Source of the DNA: Pseudalkalibacillus salsuginis
Lineage (GTDB): Bacteria; Bacillota; Bacilli; Bacillales; Fictibacillaceae
NCBI RefSeq assembly: GCF_021646685.1
Contig: NZ_JAKJHW010000007.1
Span: 62,001-126,000 of the forward strand
DNA length: 64,000 bases
Direction: 5' to 3'
The position numbers and the translations under genes are program-made. Shown here piece by piece: positions 1-64,000 of this stretch. Position 1 is the first letter of the stretch. Each line of letters starts with the position of its first letter. Below the pieces are notes generated by a model. The model was not told the origin of the DNA. It made no database searches and worked only from the letters and a program-made list of their open reading frames with translations.

Positions 1-18
1 AGGTCGCTCGGCTTGGGA

Positions 19-186
19 CTACCACTGGTTACGATCAGGATTCTGTTGTTCCAAGAGGTCGATGATTTGTTCATTTTGGTCTCTTTGCACTTCGAGAAGA
101 TCCCGGATGTCCTTTAAGAATATGATCAGGTAGTACACTGCGTAAACGACAACCGACAAAATCAAAAGCCAGAAGATATTAAGCAT
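19..186 (-). CDS. Small single-span membrane protein with coiled-coil tail
   Basis: Encodes about 55 residues. Residues 2-24 are a strongly hydrophobic membrane span (MLNIFWLLILSVVVYAVYY at the start). A charged, Glu/Gln-rich amphipathic tail follows that could form a short coiled coil (KDIRDLLEVQRDQNEQ) and ends NPDRNQW. A G-rich ribosome binding site (GGGGGGAT) lies about 8 bases before the ATG. The function is not recognised. The shape, one span and a short cytoplasmic helix, resembles many Bacillus small membrane proteins. It lies just downstream of the helicase gene on the same strand, with a 66-bp gap. The ORF is clear and the role unknown. Confidence 0.65.
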   Translation of the reverse strand: MLNIFWLLILSVVVYAVYYLIIFLKDIRDLLEVQRDQNEQIIDLLEQQNPDRNQW

Positions 187-252
187 CTTATTTCATCCCC
201 CCCGCTCATTCCGCCACTACTACTTTTACATGGTTGCTTCAAATTCCTTCCT

Positions 253-2544
253 CTATCGTCGAATCACTTTAAAATCCATCCATTCTGCAGGAAGTAGCTT
301 CTGATACTTCGGGGTCAGAAAGCGGTCATCAACGAGCACGATCGATCCTTCATCGTCTTCAGTCCGGATTAATCTTCCTCCAGCTTGAAGAACCTTGTTA
401 ATGCCTGGGTACACATACGCGTAATCATAGCCATTCTTGTCCCTCTTATTGAAATACTCCTTGATGATGTTCCGCTCAGAATTGAGCTGAGGCAGTCCGA
501 CCCCGACTATTATAACACCGTTGAGGCGATCCCCTTTTAAATCAACACCTTCTGAAAAAATGCCGCCCATTACCGCAAAGCCGATTAGCTTCTTGTCATG
601 CCCTGCTTCAAATCTGGTAAGGAAAACTTCCCGTTCCTCTTCTGCCATACCGCTGCTCTGGACAACTGCTTCATAACCCCAATCCTCTTCCTCGAACTGC
701 TCGTAAACCATCTGCATGTAGGCGTAAGACGGGAAGAAGAAAAGATAGTTTCCCGGTCTTGAGTCTAAGAGATTTTTTACCATACTTAAAATCGGTCGCA
801 CAGATTGTTCACGGTCACGGTAACGCGTTGAGAGCGGTTGTATGAACACCTCGACTTTTTCTTTCGCAAAAGGTGATGGAATCGAGATTGTGTAATCTTC
901 CTCATTCGCTCCAAGCATGTCTTTGAAATAGTGAAGCGGTGAGAGTGTCGCTGAAAAATATACCTTTGAGCGATAGCCCTTTCCGAATTGTTGCAGCAAA
1001 TGAGATGGATCGAGACAGAACATCTTGATCTTCACTTCGTTTTTTTCATGTTCAAGGTAAGTCACATACCGTTCATCGTAGAATTCTGATATGCGTACGA
1101 AATTCTTCGCTGAGAAATACGTTTCAAGAAGCAGGTCCTGGGCTTCGCCTTCCTTCTGGTTCAATAACTCTTGTTCCGATTCGGTCACGAAAGCAGTTAA
1201 TAGGCCGATCAAGCTAGCCGGATGTTCATCAAGCTCCCGCTGCCCATTTCCGTATTGCTTTTTCAATTTCAGCAGGTGGCCATTGATCGCTTTCGCCGAC
1301 TCGAATATTCCCCTGTTTTCTTCCTTAAAAGCACGCCTTAATTGTAAGAACGGTGATTTGAAAAGCTCAGCCGAGAACATTCCACGCGCCCGGTCCACCA
1401 GATTGTGCGCCTCATCTACAAGGAGGCCAGTCCGTTTCTTCTGTTCTTCCAATAAACGCTTTAGTGATATTCGCGGGTCGAATATATAGTTGTAATCACC
1501 AATGATCATGTCTGCAGTGTAGGCGAGATCGAGCGAAAACTCGAATGGGCAAAGCCTGTGTTTCCTGGCGTATTCTTCAATCGTCACCCGATCCATCAGC
1601 ATCTCGTTCGCTAAAATATCGAGGATCCCCTCATTGACACGGTCGTAATACCCATCCGCAAACTCACAGTAATCCTTTTGACAGATCGCTTTATCTTTAA
1701 AACAAACTTTATCCTTTGCAGTTATCGTGACAGAACTCATATGCAGCCCTTTCCCCTTCATTAAAGTGAGGGTCTCTTCTGCTGCTGTTCTTGTGATAGT
1801 CTTTGCAGTCAAATAGAACAACCGCTCAAGATGGCCTTCACCGATTGCTTTTACCGCTGGGAAGATCGTGGAAACTGTTTTTCCGGTACCTGTCGGCGCA
1901 TGGGCAAACAAATCCATTTCATCGGCAATCGATTTATACACGGCGATCGCAAATTTCCGCTGCCCTGCCCGGTACTTTTCAAAAGGAAATGACAATTCTT
2001 TGATACTTCGATTTCGTTTTTCCCTATGCGCAAGAAGCAGCGCAGCATAGGGCTCGAATTTTTTGACAATATCCATTATGTACGTTTCGAGCTCTTTGAA
2101 AGTGCAAACCTCGGTAAAAAGCTTCTTCTCTTCTGTCTCCACATGGACATAGGTCAGTTGCACCTTCATTTGATCCAGGTAATGATTACAGGCATACATA
2201 TACGCGTAAAACTTCGCCTGCGCCCAGTGGACAGGGTTCGTAGTTTCTGTAATATCGCCCAAATCACCGCGTGTCGATTTGATTTCATCGATCGTAATGA
2301 TGTCATTGCTTTTGAGAAGCCCATCGCACCTTCCATCAATGACAAAAGAGAGCCCCTTGAAGTCAATCTCTGTCTTCAGATAGACTTCCTTTTGATCGGA
2401 CTCTTCATAAGTCTTTTGTATTTTCTGATGAGCGATCGTTCCTTCGGTCATCGAGCTGTATGAACGGAAGCGGTTATCGATGCTCCCGCTCCTGAACACA
2501 TACTCTACTAATGGCCGGACAGAAAGACGGATCTCTTTTGTCAT
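253..2544 (-). CDS. DinG/Rad3-type superfamily 2 helicase with N-terminal PD-(D/E)XK nuclease domain
   Basis: A two-domain DNA-processing enzyme of about 763 residues. The N-terminal ~180 residues look like a Cas4/RecB-type PD-(D/E)XK nuclease: an invariant-looking DG in FVIDGRCDG and a DEIKST motif near residue 90. The rest is an XPD/DinG-like helicase with Walker A APTGTGKT near residue 216, a DEAH box (VDEAHN) and a C-terminal QAGGRLIRTEDDEG motif VI. Four cysteines between the Walker motifs (C..C..C then RLCPFEF) fit the Fe-S cluster domain of this family. I place the start at the internal ATG because AGGTGAT lies 5 bases before it; the GTG at 2553 has no site. Expected role: ATP-driven DNA unwinding and cleavage in repair. 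The exact substrate is unknown. Confidence 0.85.
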   Translation of the reverse strand: MTKEIRLSVRPLVEYVFRSGSIDNRFRSYSSMTEGTIAHQKIQKTYEESDQKEVYLKTEIDFKGLSFVIDGRCDGLLKSNDIITIDEIKSTRGDLGDITETTNPVHWAQAKFYAYMYACNHYLDQMKVQLTYVHVETEEKKLFTEVCTFKELETYIMDIVKKFEPYAALLLAHREKRNRSIKELSFPFEKYRAGQRKFAIAVYKSIADEMDLFAHAPTGTGKTVSTIFPAVKAIGEGHLERLFYLTAKTITRTAAEETLTLMKGKGLHMSSVTITAKDKVCFKDKAICQKDYCEFADGYYDRVNEGILDILANEMLMDRVTIEEYARKHRLCPFEFSLDLAYTADMIIGDYNYIFDPRISLKRLLEEQKKRTGLLVDEAHNLVDRARGMFSAELFKSPFLQLRRAFKEENRGIFESAKAINGHLLKLKKQYGNGQRELDEHPASLIGLLTAFVTESEQELLNQKEGEAQDLLLETYFSAKNFVRISEFYDERYVTYLEHEKNEVKIKMFCLDPSHLLQQFGKGYRSKVYFSATLSPLHYFKDMLGANEEDYTISIPSPFAKEKVEVFIQPLSTRYRDREQSVRPILSMVKNLLDSRPGNYLFFFPSYAYMQMVYEQFEEEDWGYEAVVQSSGMAEEEREVFLTRFEAGHDKKLIGFAVMGGIFSEGVDLKGDRLNGVIIVGVGLPQLNSERNIIKEYFNKRDKNGYDYAYVYPGINKVLQAGGRLIRTEDDEGSIVLVDDRFLTPKYQKLLPAEWMDFKVIRR

Positions 2545-2644
2545 TTTTATCACCTAAAGGAGGAATTTTCCGTACATAGTTGCTACAACTAGTTTACTAG
2601 AAAACACACGTTCGTAAAAGTATTGAGCATAATCCTTCATCGAA

Positions 2645-2690
2645 AAATTAAAAGGCTAAGTGTACACCTGCATACACTTAACCTTTCATC
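2645..2690 (-). terminator. Rho-independent terminator of the small CPHC protein gene
   Basis: The 14-base arms 2651-2664 and 2673-2686 pair with a single mismatch around an 8-base loop. An A-rich run at 2642-2650 becomes a U-rich tail on the minus strand. It lies directly downstream of the gene ending at 2695. Confidence 0.7.
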
Positions 2691-2694
2691 CTCC

Positions 2695-2886
2695 CTAATT
2701 GATTGTCGGCCCCTCGAAGCAATGCGGACAAGGCAGATATCCTTTGTCAGTCAATTGTTCAATTTTTTCTGCTTTCTTTTCTCCGGAACGTTTGTTCAAT
2801 GGGATCTGAGGGAGGCCACATTTGTCGCCAACATATGCACTACGGTGAATTTTTCTATGTTTGTGATCAATTAAATATTTTGCCAT
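2695..2886 (-). CDS. Small conserved-looking protein with CPHC motif
   Basis: A basic 63-residue protein beginning MAKYLIDHKHRKIHRSAY and ending with a CPHCFEG motif. An upstream cysteine in GDKCGLP gives a possible three-cysteine zinc site, though the spacing is not a classical finger. The ATG has a very strong G-rich ribosome binding site (GGAGGAGGGGGG) and the gene has its own terminator, so expression as a single gene is likely. I have an impression of similar short hypothetical proteins in Bacillus, but no function. The gene is well supported and the role is not known. Confidence 0.7.
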   Translation of the reverse strand: MAKYLIDHKHRKIHRSAYVGDKCGLPQIPLNKRSGEKKAEKIEQLTDKGYLPCPHCFEGPTIN

Positions 2887-2983
2887 CCTATCCCCCCTCC
2901 TCCAAATTTAAAATTCTATCCTGTAAAATCATTCTCATGATGTTTACAATTTCCCAAATAACCCGCTCCTTTCATAATAAAAA

Positions 2984-3012
2984 AACCGAAAAGGATCATA
3001 TCCTCTTCGGCT
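2984..3012 (-). terminator. Rho-independent terminator
   Basis: Arms 2986-2996 and 3000-3010 (CCGAAAAGGAT against ATCCTCTTCGG) form a tight hairpin. A run of A immediately before it becomes a run of U on the minus strand. It ends the tandem MpsC-domain gene at 3051. Confidence 0.75.
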
Positions 3013-3050
3013 TATGTCTAGCTCTAATGTCTAGCTCATTTCCACCAAAT

Positions 3051-3776
3051 TTATGAATTCGGGTTCAATATCATGATTATAAAACTACGATCGATATTGA
3101 AATCCCAATCTATAAATAATTCTACGACTTCGCCTTCTATGTGCGAATTGATGTGATCCAGATTCAGCATACTCTTCTCAAGCTTCCCCTTTGCATTCCG
3201 AAGAGCATTCTCTTTGCCATCCTGGATCAATTGTTTTTCAATCTCTACTAAAATTTCGTCACGTACCACGATCAGTGTCCGGGAATTGATACGGGTCGAT
3301 TTGATTTTGGATGGCTCTTTTTCAACTTTACCACTCATATTCGCAACTTCTTCATGGACTTCATCTTTACCTTGATAAGATTCTTCCATATCATATGGAC
3401 TCGGACCTACGCCTAAAAATATACCAGACCGATTTTCCAGCGACCAATCATAATACAGGTTTTCGATTTCAATGTTGGTAAGCAATTTAATGCAGGCTCT
3501 CACTTCGGCGCTGATCATGTCCATCAAAAAACCACGTGTCTTTTTCACTGTCTGTTGATGATTCTCACTATAAAGGACCCGTTCCATAGGTGTCAGGAAA
3601 TCCTTTATATAAATCACGACGAAAGAATCGGAAATCGATACGTAAACAGATCCTGGACCCTTACCAAAATTGTCTCGAAGCACTTTCGCAACATAACTCG
3701 AAATTTCAGCTTGTTTCTCATTTGTATTTAAAGTATGTGTATGTTCATCTGGAGACGGAAGCTTCATATCCTCCAT
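3051..3776 (-). CDS. Tandem MpsC/DUF2294-domain protein
   Basis: A soluble protein of 241 residues made of two related halves. The first half (about 20-115) carries the DUF2294 signature, with GPGSVYVSISDSFVVIYIKDFLTPMERVL followed by TRGFLMDMISAEVRACI split across a helix. The second half (about 160-241) repeats the plan more loosely: RTLIVVRDEILVEIEKQL then INSHIEGEVVELFIDWDFNID. Single-domain members are about 120 residues, so this is a duplicated form joined by an acidic linker (EVHEEVANMSGK). DUF2294 has been renamed MpsC after a Staphylococcus Na+-translocating system, but most Bacillus members have no proven role. A start at the second ATG, three codons in, is equally possible. It is monocistronic with its own terminator. 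Confidence 0.75.
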   Translation of the reverse strand: MEDMKLPSPDEHTHTLNTNEKQAEISSYVAKVLRDNFGKGPGSVYVSISDSFVVIYIKDFLTPMERVLYSENHQQTVKKTRGFLMDMISAEVRACIKLLTNIEIENLYYDWSLENRSGIFLGVGPSPYDMEESYQGKDEVHEEVANMSGKVEKEPSKIKSTRINSRTLIVVRDEILVEIEKQLIQDGKENALRNAKGKLEKSMLNLDHINSHIEGEVVELFIDWDFNIDRSFIIMILNPNS

Positions 3777-3958
3777 CCTCTCTTTAGTGTAATGGTTAAC
3801 TACAGATTTGAAAAGCGCTTAGTGGAAAGTTCTGAAAACTCGTTATTTAGTACTCCAGAGTCTGGCTTTTTCACTGAATCTGCAATTATGAACGTGACTT
3901 TATACATGCTTTAAATACCCTGTCTTATACAACAAGAAACCAGCCTGCATCATTTTTA

Positions 3959-5221
3959 TTATTGAGTGTTCACCTTCGGACTTTCGACAGGCAGACAGAC
4001 CGTCACCTCAGTACCGACATTTGGTTCACTTCTATAGCTTACTTTCCCGTTCATCGATTGGATGATTCTAAGTGAAACGGTAGTTCCGAGCCCAGTTCCT
4101 TTGTCTTTAGTCGTGTAGAACAACGTTCCAATCCGATCAAGTTGCTCTTTATTCATGCCTTTGCCCGTATCTGTAACATTCACAATTACACGATTCACAG
4201 AAAGCTTTACACCGATCGTCACGGTATCGCCTTCTCTAGTCGCTTCAATTGCGTTTTTAACGAAATTGACCAGGGCCTGCTTCAACTGGTTCCGGTCCGT
4301 TCTAATAAGACAGCTGGAATCGAATTCATTGATGAGTTCCACACCCTGTTTTACAGCGAGTGCATCCATCAGGAACATCACTTCATATATGACATCTGAC
4401 AATCGGAACGTTTCGATTTTCTTGAATTCCGGCTTGGCAAAATTCAAATAATCATTGATGATCGCTTCAGCCCGCCCCAATTCACTCAGGACGAGTGGAA
4501 TGTATTCATAGCTGTCCCCTTTTCTTTCAGCCTTCATCATTTGGAGGAAGCCTTTTACGACTGTGAGAGGATTACGAACCTCATGGGCGATCGATGCGGC
4601 AAGTTCCCCAAGCGTATTCAATTTTTCAGATCGCTGGATTTCCTGCTTCATGATATGCCGCTCGATGACCATTTCAGTCAACATGGCTGCAAATCCGATG
4701 CCAATAATCTGGATTGTACCGAAAAGGAAAATATTGATGAGGATTTCCTTATTTGACGAAAACCCTTGAGCAAACATGTATGCCAACAGAATTCCCAGCA
4801 TGACAAAGGCAGGCCAACTGCCAATGACAATCGCCATCTTTACCCGCTTCTTTGGATTGTATTTCATGAATTTATTCGCAAAAAGAAATGGGAGCACTGC
4901 TGCCATAATACCGCTTATGTAACCGAATAGCAGGGCATCACCACCTAGAATTGTCCTGGTAAGCAATATGAACCCCAATACGATCCCGCCAGAAATAGGC
5001 CCGCCATATAAACAGGCCAAAACGAGCGGAACATACCGGAAATCCCAATAAAGGCCATAATTGTAATATGCAAAAACCATACAAAGAAACGCCGCGAATC
5101 CATGTAAGAGCCCATAGCTGTAAGGGGATTGATCAATGCGACGTTTTTGGAACAAAACACCATATATAAGAACAGGGACAAGAAAAATCAATACATGTAG
5201 CAATAGCTTTTCAGCAAGCAT
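3959..5221 (-). CDS. Membrane sensor histidine kinase of the KinB/sporulation-kinase type
   Basis: Residues 1-190 hold about six hydrophobic spans typical of a 5TM sensor of the LytS/KinB type. They are followed by a HisKA phosphoacceptor domain with His213 in AHEVRNPLTVVKGF and a C-terminal HATPase_c domain (NFVKNAIEA N box, DTGKGM G1 box, GTGLGTTVS G2 box). The 420-residue length fits sporulation kinases such as KinB and the related YcbA/YkvD group. No response regulator lies nearby, as usual for kinases feeding the Spo0 phosphorelay; that role is inferred. The TTGGAGGTATAA ribosome binding site fixes the ATG start. Loops outside the membrane are very short, so the signal is probably sensed within the membrane. 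Confidence 0.85.
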   Translation of the reverse strand: MLAEKLLLHVLIFLVPVLIYGVLFQKRRIDQSPYSYGLLHGFAAFLCMVFAYYNYGLYWDFRYVPLVLACLYGGPISGGIVLGFILLTRTILGGDALLFGYISGIMAAVLPFLFANKFMKYNPKKRVKMAIVIGSWPAFVMLGILLAYMFAQGFSSNKEILINIFLFGTIQIIGIGFAAMLTEMVIERHIMKQEIQRSEKLNTLGELAASIAHEVRNPLTVVKGFLQMMKAERKGDSYEYIPLVLSELGRAEAIINDYLNFAKPEFKKIETFRLSDVIYEVMFLMDALAVKQGVELINEFDSSCLIRTDRNQLKQALVNFVKNAIEATREGDTVTIGVKLSVNRVIVNVTDTGKGMNKEQLDRIGTLFYTTKDKGTGLGTTVSLRIIQSMNGKVSYRSEPNVGTEVTVCLPVESPKVNTQ

Positions 5222-5379
5222 TTATACCTCCAAGAATAATCAGGACATCCATACTAGTAATACGACATCTAAAATAATTCTCCTTTTTCCATTTAAGTAT
5301 TTTTACAATATTTTGAAAGGTAAACACGAAATTCTACCCAAATAATATAAATAGTAGAAGAAAAATAGCCAAAAAGACC

Positions 5380-5537
5380 GGTGCCTGGCACCGATGCATA
5401 CCCCTTCTGTCGCAAGGCTTCTGAAATGGTGCCTGGCACCGACGCAAACCCCTTCTGCCACAAGGCTTCTGAAATGGTGCCTGGCACCGACGCAAACCCC
5501 TTCTGCCACAAGGCTTCTGAAATGGTGCCTGGTACAT
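5380..5537. repeat. 48-bp tandem repeat, 3.3 copies, each headed by a GGTGCC palindrome
   Basis: Units start at 5380, 5428 and 5476, with a truncated fourth at 5524. Each begins with the near-perfect palindrome GGTGCCTGGCACC and continues with a conserved CCCCTTCTG...CAAGGCTTCTGAAAT body. Copies 2 and 3 are identical; copy 1 differs at a few bases. A related single unit lies at 50852-50910. All apparent reading frames through it only translate the repeat. Confidence 0.9.
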
Positions 5538-5570
5538 TCATTAGGTACATTCCTTAATAAGCACATTAAT

Positions 5571-5607
5571 AAAAGTACCAGCAGGAGGAGTGCTGGTACT
5601 TTTTCTA
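5571..5607 (-). terminator. Rho-independent terminator
   Basis: The perfect 13-base arms 5571-5583 and 5591-5603 (AAAAGTACCAGCA / TGCTGGTACTTTT) around a 7-base loop form a strong bidirectional hairpin. It closes the Asn-rich small gene ending at 5610. Confidence 0.85.
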
Positions 5608-5609
5608 AA

Positions 5610-5819
5610 TTAGCATTTGTCGTCGTTATTATCGTCTTCTACGCCACCGATCGCATCAAGTAGACGTTCAATGTCAACACCTGTTGCTGCAAAAGCGACC
5701 GCTTTGTCACGTTTAGCTTTCGCGAAAGCTACTGCTCGCTTCTTCTTACGGTCATCATTATTGTTCATCCCTGTACCGGCAACGTTATTACCGTTATTGT
5801 TGTTATTAAAGAATCCCAT
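5610..5819 (-). CDS. Small Asn-rich protein, possible spore-surface protein
   Basis: A 69-residue protein. The N-terminus is a poly-Asn stretch (MGFFNNNNNGNN...), the middle is basic and Ala-rich (RKKKRAVAFAKAKRDKAVAFAATG), and the C-terminus is acidic (GGVEDDNNDDKC). The ATG at 5819 is preferred over the GTG at 5828 because a full AAAGGAGGTG site lies 6 bases before it. Low complexity, a terminal cysteine and single-gene transcription are reminiscent of small coat or exosporium proteins. That is an analogy; no domain is recognised. A strong terminator follows directly. Confidence 0.6.
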   Translation of the reverse strand: MGFFNNNNNGNNVAGTGMNNNDDRKKKRAVAFAKAKRDKAVAFAATGVDIERLLDAIGGVEDDNNDDKC

Positions 5820-5828
5820 ACCTTTCAC

Positions 5829-6195
5829 CTCCTTTTAATCCAGAGAGTTTTGAAATTGTACATTGTGAAAGCCCTTGTGTTCATCTGGACAGATTACCGT
5901 TTAATCGTTTTCGAAATTACCCCCTGGTTAAACTTTCCGATTAATGCTACAACATCAACTGCACATTTATACAACGCTTCATCGATCACCTCCCTTAAAA
6001 CAACTAATCCTGGACTTACTGGTTTTTATAGAACCACCGCTTGTTCGACTCTAGTAAATAAAATTCTAGATTCTACTAATCTTAGTGCTTGAGGTGCAAA
6101 ACCGCCTTTCTTTTGTATAGAAAATAGAAATCGATCACTAGAGAAGACAGAATGCAGGTTTTAAGGATGTGCTTTCACGCGGGTCAAAACTTGAG
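5829..6195. other. Intergenic stretch without a convincing gene
   Basis: About 370 bp. On the minus strand there are two short consecutive open stretches without proper start codons, separated by a TAA. A good AGGGAGGTGATCG ribosome-site-like sequence near 5990 leads only to a very short ORF. This could be a decayed small gene. The plus-strand ORF here has no ribosome site and low-complexity content. Confidence 0.4.
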
Positions 6196-6456
6196 CTATG
6201 GAAACTCAATAGGAGGAGGTGGTGTAAGTCTTCGGACCGGTAATCGATACTCTTCAAAGACATTGGTAATGGCAGTCGCAATCGCTGTTGCGGTCGGGTC
6301 ATCGCCAATTGCAACAGATAATGCAGCTGCAAGATCTTTTTCTCGGATCGCTACTGCAGCAGCTGATGGGCCTCCTTCTTTCAACGCTGCCATTGCTGTT
6401 TCAACTGCAGCGTCGATTGCTGCTCTTATTTCTTTTTCACGATTTCCAAGACTCAT
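6196..6456 (-). CDS. Small Ala-rich amphipathic protein of unknown function
   Basis: An 86-residue protein with no signal peptide. Residues 1-70 are Ala-rich and helical with regular acidic and basic spacing (EIRAAIDAAVETAMAALKEGG, broken by GGPS and GDDPTA turns). The tail is short and Pro-rich (PVRRLTPPPPIEFP). AAAAGGAGG lies about 9 bases upstream of the ATG. The two halves look like an internal duplication of an amphipathic helix pair (AAIDAAVETAMAAL versus AAALSVAIGDDPTATAIATAI). I do not recognise the family. It neighbours the Asn-rich protein at 5610, so both may be small structural proteins. Confidence 0.55.
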   Translation of the reverse strand: MSLGNREKEIRAAIDAAVETAMAALKEGGPSAAAVAIREKDLAAALSVAIGDDPTATAIATAITNVFEEYRLPVRRLTPPPPIEFP

Positions 6457-6607
6457 ACTTGTAAGCCTCCTTTTGTAATAGGAGTAATACTAGTATATTG
6501 AGAATGAAAGATTTCGTAACGGTCAATAGACTAGATTCATAGAATATTTTCATAGTCATTTATGGATTTTTCTAAAAACCAGCGTTCTTATGCATAAAAT
6601 CGAAATA

Positions 6608-6706
6608 AAAAAAGGACCGTCCCATAAGTGCCTGACTTCACCGGTCCTAACAACATTTGTTGTGTTGGTGGTGTCTGACACTATTTTAGGACAGCTCCTT
6701 TTAAAA
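6608..6706. repeat. MITE-like long imperfect hairpin element
   Basis: The left arm from 6608 (AAAAGGACCGTCC...GTGCCTGAC...CACC) pairs imperfectly with the right arm ending near 6706 (GGTGGTGTCTGACACT...GGACAGCTCCTTTT). The tip is roughly 25 bases. The ends are inverted and A/T-rich. It sits directly after the subtilase stop codon and could act as its terminator. Confidence 0.55.
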
Positions 6707-6725
6707 GTAGATTACAAAATGAACT

Positions 6726-7928
6726 TTAGTATCTTACAGCATTGTAAGAGTTGATTCTTCCATGAGAGAAATAGTAGCCTGTGCCACTGATGTTGTCAGC
6801 TGTATTTTCGATAGCAGCGCGGATTTGAGAGTTGTTACGCCCCTGTCCTGCCAACAAACCTGCAAGACCAGCAACATGTGGAGATGCCATTGACGTTCCA
6901 GACAAGTATACGTAACGGTTATCCGGATATGTTGATGCAATGTCGACACCAGGTGCTGCCACATCTACCCAAGAACCATAGTTAGAGAAAGAAGCCAGGT
7001 TGTCATAACGATCAACCGCAGCAACCGCTATGACATTCGAATATGAAGCCGGCTCGAATGTCGTGCTCACACCATCATTACCTGCGGCTGCGATAAGGAC
7101 AGATCCTTTATTCCAAGCATAGTTGACAGCATTCTGAAGGGTGGTCGTATTACAATCACAGCCTAATGATAGATTGATAACCTCCGCCCCAGCATCAGCT
7201 GCATAACGAATCCCATCTGCGATATCAGCGAGTGAACCGCCTCCATTTGCATTCAATACACGTACTGCAAGAATGTCAGTGTTTGGAGCCATTCCTGCTA
7301 CCCCTCGGGAATTATTCGTTTCAGCAGCTGCAGTACCTGCTACGTGTGTGCCATGTCCGTTCAGGTCCATCGGCGTCCAGTCATTGTCGACAAAATCGTA
7401 TCCGCGGATCGTTTTCCCATCTAAATCCGGATGGTTGTAATCGACTCCAGTGTCAAGGACAGCAATTTCTTGTCCGCTGCTTCCTCTAGCAATATCCCAG
7501 GCTCTCGGAGTATCTGTGTTTTGAGGCCCATATTGATAGCTATAATACGTATCATTCGGTGTCCAGTTCACTTTGAAAGAATAGTTCGGCTCAGCATACT
7601 CCACATTTGGATTTTTCTCGAGCGCTTTGACAGCCGCTTCAACATTTCCAACTTTTAAAACTTTGAAGTCAGATTTTACAGCGTCATCATCAGCTACTTC
7701 TTTTGCCCCGATTTTGCTCAGTGCACTGCTTTGAGCAGATTTCGCAGACTTGTCTTTGAACTTGACGATGACTTCCCCTTTTACATACTTTCCGGCTTCA
7801 TCAGAGACATTGACGACCTTTGACTTTTCTGGTGCCTCCAGCTGATCACTGACTGCAGCCTCCCCTACCATTGGAAAAAGTACCATTGACGCAGCGAGTG
7901 ACAGTGTAGCAAGTTTTCTGAATTTCAT
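6726..7928 (-). CDS. Secreted subtilisin-like serine protease (S8, thermitase-like)
   Basis: A 400-residue preproenzyme. Residues 1-24 are a signal peptide (basic MKFRK, hydrophobic core, cut near GEA-A). Residues ~45-118 are an I9 inhibitor propeptide (GEVIVKFKD ... NVEYAEPNY). The mature domain carries the catalytic Asp159 (AVLDTGVD), His192 (NGHGTHVAG), oxyanion Asn284 (AAGNDG) and Ser346 (SGTSMASPHVAG). All are intact, so it should be an active extracellular endoprotease supplying peptides. The mature part, about 280 residues, matches the classical secreted size with no C-terminal extension. It is transcribed alone; the hairpin element at 6608-6706 lies after the stop. Confidence 0.95.
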   Translation of the reverse strand: MKFRKLATLSLAASMVLFPMVGEAAVSDQLEAPEKSKVVNVSDEAGKYVKGEVIVKFKDKSAKSAQSSALSKIGAKEVADDDAVKSDFKVLKVGNVEAAVKALEKNPNVEYAEPNYSFKVNWTPNDTYYSYQYGPQNTDTPRAWDIARGSSGQEIAVLDTGVDYNHPDLDGKTIRGYDFVDNDWTPMDLNGHGTHVAGTAAAETNNSRGVAGMAPNTDILAVRVLNANGGGSLADIADGIRYAADAGAEVINLSLGCDCNTTTLQNAVNYAWNKGSVLIAAAGNDGVSTTFEPASYSNVIAVAAVDRYDNLASFSNYGSWVDVAAPGVDIASTYPDNRYVYLSGTSMASPHVAGLAGLLAGQGRNNSQIRAAIENTADNISGTGYYFSHGRINSYNAVRY

Positions 7929-8181
7929 CCTATTCCCTCCCTGAAAATGTATTCATAAACAAATTCAGTCAAATAATTCTAATTCCTGCAAAATCGATAT
8001 TGGGAAAGACCAAGTAATTTCAGCATAAAAATCATGGTTAAACAGTGTCTTTTTTCCCAATATAATAAGATTAGTTACTTTCCAAACTGAACCAATTAAC
8101 TAAGCATTCATGCTCATCCTATTAACGATTTTGAGTTACAATGTACATAAGGACATATTTGAAAAAATCGGGGGTTGGAAG

Positions 8182-8895
8182 TTGAAGATAATAAGAAGTA
8201 TCAGTGTCATTTCGATTGCACTCATTGTAGTCGTTCTTTCAGTCGTCATTTTCTTCAGAAATGGAATCATCTTGGATTCACTTGGTGTGCACTTTGACAA
8301 CCCTTTCTCTAAAACCGTTCAAGTACCACAATCCCATTCCTCTGTTGATGAAAATCATAATGGTCTCCCGGATCCGATCGATATCGTAAATGCAGCGAGA
8401 AAAGAAGTAGAACAACGGACCAACTATAAGAGCGCCTACTATTCTGGGGGCTACCCGCCAGATGATGAGGGTGTATGTACAGATGTGATCTGGCGTGGAT
8501 TGATGGGGGCTGATATTTCATTAAAAGAACTTATGGATGAAGATATCGCCGAGCATACGGATTTATATCCAAGGGTCAATAATGCCCCTGATCCGAACAT
8601 TGATTTTCGACGAGTTCCTAATCAATTCGTCTTTTTCGAACGGTTTACCGAATCCTTGACGACAGAGCTTATACCTGGTAATGCGGAAAATCTGAAACAG
8701 TGGCAGCCTGGTGATATCGTCTTATTCCTGGATGGCTTCCATCATGTAGCTATCATTTCTGACAAACGAACGAAAGAAGGTATACCCTATGTCATCCATA
8801 ACAACCAACCTTTTGCTGCTGAAGTGAAACTTACTTCCTTCAGAACACCGATTGCCGGACATTACAGATGGAAATATGGAAGTTTACAAGATTAG
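8182..8895 (+). CDS. Membrane-anchored DUF1287 family protein
   Basis: About 237 residues. A hydrophobic N-terminal span (about residues 4-27) leads to an extracytoplasmic DUF1287 domain. The diagnostic stretch YYSGGYPPDDEGVCTDVIWR, followed by GDIVLFLDGFHHVAIISD, suggests an NlpC/P60-like fold with Cys and His that could be catalytic. The domain's true activity is unproven. I place the start at TTG 8182 after a G-rich site. An in-frame ATG at 8110 would add 24 residues but has no ribosome site. It is divergent from the subtilase, with the promoter region at 7930-8180, and is followed by a strong terminator. Confidence 0.8.
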   Translation: MKIIRSISVISIALIVVVLSVVIFFRNGIILDSLGVHFDNPFSKTVQVPQSHSSVDENHNGLPDPIDIVNAARKEVEQRTNYKSAYYSGGYPPDDEGVCTDVIWRGLMGADISLKELMDEDIAEHTDLYPRVNNAPDPNIDFRRVPNQFVFFERFTESLTTELIPGNAENLKQWQPGDIVLFLDGFHHVAIISDKRTKEGIPYVIHNNQPFAAEVKLTSFRTPIAGHYRWKYGSLQD

Positions 8896-8912
8896 AGACA
8901 TAAAACGCAAAA

Positions 8913-8947
8913 AAAGCTGGTCGTAACTGAAACCAGCTTTCCTTTTT
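8913..8947 (+). terminator. Rho-independent terminator after the DUF1287 gene
   Basis: The perfect 9-base arms AAAGCTGGT (8913-8921) and ACCAGCTTT (8932-8940) are followed by a T-rich run (CCTTTTTG). Confidence 0.85.
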
Positions 8948-9097
8948 GTCATTTTACCTTCCAAAATACCATGGCCCCCTACTAGAATGGACGGACCGTA
9001 ATGGGATCCGCCATAATTCTTCTAGAGATTAATTACTATAGTCTGCTCTCTTTTTTCAACATCTAAAAAGGAACTTCCAGGGGGCCTCTCTGCATTC

Positions 9098-10156
9098 TTA
9101 AATACCAAAAATCCGTGTTTTAATTTCATTGATCACATCGGATGTTGTCGCATTCCTTTTTAAATCTGGGGTTTTCACGCCATCGGCAATCACTTCTTCT
9201 ACAACCTTTAATAAAAGATCAGCGGCTTTTTTCTCTCCTAGATGCTCCAGCATCATTTTTCCTGTCCAGATCTGCCCGATCGGGTTTGCAATCCCTTTTC
9301 CGACGATATCTGGAGCAGACCCGTGTACAGGTTCGAACATGGATGGATATTTGCCGTTCAAGTTGATGTTCCCTGCAGGTGCTACCCCGATACTCCCCAT
9401 GATTGCAGCGCCGATATCACTCAGGATATCCCCGAACAGATTGCTGGCTGCAATAATATCAAATGACTCAGGCTTCGTCACAAAGAATGCCGATAAAGCA
9501 TCAATATGAGTCGATTCTGCTTCTACATCTGCGTAACCTACAGCCACTTCCTTCACGGTCTTATCCCAGAACGGCATTGAGTGGACGATGCCATTCGATT
9601 TTGTGGCACTTGTCACCTTGCGATTCCTCTGTTTTGCAAGCTCGAACGCAAACCGCAAAACCCGTTCAGTCGCTTTTTTCGTAAAAACAGCATTCTGGAT
9701 AGCAATTTCATCCTCACCTCGATGAATCGTACCGCCAACCTCGCTGTATTCTCCTTCGCTGTTTTCACGGACAATGATAAAATCAAAGCCATTCGGATGC
9801 TTTAGAGGCGATTCAATCCCGGGTAATTGCTTAGCTGGCCTCATATTGATGACCTGTTCGAATTCCCGCCGTATCTTGATCAAAAGCCCCCAGAGGGAAA
9901 CATGATCCGGGACAAGTTTCGGGTTTCCGACCGCTCCTAAGAAGACAGCGTCATGCTGTGCCAACTGGTCGATACCGTCATCAGGCATCATCATACCATG
10001 TTCAAGATAATAGTCACAGCTCCATGGATAATGGCTGTACGCCAATTTGAAACCGCCATGCACCTCAGCCAATGCATCTAACACTTCCAACGTCCCTGGC
10101 ATGATTTCAGTACCGATCCCATCGCCCGGCACCACACCGATTTTATAATTTTTCAT
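9098..10156 (-). CDS. ycsA: Tartrate dehydrogenase / D-malate dehydrogenase family (YcsA-like)
   Basis: A 352-residue isocitrate/isopropylmalate dehydrogenase superfamily enzyme. Evidence: the N-terminal GVVPGDGIGTEIMP, the Rx3Rx9R-like substrate region around KIRREFEQVINMRPAK, the IVRENSEGEYSEVGG loop typical of tartrate/D-malate enzymes rather than LeuB, and the Mg2+-binding SNLFGDILSD plus the NAD loop EPVHGSAPDI. It should oxidise and decarboxylate D-malate or tartrate to pyruvate or related products with NAD+. It stands alone between a DUF1287 gene and the epoxide hydrolase, with no LeuCD nearby, which argues against a leucine-synthesis role. Which of tartrate and D-malate is preferred cannot be told from the sequence. 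Confidence 0.85.
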   Translation of the reverse strand: MKNYKIGVVPGDGIGTEIMPGTLEVLDALAEVHGGFKLAYSHYPWSCDYYLEHGMMMPDDGIDQLAQHDAVFLGAVGNPKLVPDHVSLWGLLIKIRREFEQVINMRPAKQLPGIESPLKHPNGFDFIIVRENSEGEYSEVGGTIHRGEDEIAIQNAVFTKKATERVLRFAFELAKQRNRKVTSATKSNGIVHSMPFWDKTVKEVAVGYADVEAESTHIDALSAFFVTKPESFDIIAASNLFGDILSDIGAAIMGSIGVAPAGNINLNGKYPSMFEPVHGSAPDIVGKGIANPIGQIWTGKMMLEHLGEKKAADLLLKVVEEVIADGVKTPDLKRNATTSDVINEIKTRIFGI

Positions 10157-10439
10157 CTCCAGCCCTCCTATGGATTCAATCTTTTATTTTTCGATAGTAT
10201 CCAAAACCTATTGCTTTAATTATCATAAACTAGTAAATGGGGTAACAGCAATTCAATAGGTTTTTTGACATAAAGGTATTGAGTATGAAAAGTGCCTATC
10301 TTATCCGATAGTATTGCGCATTAAGGGAGAGGTCTCCAATGATACGTAAGGCTTAGAAGGGGTAGAGGTAGGATCAATTACTTTTATGGTCATCACTTTA
10401 TTAAATAAAAAAATGACTTGAAATTCCATTTAGGTGCAT

Positions 10440-11609
10440 TTAGCGGAAACGACGAAAGTATGATTGTATATCTTCAGTTAACAAATTTGGGGTCTCCAAA
10501 GCGGCAAAATGACCACCACGGTCGAACTCGGTCCAGTGAACGATGTCGTACTGACGCTCAGCGAGATGCCGTATAGGGAGCACAATATCATATGGGAAAA
10601 CTGCTACTCCCAAGGGTACAGAGCAAGGCAGAGGACCACGCTTGCCTATTGTATTTTCATAATATAGTCGGGCTGAAGAGCCTGCGGTCCTGGTGAGCCA
10701 ATAGATCATAACGTTAGTAAGCAGATAATCGACTGCAACAGAGATTTTTGGATCTGTCCATTCGATGAACTTTTCTGCAATCCAAGCTAACTGGCCAATA
10801 GGTGAATCCGTAAGCGCATAGGAAAGTGTCTGCGGCTTTGTTGACTGAAGCACCATATAGCCAGCCGGAGTAGCTAAGTAACTCTTCATCTGTTCGATTC
10901 TAGCTTCATCCTTATTAGATATACTATTGAGTTCTCCAGTTGGAACAGTGGGTAAATAGTTTAAGTGTACACCACAGACGTGTTTAGAATCGACTGCACC
11001 TAAGTTACGAGAAATCGCTGAACCCCAATCACCACCTTGTGCTCCATACCTGTCATAGCCTAGCCGTCTCATCAACTCAGCCCAGGCAAGAGCAATTCGG
11101 TTTACATTCCAGCCTGATTCAAGAGTAGGACCAGAGAAACCATAGCCAGGGATCGATGGAATAACCAAATGAAAGGCATCGGTCGGATTACCACCATAGG
11201 CTTTCGGATTGGTAAGTGGTCCGATCACATCTAGAAACTCCACAATCGAGCCAGGCCACCCATGGGTTAGAATCAGTGGAAATGCGTCCTTTTCAGGGGA
11301 ACGAACATGCAAAAAATGCACATTTGCACCATCAATCGTTGTGGTGAATTGAGGAAACTTATTCAACCGAGACTCATGCTTACGCCAGTCATATGAGGTA
11401 CGCCAATACTCCGATATATCCCTCAAATAATCAATTGAAACACCATAGTCTCTATCTACGTTAGGTAGCTCATCAGGCCAACGGGTATGGGTTAGGCGAG
11501 CTTGTAAATCATCTAGCTCTTTTTGGGAGATTGCAATGCGAAACGGTCGGATGGTAGTATCATTATTATTGATATTACTCTTTCCAAATTCTTGTTTTGA
11601 TGTACCCAC
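10440..11609 (-). CDS. Epoxide hydrolase, alpha/beta-hydrolase with N-terminal EHN domain
   Basis: A 389-residue enzyme of the microsomal/juvenile-hormone-type epoxide hydrolase family. The N-terminal EHN domain (RPFRIAISQKELDDLQARLTHTRWPDE) precedes an alpha/beta-hydrolase core. The core has the oxyanion HGWPGS motif at about 116-121, nucleophile Asp194 in GGDWGS, and the catalytic His in DRGGHFAALE near the C-terminus. It hydrates epoxides, probably xenobiotics or aromatic-derived ones, in the cytoplasm. The GTG start has AGGAG nine bases before it. Upstream, 11630-11647 closely resembles the perfect palindrome in front of the marR gene at 11740, so the two genes are probably co-repressed. 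Confidence 0.88.
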   Translation of the reverse strand: MGTSKQEFGKSNINNNDTTIRPFRIAISQKELDDLQARLTHTRWPDELPNVDRDYGVSIDYLRDISEYWRTSYDWRKHESRLNKFPQFTTTIDGANVHFLHVRSPEKDAFPLILTHGWPGSIVEFLDVIGPLTNPKAYGGNPTDAFHLVIPSIPGYGFSGPTLESGWNVNRIALAWAELMRRLGYDRYGAQGGDWGSAISRNLGAVDSKHVCGVHLNYLPTVPTGELNSISNKDEARIEQMKSYLATPAGYMVLQSTKPQTLSYALTDSPIGQLAWIAEKFIEWTDPKISVAVDYLLTNVMIYWLTRTAGSSARLYYENTIGKRGPLPCSVPLGVAVFPYDIVLPIRHLAERQYDIVHWTEFDRGGHFAALETPNLLTEDIQSYFRRFR

Positions 11610-11629
11610 CTTTTATCACTCCTATTATA

Positions 11630-11647
11630 TAGTTTACTTATCAACTA
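11630..11647. promoter_or_regulatory. Probable MarR operator upstream of the epoxide hydrolase
   Basis: TAGTTTACTTATCAACTA is an imperfect palindrome whose outer halves (TAGTT and TCAACTA) match the perfect palindrome at 12241-12260. A third half-site TTAGTTGATTA lies at 11668-11678. It is positioned just before the GTG start at 11609. Confidence 0.6.
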
Positions 11648-11739
11648 TTTAAAAAGCATAGCTCTTATTAGTTGATTACTCTTCTTGTTGCCGTTTAAAT
11701 ATAGAAATCATTCTCTTGGTTAATATGTACCAGAATGTT

Positions 11740-12183
11740 TCATTCGTCTCCTTTGGTTACAGCTAATGCATTCATAGACATTTGCTTAATCTTTTGTTTA
11801 AAGTCGTCCGCTTCTTCTGTTGTAAGGCCTGTTGAAATGATTTGGGTCCAATAACTTAGTTTGGTCTTAATAAAATCTCGCATTTCTAATCCTTTTACTG
11901 TCAACGTGACCAAATAGGCTCTACTGTCCATTGGATCACGGGTTCTGTGCAAATAACCAAGCTTTTCCAACCGACTGATTGCTCGTGTTGTTGCAGCTTT
12001 GTTAATGAAAAGATTGGCGGACAATTGCTCTTGAGAAATACCATCCCTTTCATACAGATTGACTAAAAAAATATATTCAGACGAGTTAATATCGTAATCT
12101 TTCAATTCCTTGTTTAGATAAATTTGAAATTGACGGTGCAGTATTGAAATCCACCTAGCAATACTTTCATTTTCTTTTTTCAT
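11740..12183 (-). CDS. MarR-family transcriptional repressor
   Basis: A 147-residue winged-helix dimer protein. The helix-turn-helix lies around residues 50-95 (ISQEQLSANLFINKAATTRAI, with the wing RTRDPMDSRAYLVTLT). N- and C-terminal helices would form the dimer interface. It has no cysteine, so redox sensing of the OhrR type is unlikely; a small-ligand effector is more plausible. Two palindromes lie upstream, one perfect at 12241-12260, and a near copy precedes the epoxide hydrolase gene. This suggests autoregulation and control of that enzyme. The 130-bp gap to the epoxide hydrolase contains the second operator, so the genes have separate promoters. Confidence 0.88.
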   Translation of the reverse strand: MKKENESIARWISILHRQFQIYLNKELKDYDINSSEYIFLVNLYERDGISQEQLSANLFINKAATTRAISRLEKLGYLHRTRDPMDSRAYLVTLTVKGLEMRDFIKTKLSYWTQIISTGLTTEEADDFKQKIKQMSMNALAVTKGDE

Positions 12184-12210
12184 CTACATACTCCTTTGCA
12201 GGTAATAAAC

Positions 12211-12260
12211 TAATATACCCTATAAAAAGCATAGGGTATATTAGTTGACTAGTCAACTAA
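12211..12260. promoter_or_regulatory. Two adjacent palindromes in the marR promoter region
   Basis: Site 1: the perfect 13-base inverted repeat TAATATACCCTAT / ATAGGGTATATTA with a 7-base spacer (12211-12243). Site 2: the perfect 20-base palindrome TTAGTTGACTAGTCAACTAA (12241-12260), a typical MarR-family operator shape. They share three bases. Both lie upstream of the ATG at 12183. Confidence 0.7.
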
Positions 12261-12297
12261 ATCTCTTGCTCTACTCGACTAGGGGGAGCGTTTTAAT

Positions 12298-12330
12298 GAA
12301 AACTTGGGCTTTGCCAAGCCTTGGCGAAGA
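12298..12330. repeat. Dispersed repeat copy A (GGGCTTTGCCAAGCC core)
   Basis: GAAAACTTGGGCTTTGCC followed by AAGCCTTGGCG. A close copy starts at 15663 and a diverged one at 48067, all in intergenic DNA. The core can form a 5-base stem hairpin. Confidence 0.5.
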
Positions 12331-12409
12331 GCTTATACTTCATTCGTAAACATTTCTGCTACGTCGGTTAGCTACATCCCTGAAAAGTTATATACTTTCT
12401 TAATGTATT

Positions 12410-12446
12410 AAAAAATCCACACCGGCATTAAACCGATGTGGACTGC
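12410..12446 (-). terminator. Rho-independent terminator of the RND exporter gene
   Basis: Arms 12416-12425 and 12433-12442 (TCCACACCGG / CCGATGTGGA, one mismatch) precede a run of A that is a U run on the minus strand. Confidence 0.8.
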
Positions 12447-12451
12447 TAAGT

Positions 12452-15400
12452 TTAGCCTACTTGTTCTGCAGTTTCCTTCTCTTTTTTAAGTTTCCTTTTG
12501 AAAATTCGTCTGAACCCTCTGCCAATATCGCTATACAACAAATAGACAGCTGGAATCAAGATGAGTGTAATCATCGTTGCAAACAATAAGCCGGAGATGA
12601 CAACGATCGCAAGTGGTGCTTGATAACCGCCGGAAGCTCCTGTGGCGAACGCTAACGGAAGCATTGCGCCCGCTGTCGTCAATGTTGTCATGAAGATTGG
12701 ACGCATCCGGTTTTTTCCAGCCTCGACAAGTGCATCGGACGAATTGTAGCCCGCATTCCTCAATTGTTTCGTACGATCGATTAACAGGATCGCATTGTTC
12801 AGCACGATCCCGATAAGCATGATGATTCCCATGCCTGACATCGTACTCAATTCGCTTTGCGTAATGAATAGGCCAAGGATGACTCCTACGACCGTCATCG
12901 GAATGACTGACATGACGACAAGCGGGTGCGCAAGGTTATTGAATTGGATTGCCATTACGACGTATACCAGGAAAATCGCAATCAGCAAAATCATGATCAT
13001 TTCTTGAATCAGTTCCTGCTGCTGTTCTAGGTCACCAGCAGTATCAACTGTGTAACCTGATGAAGGATCATAAGAATCGATCACTTTTTGTACATCACGA
13101 TTGATTGAACCGAGGTCACGTCCTTCGATATCCGCTTGGATCGTAACGAAGCGTTCTCCATCTACGTGGGAAATCTGATTCGGAACTTCCACGGTTTCAA
13201 GCTCAACATATTTTGAAAGCTTTTCCATTCCTCCAGGGGTCGAAATCTCCAAGTCCAAGAGGTCATCTTGAGTCGTCAACTTTTCATCGATTCCCAATTT
13301 AATTGGAATCATTTCACCCTCTGTCTTCATCTCGCCCACAGGCATATCCATCGATAATTGCTCGATCGACTGTTTGATTTGTTGCGTTGTCAAACCATCC
13401 TCTTTGATTGCATTTTCCTTCAAAACAACCTTTTGTTCCTGCGACTGGCGTTCGTTAGTACTCGTGACACCGACGATTCCATCGATATCCTTCAATTCTT
13501 CTTTCAAGTCTTCTGTAATCAATCGCAATCCTTCAAAGTCTTCCCCTTTTACATTGATCTGTACTGGAGAACCTGCACCCGCTGACGTAGTGCTATCCAC
13601 ACTTTTAATTGGACGTTCGTCGATCATCTCACGAAGGGTCCTTAGAATATCCTCATTAACATCCTTTTGTTCGCGAGTGACCTCATCGTCTTTCGTCATA
13701 TTGATCGGGATATAGAACATGTTCCCATTATCGATCACATAATGACTATCCACATCCTGGACAGCAGATAATCGTTCATTGATATCCTCGACGATTTCTC
13801 TTCGATCATCAAGATCCACCCCTGGTTCAAGGTTGATGACAAGCTCGGCATATCGGTTGAAGATGTCGGGCATGATTGTCATCGGAATTTTCATGACTAA
13901 AAACAATGAGCTGACAAGCACAATGAAGAATAGACCGATCATACCAAACCGATTACGCTTTTTCTTGGCCATCCAGCCGACTGTTTTGCCATATCTTCTG
14001 ACGATAAAGCTTTCTTTTTGATGCTCGCGCTTCATTTTCAACCGTAAAAAGTTCTCAGAAAGCGTCGGGATCAAGGTGAAAGCGATGATAACCGAACTGA
14101 TCAATGTTGCTGATACAACAATGGATAAGATGATCATGAACTTGCCGACTTCTCCCCCCATCAAACCGACTGGAAGGAAAACCACGATCGTCGTCAGCAT
14201 GGATGCGAATACAGCAGTCGCAACCTCTCTCGCACCTTCTAACACTGCCTGAACGTTCTCGTAGCCTTGTTCCTTCTTCCTATAAATTGATTCTAATATG
14301 ACAATCGATGAATCAACCATCATTCCAATGCCCAACCCGAGTGCGATCAAACTGAGCATGTTGAAGCTGTAATCCAAAAGCCACATTGATAAGAATGTCA
14401 GTAACACGGATGTCGGTATCGACAATCCGATGATGATCGTCGCTCTAATGTTACGGAGGAACAAGAGAAGGATCGCCAATGCGACAATCGCCCCGATGAT
14501 GATGTTGTCTGTCACACCATCGATGGAATCCTCCACATAATCGGATAAAGCGATGACTTCATTCATTTCAAATCCTTGGACGTGGCCTTCATCCCGAATA
14601 GCTTCAAGCTCTGCACGGATTGCTTCTGTCAACTCGATCTGTGTGATATCAGCGACACGCCCAATTTGTATGAACACAAATTCATTGGATCCTTCTTTCC
14701 AAACGGATGATGTATTCTCTATTGGTTGAAGCTTGATATCGGCGAATGTATCCAGTGGTTCAATACCATTCACTGTCGGTATCTGAAGATTTTCCAAATC
14801 CTTTACACTCGTAAAAGAAGTGTTCCACCGAAGTGTCGGCTGGTTCTCTTCTTCTGATAAGACACCGAGTGAAGCCTCCGTGTTTTCATTCTGGATGATT
14901 CCGATGATCTGTGATGGATCCAACTGGTATTCTAGTAATCGATCACGATCCAGTTCGATAAGGACTTCGTTCTCTTCCAGCCCCATGAGATCGACTTCAC
15001 GAACTTCAGGTAGAGCTTCAAGACGAGGCTTGAGTGTCTCTATTGCAAACTTAGTCATCTCTTCCATGGACCCGTCGGAAAGGTCCATATAATATTCAAA
15101 GGGTTGATTGGTCGACATTTTATATGTAAGAAGATCTTCTACTCCAGTCAATTCCGGTTTCATCGAATTGATGGCTGATTCGACCTCGCGATACACTTCA
15201 TCTCCTCGGCCACTTTCAAAAGTCAACTGAAGACTTGCCCGACCGATATTCGTTGTTGAATTGACTTCCTCCACTCCCTCGATCCCTGATAGCCGCTGTT
15301 CGACTGGAATCGTAATTAAACGTTCCACTTCAAAGGCATTCATTTCTCCAGCCATGACATCAATGAAAGCTCCATCAAAATCAACTGGCGGCATTAACTC

Positions 15401-15502
15401 TTTATCCAGTTTGATTGTTGCGAAGCTCCCAGTAATAAGGACAAACACAAATAACAATCCCACAATAATCTTGCGTTTCAGCAATAACTGCAATAATCTC
15501 AT
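12452..15502 (-). CDS. swrC: RND-family multidrug exporter, SwrC/AcrB type
   Basis: About 1016 residues with the RND plan: one N-terminal span (RKIIVGLLFVFVLITG), a large extracytoplasmic loop, a six-span bundle with the GXXXGXXXD-like proton relay (LGLGIGMMVDSSIVILESIYR), a second loop, and a C-terminal bundle (GIVLNNAILLIDRTKQLR). This matches B. subtilis SwrC/YerP, which exports surfactin and is needed for swarming; substrate specificity here is not known. I chose the ATG at 15502 because GGGGGAAAT precedes it. The open frame extends upstream without a better site. No membrane-fusion partner is adjacent, as usual in Firmicutes. A terminator follows. Confidence 0.9.
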   Translation of the reverse strand: MRLLQLLLKRKIIVGLLFVFVLITGSFATIKLDKELMPPVDFDGAFIDVMAGEMNAFEVERLITIPVEQRLSGIEGVEEVNSTTNIGRASLQLTFESGRGDEVYREVESAINSMKPELTGVEDLLTYKMSTNQPFEYYMDLSDGSMEEMTKFAIETLKPRLEALPEVREVDLMGLEENEVLIELDRDRLLEYQLDPSQIIGIIQNENTEASLGVLSEEENQPTLRWNTSFTSVKDLENLQIPTVNGIEPLDTFADIKLQPIENTSSVWKEGSNEFVFIQIGRVADITQIELTEAIRAELEAIRDEGHVQGFEMNEVIALSDYVEDSIDGVTDNIIIGAIVALAILLLFLRNIRATIIIGLSIPTSVLLTFLSMWLLDYSFNMLSLIALGLGIGMMVDSSIVILESIYRKKEQGYENVQAVLEGAREVATAVFASMLTTIVVFLPVGLMGGEVGKFMIILSIVVSATLISSVIIAFTLIPTLSENFLRLKMKREHQKESFIVRRYGKTVGWMAKKKRNRFGMIGLFFIVLVSSLFLVMKIPMTIMPDIFNRYAELVINLEPGVDLDDRREIVEDINERLSAVQDVDSHYVIDNGNMFYIPINMTKDDEVTREQKDVNEDILRTLREMIDERPIKSVDSTTSAGAGSPVQINVKGEDFEGLRLITEDLKEELKDIDGIVGVTSTNERQSQEQKVVLKENAIKEDGLTTQQIKQSIEQLSMDMPVGEMKTEGEMIPIKLGIDEKLTTQDDLLDLEISTPGGMEKLSKYVELETVEVPNQISHVDGERFVTIQADIEGRDLGSINRDVQKVIDSYDPSSGYTVDTAGDLEQQQELIQEMIMILLIAIFLVYVVMAIQFNNLAHPLVVMSVIPMTVVGVILGLFITQSELSTMSGMGIIMLIGIVLNNAILLIDRTKQLRNAGYNSSDALVEAGKNRMRPIFMTTLTTAGAMLPLAFATGASGGYQAPLAIVVISGLLFATMITLILIPAVYLLYSDIGRGFRRIFKRKLKKEKETAEQVG

Positions 15503-15662
15503 GTGATTTCCCCCAACCTTGCTTTTTTCAATTTTTTCCATATACACTACCCTATTGTAATACTTTTGCACTATCCATACAACAATATGTAGTATATTTA
15601 CGGAAAAATTGAGATATTCTTCAATGTTTCTTAATGTTGGTAGAAAAGTAATTTTCACATAA

Positions 15663-15745
15663 AGAAAACTCGGGCTTTGCCAAGCCTTTAGCGCAGGCTG
15701 AGCCTTAGTTGCGCTTATATTGAAGAAAATATTTTATACTTTCTT
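15663..15745. repeat. Dispersed repeat copy B (GGGCTTTGCCAAGCC core)
   Basis: Matches the copy at 12298 almost perfectly over the first 28 bases. It then continues with GCAGGCTGAGCCTTAGTTGC and CTTATATTGAAG, which resembles the diverged copy at 48067-48120 (GAGGCTGAACCTTAATTGC, CTTATACTGAA). Confidence 0.5.
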
Positions 15746-15752
15746 TAAATGC

Positions 15753-15778
15753 AAAAAAAGCAGGGGGTTCCCTGCTTA
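15753..15778 (-). terminator. Rho-independent terminator of the nirD-siroheme operon
   Basis: AAGCAGGG (15758-15765) pairs with CCCTGCTT (15770-15777). Seven A upstream give a U run on the minus strand. Confidence 0.8.
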
Positions 15779-15813
15779 ATCGATTACAGTTTTCTATTTT
15801 ACCATCACTTGCT

Positions 15814-16872
15814 TCAGATGGTTGTTGTCGGGATTGTTTTTGATAATCGCTTCCATTTTTGGAGCTGTTGCAGTCCCTTTTGTGATTGGAGTTGTTCTTT
15901 TGCGATATTGATCCCTTCCAGGATGTTCGGAGCAGCCCCAAATAAATGATAACGGACACCTGTGTTGAAGAGGAGTTGTTTATAATAGTAGCTCAGATAG
16001 CCTGACCTTTCGCCACTCAATAAAGCGTTGATGATGTCTGCTTGTTCCTCAGGGGTCAATTTATCCTTCTCTGGAAGTTCCTCAAATAAACCGTAATCCT
16101 TAGGATTAACGATGAATGAATCAAGAGCCCCTTCTTTGATCGTATAAATGAAACTATTTCTATAGACAGGTAGATCCTCAGAGCCTTCTACTCCTTGGAC
16201 AATAAACACTCGTTTGAAGGACATTCCATTGAATACAGGCGCTATTTTTATGATGGCGGTACGATGGTAGGCTCCCATCATAAGCGAATGCGCTGACGAT
16301 AAATTCAATAGTTTTTCGACGGTGTTCATCAATGTCCTGACGCCGATTTCCTCACGGATAGATCGTAACATTACGAGCGGGGAGCAAAACCGATCGGTCC
16401 TTGCAAATCCGATATTAGTCGATCCAACTATCCTGGAAAGCGATTCGTTATCATGATCTGTTTCGATACCTAACTCTTCTACTATTTCCCTGAGTGAAAT
16501 TCCATACTTCGGAGGCAAGGAATCCGTTCCATGAAGGAAAGATGGCAAATTGTTTGCAGCAAGCAGAATTGAGCAGGGGATCGTTACAGCGAATGAATTT
16601 CGTCCAGTATAAGGTCCTGCAAAATCAATCACTTTTTCACTGATTGAATCTTGTAACCTCAGCTTCTCTGTCCGTTCCTGATAGGTATCGATAAATGCCA
16701 GAAGTTCATCTGCCGTTTCTGTTTTTAATCGTTGTGATACGAAATAAGCAGCAATTTGTGCATCAGTTGCTTTACCATCTACCAATAAACGAGCTGCCTC
16801 TCTCGTTTCTTCATATGTGAGATCCCTTGATCCTCTTTTTCCTCTTGCCACTTCCTTGATCCATTGTTGCAT
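15814..16872 (-). CDS. Anthranilate phosphoribosyltransferase-like protein (TrpD2/YbiB group)
   Basis: 352 residues with the class IV phosphoribosyltransferase plan: an N-terminal helical domain (LTYEETREAARLLVDGKATDAQIAAYFV) and a core resembling TrpD. The glycine-rich PRPP motif of true TrpD is replaced: HGTDSLPPKYG stands where a GTGGD-like stretch would be expected, so anthranilate transfer is doubtful. Members of the TrpD2 group bind DNA or RNA, and some sit in nitrite/siroheme operons with unknown role. GGGGAATATC fixes the ATG; the longer frame to 16920 overlaps sirB without a site. It is the last gene of the nirD-SUMT-sirB unit and is followed by a terminator. Confidence 0.7.
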   Translation of the reverse strand: MQQWIKEVARGKRGSRDLTYEETREAARLLVDGKATDAQIAAYFVSQRLKTETADELLAFIDTYQERTEKLRLQDSISEKVIDFAGPYTGRNSFAVTIPCSILLAANNLPSFLHGTDSLPPKYGISLREIVEELGIETDHDNESLSRIVGSTNIGFARTDRFCSPLVMLRSIREEIGVRTLMNTVEKLLNLSSAHSLMMGAYHRTAIIKIAPVFNGMSFKRVFIVQGVEGSEDLPVYRNSFIYTIKEGALDSFIVNPKDYGLFEELPEKDKLTPEEQADIINALLSGERSGYLSYYYKQLLFNTGVRYHLFGAAPNILEGINIAKEQLQSQKGLQQLQKWKRLSKTIPTTTI

Positions 16873-16897
16873 GATATTCCCCTTTCCATAAACAAAG

Positions 16898-17653
16898 TCA
16901 ACTTGAAACCATCCATACATCCTTTTGCTGCAATGTCTCTACTACTCTATTAATCAGAACCTCTTTCAAATGTGGATGGAATCCTAAAACATCACATAAG
17001 AAAATGGTCTTTTCGGATGAGACCCCATCAATCAACATTTTCATTTCTTTTGTCAACACCCCTGGAAACAGCAAATAAGGGATGATGATAATTGTATCTC
17101 CTTCCTGATCGAGAGTTTCATAGAGTAATTCCTTGAAGCCAGGTTCTGCTGCAGCTAGAAAACATGGTTTGACATCTCGATAGTTCGACCTATTATGGAA
17201 AAGGCGGGCGACTTCTGTAAAGGTCGATTTTATATCTGGATCACTACTCCCGCGACCAACGATCAAGACCGCTGTTGATTCCTTACGATCCATCGTTTTT
17301 TCATTAACCCTTTCAAGTAAAATATCTATGATTCTTTCTTCAAGACCGACCACTTTTCCAAAAGATACTGAAACGTTCGGATTCCTTTTTTTCAATCCTT
17401 CGAGTTTTTTCGGAATATCGTTTTTGACATGGCTCGCTGCGAATAAAAAGACAGGCACCACAGCTACTTCAGTCGCCCCTCTTTCAATACAACGTTCAAA
17501 ACCCATTTCGATTGTGGGTTCAGCTAATTCCAAAAAACTGATCTCCTGGATCCGGATAGGGATACTTCCCTGAATCTCCCCAATCAAATCCATAGCTTGC
17601 TTGCAGCTTACCTGCATTCTGCTGCCATGGCAAACGTAGAGAACGGATTTCAT
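16898..17653 (-). CDS. sirB: Sirohydrochlorin ferrochelatase, CbiX/SirB type
   Basis: A 251-residue class II chelatase with two CbiX repeats: residues 1-120 starting VLYVCHGSR with active-site His9, and residues 125-251 starting VLIVGRGSSDPD. The second half lacks the histidine, as in SirB. It inserts Fe2+ into sirohydrochlorin, the last step of siroheme synthesis. Its ATG overlaps the stop of the SUMT gene by 4 bases, so translational coupling is likely. With SUMT here and the dehydrogenase gene at 19360, the window holds the complete siroheme branch from uroporphyrinogen III. Confidence 0.88.
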   Translation of the reverse strand: MKSVLYVCHGSRMQVSCKQAMDLIGEIQGSIPIRIQEISFLELAEPTIEMGFERCIERGATEVAVVPVFLFAASHVKNDIPKKLEGLKKRNPNVSVSFGKVVGLEERIIDILLERVNEKTMDRKESTAVLIVGRGSSDPDIKSTFTEVARLFHNRSNYRDVKPCFLAAAEPGFKELLYETLDQEGDTIIIIPYLLFPGVLTKEMKMLIDGVSSEKTIFLCDVLGFHPHLKEVLINRVVETLQQKDVWMVSS

Positions 17654-18435
17654 ACTGTCTCACCGACTACCGACAAACGATCCTCTTGCAACTCACAATC
17701 TTGGAACCAGGCAATCTGTTTCCTTAATTCAACAACCTCACCGATTATGATCATACTGGGGTTTTCAACCTTTTTGGCACTTGCGATCCCTACGATCGTC
17801 CTAAGCGTTCCTGTCACAGTCCGCTGTTCAGAGGTCGTCCCCCAATGGATCAATGCGACTGGTGTATCGTGATCTTTCCCATGCTTGAGCAAGGAGTCAC
17901 AAATATACGGAAGATTTTTCACGCCCATGTATATGACCAATGTATCCACTCCGCTTACCAGGTTCCCCCAATTTTCATCATCGGGTTTCCCTTTTGAACG
18001 ATGACCTGTAATAACCGCAAAAGAGCTGCTGACTTCCCGGTGGGTAACCGGAATACCAGCATATGCCGGTGCTGCGATTCCTGCGGTTATGCCAGGTACA
18101 ATTTCAAATGAGACGCCATTCTTTGCAAGTGCTTCAGCCTCTTCTGCCCCTCTTCCGTAAACAAACGGATCTCCGCCCTTCAAACGGGTCACCACTTTAC
18201 CCTGCTTCGCATATTTGACCAAAAGATAGTTGATTGTCTCTTGTTCGATCAAATGGTGATTCGGCAGCTTACCGCAATAAACAAGTGTTGCATTTGACTT
18301 CGCATTATCCAATAAGCGCTTGTTCACGAGCCTGTCATACAAAATGACATCCGCCTTTTGGATACATTTCAGTGCCTTGACCGTTATTAAATCAGGATCT
18401 CCCGGACCTGCTCCTACCAGATATACCTTTCCCAT
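17650..18435 (-). CDS. cobA: Uroporphyrinogen-III C-methyltransferase (SUMT)
   Basis: A 261-residue tetrapyrrole methylase of the SAM-binding CobA/NasF family. Motifs: GAGPGDPDLITVKA at 8-21, LKGGDPFVYGRGAEEAEAL near residue 85, and VPGITAGIAAPAYAGIPVTHR. It makes precorrin-2 from uroporphyrinogen III with two SAM. It is a single-domain form, unlike fused CysG, so separate proteins (the 19360 gene and SirB) complete siroheme. It follows nirD after 160 bp that hold a likely nirC remnant. Confidence 0.92.
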   Translation of the reverse strand: MGKVYLVGAGPGDPDLITVKALKCIQKADVILYDRLVNKRLLDNAKSNATLVYCGKLPNHHLIEQETINYLLVKYAKQGKVVTRLKGGDPFVYGRGAEEAEALAKNGVSFEIVPGITAGIAAPAYAGIPVTHREVSSSFAVITGHRSKGKPDDENWGNLVSGVDTLVIYMGVKNLPYICDSLLKHGKDHDTPVALIHWGTTSEQRTVTGTLRTIVGIASAKKVENPSMIIIGEVVELRKQIAWFQDCELQEDRLSVVGETV

Positions 18436-18519
18436 TTACTACACTCCTTTTGGCTCTCATCCACTTTACATACTTGTCACAGGTGATCTGTTTTCTACCT
18501 TTTCCAAGTAGACCTTTCT

Positions 18520-18595
18520 TCAACTTGCATGTAAAGAAAGACCTGTAAACAAATTACCACCGACAATGTTGCAGGCCAAAACGATTTCCAAAGGT
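18520..18595 (-). pseudogene. Probable C-terminal relict of a formate/nitrite transporter (nirC)
   Basis: Directly after the nirD stop codon, one minus-strand frame reads PLEIVLACNIVGGNLFTGL... and ends at a TGA. N-I-V-G-G-x-x-F-x-G-L is the pattern of the last membrane helix of the FNT nitrite channels that accompany nirBD. No start codon and no other part of such a gene is present. It is short, so chance similarity is possible; the decayed state of nirB next door supports it. Confidence 0.4.
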
Positions 18596-18919
18596 TTATG
18601 GATTCAAGATAATGAAGACCTCATCTCGATCAACTTCAACCTCGAACGTCTTTACACAACCTGTGTCTGGTGCTTGGACATTTCCATCTGACACATTGAT
18701 TTTCCAATCATGCATTGGACAAAAAACATGCTCGCCGCTGATTATTCCTTCCGCAAGTACACCGCCCTTATGCGGACAGCGGTTTTCAATTGCCCGAATT
18801 TCCCCATTGCCTAAATGGAATAGTGCAATTTCATATGGACCGACACTGACTGTTTTCCCAAGGTTTCTAGGCAATTCGCTTAAAGTAGCAATCCTTATCC
18901 GTTCTACCACTTTTTCCAT
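18596..18919 (-). CDS. nirD: Nitrite reductase [NAD(P)H] small subunit, Rieske type
   Basis: About 107 residues. The Rieske-type domain keeps all four [2Fe-2S] ligands: the Cys-Pro-His of NRCPHKGG and the Cys-Pro-Met-His of FCPMHDW (Cys48, His50, Cys67, His70 counted from this start). The small subunit normally pairs with the siroheme large subunit NirB to reduce nitrite to ammonium. Here the large subunit gene is reduced to a scrap (19045-19149), so unless another nirB exists elsewhere this gene is orphaned. The ATG at 18919 has GGAGAG six bases ahead; the ATG at 18934 does not. Codons and frame look healthy. Confidence 0.85.
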   Translation of the reverse strand: MEKVVERIRIATLSELPRNLGKTVSVGPYEIALFHLGNGEIRAIENRCPHKGGVLAEGIISGEHVFCPMHDWKINVSDGNVQAPDTGCVKTFEVEVDRDEVFIILNP

Positions 18920-19044
18920 GCTGGTTCTCTCCATTCATTTAATTTGTTATTTGCTGGCACCGAGACCAAATGGGACACTCCTTCTGGACTTCTAACACCA
19001 TTAAGGACTTCCTACCATGAATCCGTAAAATGGCTAATTCCTTA

Positions 19045-19149
19045 CTAATAACCGATTACTTCGATGGTTATATCACAATGAAATGACCGTTTCTTTGAAT
19101 TTCTTCTACACATCGGATTCCTGCCACACCGTTGCCGTTGGTATATCAT
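19045..19149 (-). pseudogene. N-terminal relict of nitrite reductase large subunit (nirB/nasD)
   Basis: After a G-rich ribosome site and an ATG at 19149, a shifted frame reads NGNGVAGIRCVEEIQRN, the unmistakable FAD-binding N-terminus of NirB/NasD (GNGMAGVRxIEEI in intact proteins). A second shift recovers CDITIEV, matching the following DITIFG strand. The frame breaks at least twice and then ends. About 2.3 kb of the gene is absent between here and nirD. Confidence 0.7.
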
Positions 19150-19282
19150 GTCCCCCGATCGATTGTAGAAATTAAATAGATGCTTTTGATTATAGGACAG
19201 TATGGATATACGCTACAATGAATATGTAAGAAAATCTGACATGTTCTGTTCAATTTCCTACTTTTCACCTAGTGATTTAATG

Positions 19283-19331
19283 TGAAAAAGTTACTTTCCC
19301 CTAAAGACCCGAGTAGGAAAGTAACTTTTTA
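19283..19331 (-). terminator. Strong bidirectional terminator
   Basis: The perfect 15-base arms 19285-19299 and 19316-19330 (AAAAAGTTACTTTCC / GGAAAGTAACTTTTT) surround a 16-base loop. It ends the gene at 19360. Confidence 0.9.
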
Positions 19332-19359
19332 TGCCATGCTTTATAACATGATTCTCATT

Positions 19360-20013
19360 TCATGAAGTTGGACGTATTTCTCGTTTCAGTTTATCAAGAA
19401 ATTTTTCCCGTTGTTGCTTTGATTCGAAAAAAACAGGCTGTACAGCTTCCTGTAATCGTTTTTTCTTAGCTTCTTCTTGTAAAGCACTGTCTTTTAGTAT
19501 CATTCTACACTCATATAAAAAGTTCAAGTATTCTTCATAGGAGTCATCAAATTGTTCTTCCAGTTGTTTCCTTAATTGTTTTGCTAATGTCGGACTTGCT
19601 CCTCCAGTCGATATGCTTATTACAAGTTTCCCTCGATTGACAGAAGCCGGGAGGATACTGTTTCCAAGCTCTGGTTTTTCGGCGTTCACGACTAGATGTA
19701 TCGCTGTTCTGGAAATATATTCATTAACCGGGCTCGAATTGGTCGCTGCGATGACTAAAAAGGCATCTTGATAATCTTCATACTCCACTTCCTTCTCATA
19801 AAGTGTTACTTTCTCTTGCTCGGCTAACTGACGGATCCCATCAATAAATGCAGGACTGACGACATGGACATGGATGCCGAAGCGAAGCAAACCCTTGATT
19901 TTTTGTAAAGCGGCTTTACCTCCGCCTGCTACAACCACTTTATAATTTGGTAAATCAACCATGATCGGGAACACCGGTCCACTTCCTTTTCTATATATTT
20001 TAGAAAATTTCAT
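19360..20013 (-). CDS. Precorrin-2 dehydrogenase (siroheme synthase NAD-binding domain, YlnF/SirC type)
   Basis: A 217-residue protein resembling the CysG N-terminal half. The Rossmann motif VVAGGGKAALQKIKGLL is at about 28-44, FLVIAATNSSPVNEYI near 88, and a conserved Ser-rich ISTGGASPTLAKQLRKQLE closes the dimerisation region. It oxidises precorrin-2 to sirohydrochlorin with NAD+. It is transcribed separately from the SUMT-sirB unit, with its own terminator, and lies upstream of the nirB relict on the same strand. It supplies the middle step of the siroheme branch. Confidence 0.85.
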   Translation of the reverse strand: MKFSKIYRKGSGPVFPIMVDLPNYKVVVAGGGKAALQKIKGLLRFGIHVHVVSPAFIDGIRQLAEQEKVTLYEKEVEYEDYQDAFLVIAATNSSPVNEYISRTAIHLVVNAEKPELGNSILPASVNRGKLVISISTGGASPTLAKQLRKQLEEQFDDSYEEYLNFLYECRMILKDSALQEEAKKKRLQEAVQPVFFESKQQREKFLDKLKREIRPTS

Positions 20014-20081
20014 TCATTATAACACCATAATCCAGATTTCGAAGGTTGATAACTATTCATAGGAAAATATAGCCTCCTCAT

Positions 20082-20639
20082 TCACTTCTTATCATACATC
20101 CAATCTTCTTTTGTCAATTTCATATTAATAGAATCTATCCATTCTCCCTCAAACTCTAAATCATTTTTATCGACACTATCCACCACAAACCCAACTTTTT
20201 CATATATCTTCTTTGCTCTGGGATTGAAAGCAAAAACACTCAAAGTTAGCTGGCTTAAGTTAGTATTTTTAAAAACATAATCAACCATTAGTCGAGTTGC
20301 TTCTGTTCCTAACCCTCGATTTCTACCCAGCGGACCAATTAGTATTCTAAAATTCATGCTTTCGTTTTTTTCATCATATAAATTGACCACAACTTCGCCA
20401 ACTAAAATACTTTGGAACTTATCAATAATGGCAAGATCCAATCGATCTGCTTGTGCATTCCTTGTACTATACCAGTCGTAGACCTTTTCTCTATCGTATT
20501 CAGGCGTGCTCCCTGTATATTTAAGAACTACAGGATCCTTTAAACATTCTTCTATTCTCGGAAAATCTTCATCTATTTTAAAAGGTCTCAGCATCGCTTT
20601 TTCTCCAATAATTATCGGCTTTTTACTCAGATTCACCAT
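20082..20639 (-). CDS. GNAT-family N-acetyltransferase (RimJ/RimL-like)
   Basis: A 185-residue GNAT protein. The fold order is visible: LRPFKIDEDFPRIEECLKD, the central strands ILVGEVVVNLYDEKNESMNFRILIG, the acetyl-CoA pyrophosphate loop GRNRGLGTEATRLMVDYVF at about 112-130, and the C-terminal NPRAKKIYEKVGF. The last two mark the RimJ/RimL branch, which acetylates protein N-termini, antibiotics or small amines. The substrate cannot be told. It is a single gene with A/T-rich codons compared with its neighbours. Confidence 0.85.
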   Translation of the reverse strand: MVNLSKKPIIIGEKAMLRPFKIDEDFPRIEECLKDPVVLKYTGSTPEYDREKVYDWYSTRNAQADRLDLAIIDKFQSILVGEVVVNLYDEKNESMNFRILIGPLGRNRGLGTEATRLMVDYVFKNTNLSQLTLSVFAFNPRAKKIYEKVGFVVDSVDKNDLEFEGEWIDSINMKLTKEDWMYDKK

Positions 20640-21005
20640 TTATCTCACTCCATTACTCCAGAAATGAAAATCCCCAGGAAAAGCTGAAAACCCTATCAAT
20701 CTTCACCTCACGTCGGGGTGGAAGCATTTGAGGTTATTTTCAGTTCTTCCCTCGATCGTTAGGATATTATCCAAACAATCAAAAAAAATTAGTAGTAAGC
20801 ATTGAAAGGAATATTGATGTAAACACTACTCCCCCTTCTTCAACAAGCACTGGCCAATTCTTCGATAGAGAAACCGACCAATTTATGTAGAAATCGGTCT
20901 TTTTTATAAGGTTCTGTTAAATTTTAATGTTGATAAATGAATATTAGTCGACAAGAGAAAAGCTTGACATTTCCTCCATAGATTAGTAGTGTTATAAAAA
21001 AATAT
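20640..21005. other. Intergenic region before the SAM riboswitch
   Basis: No gene is seen. There is a weak hairpin with arms ACCGA and TCGGT followed by CTTTTTT (20873-20904), then GGTTCTGTTAAATTTTAATGTTGAT at 20912-20936, which looks like an insertion-sequence end left without its transposase (impression only). The promoter for the next operon closes the region. Confidence 0.4.
20964..20992 (+). promoter_or_regulatory. SigA-type promoter of the mmuPM operon
   Basis: A perfect -35 TTGACA (20964-20969), a 17-base spacer and a -10-like TAGTGT (20987-20992), just before the riboswitch. TATAAA follows immediately and could be an alternative -10. Confidence 0.55.
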
Positions 21006-21117
21006 TTCTTATCCAGAGAGGTGGAGGGACTGGCCCTTTGAAGCCTCAGCAACAGGTCTGAATCGACACTGTGCTAATTCCAGCGGGTGATTAAACCCTG
21101 ATAGATGAGAGTTTCTT
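21006..21117 (+). ncRNA. SAM-I riboswitch (S-box leader)
   Basis: It contains the family signature: TTATCCAGAGAGGTGGAGGG, then ACTGGCCC, GAAGCCTCAGCAAC, the GTGCTAATTCCAGC stem and the closing GATAGATGAGAG that pairs with the 5' end. It binds S-adenosylmethionine and, when bound, allows the terminator at 21130 to form. It controls the S-methylmethionine uptake and demethylation genes downstream, so the operon should be on when methionine and SAM are scarce. Confidence 0.93.
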
Positions 21118-21129
21118 TTATTTGTCGGT

Positions 21130-21158
21130 AAACGCACTCGTATCAGAGTGCGTTTTTT
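21130..21158 (+). terminator. Riboswitch-controlled intrinsic terminator
   Basis: Arms AAACGCACTC (21130-21139) and GAGTGCGTTT (21146-21155) with a run of T. The 5' side can alternatively pair with the riboswitch's 3' strand as the antiterminator. Confidence 0.85.
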
Positions 21159-21194
21159 GTTTGCTCACCGCACTATTAACAGGAGGATGTTCAC

Positions 21195-22604
21195 ATGGAA
21201 AATCAATTTCAACGACAAATGAAAACGCGCCACCTTGTAATGCTCGCACTTGGCGGCGTGATCGGAACCGGGCTGTTCTTAAGCTCCGGATACACGATCC
21301 ACCAGGCGGGCCCATTTGGAACAATTATTGCATATTTAATCGGGGCACTCGTCGTCTATCTCGTCATGCTCTGTCTCGGTGAGTTGTCCGTAAATATGCC
21401 GGAAACAGGCGCTTTTCACACTTACGCAGCTACCTATATCGGTCCAGGAACAGGCTATACGGTTGCATGGTTGTACTGGCTGACGTGGACCGTTGCGTTA
21501 GGCTCAGAGTTTACAGCAGCAGGACTGCTCATGCAACGATGGTTTCCATCCATCAATGTATGGATCTGGAGTGCTTTATTTGCCACACTCATTTTCGTGC
21601 TCAACGCACTTACGGTTAAGTTTTTCGCAGAATCCGAATTTTGGTTTTCTTCTATAAAAGTCTTCGCAATTGTTCTCTTTATTTTGATTGGGGCTGCCGC
21701 CATATTCGGGTTCATTCCGCTCGCTCATTCTGAGCCGGCTCCATTCCTATCGAATTTTACTAGTGCAGGATTGCTGCCGAATGGGGCGTTCGCGATACTG
21801 ATGACGATGCTAGCCGTAAACTTTGCTTTCTCTGGCACCGAGCTAATTGGAATTGCCGCAGGGGAGACCGTTGACCCTGCGAATACGATTCCAAAAGCGA
21901 TCCGTACGACGCTCGTGAGACTGATTTTGTTTTTTGTCGGAACGATTGTTGTATTGTCTGCGCTGCTTCCGAGTGAAACAGCAGGGGTAGTGGAAAGTCC
22001 CTTTGTGGCCGTTCTGGACCGAATCGGCATTCCATATGCGGCAGATCTTATGAATTTTGTCATTTTAACCGCGATCTTATCCGCAGCCAACTCTGGTTTA
22101 TATGCATCATCGCGGATGCTTTGGTCGCTTGCGGATAAAGAAACGATCTTACCGGTATTCGCCAAGTTGACAAGAAGAGGCGTGCCGCTGATTGCGATGG
22201 CTTTTAGCATGCTTGGCGGAGGACTTGCCTTGCTCTCAAGCATTGTTGCACCGGATACGGTCTACATAGTTCTAGTATCGATCTCAGGCTTGGCTGTCGT
22301 GGTCGTCTGGATGAGCATTAGTGTCTCCCAATTCTTGTTCCGTCGAAAGTTTTTATGTGAAGGGAATCGAGCGGAAGATTTAGGATACAGAGCCCCGCTT
22401 TATCCGATAGTTCCGATTGTATCGTTTATTTTGTGTCTCGCCGCTTGTGTTGGGATCGCCTTTGATCCGACACAGAGAATTGCACTCTATTGTGGTGTCC
22501 CGTTTATTGCGCTTTGCTATGGAAGCTATTATCTGACTCAACATTTAAAGAAAAGAGGAATCGAATATGCCGAACCAAACCAATCAAAAGCCCAATCTAA
22601 TTGA
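21195..22604 (+). CDS. mmuP: S-methylmethionine permease
   Basis: A 469-residue amino acid/polyamine/organocation transporter with about 12 membrane spans. The N-terminal [21 protein letters not shown] is the conserved first helix of the AAT branch (MmuP, LysP, ProY). The identification rests on the S-box leader and on MmuM overlapping its 3' end. It brings S-methylmethionine into the cell with protons. AGGAGG precedes the ATG by about 8 bases. The last 38 bases overlap mmuM in another frame. Confidence 0.88.
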
Positions 22605-23514
22605 AGCTATTTTGCGTAAGCAATCGGTGCTAGTGCTTGATGGAGCACTAGCGACAGAGCTTGAGTCTTATGGATGTGATCTGAACGATCCGCTGTGGTC
22701 CGCTCAAGTATTGATAGAAAAACCGGAAGCGATTAAGCGGGTGCATGCCGAGTATTTCCGTGCAGGAGCGGATTGTGCGATCACAGCAAGCTATCAGGCG
22801 ACGATCAAGGGATTCGCTGAACGCGGACTTTCTGAGAGAGAGTCGGTAGAGCTCATTCAAAAAACCGTTACCCTCGCAAAAGAAGCCCGTGATGAAGTGT
22901 GGCAGGAAGATCAAACTCGTGTGAAGCCGCTCGTTGCTGCATCGGTCGGTCCATATGGGGCGTATCTTGCGGACGGATCAGAATACGGCGGCAATTACGG
23001 GGTAACGGAAGAAACGCTACTCACGTTCCACCGTCCTCGTGTGGAGGCACTCGTTGAAGCCGGTGCGGACCTTCTAGCTTTTGAAACGATCCCCTCTTTT
23101 CAGGAAGCAAAAGTGCTTGCTTCTCTTTTAGAAGAATTTCCTGATACATCCGCGTGGCTTTCATTTTCTTTAAAAGACGGCGGAGCAATTAGCGATGGTA
23201 CAGGTCTTCCCGAAGTGGCCGATGAATTCGAGTTCCAGTCGCAAATAGTAGCGATCGGGGTCAACTGCGCTCCCGTGGACGCGGCTACAGAAGCCGTGAA
23301 ACTCTTCAGTAAAAACACCTTAAAGCCGATCATCGTCTATCCGAACTCTGGGGAAACCTATGACCCCAAAACAAAAACATGGCATGGAGAAGGAGACTGT
23401 GAAAGCTTTGACACTCAATCGGAAGCCTTGTACAAAGCAGGCGCCCGCCTCATCGGCGGCTGTTGCCGGACTACGCCTGAATATATAAAGGCACTTGCTC
23501 ATAAGTGGAAATAA
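22567..23514 (+). CDS. mmuM: Homocysteine S-methyltransferase
   Basis: A 315-residue TIM-barrel methyltransferase. Evidence: the N-terminal [24 protein letters not shown], the substrate strand [15 protein letters not shown], and the three zinc-ligand cysteines in GVNCAP (near 237) and GGCCRTTP (near 302). It transfers a methyl group from S-methylmethionine to homocysteine, giving two methionines. AGAGGAATCGAAT precedes its ATG inside the mmuP gene, so the two are translationally coupled. Control by the SAM riboswitch fits a methionine-salvage role. Confidence 0.93.
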
Positions 23515-23608
23515 TAGAAGAGTGGATGAGGTTTCCGGATAGTTTTTGAAAAAATAAGACCCACTCTTAGATGTGAACTGTATCCCGAATAATGGACACT
23601 TGCAAAAA

Positions 23609-23650
23609 AGTCTCCTATTAGCTGGTATATGAGTTAATAGGAGTTTTCAG
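23609..23650 (-). terminator. Terminator overlapping the end of the DUF523 gene
   Basis: Arms CTCCTATTA (23612-23620) and TAATAGGAG (23635-23643) form a hairpin that includes the stop codon. A run of A at 23603-23608 gives a U tail on the minus strand. It could also stop mmuM transcripts from the other side. Confidence 0.65.
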
Positions 23651-24092
23651 CAAATTGTTCTTCTGAAATCACTCGTAATCCGTTCCTTCTTAATAAAGCA
23701 GAAGTGATCCCCTGTCCAACAATTTTCTTACCAATAAATTCACCATTATAAATCATTGAACTGCCACAGGAAGGACTATTTTCCTTGAGAACAACTATTG
23801 TTGCATTTATTTCTTTTGCTTTTTCTAAGGTAGCATAAGCTCCTTTTAAATAAAGCTCCGTTACATCTTGCCCCGATTTCTCAATTACATTAGCTTTGCC
23901 ATCCAAAACATCGTCTCCATCCCCACCTACTATTTCAGCAGGTTCCCTTGGGGTTGAAAATCCACCAAGTAATTCAGGGCAGATCGTGACAGCTTTATTC
24001 TCATCAACTAATTTACCTATCTTTTCATCTAAACTATGAGTACCGTTATACCTTACTTCTAAGCCTGCTAAACAGGAACTTACTAATATCAT
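23634..24092 (-). CDS. DUF523 family protein
   Basis: A 152-residue cytosolic protein with the DUF523 signatures: N-terminal SSCLAGLEVRYNG, then VTICPELLGGFSTPREPAEI, and the central LKENSPSCGS. The conserved cysteines (Cys in SCLAG, CPE and SCG) suggest a metal or thiol site; no enzymatic activity is established for the family. I choose the ATG at 24092 with AAGGGGTG ahead instead of the GTG at 24101. Its 3' end is part of the terminator hairpin. It has no functional link to the neighbouring operons. Confidence 0.85.
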   Translation of the reverse strand: MILVSSCLAGLEVRYNGTHSLDEKIGKLVDENKAVTICPELLGGFSTPREPAEIVGGDGDDVLDGKANVIEKSGQDVTELYLKGAYATLEKAKEINATIVVLKENSPSCGSSMIYNGEFIGKKIVGQGITSALLRRNGLRVISEEQFAENSY

Positions 24093-24335
24093 AAACTGCA
24101 CCCCTTCAATAAAATTCCATTAGTTGAAAAGCATACAAGTACTTTTCCTGATTATACCATCCATACTACTCCACTTCAGTAACTAGTAGTTGTTTTTAAA
24201 ATTAAGTCTCTTACAAGAAATCACTCGTTTATTTTATTATCCTTATTTTACCACATAAAAAGATCGTAACTAGGAAAGGCTTGTAAGAGTCCAATGTCAT
24301 TTACTTAACAAATACCTTAAATTAACCTGATATAA

Positions 24336-24375
24336 AAAACAATATGCCCTGTGTCAATTCACAGGACATATTGAT
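24336..24375 (-). terminator. Terminator built into the 3' end of the aldolase gene
   Basis: The 14-base arms 24340-24353 and 24360-24373 (one mismatch) surround a six-base loop that carries the TGA stop codon. AAAAAA lies next to it, a U run on the minus strand. It ends the sugar-acid operon that begins near 32207. Confidence 0.85.
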
Positions 24376-24965
24376 CTTAATTTCTTGATGAATTTTTCAG
24401 CGTCTTTTTCTCCTAGTTTTGTCAGGGCTGATCCGATTCCCAATGCATCTGCCCCATTATTCAGGAACGCCTCACCATTATTCTCATTTACCCCGCCTGT
24501 CGCCATAAAGGAAAGGTTTGAGAATGGCCCGCTTAATTGTTTGATATAGCCAGGGCCTAAAGAAGACGCCGGGAAAATTTTGATCATATCTGCTCCAGAG
24601 GAATGCGCTTCGTTTATCTCAGTCGGTGTCATCGCGCCAGGAATGCTGTATAAACCTTTCTCTTTCGTAGCCTGGATCACCTTTCGATCGACATGGGGCG
24701 AAATGATGAACTCGGCCCCAGACTCCTGTGCGAGCTTGACCTCATTCGTGTTTGTGACCGTTCCTGCGCCAAGAACGAGCTCATCTCCATACTCCTTCTT
24801 CAATGAATAGATGGAGTCCAGTGCCACGGGGCTATCTAGGGTAACTTCCATGATATTCAATCCATGTTTGAGTAGAAGGTCGATCATCTGCCTCAACTCA
24901 TCTTGAGGCACCTTCCGAAAAATGACGACAATTTTATCTCTCTTCATTTTATCAATTGTAAACAT
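24354..24965 (-). CDS. eda: KDPG/KDPGal (KHG/KDPG) aldolase
   Basis: A 203-residue class I aldolase of the Eda family. Motifs: LGAGTVTNTNEV, the phosphate-binding AEFIISPHVDRKVI and the Schiff-base lysine in MIKIFPASSLGPGYIKQLSGPF. It splits 2-keto-3-deoxy-6-phospho-gluconate or -galactonate into pyruvate and glyceraldehyde 3-phosphate. It is the last gene of the operon, 9 bases after the kinase gene, so it completes the route that starts with DgoD at 25955. AAAGGTAGG precedes the ATG. Confidence 0.9.
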   Translation of the reverse strand: MFTIDKMKRDKIVVIFRKVPQDELRQMIDLLLKHGLNIMEVTLDSPVALDSIYSLKKEYGDELVLGAGTVTNTNEVKLAQESGAEFIISPHVDRKVIQATKEKGLYSIPGAMTPTEINEAHSSGADMIKIFPASSLGPGYIKQLSGPFSNLSFMATGGVNENNGEAFLNNGADALGIGSALTKLGEKDAEKFIKKLRSICPVN

Positions 24966-24974
24966 GTTGGATTC

Positions 24975-25931
24975 CTACCTTTGCACATCGCTCGTATTTT
25001 CCGTAAAACTCAACAGCTCGTTCCTTGAAGGTAACCCCTCACAATCACCTTTTACCATGGTCACCATAGAACCGACCAAGTTGGCTCTTTTGACAGAGTT
25101 ATGGAGTGTAAGTCCATCGAGCAGACCAGAGATGAAGCCGGTTGCGAAACCATCTCCTGCTCCGACAGGATCTTTGACATGATCATTTGGATAACCGCTG
25201 ACTTCTGAAGATTCCTCCTTCGTATGATAGGAAGCACCTTCAGCGCCTTTTTTTAAGATCACCGCTTCAACACCATGACCCAATAGTTCCTCAATGGTGC
25301 CTGCCACATTCCCATCCGGGAAAAGAGCATGCAACTCCTCTGTTCCTGGAAGGAAATAATCCGAATATTTGATCAGCTCTTTCATGATTGGAATGTAATC
25401 AGCCTCGTCCCATAATTTCTTCCGTAGGTTCGGGTCAAAAATGATCTTCACCCCATGTTCCTTCGCCACCTTGACTGCATGAAGGATGGTTTGATGGCAA
25501 CTATTGCTGAGAGCCGGTGTAATTCCAGTTATATGAAGGTATTTCGCTTTCTTAATCATCTCTTCATCAACATCACCAGGTTTCATCTTGCTGGCTGCCG
25601 ATTGTTTACGGTAATAATGGATAAGGGTTTGATTGAACGTCCCTTTTTCTTTAAAGTAGATTCCGGTCGGAGCGGTAGAATCGAACGTCACCCGGCTTAC
25701 GTCGACTCCTTCTCCGCGTACATAAGCATGGATATAACGGCCGAAAGGGTCATCACCAAGTCTGCTGACCCATGCTACAGAATGACCGAGTTTGCTCAAT
25801 CCAATGGCTACATTCGATTCCGCACCCCCGATCCTTTTATGGAATGCGTTCGTATATTGGATGGACCCATCGTCAAATGGTTCGAACAAAACCATCGTTT
25901 CACCGATTGTTATGATATCCAAAGCCTCCAC
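24975..25931 (-). CDS. kdgK: 2-keto-3-deoxy sugar acid kinase, PfkB family
   Basis: A 318-residue ribokinase-fold kinase. The N-terminal GGAESNVAIGLSKLGH (substrate side) and C-terminal DPVGAGDGFATGFISG with the catalytic Asp are intact. GIYFKEKG and HYYRKQSAASKM are typical of KdgK. It phosphorylates 2-keto-3-deoxygluconate or -galactonate at C6 to feed the aldolase next to it. In E. coli galactonate catabolism the kinase is the unrelated DgoK, so here a PfkB enzyme may do the job. The start is GTG with an AAAGG site close by; a TTG three codons later is possible. Confidence 0.88.
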   Translation of the reverse strand: MEALDIITIGETMVLFEPFDDGSIQYTNAFHKRIGGAESNVAIGLSKLGHSVAWVSRLGDDPFGRYIHAYVRGEGVDVSRVTFDSTAPTGIYFKEKGTFNQTLIHYYRKQSAASKMKPGDVDEEMIKKAKYLHITGITPALSNSCHQTILHAVKVAKEHGVKIIFDPNLRKKLWDEADYIPIMKELIKYSDYFLPGTEELHALFPDGNVAGTIEELLGHGVEAVILKKGAEGASYHTKEESSEVSGYPNDHVKDPVGAGDGFATGFISGLLDGLTLHNSVKRANLVGSMVTMVKGDCEGLPSRNELLSFTENTSDVQR

Positions 25932-25954
25932 CCGCCTTTCATACTATTTGTCCA

Positions 25955-27103
25955 TCACCATTCTGCTATACTTCCATCCTTATGACGCCAGACAGGATTT
26001 TTCCAATCATGACTGCCTTCTGATCTTTTACGTACATATTCTTCATTTATTTCAATACCTAGCCCGGGACCATCCGGTATTTTGACATAACCATCCACAT
26101 AATCGAATACAGTCCGATCATCCATATAATCAAGAAGATCATTTTCTTTGTTGTAATGGATCCCGAGGCTTTGTTCTTGGATAAAGGCATTATGGCATGT
26201 AGCATCAACCTGAAGACAAGAAGCCAATGCAATCGGACCTAAAGGGCAATGCGGGGCAAGGGCTATGTCGAACGCTTCAGCCATCCCTGCAATTTTTTTC
26301 GTCTCGGTGATCCCACCTGCATGGGATAAGTCAGGCTGTATGATATCGACAATCCCGTCAGCCAGGAGAGATTTGAAATCCCATCTAGAAAACATCCTTT
26401 CCCCAGTTGCGATCGGAATCGAAGTATATTTCGCCACTTCTTTCAATGCTTCATTGTTTTCCGGGAGGACAGGCTCCTCTATAAACATGGGACGATAAGG
26501 TTCCAACTCCTTCACAAGAACCTTGGCCATCGGTTTATGGACTCTTCCATGGAAGTCGATCCCGACCCCCACTTCATCTCCGACTGCTTCTCTTACAGCA
26601 GCAACCCTTGCCACAGCTTCATCGATCTTTGTGTAGGAATCGATGTATTGGAGTTCTTCCGTCCCATTCATTTTGATAGCTGTAAATCCGGAGGAAACAG
26701 CTTTTTTCGCCGCTTCCCCTACATCAGAAGGTCTGTCGCCTCCGATCCATGTATAGACACGGATCGTATCCCTGCACAGTCCTCCCATCAACTGATGGAC
26801 AGGGGCATGATGATACTTTCCTTTAATATCCCACAAAGCCTGGTCGATTCCTGATAGTGCACTCATCAGGATCGGGCCGCCTCTATAAAAGCCTGATCGG
26901 TATAACATGTTCCAATGATCCTCAATACGAAGCGGATTCTTTCCAATCAATCCATCCATCAGTTCTTCCACACCAGTTTTGACTGTCCTTGCCTTTCCCT
27001 CCACGATCGGTTCGCCCCAGCCAACGATGCCTTCATCAGTTACTATTTTTAAAAACAACCAACGGGGAGGTACTTGGAATAGTTCATAGCTTTCTATTTT
27101 CAT
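25955..27103 (-). CDS. dgoD: D-galactonate dehydratase
   Basis: A 382-residue enolase-superfamily (mandelate racemase subgroup) enzyme very close to E. coli DgoD by eye. Shared blocks include PPRWLFLKI at 12-20, [46 protein letters not shown], the metal and acid/base region [21 protein letters not shown] and [13 protein letters not shown], and the C-terminal [16 protein letters not shown]. The Asp and two Glu metal ligands and the HisAsp dyad appear intact. It converts D-galactonate to 2-keto-3-deoxygalactonate. GAGGGATTCTCT precedes the ATG. It is followed by the kinase and aldolase, giving a complete De Ley-Doudoroff route. Confidence 0.95.
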
Positions 27104-27131
27104 AGAGAATCCCTCGTTTCATCCATTTGAT

Positions 27132-28058
27132 CTACACCTTTGGTCTGCTTGCCTTTGTTGGGAGATTATCCGCTCCCTGAAGGATATCGTTTAATATCTT
27201 TTTCTTACTTTCCCTTAATGATCTTGAGGGAGGAAAGACATGTGTTGAGATTTCTATTCCACTTTGTTTCATCGCTTCCTTGATGACATTCGCGAAAGGG
27301 GTATCTAGATTGTAAATTTGCGGAATGGATACTAATCGTTGATGATGTTCGATCACTTGTCTAAAGTCCTGATTATTGAATGCTTCCAATAATCCGAGAG
27401 CCAAGTGCGGTGCAAAATTCCCACTTGCACATATCCCCCCATCCCCACCTGCTGCCAACGTCGGCAACAGATGGTCATCATATCCGCAAAAGACCGAAAA
27501 TTCCGGGTGTTCATTTTTCACCTTCAACAAGACTTCTCTTATATGACCGATCGACTCCACCGTGTCCTTGATCCCTGATATCGTCGGAATCGTCTCAACC
27601 AGCTTCTTGATAAGATCAGGATTCAAGTCTTGCCCGGTGAACGCCGGAAAATTATAGAGAAGCAATGGAAGCCCGACCACATTTCCGATGGATTCATAAT
27701 GATAGAGAAGGTGTTCTTCACTTAAAGGGGTATAATAAGGGTTGATGACAATGATTCCTTCCGCACCGATGGACTCACTGTGACGACTCAACTGAATCGC
27801 TTCACGTGTATTCGTGCTTCCCGTACCTATGATCACAGGTACACGTCCATTTACATGCTCAACCGCAATTTCTGCAACCTTTTTCCGCTCTTCCAAGCTT
27901 AATTGTGTAAATTCTCCAAGAGTACCGAGGAACAACAATCCGTTGACACCTTCATCGATAAGATGGTCGATGACAACCTTCGCACCATCCGTGTCAATCT
28001 GATAATCTTCATTGACGATTGTCGGTACAGGCGGGATTAATCCGTGAAATAGCGTCAT
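27132..28058 (-). CDS. DapA-family aldolase or dehydratase for 2-keto-3-deoxy sugar acids
   Basis: A 308-residue dihydrodipicolinate-synthase superfamily TIM barrel. Catalytic Tyr135 (LLLYNFPAFTGQ) and Schiff-base Lys164 (ISGIKDTVESI) are present. The glyoxylate/keto-acid motif GTLGEFTQLS lies at 45-54. Family members include KDG aldolase (YagE/YjhH), 5-keto-4-deoxyglucarate dehydratase and DapA. In this setting YagE/YjhH-like cleavage of 2-keto-3-deoxy-pentonate or -hexonate to pyruvate and an aldehyde is most likely. A pairing with the YjhG/YagF-type dehydratase at 34063 copies the E. coli yjhGH/yagEF arrangement. Confidence 0.8.
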   Translation of the reverse strand: MTLFHGLIPPVPTIVNEDYQIDTDGAKVVIDHLIDEGVNGLLFLGTLGEFTQLSLEERKKVAEIAVEHVNGRVPVIIGTGSTNTREAIQLSRHSESIGAEGIIVINPYYTPLSEEHLLYHYESIGNVVGLPLLLYNFPAFTGQDLNPDLIKKLVETIPTISGIKDTVESIGHIREVLLKVKNEHPEFSVFCGYDDHLLPTLAAGGDGGICASGNFAPHLALGLLEAFNNQDFRQVIEHHQRLVSIPQIYNLDTPFANVIKEAMKQSGIEISTHVFPPSRSLRESKKKILNDILQGADNLPTKASRPKV

Positions 28059-28234
28059 TTCTATTACACTCCTATCCTATTCAAACGATTTTTGTGACTG
28101 TTAAAGAGATATTTTAGGGACTTACCCGCTGGTTGGGTTTCAACTCTTTCCTTATAGAAGAATTTGCAATTTTCCTAATTTCACAGTCTCGACGATTACT
28201 TCATCGAAACCAAAGTTTTGTGTTTTCTTATCTT

Positions 28235-28262
28235 AAAAAGGGTTGACAGTAAGCCAACCCTC
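28235..28262 (-). terminator. Rho-independent terminator after the aldehyde dehydrogenase
   Basis: AGGGTTG (28239-28245) pairs with CAACCCT (28255-28261). The AAAAA next to it gives a U run on the minus strand. It may set the level of the genes downstream (dapA-like, dgoD, kdgK, eda). Confidence 0.7.
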
Positions 28263-28275
28263 TTCATTTATATGG

Positions 28276-29736
28276 TTACGGTTTAATGAATACTGTTTTG
28301 ATAGATGTGAAGAACTCTTTTGCAGCTTGTCCTTGTTCACGGGAGTGAGAGCTCGACTGCTTCATCCCGCCGAATGGTGCTTGCAGTTCGACCCCAGCTG
28401 TTTCGGCATTGACACGGACAAGCCCCGCCTCGATTTCATCAACAAAGGTAAGGATATTACTGATATTTTCTGTGTAGATCGAAGCACTCAAACCAAACTT
28501 GACGTCGTTCGCCAGTTCAAACGCCTCTTCTAATGTATCTGCCTTGATCAAAGCAAGGACTGGACCAAAAATCTCCTCCTGTCCGATGACCATTTTTGAA
28601 TCAACATTATCGAATATGGTCGGTTCTACAAAATATCCATTCTCCAATCCATCTGGCCGTTTTCCGCCGAAAATCAGTTTTGCGCCTTCTTCTTTTCCTT
28701 TTTGAATGTATGAGAGGACGGTGTTCAGTTGAGACTCGCTCACACTAGGGCCCATCCATGTCCCTTCTGCACTTCCATCTCCCACTTTCAATTTTCCAAC
28801 TTCTTTCAGCAATTTTTCTTTGAATTCATCGTATATTTCGGATTGAACGATCACTCTGCTAGTAGCTGTACATTTCTGCCCCGTAGAACGTAAGCCGCCA
28901 CTGATCGTCCCTTCCACAGCAAGGTCCAGGTTGGCATCTTTTGCAACAATGACAGGATTCTTTCCGCCCATTTCCAGCTGGAATTTCGCTCCTCTTTCCA
29001 CAGCACCTTCTGCCACACGCTTTCCGGTCTCATTTGATCCTGTGAACGTCAGCCCTTTCACATCTGGATGATCGATGATCCGCTGCCCTACAACAGATCC
29101 CTTACCATTTACAACATTGACCACTCCTTTTGGAAAACCGGCTTCATGGAAGCATTCCATCACTTTTGTCGTAGTGACAGCCGTCTCCTGTGCAGGTTTG
29201 AGGACAACCGTATTCCCATAGATTAAGGCAGGAGCTGTTTTCCATATAGGAATTGCTGCTGGAAAGTTCCAAGGAGTAATGATCCCTACAACTCCAAGTG
29301 GAACACGTGTAGTGTACATCAAAGCATCGGGATCTGTAGAAGGGATGACATCCCCTACGCTTTTCATCCCTTCTCCTGCATAATAGCGGAGAATAGCCAC
29401 TCCTCTAGCGGTCTCGCCTTTGGCTTCAGGGAAAGTCTTACCCATTTCCTTTGTCATCGTTTCAGCGATTTCATCGATTCTGCTTTCAAGAATGTTCGCT
29501 GCTCGATACAAGTAATCACCGCGTTGGGCGCCAGTCAGCTTTTTCCACCCCTTGCTGGACCGTTTGGCAGCCTCGACTGCCTGATTGACATCCGCCTCAG
29601 ATGAGAGCTGGTATGTTCCGACTACCTCTGCCGTGTTTGCCGGATTGTAGCTCTTCTCCGTCTTGTTCGTCTTAGCACTCACCCATTCACCATCGATATA
29701 GTTCAGATAATCCTTAACGATTGTTTCTGTCGCCAT
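28276..29736 (-). CDS. Alpha-ketoglutaric semialdehyde dehydrogenase-type aldehyde dehydrogenase
   Basis: 486 residues, NAD(P)+-dependent ALDH superfamily. Asn157 is in [11 protein letters not shown], Glu255 in LEMGGKNP and nucleophile Cys289 in [11 protein letters not shown], counted from this start. The closest characterised group by appearance is the ketoglutarate-semialdehyde / YcbD type found with sugar-acid dehydratases. With the fumarylacetoacetase-fold protein at 31305 it would form the Weimberg exit: 2-keto-3-deoxypentonate to ketoglutarate semialdehyde to 2-ketoglutarate. I place the start at the second ATG, with AAAGGATG about 7 bases before it; the first ATG is too close to the site. 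Confidence 0.88.
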
Positions 29737-29825
29737 TTCAACCATCCTTTCTATTCATTGAAACATTGACTCTGTTAAAGTTCCTTGCTGATATATGCAC
29801 CTTTACGATTTAGTAATGCCAATCA

Positions 29826-30995
29826 TTAAAATGTAGGTCCGATTCTCCAAATACCGAAATCATGCTGCTTCAATATTTCCGATTTGGTCTTCTTTCCAGC
29901 ACATGTCTGTGTGATTTCCTCCATGATACGCTGTCCAACTTCATCGACTGTTTCTTTTCCCTCTATGATCGTGCCGGCATTCAGATCAACATTCTCAGCC
30001 ATACGTTCGTACATCATCGTATTTGTCGATATCTTGATGACTGGTGCAATCGGAGAGCCGGTAGGTGTCCCACGTCCGCTTGTAAACAGGACGATCTGCG
30101 CTCCGCCTGCCACCATCCCCGTCAATTGTTCGATGTCATGACCAGGAGTATCCATCCAGACAAGCCCTTTTTTCGTTGGCTGTTCTGCATAATTGACTAA
30201 CTCTTGCAAGGCACGGGTTCCTGCCTTGGTTGCGGCACCGAGCGATTTTTCCTCCAATGTCGATAAACCGCCTTTCACATTCCCAGGACTTGGGTTTCCT
30301 GTCCGGATATCCACACCCATCCGAATTGCTCTGTTCTCCATCGCCTGGATCACTTCATAAACACGTTTTGATACCTGATCATTTACTGCCCTCTCAGCAA
30401 GCAGATGTTCCGCCCCGATCAATTCTGTCGTTTCCGCAAGGATCGCCGTACCACCGCGATCGACAATTTTATCACTTACAGCTCCGACTGCCGGATTGGC
30501 TGATAACCCTGAACATGCATCAGATCCCCCGCATTCAGTCCCTATGATCAACTCACTGAAATCAAACGTGACTTTCGGTTCCATGGATGCTTCCTGTACC
30601 ATTTTAACTGCGGCTTTTGCACCTTCGGCTATCGCTGTAAGTGTCCCGCCGTGATCCTGGATCGATATGACTTCGACTGGTTTTCCGCTTTCCCGGATAT
30701 CATCAGCCACGCTTCTTGCTTGGTGTGTTTCACATCCTAAACCTAAGACGACTACACCATAGACATTCGGATTTTTACCCATTCCAGCGTAAGTACGGAA
30801 GGTTTGTTCATAATCCACCCCGACCTGGGCACAGCCATGCTGATGGATGAATGTGACGGTCCCATCCACTAGTTCGGTAATCCGTTGCGCAGCCTGTGTC
30901 GCGCAAGTGATCGTGGGTAAAATAAGGACGTGATTACGTATTCCTATACGGCCATCTGGGCGTCTATAGCCCATGAGTTGCTTGTTTTCGGCCAA
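29826..30995 (-). CDS. UxaA-type sugar-acid dehydratase, large (catalytic) subunit
   Basis: About 389 residues of the UxaA/GarD C-terminal family. Typical stretches: GYRRPDGRIGIRNHVLILPT, GCAQVGVDYEQTFRT, VVLGLGCETHQA and LIIGTECGGSDACSGLSANPAVG, plus GHDIEQLTGMVAGGAQIVLFTSGRGTPTGSPIAPVIK. The family carries out dehydration of altronate or galactarate, and a relative (SuyB) releases sulfite from sulfolactate, so the substrate is open. The small SAF subunit is encoded separately just upstream and overlaps. I prefer the TTG at 30995, six bases after AGGTG; a GTG at 31004 is the alternative. Confidence 0.85.
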   Translation of the reverse strand: MAENKQLMGYRRPDGRIGIRNHVLILPTITCATQAAQRITELVDGTVTFIHQHGCAQVGVDYEQTFRTYAGMGKNPNVYGVVVLGLGCETHQARSVADDIRESGKPVEVISIQDHGGTLTAIAEGAKAAVKMVQEASMEPKVTFDFSELIIGTECGGSDACSGLSANPAVGAVSDKIVDRGGTAILAETTELIGAEHLLAERAVNDQVSKRVYEVIQAMENRAIRMGVDIRTGNPSPGNVKGGLSTLEEKSLGAATKAGTRALQELVNYAEQPTKKGLVWMDTPGHDIEQLTGMVAGGAQIVLFTSGRGTPTGSPIAPVIKISTNTMMYERMAENVDLNAGTIIEGKETVDEVGQRIMEEITQTCAGKKTKSEILKQHDFGIWRIGPTF

Positions 30996-31281
30996 ACTTA
31001 TCACCTCTTCCTCTCTTTCCTTCTACGTTATGGATATGGACATGTTCACCGATATCGATGTCATTGGAGGCAACACCGATTACTTCACCATATTTCTTGA
31101 CATCTTGACCTTGCTGAATTCTTTTAACAGCGAATTTATGCCCGAATTCGATGTCATCCTTCAATTCGATCGAGACAATTTCTCCATGGAGCCCTAAGGC
31201 GACAATCGATTCTTTCTTCAAAGGCACCAGCGCTACTGCTACGTTATCAATCGGTTTCATAATTAATGCTTGCCCGTTCAT
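30964..31281 (-). CDS. UxaA-type dehydratase, small SAF-domain subunit
   Basis: 105 residues making one SAF domain (about 8-85), the N-terminal part of altronate/galactarate dehydratases. Here it is a separate protein, as in the SuyAB and split UxaA systems. The conserved VAVALVPLKKES and FGHKFAVKRIQQGQDVKKYGEVIGVASNDIDIGEHVHIHNVE are present; the last histidines are probable metal ligands. GGGGAGG lies 9 bases before the ATG. Its 3' end overlaps the start of the large subunit, so the two are translated as a complex. Confidence 0.85.
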   Translation of the reverse strand: MNGQALIMKPIDNVAVALVPLKKESIVALGLHGEIVSIELKDDIEFGHKFAVKRIQQGQDVKKYGEVIGVASNDIDIGEHVHIHNVEGKRGRGDKFGRKQATHGL

Positions 31282-31304
31282 TCGTACATTCCTCCCCGAA
31301 CAAG

Positions 31305-32207
31305 TTAAGAGACTATGGTTTGACTTTCGACCTGGCTTTTGACAGGATTTCTCAACAAGCCGATGCCGGGAATTTCAATTTCGACCCGATCCCCATCATT
31401 CAAGGTGAATTCATTTGGCGGGACGATACATGTACCTGTCAACAGTACTGTCCCAGGGAACACGACATTGTCTTTCATAAGATAATCGGTCAATTCTTTT
31501 AATTTGCGTTTCAGTTGACTAACCTTTGCTGAATCCTCAAAAACCAGGTTTTCATTACGATAGATCCGACAGTTGATTTCGAATTCATACGGATCTTTCA
31601 CTGTCTCGGCCAAACGGATCGAAGGGCCGATCGCGCAGGAATTCTTCCAAATTTTCGCCTGTGGTAAATACAATGGATTCTCTCCTTCAATATCCCTGCA
31701 GCTCATGTCATTTCCGACGGTATATGCCAGAATGGATCCATCAGAATCAAGGACTAAGCCCAGCTCCGGTTCCGGGATCTGCCAATCAGAATCGCTGCGC
31801 AAATAGACCGGTTCATCCGTCCCAATCGTCCTATCCACAGTTGATTTGAAGAAAATCTCCGGTCGATCGGCATCATAAACCTTATCGTAAAACGTATCTG
31901 CATCCAGCTTTCCACCTGTAGCCTCATAATTTCTCGCTTCCTTGGAACGCATATACGTAACGCCGGATGCCCAAACTTCCTTTGCTTCAATCGGGACCAA
32001 CAGGCTAAGTTCCGTTACATTGCGGTTCAGAGGTTCCCCTTTAGATAGAATGGGATGGATAAGCTCAAGGGGACTTTTTTGTCGTTTCTTCGATTCCTCG
32101 ACAAGTTCCAAAAAACAGCGATATGGCAATCTGTAAACCTTATCTTCATCTGTTATAGCACCTAAAGTCGGTGTATTTTGATCATTTATAAAGCGGATGA
32201 TTCTCAT
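31305..32207 (-). CDS. Fumarylacetoacetase-fold protein, likely 2-keto-3-deoxy-pentonate dehydratase
   Basis: A 300-residue FAH-superfamily enzyme. The metal ligands of the fold appear in IPEPELGLV and YTVGNDMSCRDIEGEN; PLYLPQAKIWKNSCAIGPSI and FPGTVLLTGTCIVPP are family motifs. Relatives hydrolyse diketo acids or, in the archaeal and bacterial Weimberg routes, dehydrate 2-keto-3-deoxy-arabinonate/xylonate to ketoglutarate semialdehyde. The aldehyde dehydrogenase three genes on supports the second reading. It is the first gene of the 24-32 kb operon. GGAGGG precedes the ATG, and a 17-base operator-like site lies at 32223-32239. Confidence 0.8.
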   Translation of the reverse strand: MRIIRFINDQNTPTLGAITDEDKVYRLPYRCFLELVEESKKRQKSPLELIHPILSKGEPLNRNVTELSLLVPIEAKEVWASGVTYMRSKEARNYEATGGKLDADTFYDKVYDADRPEIFFKSTVDRTIGTDEPVYLRSDSDWQIPEPELGLVLDSDGSILAYTVGNDMSCRDIEGENPLYLPQAKIWKNSCAIGPSIRLAETVKDPYEFEINCRIYRNENLVFEDSAKVSQLKRKLKELTDYLMKDNVVFPGTVLLTGTCIVPPNEFTLNDGDRVEIEIPGIGLLRNPVKSQVESQTIVS

Positions 32208-32222
32208 GATAGCCCTCCATTT

Positions 32223-32239
32223 GTTTTATATTATCAAAC
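32223..32239. promoter_or_regulatory. Operator-like site upstream of the FAH-led operon
   Basis: GTTTTATATTATCAAAC differs from the perfect palindrome at 42588-42604 at only 2 of 17 positions. Both precede the first gene of a sugar-acid operon. It is probably bound by the IclR regulator encoded at 32287. Confidence 0.55.
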
Positions 32240-32286
32240 GTAGTTCTCAAATATAGGCATGTGAAGGGCACGTTCTTCCCTTCCGC

Positions 32287-33051
32287 CTAAATGAATACCT
32301 GCTGGCAGCCCATTTTTCTAGATACCTCTTCGCCAACCTGTTTCAATCGGCTTACCACATTTTCCAATTCGACCTTTGCCCGGGGAGCAGGCATAGATAG
32401 ACTGATTGCAGCTACGACTTCCCGATTATAATCCCATACAGGAACAGCGACACAAAACACGCCTGGTTCATTTTCTTCGTTGTCGATCGCATAGCCCCTC
32501 TCCTTCACTTGAAGAAGCTCTTCCCTGAAATCTTCCTCATTGGTGATCGTATTCGGTGTTTGCTTAATATATTGATAATCCTTCAATAGTCCATTAATCT
32601 CGAATTCCTTCTTAAAAGCGACCAACGCTTTACCCACTCCGCTGGAATGAAGGGGAATACGTTTGCCGATTCGGGAGTACACGATCGTTGCTGATGTACC
32701 AGCAACCTTGTCGATATAAACCCCCTCCTGGCCGCTCAAAACAACTAAATGAAGGGTATGTCCGGTTTCGGCAGAAAGGTCCTGTAGATATTTCTTGGCG
32801 ATCGTCCTGATATCGAGACTGTTGATCACCAGATTTCCTCTTTCGAACAGTTTCAAGCCAAGTTTGTATTTCCCCGTTTCCAGATCTTGTTCAATGTAAT
32901 GATTGACTTGAAGCGTTTTCAATAATGAATGGACTGTACTCTTATTCAAGTTCAATTGGCTGCTGATTTCTGTGATCTTCAACTCTGTTGTCTGCTCATC
33001 AAATAGATTGAGGATTTTCAGAGCCCTCTCGACAGATTGGATAATTGGCAT
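32287..33051 (-). CDS. IclR-family transcriptional regulator (KdgR-like)
   Basis: About 254 residues. The N-terminal winged helix (LKITEISSQLNLNKSTVHSLLKTLQ) is at about 25-50, followed by the C-terminal IclR effector domain, which has VYSRIGKRIPLHSSGVGKALVA and the cysteine-containing GVFCVAVPVWDYNREVVAAISLSMP. It binds small carboxylates such as 2-keto-3-deoxygluconate in relatives and controls sugar-acid genes. It is the last gene of the larA/TRAP unit and lies just upstream of the FAH-led operon. Matching palindromic sites before both operons make it the best local regulator. The third in-frame ATG (33051) has AAAGGA at 9 bases and is preferred. Confidence 0.88.
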   Translation of the reverse strand: MPIIQSVERALKILNLFDEQTTELKITEISSQLNLNKSTVHSLLKTLQVNHYIEQDLETGKYKLGLKLFERGNLVINSLDIRTIAKKYLQDLSAETGHTLHLVVLSGQEGVYIDKVAGTSATIVYSRIGKRIPLHSSGVGKALVAFKKEFEINGLLKDYQYIKQTPNTITNEEDFREELLQVKERGYAIDNEENEPGVFCVAVPVWDYNREVVAAISLSMPAPRAKVELENVVSRLKQVGEEVSRKMGCQQVFI

Positions 33052-33107
33052 TCGTTTCATTCCTTTATACAAGTTATATAGTTCTATCATACCACGTTCA
33101 ATGCCAA

Positions 33108-34058
33108 TTAAAGCACTGCTTTATCCATTTCCCTCGGAATAGCCAATCCTTCTGTCGTTCCCTTTTTCGATGCAACCAGTTCAGGATTGTACCGCGCAAT
33201 CAGGGCCAACCCCAATTTCGCTCTCCGTACACGTTCTTTTGATAACTTGATAGAGGTCTCTTCAAGGTGGGTCCCTGACGGATAGATATTAGGCGCATTC
33301 CTTAAACCGAATTTGATATAAACAGGGGCAGCCACCCTTATAATCTCAGGGATTTCATAATGTCTGATGAAGCCCCCGATATCATCTGGTACTTCCACAT
33401 AAATATCCAGCGGAAGATCGACTGCTTGGCGGATCGCTGCCAAACGAGCCAGTGTAAGATCGGTCGGAACATTATAAGTCCCTGCACCGTGGCTCTCCAT
33501 CAAACGGATCGACACGGGATTCGAATGGGCCATCTGGACGGAAATTTTGACCAGTAAATCCTCAGGTAATTCACCTTTTTTCTTAAACTCGTTGACCAGC
33601 CATAACAACCCTTCATCTGCTACAAGGATACTTCGGATTCCAGCCTTACAGGCACGTTTGATATCTTCGATGGAATACACCAGCTGATCCATCCCCTCAA
33701 CACGGAGCCCCGTGACCTGTCCTCCACTTGCCCGTTGCATAGCTGTGATGTCCCATGAGCCCCTTGGGCCGACGAATAGACTGACTTCAAGCTTTTCTTC
33801 CCTGCCGATCTCAGCCATTTCCTCGAGTTCATCATCTGTCAATAACATGATCCCGCTTCCTTGTGAAATCCTATGGACTTCCACATCATATTCCTCGCAT
33901 GCTTTCATTACTGCTTTAAAAGATCGTGGTCCTTCGACACTTGGAATTTCCACCCGATATTGGGCTCCATCCGGAAACCGTTTGGTGGAAGTAGGAAGAT
34001 GATTACAATCTGTACTTGGAAATCCTAATTCCTCTATGATTCGCCTTGTTTCCTTCAC
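33108..34058 (-). CDS. Predicted TIM-barrel protein, U32-peptidase-like annotation group, function unknown
   Basis: A 316-residue cytosolic protein. Alternating strands and helices such as KAVMKACEEYDVEVHRIS, KACKAG-type helices and RSILVADEGLLWLVNEF, plus a late PVYIKFGLRNAPNIYP, suggest a barrel. No catalytic motif is recognised. My recollection is that similar proteins are called U32 family peptidases, but the U32 signature pattern is not visible here. It is packed between the IclR gene and the YjhG/YagF-type dehydratase and conserved in direction. An isomerase or aldolase role in sugar-acid breakdown is a guess from context only. Confidence 0.6.
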   Translation of the reverse strand: MKETRRIIEELGFPSTDCNHLPTSTKRFPDGAQYRVEIPSVEGPRSFKAVMKACEEYDVEVHRISQGSGIMLLTDDELEEMAEIGREEKLEVSLFVGPRGSWDITAMQRASGGQVTGLRVEGMDQLVYSIEDIKRACKAGIRSILVADEGLLWLVNEFKKKGELPEDLLVKISVQMAHSNPVSIRLMESHGAGTYNVPTDLTLARLAAIRQAVDLPLDIYVEVPDDIGGFIRHYEIPEIIRVAAPVYIKFGLRNAPNIYPSGTHLEETSIKLSKERVRRAKLGLALIARYNPELVASKKGTTEGLAIPREMDKAVL

Positions 34059-34062
34059 AATG

Positions 34063-36261
34063 TCACAACCTCTCTTCTACTCTTTTTGGCAGCTTCACAT
34101 CTGCTTGATAATCCAATTCTGCCTCTTGCCATATTGGAATAGGTACGACACCATGAGCAGCATCTGTATACCCGTGGATGCGATTGCTTGACGCTACAAA
34201 ACGTTGCCTCTTCCGCATCTTCATAAGTCTTTCCTCAGCTAAAGGTTCACGTTTCTCCGTGATGCTGTCGAATTCCTGGATCATTTGCCCTGTTTGGAAC
34301 GCCTGCTGATCGAGGAAATGAATTTCATTCTCCCGGAGGCCGAGATATAACAGATCGCCGGTTTGCAAATAGAGGATGCCTCCCCGATCGATCGCTTCCG
34401 GTGTCATATGACCGATGGCAGCTCCAAATGTCGCGCCTGAGTAACGTCCATCGCTGATGACAGTCACGAGCCGCTTTAGTTTGCGGCTTGCGTTGATATG
34501 CTGCATAGGCGTAAACATTTCCGGCATTCCGAAAGCAATCGGTCCTTGGCCAGAAATGACAACCGCAATTTTCAAAATTTGATGCTCAACCATCGCATCA
34601 AACAGAGCTTCGTATTCAGTGTCTTTCATTTCATCAAAAAAGTCAGGGCTGTTGTGCTTGACCATTTGTTGAAGACTCTCATGGGAAAAGGTCCGTTCCT
34701 GTTTCAGTTTGTCGACCAGGCCGGAGTCCAACAGGTGGTTGTTCGCTTCTTCCTCATTCTCGAAATAAAGGACAAAAGCCACCTTCTTATCAAAACCATC
34801 TAATTGCGGCGTTGCCATCCCGCTGATCTTGACAACTGCTGATTCAAAGAAATTCCCTTTCAAGACGTCTACACCACTGAAACGTCTTCGAGGCTTAGAA
34901 ACGATGACCGGGTTTTCCGATACTGTCGCAGCAGGAAGCCCTTTCTTGTTCTCCAACCGCTCCCGCCAGGTTGTCCCCGTTACTGTAGGGGCATCAACAT
35001 CCATCGGAACGCCATTTTCCAAGAGTTCATAGAATAAGGTTTCCATCCCTCTGCTATCTCCAGCACAGCACTGTATCGCAAGCGAGAAGATATCCCGATC
35101 CTCTGTGAGGCTATAATTGAACAGGTCTGGGATCGGGTGCTCATGATGGATTTCATCCAAATCTGCCAGACTGAATTTATAGCCGCCATATAACATTCCT
35201 GCAACCATGTGCATCATGAGATTTGTCGATCCGCCCGAAGCGCTATGTATCCTGATGGCATTCTTGATATTTGCTGCCATGATATTCGCGGCTCCGTAAA
35301 CAGGATCATTGATCATCCCTTGCAAGTCATCCAATGATTCATTTACTTGTTCCTTTGTCGGCGGAGCGGTGAGGAGCTCTAATGTTGGATGGACAAGCCC
35401 CATGCCTGCAACAAGGTGTCTGGAACTGTTCCCAGTCCCATTGAAGGCACATACCCCGCCTTGCCCGTCACAAGTGGCTACTGCCAGCCGTTTTTCATAA
35501 TCCTTTTGTCGTTCATGGGTGATGATCCCTCTTTCAACGGCTCGGCTCAATACTCCTTGAAACGCTGTGTTCGATGTACACTGGAGAATATAGGCCATTG
35601 CGTCCCTGATGTCGTTTGCAATATCGGCTTCCCCGTCCAATTCTGCCTGATCGGCCAAATCCGTCAGTTCCTGGTAGAGATCTTCTGGAATCGTTCCTCC
35701 TTGTAATACATGGGCCGGAGCGAATGTCGCAAAAAATGGGGCTTCACCTCTGAACTGGCGGATCCGATCCATCTGGGCCACTGCACTGACCACACCAAGT
35801 GGTTGTTTATCGCACCCCTGGATGACGAAAGCACCATGATAGCTATGTGCTTCCAATTGATTAACGACCATCTGTGCGACGGCATTACGACTTTGGAGAG
35901 AATAGCTCATCCCCTGATTGCTTTGAGCGGTACCGTCACACATGACGGGTGTGGAGAAATAGAATGGGACTCCTCCATTCTCCCAGATACGCAAGGCCGC
36001 GAAAGAAGAAGTTTGATAGTCCATAATGTGGGCCGGGTGATCCGGTGATCCCCCAATAATGGCGATCCTTGGCGCGTTTTCTTCAAGGCGGTTATAGATT
36101 TCTTCCAAGCTCCAATCCACTTCTCCATTATAGTTGGATCCAGCAATCTGTTTTGCACGGTCCAATATTCCGGCAACAGTGATCGGTTCATTGGCTTTGC
36201 CTTGGACATTGTCCCGGTAAGGATTTACGCTATTTTCAATAAAAGGGTATTGGGAAGCCAT
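34063..36261 (-). CDS. Sugar-acid dehydratase of the IlvD/Edd superfamily (YjhG/YagF type)
   Basis: About 732 residues, in the long YjhG/YagF subgroup (E. coli members about 655) and not the 550-620 residue IlvD/Edd forms. Cluster and metal motifs: PVMCDGTAQSNQGMSYSL, VIQGCDKQPLG and CDGQGGVCAFNGTGNSSRH, with the late SDGRYSGATFGAAIGHMTPEA. E. coli YjhG/YagF dehydrate D-xylonate, and relatives act on other aldonates. The product would feed the DapA-family aldolase or the FAH-fold dehydratase. GAGGAGGGGACTT sets the ATG at 36261. It carries a longer C-terminal tail than the family average, which I cannot explain. Confidence 0.87.
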   Translation of the reverse strand: MASQYPFIENSVNPYRDNVQGKANEPITVAGILDRAKQIAGSNYNGEVDWSLEEIYNRLEENAPRIAIIGGSPDHPAHIMDYQTSSFAALRIWENGGVPFYFSTPVMCDGTAQSNQGMSYSLQSRNAVAQMVVNQLEAHSYHGAFVIQGCDKQPLGVVSAVAQMDRIRQFRGEAPFFATFAPAHVLQGGTIPEDLYQELTDLADQAELDGEADIANDIRDAMAYILQCTSNTAFQGVLSRAVERGIITHERQKDYEKRLAVATCDGQGGVCAFNGTGNSSRHLVAGMGLVHPTLELLTAPPTKEQVNESLDDLQGMINDPVYGAANIMAANIKNAIRIHSASGGSTNLMMHMVAGMLYGGYKFSLADLDEIHHEHPIPDLFNYSLTEDRDIFSLAIQCCAGDSRGMETLFYELLENGVPMDVDAPTVTGTTWRERLENKKGLPAATVSENPVIVSKPRRRFSGVDVLKGNFFESAVVKISGMATPQLDGFDKKVAFVLYFENEEEANNHLLDSGLVDKLKQERTFSHESLQQMVKHNSPDFFDEMKDTEYEALFDAMVEHQILKIAVVISGQGPIAFGMPEMFTPMQHINASRKLKRLVTVISDGRYSGATFGAAIGHMTPEAIDRGGILYLQTGDLLYLGLRENEIHFLDQQAFQTGQMIQEFDSITEKREPLAEERLMKMRKRQRFVASSNRIHGYTDAAHGVVPIPIWQEAELDYQADVKLPKRVEERL

Positions 36262-36302
36262 AAGTCCCCTCCTCATGTTTGTTTATTCGTTTATTCATAA
36301 CG

Positions 36303-37550
36303 TCAAAGTTCCATAGATACAGGGTCTGAAAGTATCTTCAATTGATCATTCTGTTCCGCTTCTTCTATCAGGCTTTCTGAAATCCAGATTTCCTTCAGGT
36401 CTAGCGTGTTTTGAATCCGTACAAGCCTGACTTTGGATAGATCGAAGGCATTGCACGTCTTGATTCCCGCTTTGATTGCAAGCTCCTCTGTTTCCAGGAA
36501 CATCGGAAACTTGACGGTTTCCACTACTGTACTTGTCAGGGCGTTCGTATACCCTTTTTCCATAATTGTCTGTTCAAATGCTTTTTTCGTGGTGATATCA
36601 GCGAGCCCGATCCCATTGGCATTCCCGCCAGTCTTCTCAGTCAACCGTAAGACGACAACACGTTTCGCATTTGCACCTCCGGTTGCATAAGGAGTGGCAA
36701 ACCGCCCGCTGATGTTCGGGTCCATTCCATCGCCTGAAATATCTTTACCTAGCTCTTCAACGACCAGGACGTCGATCGGATCGATCAGTATCTTCGGCAT
36801 CAGACGTTTTGCTTCCAATAATAAACCAGGTTCTCTATCAATCAATGATTCTGCCGGTATCACTTCGATTTGAGCAGGGCGGTCATAAGCATTTTCAATC
36901 GTACCCAAGCCGAAAATGATCGGTGTTTTCTTCAGCGCCACTTTGGCCATTTCCGGCACATGTTCGCCCATGTACTTGAATCCGAAAGAATGGGCTGCTT
37001 CTGCTCCTTTTTGTTTCCCTAGGCCAATCGTGATCATTTTCAATAGTCCGCTTTCCACTTCTCCACGGAAAGCAGTATGTGGTTTGATCCGATTGATCAC
37101 GATAACTTTATCAGCTTGGTAAGCCGATCGATCCGTATAGATGGGGAGGCCATTCGGCAGTTGTCCGATCTGTTCGACTTCCATACTCGAATGAATCGGG
37201 GCACCGACCCATTCTTCCGTAACACCCAGGTCCTCCAGCACTCTCTTCTGTCCTTCGGGAGTAGCCCCGCCATGGCTTCCCATGGCAGGAACAATGAAAG
37301 GATCTCCTCCTGATGCCCGTACTGCCCGGACCATTTCCCTCGTAAGAATCGGGATATCAGCTACTCCTCTGCTGCCGACTGCAATCGCTACCCGGTCTCT
37401 TGCTTCAATCCTTTCCAGGACGCCCGATTGATGCAATCTTTTATGGACTTCCCGCACAACATCTTCAATTTCCGGAGCATCGAACGTTTGTCTTACCTTG
37501 ACCATCCGAGGAATTGGTACAGGTTGAAGGAGTTCATCGATTACTTTCAC
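36303..37550 (-). CDS. LarA homologue, nickel-pincer-dependent 2-hydroxyacid racemase/epimerase
   Basis: A 415-residue LarA/DUF2088 protein (Lactobacillus LarA is about 424). The residues that hold the nickel-pincer nucleotide in LarA have clear counterparts: Lys171 in ESGLLKM (LarA Lys184) and His187 in GAEAAH (LarA His200) keep the 16-residue spacing. His158 in RIKPHTAFRG and His93 in GSHGGATPEG match the two catalytic histidines. Lactate racemase itself is unlikely: the gene sits inside a sugar-acid/TRAP operon, and LarA homologues are known to racemise or epimerise other 2-hydroxy acids, including aldonates. A C2 epimerase of galactonate or xylonate is my best guess. The start is GTG with GGGAGG ahead. 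Confidence 0.85.
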   Translation of the reverse strand: MKVIDELLQPVPIPRMVKVRQTFDAPEIEDVVREVHKRLHQSGVLERIEARDRVAIAVGSRGVADIPILTREMVRAVRASGGDPFIVPAMGSHGGATPEGQKRVLEDLGVTEEWVGAPIHSSMEVEQIGQLPNGLPIYTDRSAYQADKVIVINRIKPHTAFRGEVESGLLKMITIGLGKQKGAEAAHSFGFKYMGEHVPEMAKVALKKTPIIFGLGTIENAYDRPAQIEVIPAESLIDREPGLLLEAKRLMPKILIDPIDVLVVEELGKDISGDGMDPNISGRFATPYATGGANAKRVVVLRLTEKTGGNANGIGLADITTKKAFEQTIMEKGYTNALTSTVVETVKFPMFLETEELAIKAGIKTCNAFDLSKVRLVRIQNTLDLKEIWISESLIEEAEQNDQLKILSDPVSMEL

Positions 37551-37568
37551 AGATGTTGCCTCCCAGAT

Positions 37569-38603
37569 TTATTGACGTAATTCTTCTAATTGTTCGGTCA
37601 TTTGATTGAATAGGTCTTCCCCGAATTGTTTAGCGAATTTATCTATGACCGGTTGGATCTGTTCCTGAACCTTTTCCTTTTCTTCATTGCTGAATTCGTT
37701 CACGTTCATTCCCTGGTCTTTCAAATTTTGGAGTGATTCTTCATTCGCTTTACGGTTGATTTCCCTGTTATATTTGCCTGCTTCAACTGCTGCATCTTTC
37801 ATGATCTTCTTCTCTTCATCTGATAATTTATCCCAGAAAGTTTTACTCATCAAAAATACGAATGGGGTATAAACATGATTGGTTACAGATAAATAATCTT
37901 GTACTTCATAGAACTTATTCGATTCGATGGTGGCAAGCGGGTTTTCCTGTCCATCAACCGTTTTGCTTTCTAAAGCGGTGAACACTTCTGAAAACGCCAT
38001 CGGTGTAGGGTTGGCACCCATTTTTTGAAAGGCTTCCAAATGGACCTCATTTTGCATCGTCCGTATTTTTAAACCTTTAAAATCCTCTGCAGTTTCAATT
38101 GGATGTTTACTATTCGTGATATTCCTGAATCCATTCTCCCAATAAGTCAATCCCACCAGATTATGTTCAGGGAGTTTTTCCAAGACAGCTTGTCCAACTT
38201 CCCCATCCAGTACAGCATCTGCCTCTTCTTCAGAGTTGAACAAGAATGGAAAATCGAAGAGTCCGAATTCTTTTACCATACCGACTAGCGGTGAGGTTGA
38301 AGGAATGGTCACTTCTTGCGTACCAGATTTCAATGCTTCTGTCATCTGCAAGTCATCCCCTAATTGTGAGGCAAAGTAGGTTTGAACTTTGATTTTGCCA
38401 TCGGTCTTTTCCTCAACGATTTCCTTGAATTTCATCAAGGCTTGCCCCTCAGGATGATCTTCGTTCAACCCGATCCCTGCCTTAATCGTCCGTTCCTGGA
38501 TACCACTTTCACCTCCAGAAACGGATTGCCCCGCACTACAAGCCCCAAGTATCAAAAGACTGGCACTTAATAAACCTACCATCGTTCTTTTCCAATTTTT
38601 CAT
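37569..38603 (-). CDS. dctP: TRAP transporter substrate-binding lipoprotein DctP (first)
   Basis: About 344 residues. A lipoprotein signal (LLSASLLILGACSAG, lipobox LGAC) leads to a DctP-family periplasmic-type binding domain. It has the conserved arginine/Asn binding stretch GLKIRTMQNEVHLEAFQKMGANPTPMAFSEVFTALESKTVDGQENPLATI. The residue pattern GLKIR...N fits binding of a carboxylate. It lies downstream of the hydroxyacid dehydrogenase and upstream of the larA homologue. A second DctP with its DctQM partners lies at 39.7-42.6 kb, so this one may share them. AAGGGGGGAAGGACA sets the ATG at 38603. Confidence 0.88.
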   Translation of the reverse strand: MKNWKRTMVGLLSASLLILGACSAGQSVSGGESGIQERTIKAGIGLNEDHPEGQALMKFKEIVEEKTDGKIKVQTYFASQLGDDLQMTEALKSGTQEVTIPSTSPLVGMVKEFGLFDFPFLFNSEEEADAVLDGEVGQAVLEKLPEHNLVGLTYWENGFRNITNSKHPIETAEDFKGLKIRTMQNEVHLEAFQKMGANPTPMAFSEVFTALESKTVDGQENPLATIESNKFYEVQDYLSVTNHVYTPFVFLMSKTFWDKLSDEEKKIMKDAAVEAGKYNREINRKANEESLQNLKDQGMNVNEFSNEEKEKVQEQIQPVIDKFAKQFGEDLFNQMTEQLEELRQ

Positions 38604-38616
38604 TGTCCTTCCCCCC

Positions 38617-39651
38617 TTAAAATGAATTGACATTTGTCATATATTGCTCGCTCCATTCCGCTTCCTCAAGCTGAAGGAGATCTTTCATACTCTTATTGAC
38701 CAGGTATTTCGGATACCGATTATGCAGCAAAACATCCTTAACACCAAGCACAGCCTTTTGCCTCATCTCCTTTTCCGCCTCTTCTGAATACCAGGCAACG
38801 TGCGGAGTAAAAATCACATTTTCCATCGCCAACAAAGGGTGATTCCGTGGAATAGGCTCTTGTTCAACCACATCGAGTGCAGCCCCAGCAATACGCTTAT
38901 CTTCAAGCGCTTTGATTAAAGCGCTTTCATCGATGACCGGGCCTCTTGACGTATTGATGATAAAGGCATGCTCTTTCATTGACCGGAATTGCTTTTCCCC
39001 GATCATCCCTTTTGTAGTGTCCGTCAAAGGTACATGTACTGAGACGATATCAGACAGACTGCATAATTCATCCAGGCTGATAAGGGTTACACCTTTTTCC
39101 CTACCCACCTCTTCGGGGCAATATGGATCAAAGGCTACAACAGAAAGACCGAATGGTTTCACCTTCTCTGCGAGCGCCTGCGGGATCTTTCCAAACCCTA
39201 TCAACCCCAGTGTCCTGCCTCTTAGACGATGAATGGGACGGGTGACTTTGAAATCCCACTTGCCGGATTTGACAGTTTGATCCGCCAGTATGATTTTCCG
39301 GGCCCAACTCAGTAACAAAGCAAAGGTATGGTCCGATACTTCATCTATACAATAATCAGGTACGTTTGCGATACATATCCTTCTTTCAGTAGCGGCAGCC
39401 ACATCAATGGTATTCACGCCGACCCCATAACGGGTGATGACCTTGCATTTTTCCAATCCTTCAAGGACACGTTTAGACATGGGAGCATACTGATTGATCA
39501 GAGCATCCGCATCTCTGCAGGCTTCAATCACTTCCTCTTCCGTCCGGCATTGTGCACCGACGAGCTCGAACCTTTCTTCTTCCAAAACGGAACGCTCATA
39601 TCCTAGGTCTTCAAATTCCCAATCTGTGACAACCACTTTCCATTTTTCCAC
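38617..39651 (-). CDS. D-isomer-specific 2-hydroxyacid dehydrogenase
   Basis: A 344-residue NAD-dependent dehydrogenase. The substrate-domain YGVGVNTIDVAAA, nucleotide fold TLGLIGFGKIPQALAEKV, and catalytic Arg (NTSRGPVIDE), Glu (VVEQEP) and His (FTPHVAWYS) are in the family order. The GxGxxP variant G-F-G-K-I-P replaces GxGxxG, seen in some phosphoglycerate/glyoxylate reductase relatives. It could interconvert a 2-keto and a 2-hydroxy acid, for example using glyoxylate or a sugar-acid fragment released by the aldolase. It lies between two TRAP genes, which suggests the transported compound or a breakdown product is its substrate. Confidence 0.87.
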   Translation of the reverse strand: MEKWKVVVTDWEFEDLGYERSVLEEERFELVGAQCRTEEEVIEACRDADALINQYAPMSKRVLEGLEKCKVITRYGVGVNTIDVAAATERRICIANVPDYCIDEVSDHTFALLLSWARKIILADQTVKSGKWDFKVTRPIHRLRGRTLGLIGFGKIPQALAEKVKPFGLSVVAFDPYCPEEVGREKGVTLISLDELCSLSDIVSVHVPLTDTTKGMIGEKQFRSMKEHAFIINTSRGPVIDESALIKALEDKRIAGAALDVVEQEPIPRNHPLLAMENVIFTPHVAWYSEEAEKEMRQKAVLGVKDVLLHNRYPKYLVNKSMKDLLQLEEAEWSEQYMTNVNSF

Positions 39652-39688
39652 TGTATCCTCTCCTTCTCTGACTGCTTTTACTTATTAT

Positions 39689-40966
39689 CTACATTAACCA
39701 CTCAAGCGGCACCGTCACGAGTGAAGGGAAGAGAATCAGTAAAAACAGGACGATGACATGGACGAGTAAGAATGGCCATATCCCCCTTGCCAGCTCAACA
39801 ATCGATATCTTACTAATTCCACATCCTACATAAAGGACTGTTCCTACCGGCGGTGTAATCAAGCCGATACATAGATTGATGACCATCACGATGCCGAAAT
39901 AGACAGGATCGATGCCAGCTAGCTTGATGACTGGAATCAACACTGGGGTGAAAATCAGAATGGCCGGTGTCAAATCCATGACAAGTCCGATGGCTAAAAC
40001 CAGTATTGTAATGACAATCATCAGTAGCATCGGCTTGTCGATAAGCGGCCCTAACATCGTTGCCATATCTGCCGGGACCTGTGCCACCGTGATTAACCAG
40101 GCAGACACCATTGCCGCTGCCGCCACAAACATGACCACACTTGTTGTTTTAGCTGATGTAACAAGGACTTCATAAAGATGTTCGATTTTCAACTCCCGAT
40201 AGACGAAGAACCCGACGAAAATAGCATAAAAGACTGCTACCACCGAAGCTTCAGTAGGCGTGAAAATCCCTCCACGGATTCCACCGATGATGATGATTGG
40301 GAGCATAAGTGCCCAGCTTGTCTGTTTTGTCAAATACCAGACTTCTTTCAGTGATTTACGGGGGGGTAATTCAGTCTTGTCCCTCCTTGATACCAACGTC
40401 CATACGATGACAAGGCCAAGAGCCATCATGATACCAGGTGCAATTCCACCCATGAATAGCCGTGTAATCGAAACACCACTTACAACACCAAAGATGATCA
40501 TCGGAATACTTGGCGGAATAACTGGGGCGATGATTCCTGCAGAAGCGATCAACCCCGTCGATCTTGCTTTGTCATAACCCTTTGAAAGCATCATCGGGAT
40601 CAGAATCGCCCCAAGAGCTGCTGTATCCGCAACGGCTGATCCGGATAGTCCAGCGAACAACACACTCGCAAGAATTGCTACATACCCTAACCCGCCGCGG
40701 ATATGTCCAACCAATGACATGGCGAATGATACAACCCTTTTTGAAATACCACCTGCATTCATCAACTCACCGGCTAAGATGAAAAATGGAATAGCCATCA
40801 ATGCGAAGTTATTGGCTCCATTGATCAAATTTTGAGCAATAATCTGACTATCGAACATTCCTAACAAAATCATCAGGGCTATCCCGCTGAGAAGCAGTGA
40901 AAAAGCGATAGGTACACCAAGAGCTAGTGCGCCGAATAACGAACCGAGGAAAACACCAAGTGCCAT
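39689..40966 (-). CDS. dctM: TRAP transporter large permease DctM
   Basis: A 425-residue TRAP large subunit with about 12 hydrophobic spans. Family motifs: FFILAGELMNAGGISKRVVSFA, GLSGSAVADTAALGAILIPMM, IIAPVIPPSIPMIIFG and FTPTEASVVAVFYAIF. It forms the ion-coupled channel with DctQ and takes substrate from the DctP lipoproteins. It is in an operon with dctQ (15-bp gap) and dctP. Confidence 0.93.
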   Translation of the reverse strand: MALGVFLGSLFGALALGVPIAFSLLLSGIALMILLGMFDSQIIAQNLINGANNFALMAIPFFILAGELMNAGGISKRVVSFAMSLVGHIRGGLGYVAILASVLFAGLSGSAVADTAALGAILIPMMLSKGYDKARSTGLIASAGIIAPVIPPSIPMIIFGVVSGVSITRLFMGGIAPGIMMALGLVIVWTLVSRRDKTELPPRKSLKEVWYLTKQTSWALMLPIIIIGGIRGGIFTPTEASVVAVFYAIFVGFFVYRELKIEHLYEVLVTSAKTTSVVMFVAAAAMVSAWLITVAQVPADMATMLGPLIDKPMLLMIVITILVLAIGLVMDLTPAILIFTPVLIPVIKLAGIDPVYFGIVMVINLCIGLITPPVGTVLYVGCGISKISIVELARGIWPFLLVHVIVLFLLILFPSLVTVPLEWLM

Positions 40967-40981
40967 TTCTCCCTCCCCCTT

Positions 40982-41527
40982 CTAAATGTTCTGAACTTTG
41001 ACTGATGGTTCTTCTGGAACATCATTTTTATGATCAGGAACCATTGATAGATTGCCAGACTTGCTAGAACGTTTGAAGGCGACCAATAGATTCCGTATAA
41101 CAATCAATGCCATGCTTACACTCGTGATGACTCCGACTCCATAGACGAATCCGAGCGGGAGTTTAGTCGCCGGAGCGAGACTTCCCATGTTAAGCAACGT
41201 CATTCGCAGACTGCCATTGAACAACAGCCATAATACATAGAGTACAAGTAAGTTGCTGAGGACAAAAACGACTTTCTTCAACGGTTTAGGCAATAGATTT
41301 GTAACCAGATCCATCCCGAGATGCATGTTATCTTTAAAAGCAGCAATCGCCCCAAGGAAAACGAGCCATACGAAGAGAAAACGCGACATCTCTTCCGACC
41401 AGGTGATCCCTGAATTGAATGCGTATCTTAAGACAACGTTCCCAAAAACGAGAATAGCCATGAACGTCAAAGCCAATGCAATCAGGATATTCAATGTTTG
41501 ATTTATGATCTTAATCAGCATTTGCAC
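40982..41527 (-). CDS. dctQ: TRAP transporter small permease DctQ
   Basis: About 181 residues with four hydrophobic spans. The motifs FNSGITWSEEMSRFLFVWLVFLGAIAAFKDNMHLGMDLV are diagnostic for DctQ. It couples the periplasmic binding protein to DctM. The GTG at 41527 is preferred because AAAGGGG sits 8 bases before it; an upstream GTG at 41536 is also possible. The C-terminal tail is unusually long and charged. Confidence 0.88.
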   Translation of the reverse strand: MQMLIKIINQTLNILIALALTFMAILVFGNVVLRYAFNSGITWSEEMSRFLFVWLVFLGAIAAFKDNMHLGMDLVTNLLPKPLKKVVFVLSNLLVLYVLWLLFNGSLRMTLLNMGSLAPATKLPLGFVYGVGVITSVSMALIVIRNLLVAFKRSSKSGNLSMVPDHKNDVPEEPSVKVQNI

Positions 41528-41542
41528 GTGAATCACCCCTTT

Positions 41543-42565
41543 TTAGTTTGCTTGTTCTTTGATACGTTCCACGATGTCCTCCGCCCAAGGGAATTTTTCA
41601 TAATAGCTTTCATATAAAGGCTCCGTCGCCTCTTCCATTTCTTTTTGGAATTCTTTACTTGGTGTGATAAATTCAATCCCTTTGTCTTCAAGAAACTTCT
41701 TGTCTTCTTCATAGCTTTTCTGCATCAATTCAAATTCATAGTCCGCTGATTTTTGAGCCGCTTCCTGGACTACCTTTTGTTGGTCCTCACTTAACCCTTC
41801 CCAAACTTTGCTGTTGATGATGTATAAGTTCGGACTGAACATGTGGCGGGATTCAAGGACATAATCCTGGACTTCATACCAACCAGATGCCCGGAGCGTA
41901 GCAATCGGGTTATCCTGGCCGTCGACAACATTCTGTTCCAAAGCGGTGAAAACTTCTGAAATCGGCATTGGACTGACCGTAGCGCCAAGTGCTTTCCCAA
42001 GATCGATGTAATGTTCGATGTTTGGCATCCTGAGTCTCAAATCCTTAAAATCCTCTACCGATGCTAATTCCTTGTTACTTGAGAACATCCTGAACCCGTT
42101 TGCACTCCATGCAAGTGGATGTACGCCATGCTTTTCTTCTAGGTCTTCCAACAATTCATCGCCGATCGGACCATTTAATACGTTCTTCGCATGTTCATAG
42201 TCTTTGAACAAAAACGGCCATTCCGTGACCCCGAGCTTTTCGATCGATGACTGCATGATCATTCCTGGGATGCCCATCTCAATCGTACCGTTACGGACTC
42301 CATCGTAAAATTCCTGCTCAGCACCCAACTGGCTGTTGTCATAGATTTCAACCTTCAAGGTACCTTCGGACCCTTCCTCTACCAATGGCTTGAATTTTTC
42401 TCTCAAGGCAACGTTTTGCGGATGTTCAGAAGCAAAATAGTTCGCTACCTTCAGGGTTTGGGTATTGTCTCCACCCGCTTCCCCCAGTCCAGTTGCATTA
42501 CAACCTGCGAGTAACAGCGAGGCAGACAGCAAGACCAAACAAAGAAACACCCAGCATTTTTTCAT
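41543..42565 (-). CDS. dctP: TRAP transporter substrate-binding lipoprotein DctP (second)
   Basis: About 340 residues. The lipoprotein signal LVLLSASLLLAGCNATG (lipobox LAGC) is followed by the DctP domain with DLRLRMPNIEHYIDLGKALGATVSPMPISEVFTALEQNVVDGQDNPIATL. It is related to the DctP at 37569 but clearly not a recent copy. As the first gene of the operon it probably provides the main binding protein for the DctQM pair that follows. GGAGGAGG precedes the ATG. Palindromes, a cre-like site and a long AT-rich leader lie upstream. Confidence 0.9.
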   Translation of the reverse strand: MKKCWVFLCLVLLSASLLLAGCNATGLGEAGGDNTQTLKVANYFASEHPQNVALREKFKPLVEEGSEGTLKVEIYDNSQLGAEQEFYDGVRNGTIEMGIPGMIMQSSIEKLGVTEWPFLFKDYEHAKNVLNGPIGDELLEDLEEKHGVHPLAWSANGFRMFSSNKELASVEDFKDLRLRMPNIEHYIDLGKALGATVSPMPISEVFTALEQNVVDGQDNPIATLRASGWYEVQDYVLESRHMFSPNLYIINSKVWEGLSEDQQKVVQEAAQKSADYEFELMQKSYEEDKKFLEDKGIEFITPSKEFQKEMEEATEPLYESYYEKFPWAEDIVERIKEQAN

Positions 42566-42587
42566 ACAACTTGCCTCCTCCATATTT

Positions 42588-42604
42588 GTTTTATAATATA
42601 AAAC
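42588..42604. promoter_or_regulatory. Perfect 17-base palindromic operator
   Basis: GTTTTATAATATAAAAC is perfectly symmetric about its central base. It stands just before the dctP start at 42565 and matches 15 of 17 bases of the site at 32223-32239. Confidence 0.6.
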
Positions 42605-42633
42605 CTTGTTCTGTAATAAGGGGATAAATCATA

Positions 42634-42647
42634 TGTAAGCGCAACCA
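42634..42647. promoter_or_regulatory. cre-like site for CcpA
   Basis: TGTAAGCGCAACCA matches the cre consensus TGWAARCGYTWNCW at 13 of 14 positions and lies between two operator-like palindromes. It suggests carbon catabolite repression of the TRAP/LarA operon. Confidence 0.55.
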
Positions 42648-42670
42648 ATTTTGGTCTGATTGTTTTACAT

Positions 42671-42689
42671 TATAAAACTCAGTTTTATA
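42671..42689. promoter_or_regulatory. Perfect 19-base palindrome, second operator
   Basis: TATAAAACTCAGTTTTATA is symmetric around its centre and shares the GTTTTATA half with the sites at 42588 and 32223. It probably binds the same IclR-type regulator. Confidence 0.55.
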
Positions 42690-42801
42690 TACCTGTGCAA
42701 ATAATGTTATGAAACTGGATTGAAGTTGTCAATACATTATTTAAAATATTTCCACAATTCATAAAAATGGGACTTTTGATATAAATTTCTCAGCAAAAGA
42801 A

Positions 42802-42833
42802 ATAGAGGCCCACTCTTGGACCTCCATTTTTCG
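42802..42833 (-). terminator. Probable terminator after larC
   Basis: TAGAGGCCC (42803-42811) pairs with GGACCTC (42817-42823) with a mismatch. It is near the end of larC but has no strong U run, so it may be leaky. Confidence 0.4.
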
Positions 42834-42848
42834 GCTATTCAAAATATT

Positions 42849-44099
42849 TTACTGATAATGATACGCCGTTTTCAAAAGAGACTGTGCTTTCTCTTTTACG
42901 GTAAAATAGACTTCCTCAAAAGGAATCCCGTATTGCATGGCCGCTTTTCGGATATCCTCATATTCGGGGGAAACCTGATAAATTTTATGATTCTTATAAC
43001 CTACTTTTACTGAAATATTCCCAAAACTGGTCTCCACTACTTCTATACGACGTTCCAAGGCAATTCGGTTCCATAAAGTTTTTCTTATCCCGAACGTTGA
43101 CGTTTCATGTAATAAGATTTCTTCCAAACTATCAGAATGGCTTGGACTAGCTAAAACTGTCACCAATGTACCCGGACGATTCTTCTTCATTTGGACAGGT
43201 GTATAATAGGCATCCAGTGCGCCTGATTCAAACAATTTTTCCATTACATAACCAAACGTCTCGCCAGTCATATCGTCGATTTGGCACTCGAGGACTTCAA
43301 TCGGTTCCCTATCCTGTTCAACCAATCGTTCTTCAAATAAAATGGCCCGTAAGACATTCGGATGGTCAAAGTTTTTCTTACCTGCTCCATATCCAATACG
43401 TTCCATTGTAATTGCAGGAATCTGTCCGAATTCTGATGCGAGGGCTTTCAAAAAACCTGCTCCTGTAGGTGTAGTCAGCTCTGCTTCAACATGGAAGTCA
43501 GCAAGAGGAATGCCTTTTAAGATTTCAGCGGTTGCAGGCGCAGGAATAGGATATAGCCCATGTGCCATTTGCACCTTCCCATATCCCGTTGGTACAGGAG
43601 AAGCGATTATTCTTTCAACATTGAGGTTTTCCAAACCAAGGCATACACCGATCACATCAATGATTGAATCCATCGACCCCACTTCATGGAAATGGACATC
43701 AGCCGGATCCATTCCGTGTATTTTTCCTTCCGCTAGAGCAATTACTTCAAATACTGCTTTACTTCGCTCCTTTACACGTACTGGCAGGTCACTATGTTCG
43801 ATCATTTCGAGGATGGTCGCCGCCTTCCGATGTTCATGATGGTGTGAATCATCCCTATGATGATGTTCATCGTGTTCATGGTGATGATGGCTACCTATCG
43901 AATTGAACAATTCCAGCACCAACTCCTTGGATGCGATTCCCTTCTTGTCGACCTGTTTCACGCCTAATTTGAAGGGATCAATCGGCAGTTTTTCCAGTTC
44001 CTCAGTAATATATTGGATATCAGCACCTAGATCAATCAGTGCGGTCAATGTCATGTCACCAGAGATCCCTGATTGACAATCAAGATATAGACATTTCAT
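42849..44099 (-). CDS. larC: Nickel-pincer cofactor biosynthesis protein LarC
   Basis: A 416-residue protein inserting Ni into the pincer nucleotide with CTP in the LarA cofactor route. Family stretches: CQSGISGDMTLTALIDLGAD at 9-28 and LTTPTGAGFLKALASEFG. A His-rich segment at about 70-92 (SHHHHEHDEHHHRDD) is a likely nickel-binding loop. Some lactobacilli make two frames by programmed frameshifting; here the frame is single and uninterrupted, so a full-length LarC is made directly. The ATG overlaps the end of larB by 20 bases. LarB, LarC and LarE, with the LarA homologue 5 kb away, are the full set for the cofactor. Confidence 0.92.
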   Translation of the reverse strand: MKCLYLDCQSGISGDMTLTALIDLGADIQYITEELEKLPIDPFKLGVKQVDKKGIASKELVLELFNSIGSHHHHEHDEHHHRDDSHHHEHRKAATILEMIEHSDLPVRVKERSKAVFEVIALAEGKIHGMDPADVHFHEVGSMDSIIDVIGVCLGLENLNVERIIASPVPTGYGKVQMAHGLYPIPAPATAEILKGIPLADFHVEAELTTPTGAGFLKALASEFGQIPAITMERIGYGAGKKNFDHPNVLRAILFEERLVEQDREPIEVLECQIDDMTGETFGYVMEKLFESGALDAYYTPVQMKKNRPGTLVTVLASPSHSDSLEEILLHETSTFGIRKTLWNRIALERRIEVVETSFGNISVKVGYKNHKIYQVSPEYEDIRKAAMQYGIPFEEVYFTVKEKAQSLLKTAYHYQ

Positions 44100-44775
44100 T
44101 GTCTACCCCCTCTGTCGCAAGCTGCAGAATTAGTGCCGCCTGGTAGGCAGCCCCGAAACCATTGTCGATATTGACCACACTCATACCAGACGCACAAGAA
44201 GTCAACATCCCCAATAATGGTGTCAAACCTTCCAAATGAGCGCCATAACCGACAGAAGTCGGAACCGCAATGACGGGACGACGCACCAATCCACCCACCA
44301 CACTTGGCAAGGCTCCCTCCATACCTGCAACCACGATAAGGACACTTGCTTTTGTAATCTCCTCCCGATAGGCAAGCAGGCGATCGATCCCTGCAACTCC
44401 TACATCATAAAGCCTTTTTACTTTACAGCCCATCCATTCTGCTGTCACCGCAGCTTCTTCCGCAACGGACAAGTCTGAAGTGCCCGCACATAGAACCATG
44501 ACTTCTCCCCTGTAAAATTGGGAGGAAACACCATGACGTAAGATCCGTGAAACCTCGTCATATTCAGCTGAAGGAAATTGGGGCAGCAATTCCTCCGCTT
44601 TCTCCTCTGATAATCTCGTCACCATCACCTTTCCATGATGCGCTATCAACCTCCCCATGATTTGAGAAATCTGCCCTCCCGTTTTCCCCTCACCGTAAAT
44701 GACCTCTGGGAAACCAGTACGCTTCTCTCGATCTATATCTACTTTACTGAATCCTAAATCTTCAAAATTATCCAT
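44080..44775 (-). CDS. larB: Nickel-pincer cofactor biosynthesis protein LarB (NaAD carboxylase/hydrolase)
   Basis: 231 residues of the PurE-like LarB family. The mark GFPEVIYGEGKT lies near residue 20; VLCAGTSDLSVAEEA, VIVVAGMEGALPSVVGGLV and the closing GFGAAYQAALIL complete it. It makes the first step from nicotinic acid adenine dinucleotide. The N-terminal helix that precedes DHHR in other LarB proteins is short, and DIDREKRTGFP replaces the DHHRxxRxGFP motif. The start ATG has AGGTGAT a few bases before it. Overlap with larC suggests coupled translation. Confidence 0.88.
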   Translation of the reverse strand: MDNFEDLGFSKVDIDREKRTGFPEVIYGEGKTGGQISQIMGRLIAHHGKVMVTRLSEEKAEELLPQFPSAEYDEVSRILRHGVSSQFYRGEVMVLCAGTSDLSVAEEAAVTAEWMGCKVKRLYDVGVAGIDRLLAYREEITKASVLIVVAGMEGALPSVVGGLVRRPVIAVPTSVGYGAHLEGLTPLLGMLTSCASGMSVVNIDNGFGAAYQAALILQLATEGVDNEMSIS

Positions 44776-44833
44776 TCGATCACCTGCAGTCTCTATTAGT
44801 TAGGTGTTAATTTTTAAAGATAATTACTTTTAG

Positions 44834-45241
44834 CTAACTTCTCGACATCCCCATGGGAAAAGGCATCCCGGCAATATCCCGTAGGATCGTACCGACACCC
44901 AACAAACTGATGTAAACCAACGAATAAGAGCTCTTGTTTTGTCTGACCTTGAATGCTTTACTTGCTGAAAATGATGTTAATCCCAGATAAATCAACATCA
45001 AGCCGACTATGATTTCAAAAGTTACCTCCCAGGCCTTGGAATTCTCGTATTCGTCACCGATAAAAGTAAAAATACGAACAACAACGTCAACGTATGTCCG
45101 ATACCCCAGTACAAACCAAGATAACTGTATTTCAATGATGACTTATGTTTTCCCACCATCGTGGGTACTGCGATGACATGGTCTGGCTCAATGCTTGCTT
45201 GAAACCGACCAAGAATCCGATTCCTAATAAGGCTGCCATTT
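44834..45241 (-). pseudogene. Broken nickel/cobalt transporter of the NicO/UreH/RcnA type
   Basis: The ATG at 45241 starts MAALLGIGFLVGFKQA, then a 1-base shift leads to IEPDHVIAVPTMVG and YWGIGHTLTLL, the H(A)x(E)PDH and WGxGH motifs of this transporter group. A second shift leads to GLMLIYLGLTSF, and the frame closes with GMSRS. At least two frameshifts are present and the middle (the HGLAGS-type helix) is missing, so the product should be dead. It directly follows larE on the same strand, where a nickel transporter would be expected. Confidence 0.7.
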
Positions 45242-45247
45242 CTTCCA

Positions 45248-46072
45248 CTACACCTGCCCCACTTCTGTTCCAAGAACCTTATTCATACTTCCGCTTTTGT
45301 ACCCGGTCAAGTCCATTGTTACATATGCGTAACCGATCTCTTTCAACTTCACTTCAACTTCTTGATGATGGTTCAATAATTGTTCCATGGAGTCTGGCTC
45401 TACTTCAATCCTGGCGATATCACCATGAGTCCGGACACGAACCTGCCGGATCCCTATTCTGCGTATCACTTTTTCCGACTCATCTACCATTCTCAATTTA
45501 TCGATCGTGATCTTTTCCCCGTAGGCGATCCTTGATGAAAGACACGCAAACGATGGCTTGTCCCAGGTTGGAAGCCCCATTTGCTGTGAAAGCTCACGTA
45601 TTTCACTTTTATACAAACCCGCCTCCTGGAGGGGGCCTCTCACACTATATTCTTTCGCCGCTTTCGTACCAGGCCGGTGCTCGCCAAGATCATCTGCGAT
45701 AAGACCGAAAGCAATATTTCGGTAGTTCTTCGCCTTCATGATCGGAATAAGATGTTCGAACAAGCTTTTCTTACAGAAGTAGCACCGATTCGGTGTATTC
45801 TCCGAATACCCTGGAATCTCCAGTTCTGACGTTTCAATCACTTCATGTTTCGATCCTAACAAAGCAGCCAGTTTCTTTGCTTCTTCCAATTCCTCAAATG
45901 GGTAGGTTTCACTATCTGCTGTCACCGCAAGTACTTTTTCTTCGCCAAGTGTATCAATGGCTGTTTTCAATAAAAAAGTACTGTCAACCCCTCCCGAAAA
46001 TGCAATGACAACGGTTTCCATTTCTCGTAATAAGTATTGAAGTCTTTGATACTTTTCCAGCATCCCATTCAT
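45248..46072 (-). CDS. larE: Nickel-pincer cofactor sulfur-transfer protein LarE
   Basis: A 274-residue ATP pyrophosphatase. The PP-loop AFSGGVDSTFLLK is at about 24-36. Cysteines: Cys97 and Cys100 in NRCYFCKKSL and Cys177 in KPSFACLSSR, the last corresponding to the sulfur-donor cysteine of LarE. Three cysteines could instead hold an Fe-S cluster, as proposed for the cysteine-rich LarE type, which would avoid self-sacrifice; that is inference. It sulfurates the pincer precursor in two rounds. Its 3' end sits 7 bases from the broken nickel transporter. It is the first gene of the larE-larB-larC unit. Confidence 0.92.
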   Translation of the reverse strand: MNGMLEKYQRLQYLLREMETVVIAFSGGVDSTFLLKTAIDTLGEEKVLAVTADSETYPFEELEEAKKLAALLGSKHEVIETSELEIPGYSENTPNRCYFCKKSLFEHLIPIMKAKNYRNIAFGLIADDLGEHRPGTKAAKEYSVRGPLQEAGLYKSEIRELSQQMGLPTWDKPSFACLSSRIAYGEKITIDKLRMVDESEKVIRRIGIRQVRVRTHGDIARIEVEPDSMEQLLNHHQEVEVKLKEIGYAYVTMDLTGYKSGSMNKVLGTEVGQV

Positions 46073-46175
46073 CCTTTGTTGACTAGATTTTGGTTACGTT
46101 TAAATTCATCCTACTTATTAGTTTGAAATTATACCTAATATTTTGATAATTTGAAATAGTTCCTTTCACATTTAT

Positions 46176-46221
46176 GGTGTTTATAGGTACCTGTTTCTAA
46201 TTTTTTATTTCTTCGTTTCCC
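46176..46221. repeat. Dispersed repeat, copy 1 of two (GTGTTTATAGG...CTGTTTCTAA)
   Basis: The 46-base stretch from GGTGTTTATAGGTACCTGTT resembles 48021-48066 (GTGTTTATAGGACCTGTTTC). The flanking sequence differs. Confidence 0.4.
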
Positions 46222-46290
46222 ATTTGTTCTTTCTAATTCCCTATTTTTTGTTCTGCCTCTACAATGTTTTTAGATACTCATTTACTTATT

Positions 46291-46477
46291 CTAATAACAA
46301 ATGATGATGCAGAAGCAATTGAAGAACTTTCCGATGTATTGGAAATAATTCATTTTTGGTAAAAGATTCACGGCATAAGCATCAAAGACGTTGAAGAGGT
46401 TAGGAGGAAAAAAATTCCTTAAGCGTAGAGGATTTTATGAAAGGTTGTACTTAATTGACGTAGAGCGACGAAAGTAA
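46291..46477 (+). pseudogene. C-terminal half of a phosphoribosyl-ATP pyrophosphohydrolase-like (MazG-type) gene, broken
   Basis: The frame reads NDDAEAIEELSDVLEIIHFW, a stop, then KIHGISIKDVEEVRRKK, then after a shift RRGFYERLYLIDVERRK. This is the order EALEELADVLEVI / HGxSxEEVEEIRKKK / RGGFKERIFLIEVE of small NTP pyrophosphohydrolases in Bacillus. An in-frame stop and a frameshift make it non-functional. The N-terminal half appears on the opposite strand at 46496-46684. Confidence 0.65.
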
Positions 46478-46495
46478 AAATTCTTTGATTTCTAA

Positions 46496-46684
46496 TTAGG
46501 TAAACGGGGTCATTTCAGGAGTTACCGTGAAGCCTGGTCCTTTTTTCCTCAGTTCTTTGACATACATTTGTTTATCAAGTTTTTTAAATTTACACTTTGT
46601 ACCACTTTGTTCTATTAACGTTCTTGGTCGAAGTCCAATTTGGGCGGAGCGGGTATTCGCTGGTTGTGCGATGTTTTTTTGCAT
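46496..46684 (-). pseudogene. Displaced N-terminal half of the same pyrophosphohydrolase-like gene
   Basis: A 62-residue frame. Residues ~20-46 (RTLIEQSGTKCKFKKLDKQMYVKELRKK) match the N-terminal RDKIPEIIEQSGKK...EYIKELKKK part of the MazG-like proteins. The rest (GPGFTVTPEMTPFT) does not fit. It faces the opposite way to the C-terminal half at 46291-46477, so an inversion broke the gene. There is no clear ribosome site. Alternatively it is a small independent protein. Confidence 0.45.
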
Positions 46685-46747
46685 TCTTATAGTACAAGTT
46701 GTATAGCCATTTTAATTATTCGTTTGAAATTATAAATGGCGGTTGGA

Positions 46748-47443
46748 TTATACGCTGTGCTTATCAGTCAGGAGCTCATCAAGGGCCACTTGGTTAAATC
46801 CCTTAATGATCAGCCAGAGGGCCATTGCCATCTCCTGCACGGCCAATGGTATATACAAAATATCAAGGTGAAGGTTTAATCCAAATAACTTTAATAAGTC
46901 GACAGCCACATAGATAACCGCTCCGATCAAGCCCCATCCGGACAACCAACGAGGGATAAGTTTGGTGAGATAGAAGAGGGTGTATAACAACATTGCCCCG
47001 ATGATAAAAACAATAGTCAAAACGGGGCTCATGATGTCATTAGCCTGAAGCAGGACATTGCCAATAACCTGTAAAGAAGCCGCTTCTGCCCCAGCGGCCG
47101 TGAATTCTTTGCTGAACACGCCTAACAATAACCAACTGACTACCATTAAGATATATGTGCTTCCCTCTAGTGGACCTCGGAAAACAACCATCCCTAGTGC
47201 CAGGGCTTCATTCTTTTTTTTAAAGAGTGGGTACAGGAAAATAGGCATCGCCGTTAACGAAAGCCCCATCAAGAGCACGAAAAATGCGCCCAGGTTAAGC
47301 TGCGACGGATTAGCGGCAATTCTGGTTAGAAAATCCTCTCCAGCAAGCAGATTCCTGGTAACAACCAGGCTTAAAATCCCCGATACCGTTCCGATGATGT
47401 ACAGGACACCTACGATCACTGCAGTCATTCTGTAAGGTTTCAT
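46748..47443 (-). CDS. DUF4386 family integral membrane protein
   Basis: A 231-residue protein with six hydrophobic spans spaced across its whole length. The N-terminal RMTAVIVGVLYIIGTVSGILSL and the later LLQANDIMSPVLTIVFIIGAMLLYTLFYLTKLIPRWLSGWGLIG are typical of DUF4386. Function unknown. No operon partner is present: the broken pyrophosphohydrolase pieces lie downstream and a long empty stretch upstream. Confidence 0.82.
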   Translation of the reverse strand: MKPYRMTAVIVGVLYIIGTVSGILSLVVTRNLLAGEDFLTRIAANPSQLNLGAFFVLLMGLSLTAMPIFLYPLFKKKNEALALGMVVFRGPLEGSTYILMVVSWLLLGVFSKEFTAAGAEAASLQVIGNVLLQANDIMSPVLTIVFIIGAMLLYTLFYLTKLIPRWLSGWGLIGAVIYVAVDLLKLFGLNLHLDILYIPLAVQEMAMALWLIIKGFNQVALDELLTDKHSV

Positions 47444-48180
47444 TTTTTTATTCTCCTTGGTTTTTTATGTTGTTTCAGTATATCGGCTGCTCTCATTTTG
47501 ACATGCGAAATCTCGCCGTATAAAAAGGTCACGTCATAATGACTCGTCTATAAATAAAAGCAAATTTTTTGTCTTTTTATGGAAAGTAGTGAGTAGTAGA
47601 CCAGCTGCTTTCAATAGGTTGTGGGCTACTATTATTGATTAAGTTGTTAAGCATTTCTGTATATTCAAATCTATATTCACGTATCATTATTAAATGCCCC
47701 CTAGCCCCATCAATTCTTATCTTCCACAGTGCCCTTTAACGGAATAAACAAATTCATTTATTCATCCTTATTTTACCACATAAAAAAGATCGTAAAGAGT
47801 TTTGACGGCAGGCGAATGTTAGTTTTTTTATAAGAGAAGACATTATCTGTTGTCCAAAAATTACCGTTATATTTCAAAGGACATTTCTTCTGTCATTATC
47901 GGTTATGTACCTCAACATAGAACCCTTTAGACACCAGAAAGGCATTAATAATTTTAAAAGTTAATGTTTCGTGTAATTGTTTGATATAAACTGAACAATC
48001 ATGCCCACCTTCACATCTCTAGTGTTTATAGGACCTGTTTCTAAACTTCCCATTCTTCGTTTTCCAGTGTAGGAAACTTGGGGGAGGCTGAACCTTAATT
48101 GCCCTTATACTGAATAAGTATTAAATACTTTTTTGCGGTCAAAGATATCAACATTAACCTTTAGCAAAACGTCAATCTTT
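47444..48180. other. Long intergenic region with repeats but no gene
   Basis: About 740 bp. It holds a short dispersed repeat (47764-47795) also present at 24239-24269, the second copy of the GTGTTTATAGG repeat (48021-48066), and a diverged copy of the GGGCTTTGCCAAGCC repeat (48067-48120). No ORF with a ribosome site is seen. The last 60 bases carry the adeC leader; I found no purine riboswitch core in them. Confidence 0.5.
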
Positions 48181-48194
48181 TAGGGAGGGATAAT

Positions 48195-49934
48195 ATGAAT
48201 CCGGATAAAATGCAGTTAAAGAAACGGATTGCGGTAGCAAGCAGGCAAATTCCTGCTGATATCGTCATAAAAAATGCTCGTATCATTGATGTGTTCAACA
48301 TTGAGATCATTGCAGGGGATATTGCGATTGCGGATGGAATATTCGTTGGAATCGGAGAGTTCAACGGTACACAAGTCATTGATGCTGAAAATCGATTTAT
48401 TTGTCCTTCCTTCATTGATGGTCATGTCCATATCGAATCGTCCATGGTGACACCTGCTGAATTTGCGAAAGTCGTCCTTCCTCATGGGATCACAACCGTC
48501 ATCACAGATCCTCATGAAATTGCAAACGTGTCAGGCAAGGAAGGTATCAACTTCATGTTGGACAACTCTGAAAACCTGGAATTGGATGTTTTCATCATGC
48601 TTCCGTCCTCTGTCCCAGCGACCTCAGTCGAAAATTCCGGCGCAAAGCTGTCAGCATCTGATCTGGAGCCTTTTTATCATCACAAAAGAGTACTCGGCTT
48701 AGCCGAAGTGATGGACTTCCCTTCCTTACGATCTGCTGATGATGAGTTGGTCGATAAGATCGCGATGACATCTAATTACAGCCCGAATATGGATGGCCAT
48801 CTGGCTGGATTGGGTACGGATGCCATCAATATCTACAAGGCCGCTGGTGTTCAAACCGATCATGAATGCAATACAGTCGAGGATGCACTGGAACGTCTAA
48901 AACGAGGCATGTATCTCTTGATTCGTGAGGGATCTGTAGCAAAAGATTTGAAATCACTGATCTCTGTCGTCAATCAAAACAATGCACGGCGCTGCCTCTT
49001 CTGTTCGGATGATAAACACTTGGATGATCTCATTCAGGAAGGTAGCATCGATCATAACGTCCGTTTAGCGATCCAATCCGGGTTGGACCCCTTGATTGCT
49101 GTACAGATGGCTTCATTAAACGCTGCTGAATGCTATGGATTGAAGCAGAAAGGCGCAATCGCACCGGGTTATGAGGCTGACTTCTTACTAATGGATGATT
49201 TGGATTCAATTGATATTAAAGAAGTCTATAAATCTGGAAAGCTTATTGCACGGGAGGGTGAGTATGTCGGCAAGCTTGTAAAAAAGAAAAACCCCGGACA
49301 AAAGCTGTTGAACACAGTAAACGTTTCCGGAATTAATAAAAAAGATTTACAAATTACGATCGGAAAATCAGGTTTAGCAAATATCATCGGAATCATACCA
49401 AACCAATTGACTACCAATCACCTACAAGAACAAGTCGTTGTTGAAAACGGCGTATTCGTTCCGTCTCGCGAAAAAGATCAGCAAAAGTTAGTCGTGGTTG
49501 AAAGGCATAAGCATACTGGGAATGTAGGATTGGGCATCGTAAAAGGATTCGCTCTGGAAAATGGTGCTATTGCAACGACTATCGCCCACGATTCGCACAA
49601 CATCGTTGCGACTGGAACGAATGACGAAGACCTTCTATTGGCGATTCAAACCCTTAAAGAAATAAATGGTGGACTAGTCATTATTAAAAATGGTAAAGTC
49701 CTTGTCTCCTTAGCCCTTCCGATTGCTGGTCTGATGTCCGATCAAGGATTCCATTCGATCGCCACCGGACTTCATCAAGTGAAGCAAGGACTTTTAGATC
49801 TTGGATTCAAATCAGGATTCAATCCGTTTTTGACCCTTTCATTTCTGACCCTGCCCGTCATACCAGCCTTGAAATTGACTGATCTAGGTCTATTTGATGT
49901 CAAAACTTTTCAGCACATCGAAGTAAGCCTTTAA
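48195..49934 (+). CDS. adeC: Adenine deaminase
   Basis: A 579-residue amidohydrolase of the Ade family. Metal-binding His77 and His79 in IDGHVHIESSM and the later DHECNTVEDALERLKRGMYLLIREGS and CLFCSDDKHLDDL are diagnostic for adenine deaminase. It converts adenine to hypoxanthine for purine salvage. GGGAGGGAT is well placed before the ATG. A single-gene unit. Confidence 0.93.
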   Translation: MNPDKMQLKKRIAVASRQIPADIVIKNARIIDVFNIEIIAGDIAIADGIFVGIGEFNGTQVIDAENRFICPSFIDGHVHIESSMVTPAEFAKVVLPHGITTVITDPHEIANVSGKEGINFMLDNSENLELDVFIMLPSSVPATSVENSGAKLSASDLEPFYHHKRVLGLAEVMDFPSLRSADDELVDKIAMTSNYSPNMDGHLAGLGTDAINIYKAAGVQTDHECNTVEDALERLKRGMYLLIREGSVAKDLKSLISVVNQNNARRCLFCSDDKHLDDLIQEGSIDHNVRLAIQSGLDPLIAVQMASLNAAECYGLKQKGAIAPGYEADFLLMDDLDSIDIKEVYKSGKLIAREGEYVGKLVKKKNPGQKLLNTVNVSGINKKDLQITIGKSGLANIIGIIPNQLTTNHLQEQVVVENGVFVPSREKDQQKLVVVERHKHTGNVGLGIVKGFALENGAIATTIAHDSHNIVATGTNDEDLLLAIQTLKEINGGLVIIKNGKVLVSLALPIAGLMSDQGFHSIATGLHQVKQGLLDLGFKSGFNPFLTLSFLTLPVIPALKLTDLGLFDVKTFQHIEVSL

Positions 49935-50147
49935 CATCATGTATTATTTTTCTTCATTGCTCATGGTGTGGAAATGAAGGGAGAGTAGTCTGACAAGCCG
50001 CTCACCTGACGGAAACCCTTCGCTCTGCCTCAGTTAATACTCGTGAAAAAGCAATCATCAAATGGGGGGATTTCCAACAGGTTTCTGTAGTAAATTTTTC
50101 CCCGATCCTCTATAAACAGTTGCAAGGCAATCTTAGAGAAAACAACA

Positions 50148-50175
50148 GAAAGGATGCATGTCGCATCCCTTCTAG
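50148..50175 (-). terminator. Weak terminator of the PepSY gene
   Basis: AGGATGC (50151-50157) pairs with GCATCC (50163-50168). The following minus-strand bases are only moderately U-rich. It overlaps the stop codon region of the gene ending at 50172. Confidence 0.45.
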
Positions 50176-50756
50176 TCGTTCTCCCGTTCCTTATCTATTT
50201 CAAGCACTTTTCCGTCAGAGGCTGAAATTTCAATGTCTGCTTCACGGTTCTTCGACATCTTGATTTCAATTTCATAAACGTAATGGTCATCATCTTCATC
50301 CAGCTCAACTTTTGTCACTTTTCCATCAGCTTGTTTCAATGCGATGGCGATCGCCTCTTCTTTAGAAATTAAATCACGTTTTTCGATTAATTCTGCTTTA
50401 CTTCCTTTATCATGATCTTCATCGTCATCTGCCTCGATTGCTAAGATTTCACCTGAGTATGCATCTATATGGACTTCATGATCTTCACTTTCTACATCGA
50501 TATCCACTTTATAAACTTGTTTTCCATGTTCTTCTTCAATTTCCACTTCATCAACGTTACCCTTTACTTCTTTTAAGGCGATCCTCTCAGCCTCAGAGAT
50601 CGAAATCATGTTTTCGCCGGCATTTTTGGTATTTTCATTTGTTAGTCCGTTTTTCTTTATTCCTCGTCCATCATCGTCATCCATCGCTTTCACCACTCCG
50701 ATTCCTCCGATTGCCAATGTCCCAGCCAAAGTGCACATGATGATTTTTTTCTTCAT
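50172..50756 (-). CDS. Secreted protein with two PepSY domains (YkoJ-like)
   Basis: 194 residues. A signal peptide (MKKKIIMCTLAGTLAIGGIGVVKA) is followed by two PepSY repeats, about 50-110 (ISISEAERIALKEVKGNVDEVEIEEEHGKQVYKVDID) and about 130-190 (LISKEEAIAIALKQADGKVTKVELDEDDDHYVYEIEI). The protein is extremely acidic. In B. subtilis, ykoI and ykoJ encode PepSY proteins next to the ykoGH two-component genes; here the TCS lies at 52.7-54.8 kb and another PepSY protein at 52045. A role in sensing or inhibiting an extracytoplasmic process, perhaps proteolysis or metal stress, is possible but unproven. Confidence 0.85.
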   Translation of the reverse strand: MKKKIIMCTLAGTLAIGGIGVVKAMDDDDGRGIKKNGLTNENTKNAGENMISISEAERIALKEVKGNVDEVEIEEEHGKQVYKVDIDVESEDHEVHIDAYSGEILAIEADDDEDHDKGSKAELIEKRDLISKEEAIAIALKQADGKVTKVELDEDDDHYVYEIEIKMSKNREADIEISASDGKVLEIDKEREND

Positions 50757-50851
50757 CTCTCATACCTCCTGTAATTGTTGTTTACAAATACATCATATCC
50801 ACCCGAGATTAAAACAATTGGAAAGGAACATTAGAAAACGATGAGAATTCA

Positions 50852-50910
50852 GTGCCAGGCACCGATTTAAACCCCTTCTCCCATATGGGTTCTCAAACGG
50901 TGCCTGGCAC
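50852..50910. repeat. Single unit of the GGTGCC-palindrome repeat
   Basis: The palindromes GTGCCAGGCAC (50852-50862) and GGTGCCTGGCAC (50899-50910) frame a body with the same CCCCTTCT...GGTTCTCAAAC layout as the 48-bp tandem repeat at 5380-5537. Confidence 0.75.
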
Positions 50911-50919
50911 GGATGACAT

Positions 50920-50952
50920 AAAAAGCTGGCTCATGTATGTGAGTCCAGCTTA
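50920..50952 (-). terminator. Rho-independent terminator of the 3D-domain protein gene
   Basis: AAGCTGGCTCA (50922-50932) pairs with TGAGTCCAGCTT (50940-50951) with a bulge. The adjacent AAAA gives a U tail on the minus strand. Confidence 0.75.
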
Positions 50953-50959
50953 ATAAAAA

Positions 50960-51760
50960 CTATTCGATTACTTCTATGCGTACATTTTTGCGTCCCCATT
51001 CGATCGCATCGTCACGGTTTTCAATGAACACATCGATTGAGTTCCCATTCACTCCACCGCCTGTATCCGCTGCAATCGCCACTCCATAATCTTCTACTTT
51101 TACGATGGATCCGAGTGGAATGACACTAGGGTCGACGGCGATCACTTTCGCATCGGGGTATTTCTTCAAATCGAGTCCCATCCTTGTCATACCTGAACAA
51201 CCTTCGCAATTTGCTGTGTATGCTGTGCTTTCAACTGTCAACGTTTTACCTGCTGCTGAACCACGCTTAGCTTTACTGTCTAAAGCTGATCTTGTTTTCG
51301 GTCCTGCAATCCCATCTACTACCAGGTCTTGTTGCTTTTGAAAGCTCTTGACTGCACTTACTGTATCAGATCCGTATATTCCATCAAGATTTGAATTGTA
51401 ATGACCTGCTTGTTTTAACTGATATTGAATATGTATGACTTGTTTTCCTATGTTGCCATATCGCAAAACTTTAACAGCATGGTTCGTTTGCGGTCCTGCA
51501 ATCCCATCTATCTTCAGGTTTCGTTTACGTTGAAAGTCCGTAACTGCCTGTTCAGTAATATCACCATAGTACCCAGTTGATGTATGGTATGGGAATACCC
51601 CTTTTGTCATCAAGTAATCCTGTAATTCGGCAACATCCGATCCTGATGACCCATTCATCAGTGTGCGATCTCCCAACGCCGCTTCTGTAAATGAAGGAGC
51701 TGTAATCATGAGGGCTCCCACAACCAAGACCATGAACATGGCTCTAAATTTCTTAGACAT
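50960..51760 (-). CDS. Secreted cell-wall protein: two PG_binding_1 domains plus C-terminal 3D domain
   Basis: 266 residues. A signal peptide to about residue 28 (FMVLVVGALMITAPSFTEA), peptidoglycan-binding repeats at about 33-95 and 105-160 (SGSDVAELQDYLMTKG ... VDGIAGPKTRSALD), and a 3D/double-psi barrel domain (about 175-266) with Asp residues in AVDPSVIPLGSIV and AADTGGGVNGNSIDVFIEN. The last fold resembles MltA-type lytic transglycosylases and the YocH/YuiC wall proteins. Probable autolysin or stationary-phase muralytic enzyme. It lies between the two PepSY genes on the same strand, which may reflect a shared cell-envelope regulon. Confidence 0.88.
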   Translation of the reverse strand: MSKKFRAMFMVLVVGALMITAPSFTEAALGDRTLMNGSSGSDVAELQDYLMTKGVFPYHTSTGYYGDITEQAVTDFQRKRNLKIDGIAGPQTNHAVKVLRYGNIGKQVIHIQYQLKQAGHYNSNLDGIYGSDTVSAVKSFQKQQDLVVDGIAGPKTRSALDSKAKRGSAAGKTLTVESTAYTANCEGCSGMTRMGLDLKKYPDAKVIAVDPSVIPLGSIVKVEDYGVAIAADTGGGVNGNSIDVFIENRDDAIEWGRKNVRIEVIE

Positions 51761-52044
51761 AAAAAATCCTCCCTATTTTCTTTTTACATAAAAGAATTCG
51801 AGAGGAAATGACATTATTCGTATATAAAAGCCAGATTCACAACGTTCGACCCTCAAAAATCCATTATATTGAAACAATGTATTCTATATGGTCTATAAGA
51901 AAAAGATGGTTATATTACCCAACATACCCCAAATCCAATTTCTGTTAATATTATGCTGATGTAGTAATTAGCAATTATGACCATTGGCTAATTCACGGAG
52001 TTCGCGGCATCTTGAAAAGCCATGGACATCTATTTACAGACTCC

Positions 52045-52731
52045 TCAGTCCTCGTACGTGATCGTCGATTCACCTGTAAATCCATCTACCAGAACGGTTA
52101 CATCCTCCTCATCATTGCTTTCCATTTCGATTTCATAGGTCGGTATACCATTGATCGTAATGAGCTCGATATCATCAATTTCACCGGATACAACAGAGAG
52201 TGCCTTCTCTTTCGCTTCTTTCTCAGAAATTAACGTTTTCTCTTGTTCTTTCGGTTCATCCGTCTTTTCTTCGTTACGATCGATGATTTCACCGGATTTT
52301 GCATCAACCGTAACAACGGTAACTCCTTTGTCTGTCTTCACCTTAATTTTATAAACGGGAGGATTTTTGCTTTTTAAAAATTGAGCTTCCTCCACCTCAC
52401 CATCGACATCCTTCAATGCGATTTCTTTCGCCTTTTTCTCATCAATTCGTTTCTCTCTTAATTCTAGGACTTCCAACTTTTCTATGCTGCGCTCATCAGA
52501 ATTGATGACAATCTTATACGTCCCAGTGTCACGTTCAAGAATCGCTTCGAACAGATTTTCACGGGCAGTGACCTCTTGTATTTCGCCTGCATATTTGCTT
52601 GCGATAAACTCCTTGATTTCACTTTCAGCTAATGGTCGGTCATTTTGACTTGCAAGGATATGTTGTGTGGTTATGATGATGCTGACCACAAACAAAGCCA
52701 CACCTACTATGATGAACACGTTCCTCTTCAA
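52045..52731 (-). CDS. Membrane-anchored tandem PepSY protein, part of the YkoGH-like unit
   Basis: About 228 residues. One N-terminal span (RNVFIIVGVALFVVSIIITTQ) is followed by an outside region with two clear PepSY units, about 95-150 and 165-225 (RIDEKKAKEIALKDVDGEVEEAQFLKSKNPPVYKIKV, and SEKEAKEKALSVVSGEIDDIELITINGIPTYEIEM). The TTG at 52731 is preferred; GAGGAG lies about 8 bases ahead, and the upstream ATG would force overlap with the kinase gene. It is the third gene of the response regulator - kinase - PepSY operon and may sense or damp the kinase. Confidence 0.82.
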   Translation of the reverse strand: MKRNVFIIVGVALFVVSIIITTQHILASQNDRPLAESEIKEFIASKYAGEIQEVTARENLFEAILERDTGTYKIVINSDERSIEKLEVLELREKRIDEKKAKEIALKDVDGEVEEAQFLKSKNPPVYKIKVKTDKGVTVVTVDAKSGEIIDRNEEKTDEPKEQEKTLISEKEAKEKALSVVSGEIDDIELITINGIPTYEIEMESNDEEDVTVLVDGFTGESTITYED

Positions 52732-52747
52732 GGTCCCGTACTCCTCT

Positions 52748-54100
52748 CTATATAAAATCATTGCCCTTTTTCAACTGAATCTTAATGCTTGTACTGTTTC
52801 CTTCCTCACTATCAATGGCGATGATCCCTTCATGGGCATCAATGATCTCTTTTGCTATCGAGAGACCGAGACCACTTCCACCTGTTTTCCGACTCCTTGC
52901 CTTATCGACCCGGAAAAATCGATCGAACACCTTTGCAATGTCTTCTTTTGGAATGCCGATCCCGTAATCTTTTACTGTGATAGCAGGCTGCCCTTGGTCA
53001 TATCCGACAATCACATCGATTTCACGATTACTGAATTTTTTTGCGTTATCCAAAAGAATGAACAATACCTGCTTCAGTTTCTGTTCATCACCTGCAGCTG
53101 AAACCTCAGGCAGTTCCCTGACCACATTTACTTTCCGATTGTAAGCCTGCCGAAACGATTTCGCTACCTCCTCACAAAGCCCAACCAGTTCGATCATCTT
53201 CCAGTCAATGTCCCAATCATTCTCATTTCGTGCAAGCATAAGCAATTGCTCCGTCAAATTCCCCATCCGGATCGCTTCCGAATGAATCGCTTCGACCGAT
53301 TCATCAAACACCTCCGGTTTTTTCGTGCCCCACCTTTTCAAAAGACTGGAATAGCTCTCAATGATCGTGAGCGGCGTCCTTAATTCATGGGATGCATTGG
53401 ATACGAAGCTCTGCTGTTTTTCCGAGTTCTCCTTAAGAATGTCGACCATATTGTTGAATGTCGTTCCCATCTTATGAAGTTCATCCTTCGACTGGTCCTC
53501 GAGCTCGATATGCTTGAAAGTCTTCTTCCTTTGGATCTCTTCCATAGTTGCGGTCAGCCGTTCTATAGGTCGTAAAATCAATTCGCTCAGGACTCGTGCT
53601 GAAAGGAAAGCGGGCAAAATCGCTAGCAACGTCGCCAGTAACAAGATCGTGCGCAAAATTTCAAGGTTGGCCTGGACTCCAGCCAGACTTTCTGTCACTT
53701 CAAGTGTGACGACCTCCCCATTTTTCCAGATGATCGGAATCGAAACGACTGCATAGGACGCAACGCCGATTTCACGGATATCAGCGGATTGTGAAGACTG
53801 GAACTTCGCCTCGCTCTTCTGGAGTTCATCTGTTTTCACCTGTGTTAAAACCGCTTTCGAATCCTGATTAATGATCCGGATCATGCCGTCACTCGGAATG
53901 AATGCAGGCAATAATGTACGTGGATCGATTTGTTCTTCCTTCAGTGCAGCAGCAACCGTTTCCGTCTGGTTCGTCAGACGATCCAGTTCTCCTTCTGTCG
54001 TCACTTTATTGAATAAGTAATAGATTGTACTATTGATCAGCAACAGGATGATGAATAGAAAAATAGTTGAAAAAAGATGAATTTTATTACGTATTCTCAT
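52748..54100 (-). CDS. Two-component sensor histidine kinase (YkoH-like)
   Basis: A 450-residue kinase. Two spans, about 10-32 and 150-170, flank an extracytoplasmic sensor of roughly 115 residues. HAMP follows (ILRPIERLTATMEEIQ), then HisKA with His238 in SNASHELRTPLTIIESYSSL, and HATPase_c with LFILLDNAKKFS, VKDYGIGIPKEDIAKVFDRFFRVDKARS and GGSGLGLSIAKEI. It phosphorylates the regulator encoded just upstream. The motif set and neighbours resemble YkoGH of B. subtilis, which is linked to PepSY genes. The signal is unknown. Confidence 0.92.
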   Translation of the reverse strand: MRIRNKIHLFSTIFLFIILLLINSTIYYLFNKVTTEGELDRLTNQTETVAAALKEEQIDPRTLLPAFIPSDGMIRIINQDSKAVLTQVKTDELQKSEAKFQSSQSADIREIGVASYAVVSIPIIWKNGEVVTLEVTESLAGVQANLEILRTILLLATLLAILPAFLSARVLSELILRPIERLTATMEEIQRKKTFKHIELEDQSKDELHKMGTTFNNMVDILKENSEKQQSFVSNASHELRTPLTIIESYSSLLKRWGTKKPEVFDESVEAIHSEAIRMGNLTEQLLMLARNENDWDIDWKMIELVGLCEEVAKSFRQAYNRKVNVVRELPEVSAAGDEQKLKQVLFILLDNAKKFSNREIDVIVGYDQGQPAITVKDYGIGIPKEDIAKVFDRFFRVDKARSRKTGGSGLGLSIAKEIIDAHEGIIAIDSEEGNSTSIKIQLKKGNDFI

Positions 54101-54101
54101 C

Positions 54102-54797
54102 TTATTGCTCCTTCAAGACGTACCCGACACCACGGACTGTATGGATCAAAGGTGGTTCCCCATTGTCGATTTTCCTCCGCAAATAACGGATATATACATC
54201 AACTACATTCGTATCACCATAATAGTCGAACCCCCATACAGCGGATAAAATCTGATCCCTGTTCAGCACAAGTTGCTTATTTTGAAGAAAATAAACGAGC
54301 AGGTCAAACTCTCTCGGTGTCAGTTCAATCTCTCGATCACCACGTTTAACTTCTCTTGTCTTCTCGTTGACAACCAGATTACCAAGAATTAACCCCTTCT
54401 CTATGTCCTCTGTCTTATTAGATATCCCCTTCAGCCGTAATGATGCTCGGACGCGGGCTAACAATTCCTCGATTTGGAAAGGTTTCGTGATATAATCATT
54501 GGCACCTTGGTCCAAACCAGCCACCTTTTCGGGTACAGAATCCCGGGCGGTCAGTAAAATCACCGGTGTATTCTCATCCTTTGTACGGATCCGCCTTAAA
54601 ACTTCCAGCCCGTTGAGTTCCGGGAGCATGATATCTAACAGGACAAGATCCCATGTGTCTGAACGGATTTTTTCAAGTCCTGTTAAACCGTCGTATGCGG
54701 CATCAACTTCATATCCTTCAAATTCCAGTTCAAGCTTGATAACACGAGCAATTTTCTCTTCATCTTCCACGATCAATATCTTCTGATTAGCTATCAT
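54102..54797 (-). CDS. OmpR-family response regulator (YkoG-like)
   Basis: 231 residues: a receiver domain (1-120) with phosphoacceptor Asp55 in LVLLDIMLPELNG, conserved Thr (ILLTARDSV) and Lys (ITKPFQIEELLARV), and a winged-helix trans_reg_c domain with LTPREFDLLVYFLQNKQLVLNRDQIL and the C-terminal IRYLRRKIDNGEPPLIHTVRGVGYVLKE. It is followed after one base by the kinase gene. Confidence 0.93.
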   Translation of the reverse strand: MIANQKILIVEDEEKIARVIKLELEFEGYEVDAAYDGLTGLEKIRSDTWDLVLLDIMLPELNGLEVLRRIRTKDENTPVILLTARDSVPEKVAGLDQGANDYITKPFQIEELLARVRASLRLKGISNKTEDIEKGLILGNLVVNEKTREVKRGDREIELTPREFDLLVYFLQNKQLVLNRDQILSAVWGFDYYGDTNVVDVYIRYLRRKIDNGEPPLIHTVRGVGYVLKEQ

Positions 54798-54965
54798 TTT
54801 CCCACCTATTTCACGATTATTCCGATTTCAACTCATTCAGCTTCATTATACTTCTCTAACATTAAAAAATGGTGAGAAACATTAAGAAAGGCTGTTTTGA
54901 TTGTTGCTTTTTTACATATCCAATGAATAGCTTGATATAATCAGGTTTCAGGAGGCGAACATAGA
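54798..54965. promoter_or_regulatory. Divergent promoter region with a -10-like TATAAT
   Basis: TATAAT lies at 54936-54941 on the plus strand and AGGAGG at 54950-54955, leading into a very short ORF. The regulator gene is transcribed away on the other strand. No palindromic operator is clear. Confidence 0.35.
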
Positions 54966-55061
54966 GTGTGGAAGTATATATACCAAGAGATCTGCGATTT
55001 AAGTAAACCGGAGTACTTAGCATTATTCAAAGCTATGAAACATTTCAAAAGAACCAGATAA
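54966..55061 (+). CDS. Possible 31-residue ORF
   Basis: GTG start 10 bases after AGGAGG (54950-54955). The product begins V/MWKYIYQEICDLSKPEYLALF and ends KHFKRTR. It may be the remnant of a larger gene: the next 26 bases are untranslated, then the zinc-ribbon-like frame starts at 55088. No homologue is recognised. Low confidence. Confidence 0.25.
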   Translation: MWKYIYQEICDLSKPEYLALFKAMKHFKRTR

Positions 55062-55087
55062 AATAACCTAGCTACTGAATAATATCC

Positions 55088-55204
55088 GTGAAAACTCGTT
55101 TCAACAGTGGTTTAGCTTGTGTCTATTGTGGATATAAGTTTATACTACCTGGAGAGTCAGCTTATGAAGGTAAAGATCAAGGCCTATTACATATATGTAA
55201 CTAG
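55088..55204 (+). CDS. Possible small zinc-ribbon ORF or gene fragment
   Basis: A 38-residue frame from GTG: RFNSGLACVYCGYKFILPG then EGKDQGLLHICN. The CxxC (CVYC) and terminal HxC could bind zinc. There is no good ribosome site, so it may be the end of a broken protein joined to the 54966 frame. Confidence 0.3.
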   Translation: MKTRFNSGLACVYCGYKFILPGESAYEGKDQGLLHICN

Positions 55205-55258
55205 TGCATGCACGCAAATCACTTGTTGAATGCCAAATTTTCTAATAAAGGAATGAGA

Positions 55259-56434
55259 GTGTTGAAAAAGAGACTCTGTATTATTGGTAGTGGGGTATCC
55301 GGACTACACCTAGCTTATGCTCTAAAGGAAGATTTTGATATTACAGTCATTGAACGTCAATTACCAGATCAGATTAGAAAAGGTAGAATTATGTCTACCC
55401 AGGTACATTTCGGATCGACAAGGACTCGTGAAACACGCTTTAATGTACCTGAATGGGGAGAACAAACCCTTATTGAAAGTATTCATATTACCATTGGAAA
55501 TCAAAAACTATTTGTAGGACAGTTACAAGAACCGGCATTATCTGTTGATCAACGTTTGTATTACTCTCATTCTATTGAAGATCTTATAGATAAAGGAGTT
55601 TCCTTTCGTTTTGAAAAGGTAGATAAAGAGAGTGTGGAAGTACTAATAGATGAGTTTGATTTAGTTATTGATTGCACAGGGAAAAATGGAACTCTTTTGC
55701 CATTTCCGATTGAAGAGGACCTGTCCCCTTTTCAAACTCCTCAGCGAAAATGTATCGTTGGTTATTTTATAGGTATAAAAGCAAACACTCCTCTGGGAGT
55801 AAGTGTAACGGTTCTTCCTGAGTTGGGTGAAATGTTTGAAATACCTGCAATAACAGAACACGGTCCTGTAACCATACTGTTCATTATGGCAATACCAGAC
55901 AGCGATTTAGACGTATTTAAAGGAATAAAAAATGCAGAAGAGTTTACTCTTAAAGTAAGACGTACAGTTCAACAGTTTTTCCCAGAAATTTATAACCGAA
56001 TTGAAGGGGAAAATTTTGCTTTATGTGATGAAAATAGTTTTCTTCAAACTGCTTTAACACCTGTTATTCGAAAGCCTTATCTCATGATTAAAAATAAGCT
56101 GGTGGTTGGCTGTGGCGATAGTGTTTTTTTAAATGATCCTATTACGGGTCAGGGCTGTAATCTCTCTTCTTACTGTGCTGAACAATTGTATGAAACCCTT
56201 ACCGAATACAAAAACTCTAAGTGGGACATGAAAACAGGAGAAGCTTATTGGAATCGAACGAAACAGTTTGTAAAAGAAGTAACTGAATGGACTAATGCCA
56301 TGACGAAGCCATTACCTGAGCATGTTGTTCAATTGCTGCTTCAGGGTACACAGGATCAGGTAAAAGCAAACGAAATTGCTGAATGGTTTGCCAATCCGAC
56401 AAAAGCGTATGAAGCGTTTTTTTCAACAAAATGA
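55259..56434 (+). CDS. FAD-dependent monooxygenase, styrene/indole monooxygenase (StyA) type
   Basis: About 391 residues. The N-terminal Rossmann GxGxxG is RLCIIGSGVSGLHLAYAL. The FAD-binding later part has LVVGCGDSVFLNDPITGQGCNLSSYCAEQLYETL, the standard pattern of group E single-component oxygenases. Enzymes of this class epoxidise styrene or indole using reduced FAD supplied by a separate reductase (StyB), and no reductase gene lies nearby. GTG 55259 is chosen with AAAGGA six bases earlier. The codon usage is clearly more AT-rich than the flanking operons, which suggests transfer. Confidence 0.82.
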   Translation: MLKKRLCIIGSGVSGLHLAYALKEDFDITVIERQLPDQIRKGRIMSTQVHFGSTRTRETRFNVPEWGEQTLIESIHITIGNQKLFVGQLQEPALSVDQRLYYSHSIEDLIDKGVSFRFEKVDKESVEVLIDEFDLVIDCTGKNGTLLPFPIEEDLSPFQTPQRKCIVGYFIGIKANTPLGVSVTVLPELGEMFEIPAITEHGPVTILFIMAIPDSDLDVFKGIKNAEEFTLKVRRTVQQFFPEIYNRIEGENFALCDENSFLQTALTPVIRKPYLMIKNKLVVGCGDSVFLNDPITGQGCNLSSYCAEQLYETLTEYKNSKWDMKTGEAYWNRTKQFVKEVTEWTNAMTKPLPEHVVQLLLQGTQDQVKANEIAEWFANPTKAYEAFFSTK

Positions 56435-56779
56435 TACATTTATAAAGTCAATGACCGCCATGAGGGTCCATTCCAAAAGTTAATGACTACTCCTGAATTT
56501 AATAAGCTGTAATATATGAGGTATTTGCTAATAAATATTTCCTTCCTTCTTAACAATCGAGAGCTATTCAAGAGTATTGGATTGCGCCATTTTCAAAGAT
56601 AAGGGGGGATTTAACGGAAAAAGCAACCCCATAAAACAGTAGATCATTAATAAAATTGGCGTACCTCTTAGTAAAATAGGGTACGCCTTTTATTTAGGAC
56701 TAATAGCAATAATCTATTTGAAAACAGCCTTAAAAAAAAGACCTGTAAAATAGGTATTGAATAAGATCAAACAAATAAT
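56435..56779. other. Intergenic region, no gene
   Basis: About 345 bp, AT-rich. It holds a hairpin at 56658-56687 and otherwise no frame with a start site. Confidence 0.4.
56656..56692 (+). terminator. Probable terminator downstream of the StyA-like gene
   Basis: The perfect 8-base stem GGCGTACC (56658-56665) / GGTACGCC (56680-56687) is followed by TTTTATTTAGG. It lies 220 bp after the StyA-like stop codon. Confidence 0.6.
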
Positions 56780-56938
56780 TCAGCCTTGAAAACCAACAGG
56801 ATGAAACCGATCAAGGCAGTTCCAGAATTTAATGATTGTAAAAATACCTCTAAGGAGCCATTTGATCGGGTAGATGATCAGCTCAGGGATCCCTATTAAT
56901 AAATCCGGTAACCAGCTATCTTTTTTACGTTTTCGCAT
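56780..56938 (-). CDS. Small basic single-span membrane protein
   Basis: 52 residues starting MRKRKKDSWLPDLLIGIPELIIY and continuing PIKWLLRGIFTIIKFWN. A basic N-terminus, a hydrophobic/aromatic helix and AGAAGGAG about 9 bases before the ATG make a credible small gene. I have an impression of a Bacillus family of about 50 residues with KKDSWLDxLFxIPE-like sequences; the last 12 residues (CLDRFHPVGFQG) look atypical, so the end may have shifted frame. Confidence 0.45.
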   Translation of the reverse strand: MRKRKKDSWLPDLLIGIPELIIYPIKWLLRGIFTIIKFWNCLDRFHPVGFQG

Positions 56939-57059
56939 TTTCCCTTGCTCCTTCTAAAATCAGAGTTCTATTTCTACGTCTTTCATGATGTAAGGTTTCA
57001 ATCATGTAGATTTTTCTAAGAAAAATCGCCAATTTAGAGGACCAGACTGGAATCAATCA

Positions 57060-57155
57060 ACCTACTTTTTGTGTTAATCTGTTCACTTCTCCGCTCATTC
57101 TTTCTGGTCACTTCTCTAATCATTCTGGTCACCTTCTGATTAATCTGTTCATATT
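57060..57155. repeat. Imperfect short direct repeats
   Basis: Variants of TCTGGTCAC(C)TTCT and TAATC(A)TTCTGGTCAC recur at about 57104-57139, framed by two TTAATCTGTTCA copies (57074 and 57140). Weak; possibly chance in a pyrimidine-rich region. Confidence 0.3.
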
Positions 57156-57190
57156 AAAAATCTCCCAGCAGAATGGCTGGGAGATTTAAG
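57156..57190 (-). terminator. Strong terminator of the second TRAP operon
   Basis: The 12-base perfect stem AAATCTCCCAGC (57158-57169) / GCTGGGAGATTT (57176-57187), six-base loop and A run at 57156-57160 give a U tail on the minus strand. It is 140 bp after the dctM stop. Confidence 0.8.
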
Positions 57191-57328
57191 AATCTTTTAT
57201 TCTTCTACTTTCTGTTCCGAAATGATCGAACACAGCACGGTATATTCAAAACTCCAATGTAAGTTATCTATGGGAGTATGGAAAACACCATGATTGCGTT
57301 GCTCACCTTTTTAAAACAATAACCCTAT

Positions 57329-58603
57329 TTATTTGAATAATTCAACAGGGAAAAGGATAACTTCTGGGACATAAGTTATAATCAAAAGGATTAGTATCAG
57401 GATTGCAATTTGCGGGAACAAATACTTGAACATTTTCGGTACGCCTATCTTCGCAATGGAAGATGTAACAAACAAACATACTCCTAATGGTGGAGTGACC
57501 ATACCGATTGTAAGATTGACAGCTAAAATTATTCCGAAGTGTACTGGATCAATACCGCCAGCTAATACCAATGGCAGGAACAATGGGGTGAAAATAGAGA
57601 CAGCACTGATGGTATCAATAAATGTACCTGCAATTAACAAGACGATATTAATAATGAGCAACAATAGAATCGGGCTCTCAGATACATCCCCCATCATCTC
57701 AATTAATTGATTCGGAATTCGGTTGAAGGATAAGAACCAGATAAAAAGTGAGGCGCTCCCGATCAAAAAGACAATCGCTGCCGTAGTCTTTGCTGTCTCA
57801 AGCATGATCGGCCATAGATCTCGCAATGAAATCTCTCTATATACAAACATCCCGATGATCAATGCATAAACGACAGCTATGACGCCGGATTCAGTTGGGG
57901 TGAATATACCTGAAACGATCCCCCCGATAATGATAACCGGCATGATCAAGGCAAGTAGTGCATCCTTCGCACCGATTACTACCTCATTCAAGGTAGCGCG
58001 CCGATCACTCGAACGGTACCCTTCCTTTTTCCCTACATAATAACTATAAGCCATTAGGCCAATACCCATCAGTAAACCAGGAATGACCCCAGCTATGAAT
58101 AGATCTCCGATAGAGACACTTGCAATTACCCCATATAAGATCAAAACGATGCTTGGAGGGATGATCGGTCCGATTGTTGCTGATGTAGCCACCAGACTGG
58201 AAGAAAACCGGACATCATATCCTTCTTTGTTCATGGCTGGGATCATCATGCCACCAATTGCAGCGGCTGCTGCTATCGCAGTCCCAGTCAACGCAGAAAA
58301 GAATACGCTCGCAAGTACGACGACCATAGCCAAACCTCCTGGCAGAGGACCGACAAGTGTTTTAGAAAAGTTGATCAAGCGCTTCGAAATACCGCCCTTA
58401 GACATGATTTCACCCGCTAAGATGAATAATGGCACAGCTACTAGAGTAAAGTTGTTTACCCCGCCGAATACTTTTCTCGGAACATTTGTAAGCAACCCTG
58501 GGTCTGCGAGAAAAATTCCAAGAATGGAAATGAACCCTAGTGCGAAGGCAATCGGGATTCTTAAAAGTATCAATAGGAACAATAATACGACTAGCCAAAT
58601 CAT
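57329..58603 (-). CDS. dctM: TRAP transporter large permease DctM (second operon)
   Basis: A 424-residue protein with about 12 spans. Motifs: VPLFILAGEIMSKGGISKRLINFS, ALTGTAIAAAAAIGGMMIPAM, IIPPSIVLILYGV and FTPTESGVIAVVYALI. It is clearly a separate lineage from the DctM at 39689. The stop of dctQ overlaps its start by 4 bases. It is the last gene of the operon before a strong terminator. Confidence 0.93.
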   Translation of the reverse strand: MIWLVVLLFLLILLRIPIAFALGFISILGIFLADPGLLTNVPRKVFGGVNNFTLVAVPLFILAGEIMSKGGISKRLINFSKTLVGPLPGGLAMVVVLASVFFSALTGTAIAAAAAIGGMMIPAMNKEGYDVRFSSSLVATSATIGPIIPPSIVLILYGVIASVSIGDLFIAGVIPGLLMGIGLMAYSYYVGKKEGYRSSDRRATLNEVVIGAKDALLALIMPVIIIGGIVSGIFTPTESGVIAVVYALIIGMFVYREISLRDLWPIMLETAKTTAAIVFLIGSASLFIWFLSFNRIPNQLIEMMGDVSESPILLLLIINIVLLIAGTFIDTISAVSIFTPLFLPLVLAGGIDPVHFGIILAVNLTIGMVTPPLGVCLFVTSSIAKIGVPKMFKYLFPQIAILILILLIITYVPEVILFPVELFK

Positions 58604-59058
58604 ATAAACACCTTCTTAACATGGTAATAGATCATAAATAAGGCACTTAGAGGTACGGCTAGATAAACATAAGCCTTCTGGATTGGCAAAATCCCAAGAA
58701 CCTGCCCTGACGCAAAATTGTCCATTACTAGAAGATAGCCGAAATAAAGAAGGACCACGATTACAATCCCTACAACTATGAATTCAAGAACCTCCAGAAT
58801 TTTAGATAATAGTTTAGGAGCATTTTCCAGCATATCCACTGTTAGATGATCCCGGTTTTTGATAGCTAACGCTGCACCAAACAAGACACTATAGACAAAA
58901 CTGATCATTAATGCTTCCTGTGACCAACTTAGAGGCTGTTTTAGTACATAACGAAATATGACTTGTAAAAAAGTGATCACTACAGTAGCTGACAAACAGA
59001 TTGTAATGATAACTTCAAGCAGTTTCCCTAGAAAGGCATCTATTTTATTGAAGACCAT
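58600..59058 (-). CDS. dctQ: TRAP transporter small permease DctQ (second operon)
   Basis: About 152 residues with four spans and the DctQ motif QPLSWSQEALMISFVYSVLFGAALAIKNRDHLTVDM. The ATG at 59058 has AAAGGGGAGG about 4 bases ahead; the upstream frame to 59124 has no such site. Confidence 0.88.
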   Translation of the reverse strand: MVFNKIDAFLGKLLEVIITICLSATVVITFLQVIFRYVLKQPLSWSQEALMISFVYSVLFGAALAIKNRDHLTVDMLENAPKLLSKILEVLEFIVVGIVIVVLLYFGYLLVMDNFASGQVLGILPIQKAYVYLAVPLSALFMIYYHVKKVFI

Positions 59059-59150
59059 ACAGCCTCCCCTTTCTTTAAAAGAGGGGATCGACTCACAAGG
59101 ACCTGACAGGAGTGCCGGGCACATTGTTCAAGAGTCATCCCCTACAGTGA

Positions 59151-60140
59151 TTATTGTTGGATTTTATTGATCAAATCCTCCGGCACCTGTGAACTAACTG
59201 CGTCTTTTACGTTCTGTGTAGCATCACGGAATGCTTCACGATCGGGTTCAGTGAAGGTTACCCCATTCTCTTCAAGCTTATTTTGAATTTCCTTCGCTTT
59301 TTCAGCTAGTGTTTCCCTATGGTATTTGGTAGTTTCTGAAACTGCTTCTTGTACAAGCTTTTGTTGTTCTTTATCAAGCTTGTCCCAAGCACTATTACTC
59401 ATGACAACGATTGCCGGTGAATAGGTATGAGCTGTTATGGCTACATATTTTTGTACTTCATAAAATTTCATAGAATCGATTGTAGGCAGCGGATTTTCTT
59501 GTCCATCCACTACACCTTGATCAAGTGCAGAATATAGCTCGTTGAAATCGACAGGAGTCGGGCTTGCACCTAAGGCTTTCATGTGAGATTCCCAGACAGG
59601 GGCTGGCTGTACACGTATTTTCAGCCCTTTTACGTCATCAGGTGTTTTGATTTCTTTTTTATTATTCGTTAAATGTCTGAACCCGACTTCCCAATAGCCG
59701 AGCCCTTTCATATTGTGCTCATCGACTAGACTCAACAGCTCTTTTCCAACTTCTCCATCCAATGTGCTGTAAACATGTTCAGTATCATTAAATAAATATG
59801 GAATTCCGAAAACATTCATTTCGGGAACCGTGTTTGCAAAAGAACTATCTGCCGCGACCGTCGTCATATCTACAGAACCATCCATGACCTGTTCGATCAC
59901 GTCTGCTTCACTTCCTAGTGTTGCGTTACCATGGATTTCCACTTTTACAGAACCACCCGTCTTTTCTTCAACCAATTCCTTGAATTTTTCGGCTGCTATA
60001 TTGTACTGATGGGAATCAGAACCCGAGTGGGCGAGCTTGAGCGTTACAGTATCACCATCACTTCCACTGCCAGAACACGCTGTCACAACGACTAACAATA
60101 AGGCGAACAAGCTGACTGTCAATAACTTTTTAACCTTCAT
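59151..60140 (-). CDS. dctP: TRAP transporter substrate-binding lipoprotein DctP (second operon)
   Basis: 329 residues. Lipoprotein signal SLFALLLVVVTACSGSG (lipobox VTAC). The ligand-binding motif GLKIRVQPAPVWESHMKALGASPTPVDFNELYSALDQGVVDGQENPLPTI is in the usual place. It is preceded by the nitrilase-family gene and followed by dctQ and dctM. The cargo is unknown but probably an organic anion related to the nitrilase and DUF2848 reactions. Confidence 0.92.
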   Translation of the reverse strand: MKVKKLLTVSLFALLLVVVTACSGSGSDGDTVTLKLAHSGSDSHQYNIAAEKFKELVEEKTGGSVKVEIHGNATLGSEADVIEQVMDGSVDMTTVAADSSFANTVPEMNVFGIPYLFNDTEHVYSTLDGEVGKELLSLVDEHNMKGLGYWEVGFRHLTNNKKEIKTPDDVKGLKIRVQPAPVWESHMKALGASPTPVDFNELYSALDQGVVDGQENPLPTIDSMKFYEVQKYVAITAHTYSPAIVVMSNSAWDKLDKEQQKLVQEAVSETTKYHRETLAEKAKEIQNKLEENGVTFTEPDREAFRDATQNVKDAVSSQVPEDLINKIQQ

Positions 60141-60156
60141 TGATCATTCCCTCTCC

Positions 60157-60954
60157 CTATAACTCTTTTTTATATAAATGAGGCACCCTGCTTGTGAAAA
60201 TAGGTACATCAGTCCTAACCTTCTTAACCTTCTCTAAATCGAGCACAATCGATAACGATTCTTCCTTTTCAACCTTTCCTTCAACCAATACATCTCCCCA
60301 TGGGTCAATTACCATTGAGGTCCCGCTGAATTCGACACCATCATAAGCACCAATCCGATTACAAGACAGTACATACATCTGGTTTTCAATAGCCCTTGCT
60401 TTTTGAAGAGTCATCCAATGATTTCGGCGTGCTAAAGGCCATTCTGCAACAATGAATAAAATTTGAGCGCCTTCGAGAGCTAACGAACGGATGAGCTCAG
60501 GGAACCGCAAATCATAACAAATGATGACACCCATCTTAATACCATCCAGTTCAAACACTTCCGCCGCTTTTTCCCCTCCTGTCAGAAAGTTTGGCTCATC
60601 CAGCATTGGTACAAGATGTACCTTATCGTATTGATAAACCTGTTCCCCTTTACGATTGAAAACGAAAGAAGAATTGTAGATCTTTCCATCTACTTGATTC
60701 GCAACCGAACCACCAATGATATTGATCTCATATTTTGCTGCCAATTCCTTCAAAAAGCTACGGGTAGGTTCACCATCTCGATCAGCTAATCCATCCAATT
60801 CATTCAGGGTATATGCAGTCGTCCACATTTCTGGTAAAACAATCGTATCTGGTGCATTGTCATTCACTTCTTTCTCAATCCATACCTTGACTTTTTGTCT
60901 GTTCCTTTCTGGATCTCCAGGGAAGATGTCCATTTGGTAAAGAGAAAATTTCAT
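60157..60954 (-). CDS. Carbon-nitrogen hydrolase, nitrilase superfamily (omega-amidase-like)
   Basis: A 265-residue hydrolase with the Glu-Lys-Cys triad: Glu42 (IVLPEMWTT), Lys111 (QYDKVHLVPM) and Cys146 (GVIICYDLRFPEL). WPLARRNHWMTLQKARAIENQMYVLSCNRIG fits the omega-amidase/YafV group, which deamidates alpha-ketoglutaramate or alpha-ketosuccinamate. In this operon it is likely to hydrolyse an amide, either of the imported compound or of its breakdown product. Its gene is between the DUF2848 protein and dctP. Confidence 0.88.
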   Translation of the reverse strand: MKFSLYQMDIFPGDPERNRQKVKVWIEKEVNDNAPDTIVLPEMWTTAYTLNELDGLADRDGEPTRSFLKELAAKYEINIIGGSVANQVDGKIYNSSFVFNRKGEQVYQYDKVHLVPMLDEPNFLTGGEKAAEVFELDGIKMGVIICYDLRFPELIRSLALEGAQILFIVAEWPLARRNHWMTLQKARAIENQMYVLSCNRIGAYDGVEFSGTSMVIDPWGDVLVEGKVEKEESLSIVLDLEKVKKVRTDVPIFTSRVPHLYKKEL

Positions 60955-60966
60955 CCTTACACGCTC

Positions 60967-61668
60967 CTAATCAATTAAATTATCAATCTCATATTCAGCT
61001 TTGATCTGATCTCCATTTGTAGGATCCGAGAAGACCATTCTGAATTTCTCTCCATATTTGAATCCATCGAGTAATGGGACAGTACCAGAAAATGCAATGC
61101 TGTTTCGGAGTGGAACATTTTTACGATTCAAATACTCTTTGATCTCCTCGTATGGAATGATTGCGTCTATCGTATCTTTCTGATAGGCTATCCACTCACC
61201 GTCAATGTATATTTGTGAAGACAATTCCAGCTGATCCCAATGGTCTTTCACCTTTTCAAACGACCATGCTTTGGTAGCAAATGGTTTATCGCACACTTGT
61301 TTTGACTTATTGATGTCTATAGTCTCAAGTGAACGGTCGGTATGATCACTTCCAACCGTTACAAAGACTTCATCGGAAGAATCACCGTAAATCAACACAA
61401 TCTCTGCTTCACCGCTTGTTTTATCACCAATTACCTCCACCCTCTTCCCCTGGCTTAAACTACTTATGCTGACTGGGTATAATGAAGGGACTTCTTCAGG
61501 CTCTGGAACACCGATTTCAGCAAGTTCTTTAACATGCTCCCACGTTTTTTCTTTATTCCTTCCTGCATAACCGACACAATAGGCCTTATCGATCTTGATT
61601 TCCTTTTTTTCACCTTCAACCTCCACAACGTAAAGATTCCTTTTTTGGTTTCCATTTGTATGATTCAT
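60967..61668 (-). CDS. DUF2848 family protein (fumarylacetoacetase-like fold)
   Basis: A 233-residue protein. Typical DUF2848 stretches: AYCVGYAGRNKEKTWEHVKELAEIGVPEPEEVPSLYPVSISSL near residue 30, VFVTVGSDHTDRSLE near 97, and the C-terminal AFSGTVPLLDGFKYGEKFRMVFSDPTNGDQI. The family is suspected to share the FAH hydrolase fold, which cuts C-C bonds in diketo acids, but no member has a settled reaction as far as I know. It is the first structural gene after the GntR regulator, so it may handle the imported compound. Confidence 0.82.
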   Translation of the reverse strand: MNHTNGNQKRNLYVVEVEGEKKEIKIDKAYCVGYAGRNKEKTWEHVKELAEIGVPEPEEVPSLYPVSISSLSQGKRVEVIGDKTSGEAEIVLIYGDSSDEVFVTVGSDHTDRSLETIDINKSKQVCDKPFATKAWSFEKVKDHWDQLELSSQIYIDGEWIAYQKDTIDAIIPYEEIKEYLNRKNVPLRNSIAFSGTVPLLDGFKYGEKFRMVFSDPTNGDQIKAEYEIDNLID

Positions 61669-61708
61669 ATTTCCTCCACCTGTTTCGCTTACATTTTTGA
61701 TGATAAGC

Positions 61709-62377
61709 CTAATTATTTTCTACCGATCTTACTGTTTCCCAAGTCTTTTCCAAGTGATCAATCATCAATTCGGTTGCTTTTGACTCATCATGATTTTCTA
61801 GAGCATCGATGATTTCTTTATGTTCCCGGATAACTTCCTCCATCCGGCCTTCCTTCATCAAGGCTGTATGCCCGATCAATCGGGTAAGGTTGTAAACCTC
61901 TTTTAATATTCGCTCTAAAAGGTTCTGGTCAGCAAACTCTAATATTTTTCTATGAAAGAATTGATCCAGTTCGATATATTTAATACGATTATTTGCTGCC
62001 ATGGCTTCTTCTTGCCTATTGACAATTTCTCTAAGTAACTCGATTTGCTCGTTGGAAACCACTTTGGCTAACTTCCTTAAACCTTCAGCCTCAATAGATC
62101 GTCTTAGAAAAATGATTTGCTCCTTTTCACTTTCGGTTATTTCTCTTACCTTGAAGCCTTTCCTTGGTATATGGACCAATAACCCTTCTTTAAGCAACTC
62201 CGATACTGCTTCTCTTATAGGTGTCCGTGACGTCTCCAACGTTTCAGCAAGTGACGTTTCCGTCAGCATCTTTTGCTTTGGAATCATGCCTGTCAGTATC
62301 GCATTTTTGATTTGGTCGTAAACAATTTCTTTTGTGGTTTTCTTCTTTTTAACTGGTTCCATTTTAAAGTTCTCCAT
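61709..62377 (-). CDS. GntR-family (FadR/FCD subfamily) transcriptional regulator
   Basis: About 222 residues. An N-terminal winged helix (about 15-75: KKTTKEIVYDQIKNAILTG...LLVHIPRKGFKVREI) and a C-terminal FCD effector domain with the metal-binding His pattern (FHRKILEFADQN, RLIGHTALMKEGRMEEVIREHKEIIDALENHD). The effector is probably an organic acid. AGAGAGG lies 6 bases before the ATG at 62377. It heads the DUF2848-nitrilase-TRAP operon, and a palindrome at 62392-62416 is its probable operator. Confidence 0.9.
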   Translation of the reverse strand: MENFKMEPVKKKKTTKEIVYDQIKNAILTGMIPKQKMLTETSLAETLETSRTPIREAVSELLKEGLLVHIPRKGFKVREITESEKEQIIFLRRSIEAEGLRKLAKVVSNEQIELLREIVNRQEEAMAANNRIKYIELDQFFHRKILEFADQNLLERILKEVYNLTRLIGHTALMKEGRMEEVIREHKEIIDALENHDESKATELMIDHLEKTWETVRSVENN

Positions 62378-62391
62378 AAAAAACCTCTCTA

Positions 62392-62416
62392 AATGTATAA
62401 TGTATACATTGTACAT
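62392..62416. promoter_or_regulatory. GntR-type palindromic operator of the second TRAP operon
   Basis: The perfect 12-base palindrome AATGTATACATT (62399-62410) lies inside a wider near-symmetric block, ATGTATAATGTATAC... continuing to GTACAT. It ends about 15 bases before the regulator's ATG, fitting autorepression. Confidence 0.65.
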
Positions 62417-62483
62417 CATACAGTATAATTTTCAGAAATGTCAATATTGCCTGTTAATTTTCGCTCAGGTATTTTATTTTAAC

Positions 62484-62910
62484 CAAAGAAAAGCGCAAGC
62501 GCCCTGGTTAACCACGAAGGTCATTGGAAGTCCGACGAGGAGGCTCTAAAGATCGGTTTTTCGCGTTTTAGGTGCCTCATAAAGGGTCTAATGAGTACCT
62601 TAAGATCGGTTTTTCGCGTTGTAAGTGCTTCATAAAGGTCTTATGAGTACCTTAAGATCGGTTTTTCGCGTTGTAAGTGCTTCATAAAGGTCTTATGAGT
62701 ACCTTAAGATCGGTTTTTCGTGTTGTAAGTGCTTCATAAAGGTCTTATGAGTACCTTAAGATCGGTTTTTCGCGTTGTAAGTGCTTTATAAAGGTCTTAT
62801 GAACCAAACAAAGTTCGGTTCTACGTGGGCAAACACTTCGACCTAAATCAATGTGTCGGCCGCCGCAGGAGGACTGAAGTGATCCAAGTGGTTGGGCGGT
62901 GGAGCTAGAC
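62484..62910. repeat. Decayed Bacillus-type dispersed repeat, split by a tandem array
   Basis: The left end (AAAAGCGCAAGCGCCCTGG at 62490) and right end (GGAGGACTGAAGTGATCC and GGTGGAGCTAGACA near 62867-62910) resemble the two ends of a repeat element common in Bacillaceae. The middle is occupied by the 52-bp array. Recognition of the element is from memory, not a database. Confidence 0.45.
62549..62809. repeat. 52-bp tandem repeat, five copies
   Basis: Units start at 62549 (53 bp, diverged), 62602, 62654, 62706 and 62758. Each reads AAGATCGGTTTTTCGCGTTG then TAAGTGCTTCATAAAGG and ends TCTTATGAGTACCTT, with the inverted AAGGT/ACCTT pair at its end. Copies 2-4 differ by only one base (a C to T in copy 4). 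There is no spacer variation, so this is not a CRISPR array. Confidence 0.92.
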
Positions 62911-62956
62911 ATTTCTTAACTGAAACCAAAACTTTTATACTCTCTTATCCTCAAAA

Positions 62957-62989
62957 AGAAAACTGCCGATTAAAATCGACAGTTCATTT
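62957..62989 (-). terminator. Rho-independent terminator of the YczE-like gene
   Basis: AACTGCCGAT (62961-62970) pairs with ATCGACAGTT (62975-62984), one mismatch, 4-base loop. AAAAAGAAAA upstream gives a U-rich tail on the minus strand. Confidence 0.75.
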
Positions 62990-62996
62990 AACAGTT

Positions 62997-63638
62997 TTAA
63001 GCTGATCGGACATCCTTCTTCGGTTTTAAGGGTTCAGAAAGCTTACTTCCCCATTTCGTCGTCATCAGATAAGCATATTGATAGATCGGGCTCTGAATGA
63101 ACGTAAATATAAATGTGAATATGAAGACCGGACCGCCAAGCAGCCATCCTAATAGCAGTACAACGCTTTCAACCATGATTCGCACCCGGCTGATCGACAT
63201 CCCCAGTTTATCGGAAACTGAAAGCATGAACCCATCCCTTGGCCCGGCACCAATCCGCGCTCCTGAGTACATTCCACCGCCGATTCCCATCAGTACAACA
63301 CCTAATATCAAAACCAGGATATCGGTGAATACGGAAGAGGAAGGTGGAAAGAACTCCAGATAGAGGAACAGGTCGACCAAAGGACCGACAGCCAATGCAT
63401 TCAGGAACGTCCCGATGTTTATGTAGCTCCGGTCTAAAAAGAAGGAGACGAGGACAAGAAACAGCCCAACCAGAACAGCCCACGTCCCGATCGTAAGACC
63501 TAATTTTTCAAATAAAGCGATGTTCAGGACATCCCATGGGTGAATCCCCAAATGTTGCACCTGGATTGCTACCGAAATCCCATATGTGAAAATGACCAAC
63601 CCAAGCATAAAAAAAGGAATTTGTATGCGGAGTTTCAT
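62997..63638 (-). CDS. YczE/YitT-like integral membrane protein
   Basis: A 213-residue protein with five or six hydrophobic spans. Recurrent stretches such as LGLVIFTYGISVAIQVQHLGIHPWDVLNIALFEKLGLTIGTW and MGIGGGMYSGARIGAGPRDGFMLSVSDKLGMSISRVR show two related halves, as in the YczE group (small bacterial transporters of unknown cargo). The C-terminus is cytoplasmic and basic. It is a single gene with its own terminator. Confidence 0.83.
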   Translation of the reverse strand: MKLRIQIPFFMLGLVIFTYGISVAIQVQHLGIHPWDVLNIALFEKLGLTIGTWAVLVGLFLVLVSFFLDRSYINIGTFLNALAVGPLVDLFLYLEFFPPSSSVFTDILVLILGVVLMGIGGGMYSGARIGAGPRDGFMLSVSDKLGMSISRVRIMVESVVLLLGWLLGGPVFIFTFIFTFIQSPIYQYAYLMTTKWGSKLSEPLKPKKDVRSA

Positions 63639-63885
63639 AAGTTGTGCCTTCCTTCAAAATAGTAAGTTCTTTCATTTTATTTTAAAATAACGCTTAATAC
63701 AATTTATTCGTATTCCTCCAAAAACGAGACCGACCCACTCCATGTCAGCGTTCCTCCTCTTGGAAGGTGGCATACACATAGTTTTGGCCGATCTCGCTTC
63801 TGATCACATCCAGTTAATGTTTTCTATTATTAGTTTTGCTGATAATGGGTTCTTAGGATCCGAGCAGGGAACGGGCAAGTAAGTT

Positions 63886-64000
63886 TCACCAATTGATATG
63901 CGGTTGGGTAGGGTCAGGGTCATTTTTTTCAAGGAACTCTTGCAAACCAGGAAGATCATCACTATTAATTAAATCGACACCAGCTTCCAATAATTCCTTC
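63886..64000 (-). CDS. C-terminal end of a glycerophosphodiester phosphodiesterase (cut by window edge)
   Basis: Only the last 37 residues are present: KELLEAGVDLINSDDLPGLQEFL then EKNDPDPTQPHINW. The GVDLINSDDL pattern at the end of the barrel is typical of GDPD proteins (GVDxINTDD). The start lies beyond the window. It would release glycerol 3-phosphate from deacylated phospholipids. The orientation is minus. Confidence 0.6.
   Translation of the reverse strand, partial: KELLEAGVDLINSDDLPGLQEFLEKNDPDPTQPHINW

Follow-up and report, generated by a model that had tools for sequence, protein, structure and literature searches.

The 64,000-nucleotide stretch of the Pseudalkalibacillus salsuginis genome analyzed here (the window; contig NZ_JAKJHW010000007.1) contains a gene for a LarA homologue with nickel-pincer residues, and this observation is confirmed. 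We propose, with a probability of roughly 0.7, that the protein is a C2-epimerase of aldonates, dependent on the nickel-pincer cofactor (NPN), that feeds an adjacent IlvD-type dehydratase. Computation gave us its family, five conserved residues, its gene neighborhood and its co-occurrence with other genes. The original prediction, which had read the gene as likely that of a nickel-dependent epimerase or racemase of an aldonate or another hydroxy acid, is supported, with activity and substrate predicted from sequence.

Family and Fold of the LarA Homologue

The open reading frame at 36303-37550 on the minus strand, with the same limits as in the original prediction, has a GTG start and encodes 415 amino acids; Pfam, NCBIfam, hhalign and AlphaFold2 underlie its annotation as a LarA homologue of NPN group 22 and predicted aldonate C2-epimerase. 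The protein matched PF09861 (Lar_N) with 38.7 bits (cut-off 23.3) and the NCBIfam model NF052515 (nickel pincer cofactor-dependent isomerase, group 22) with 551.7 bits (cut-off 400) over profile positions 1-391 of 392, so that the family match is far above chance; DUF362 was likewise over its cut-off in Pfam (26.2 bits vs. 24). We found no difference from group 22, whose model names no substrate, and regard the protein as a further member of this named group of NPN enzymes, to which the function proposed below would apply. A lactate racemase identity is ruled out, both by the score with the lactate racemase model NF033504 (17.9 bits, below the cut-off of 460) and by the canonical homologues, none of which (0 of 20) matched the group-22 model at E ≤ 1e-30 in the same NCBIfam library; the protein thus falls outside the lactate racemase clade, as originally expected.

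Sequence likeness to LarA is weak. The nearest PDB entry in a single-sequence search was the LarA of Isosphaera (E 1.9e-4). A 24-row group-22 profile did worse, with E 1.8 for its best family match in the PDB, a LarA-like protein of the single-histidine type. For the structure predicted by AlphaFold2 (mean pLDDT 93.4) there were 15 PDB matches at E ≤ 0.001, all of them LarA-family entries of the lactate, malate and single-histidine types.

Predicted Cofactor-Binding and Catalytic Residues

Residues were paired by hhalign between an alignment of 57 group-22 proteins and one of 18 canonical LarA homologues, picked from 20 typed with NCBIfam, whose profile retrieves the structures of LarA, Mar2 and GntE2 in the PDB; the two aligned with a probability of 96.2 and an E-value of 2.4e-9. 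LarA residues R75, H108, H174, K184 and H200 pair with R61, H93, H158, K171 and H187 of the window protein, all five of which are invariant across the 93 aligned rows. Counterparts of the LarA NPN contacts R75, K184 and H200 are thus present as R61, K171 and H187, and those of the catalytic histidines H108 and H174 as H93 and H158. The original prediction had recognized two catalytic histidines and a spacing of 16 residues between Lys171 and His187, as between K184 and H200 of LarA, and both statements hold in the profile-profile alignment. Because of these conserved residues, we expect the enzyme to work in a LarA-like manner.

Other LarA residues have no such partner. D72, given as catalytic (PMC7583248) and an Asp in 18/18 canonical rows, faces a gap on the group-22 side of the alignment; there is no Asp or Glu at positions 56-60 in the 93 rows. 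K298 and Q295 of LarA bind the substrate carboxylate and Y294 the 2-OH (PMC11851776); none of the three could be located by profile alignment of the C-terminal part, because that alignment was not significant. K269 of the window protein, invariant in all 93 rows, is a candidate only. The loop after the second histidine is T159-A160 (T and A are found in 90 and 78 of the 93 rows, respectively), and E-V/S at this place is the signature of the gluconate 2-epimerase groups 18-20, or GntE (PMC7583248, PMC11770544). Membership in GntE by signature is ruled out, since the loop is mostly T-A instead of E-V/S; of the earlier suggestion that the protein might group with the gluconate epimerases or another non-lactate group, the latter part stands, in the form of group 22, and the former does not.

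A Run of Sugar-Acid and Cofactor Genes

The LarA homologue is part of a gene run, all on the minus strand, that extends from larE (46072) down to a KDPG-type aldolase gene (24354). As originally described, it lies between a dehydratase and TRAP genes, with 26 bases to the IlvD/EDD gene (34063-36276) and 18 to a TRAP binding-protein gene (37569-38633), and the cofactor genes larC, larB and larE are indeed close by, at 42849-46072 on the same strand. LarC, the nickel-inserting enzyme for the NPN cofactor (42849-44099), matched TIGR00299 with 220.8 bits (cut-off 90) and NF052512 with 158.6 bits (cut-off 50); LarB (44080-44775) matched NF033503 with 296.5 bits (cut-off 175, at G000:C19:106122-106742), and the sulfur transferase LarE (45248-46072) matched TIGR00268 with 365.3 bits (cut-off 150). 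This LarBCE set has no other Lar_N client, since the LarA homologue is the sole Lar_N match at E ≤ 0.001 in its genome.

Also upstream of the LarA homologue are a D-isomer-specific 2-hydroxyacid dehydrogenase (38617-39651; PF02826, 211.3 bits) and a TRAP transporter with two binding proteins. The latter comprises the large permease DctM (39689-40966; PF06808, 434.8 bits), the small permease DctQ (40982-41536; PF04290, 102.9 bits), a solute-binding protein (37569-38633) whose closest solved relative is 7bbr (E 5.8e-102), which we take to be CxaP, and a second one (41543-42583) closest to 4pbq (E 1.1e-80). 7BBR is given as bound to 2-keto-3-deoxy-D-gluconate (PMC11668362), and the ligands reported for CxaP are D-xylonate, D-fuconate, D-galactonate and D-gluconate (review PMC12076931). 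Elsewhere in the window, the translations alone point to a second TRAP-transporter-like gene set adjoining a nitrilase-like gene (57329-60140), and a 48-base tandem repeat (3.2 copies, 96% matches; 5380-5532) is open in several frames.

On the other side of the LarA homologue, the IlvD/EDD-type protein (34063-36276; Pfam ILVD_EDD_N 121.1 and ILV_EDD_C 90.1 bits) is a predicted aldonate/pentonate dehydratase of 737 aa, longer than its solved relatives (560-633 aa). A search of the family models for its substrate gave no NCBIfam model over cut-off and only partial PDB relatives; it looks like an undescribed subfamily. It is followed by a Peptidase_U32-like gene (33108-34058; PF01136, 28.2 bits, cut-off 22.4), which has no NCBIfam name and is kept alongside IlvD in 7/7 family loci fetched, and by a KdgR-like regulator of the IclR family (32287-33090; Pfam IclR_C and HTH_IclR; best NCBIfam match KdgR, 198.1 bits, below the cut-off of 275). 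Then come a FAH protein resembling the 2-keto-3-deoxypentonate dehydratase KdaD (31305-32207; PDB 2q18 at E 3.7e-66, next best 1.8e-20), the SAF-domain small subunit (30964-31281; PF08666, 32 bits, cut-off 21) and the large subunit (29826-31004; PF20629, 334.2 bits, and PF04295, 145.1 bits) of a UxaA/GarD-type dehydratase, an alpha-ketoglutaric semialdehyde dehydrogenase (KGSADH; 28276-29745; NF042993, 868.7 bits, cut-off 770) and a DHDPS-family aldolase/dehydratase (27132-28058; PF00701, 256.7 bits). The run ends with the D-galactonate dehydratase DgoD (25955-27103; NF010624, 693.9 bits, cut-off 311; PDB 3rr1 at E 9.8e-160), a KDG/KDGal kinase-like protein of the PfkB family (24975-25931; best NCBIfam NF040938, 226.3 bits, below the cut-off of 400) and a KDPG/KDPGal aldolase (24354-24965; TIGR01182, 172.2 bits, cut-off 156.05).

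Conservation of the Neighborhood in Near Relatives

We assembled 100 loci, the best 80 from a scan of named genomes and 20 further regions, from which three duplicates (L033, L036, L038) and five loci with no full-length ORF (L034, L083, L088, L124, L127) were dropped, so that 92 sequences and the window protein made up the 93 rows. In a quick maximum-likelihood tree of these rows, rooted at the midpoint, the window protein falls in an 18-row clade (SH-aLRT 99) with its 17 nearest loci (L052-L068, 62-71% identity, among the best 80). When the window proteins were compared by tblastn with 10 kb on each side of these 17 loci, the 737-aa IlvD was found in 13 (69-74% identity), FAH in 13 (60-68%), DctM in 13, KGSADH in 10 (64-73%) and DgoD in 6 (at least 66%). 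The IlvD and KdaD-like dehydratases occur together in 13 of the 17 near relatives, ten of which have KGSADH too. A cluster-based count within 8 kb gave IlvD of any type in 14, FAH in 12 and KGSADH in 11; for such counts clade membership was taken by hand from the tree, neighbor clusters were single-linkage groups with one representative typed per cluster, and contigs ending near the gene were included.

The IlvD neighbor is absent from three of the 17 loci: L065 and L067 have none of IlvD, FAH, DctM, KGSADH and DgoD, and L066 keeps the TRAP genes and the regulator. The neighbors in L068 include a different IlvD-type gene, two genes that resemble the enolase family and one that resembles DHDPS. 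The IlvD-FAH-KGSADH set stands without DgoD within the DNA fetched in the Parageobacillus caldoxylosilyticus locus L056 and in L059 and L061, and DgoD is the next recognized gene after the LarA homologue in L186, L187, L188, L053, L058 and L075 (the same place as L036).

Within the window's own family, the distribution of the 737-aa IlvD (>70% identity) coincides exactly with that of the group-22 gene (8 of 34 genomes, the same for both), and the core genes common to the loci hold one order in all seven other family loci fetched; these eight carriers represent few independent events, because they are confined to two genera. One of them (G472) carries a group-22 protein 92% identical to that of the window and has three such paralogues in all, with a separate IlvD-family gene close to each; the IlvD-family genes of its two further paralogues score over the PRK06131 subfamily cut-off. 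One paralogue region of this genome (L190; G472:C3:261001-281000) also holds an aldehyde dehydrogenase, an IlvD-type dehydratase, MtnA (over cut-off) and a gene resembling uridine phosphorylase (273.5 bits, below the cut-off of 280.3); judged from the translations, two genes similar to MTA phosphorylase and one similar to larE are there too. The set is possibly a route for ribose units from nucleosides. It should be borne in mind that genomic context does not always predict activity, a caution given in PMC7583248.

A Neighboring Clade With a Different Context

A separate neighboring clade of 47 rows (SH-aLRT 91) has other genes within 8 kb: an SDR cluster in 42 of 47 loci (the representative closest to D-mannonate oxidoreductase, 236.7 bits, below the cut-off of 281), an FGGY kinase in 34 (the representative closest to gluconokinase, 490.6 bits, below the cut-off of 648.55), and 6-phosphogluconate dehydrogenase and glucuronate isomerase, whose matches exceed the model cut-offs, in 19 and 10, respectively; larE and larB occur in 24 each. 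This context would suggest a C2 epimerization of D-mannonate to D-gluconate, in a route that may lead from glucuronate over fructuronate and mannonate to gluconate, the last step by the LarA homologue, and on to 6-phosphogluconate. The same mannonate-to-gluconate job is known for GntE2 of Thermotoga (PMC7583248). Fourteen positions are fixed (at least 85%) to different residues in the window clade and the neighboring clade. The remaining 28 rows have mixed sugar-acid neighbors (IlvD, DctP, DHDPS and hydroxyacid dehydrogenase in 8 each, a UxaC-type dehydratase in 7).

UxuA was over its cut-off in 26 of the 49 genomes searched, among them the window's own, in which mannonate therefore needs no epimerase. 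It was also found in 16 of the 28 genomes behind loci L069-L118, a count that does not sharpen the mannonate route suggested for the neighboring clade. With these counts, the idea that the LarA homologue replaces UxuA is not upheld as a rule.

Cofactor Genes Across the Phylum

Of 398 sampled genomes of the phylum, 85 have a group-22 gene that scores over the NF052515 cut-off; LarC was matched in 62 of the 85 and absent from 23. The search for LarB and LarE in this set covered the 23 genomes that lack LarC and, among the 62 that have it, the window's own; neither was over cut-off in any of the 23 (0/23), and a strict tie of group 22 to LarBCE is thus not upheld over the phylum. The absence of LarC is not special to group 22, because 61 of 198 phylum genomes with canonical LarA homologues are without it too. 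Among the named group-22 genomes searched, LarB was over cut-off in 42 of 42 and LarE in 41 of 42. LarC was present in 18 of 31 genomes that have group 22 but no canonical homologue (taken as a best Lar_N match with E weaker than 1e-20), vs. 68 of 169 with neither (Fisher p 0.077); the table behind these LarC counts was drawn up from manually transcribed genome lists.

Genomes with group 22 and no LarBCE include G021 and G190, each a single contig; G021 has 10 Lar_N matches, with many canonical homologues besides group 22. Such genomes may depend on cofactor salvage, on another route to the cofactor or on enzymes that do not need it; the portions of the literature consulted make no mention of LarA-homologue genomes without LarBCE. 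In Tumebacillus avium (L091; G425:C1:26463-27502) we observed LarB with an adjoining LarE that is only a C-terminal fragment over 97 model positions.

Proposed Function and Alternative Explanations

From the residues and the gene neighborhood we infer NPN dependence, the reaction and every substrate named here. By homology to LarA, K171 would tether NPN, with R61 and H187 holding it, and H93 and H158 would alternate in the roles of acid and base as a hydride passes from C2 to NPN and then returns on the other face. LarB, LarE and LarC of the same gene run would make the cofactor. The TRAP transporter would import sugar acids, and the epimerase would convert a C2 epimer unusable by the dehydratases into a usable one, which the adjacent IlvD-type enzyme would dehydrate to a 2-keto-3-deoxy acid; where the acid has five carbons, the KdaD-like FAH protein and then the semialdehyde dehydrogenase could take it on to 2-oxoglutarate. 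Judged by the neighboring genes, the substrate should be an aldonate, with the adjacent dehydratase accepting its other C2 epimer. Our best guesses for the window clade are D-lyxonate/D-xylonate or D-ribonate/D-arabinonate, because the genes that the clade conserves belong to a route from five-carbon acids to 2-oxoglutarate; D-talonate/D-galactonate follow closely, because the LarA homologue adjoins DgoD in L186-L188, L053, L058 and L075.

That last pair could be the whole story: an NPN-dependent C2-epimerase of D-galactonate/D-talonate might serve DgoD, the KDGal kinase and the KDPGal aldolase, with the pentonate genes as a separate branch of the same regulon. This is possible, if on the improbable side. 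DgoD is the next recognized gene after the LarA homologue in the six loci just named, the DgoD of the window is over its cut-off, and the TRAP protein is nearest to 7bbr, presumably CxaP. D-galactonate is among the ligands of CxaP (PMC12076931). DgoD, however, is found in only 6 of the 17 clade loci, whereas the 737-aa IlvD and FAH are in 13, and in three loci (L056, L059, L061) the IlvD-FAH-KGSADH set is present while DgoD is missing from the DNA fetched. We consider it unlikely that the enzyme is a D-mannonate/D-gluconate 2-epimerase, as the context of the neighboring clade suggests for its members, with the IlvD protein as a gluconate dehydratase feeding the KDG kinase and the KDPG aldolase. 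Genes for a KDG kinase-like protein and a KDPG aldolase are present in the window, but the genes conserved in the window clade are the five-carbon ones (FAH, KGSADH) and not gluconokinase or Gnd, UxuA is already in the genome, and the two clades differ at the 14 fixed positions.

The chemistry itself might also be different. Because D72 of LarA, and perhaps K298, is replaced, the protein might bind NPN and catalyze another hydride-transfer reaction such as a redox isomerization; the lack of an acidic residue at positions 56-60 in all 93 rows and the C-terminal motif that could not be aligned fit this idea, which is nonetheless rather improbable given that both catalytic histidines and the three NPN-contact residues are invariant in those same rows. 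That the protein is a distant DUF2088/DUF362-like one with no use for NPN is very unlikely. DUF362 is over its cut-off, and 23 of the 85 group-22 phylum genomes are without LarC, none of them with LarB or LarE over cut-off; however, 61 of the 198 genomes with canonical homologues lack LarC too, LarB is found in every one of the 42 named group-22 genomes searched, larE and larB are each within 8 kb in 24 of 47 neighboring-clade loci, and the LarBCE set of the window has no other Lar_N client. An NPN-dependent epimerase of aldonates coupled to the IlvD-type dehydratase is the reading we prefer.

Significance and Comparison With Known Systems

At even odds, in our judgment, group 22 may form another branch, separate from GntE, of nickel-pincer enzymes that epimerize aldonates at C2, in which the window clade would be a dedicated pentonate (or galactonate/talonate) 2-epimerase that opens the IlvD-to-2-oxoglutarate pathway to wrong C2 epimers. 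We found neither a dedicated pentonate 2-epimerase nor work on sugar acids with group 22 in the literature searched. In PMC6336799, an enolase-type L-fuconate dehydratase is described as epimerizing D-arabinonate to D-ribonate, but only as a side activity. Table 1 of PMC7583248 numbers 13 homologues by group, none of them group 22, and the nine proteins of PMC11770544, which uses another numbering, have lactate, hydrophobic-acid, malate, gluconate and hydroxyglutarate activities assigned to them. If the proposal is true, a widespread group without an assigned function (85 of 398 phylum genomes) would gain a reaction, the nickel-pincer cofactor would have a wider part in sugar-acid catabolism, and a one-step C2 epimerase for rare sugar acids would be at hand; the conserved IlvD partner offers a simple coupled assay.

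With the lactate racemase LarA of L. plantarum the window protein shares the fold and the counterparts of R75, H108, H174, K184 and H200; unlike LarA, it has no D72, a K298 that could not be located, a loop of T-A instead of F-F and a score of 17.9 bits with the LarA model. GntE1 and GntE2, the D-gluconate 2-epimerases of LarAH groups 19 and 20 as classified in PMC7583248, belong to the same superfamily and catalyze the same kind of reaction on a sugar acid that is predicted here, and the glucuronate-to-gluconate context of the neighboring group-22 clade matches theirs; the canonical profile retrieves GntE2 (4nar) at E 2.7e-21, and the group-22 profile misses it at E ≤ 10. The five-carbon branch of the window is of a known kind, because PMC6336799 describes COG2721 dehydratases, FAH-type dehydratases and a route to 2-oxoglutarate. 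In the Route II pentonate pathway of Herbaspirillum huttiense (PMC6336799), a D-arabinonate dehydratase of COG2721 (UxaA/GarD) and an FAH-type 2-keto-3-deoxypentonate dehydratase lead onward to 2-oxoglutarate, and these families are also in the window. No LarA homologue is mentioned for Route II in the sections consulted of that paper, and to such a route the window would add an epimerase and an IlvD-type dehydratase of an unnamed subfamily.
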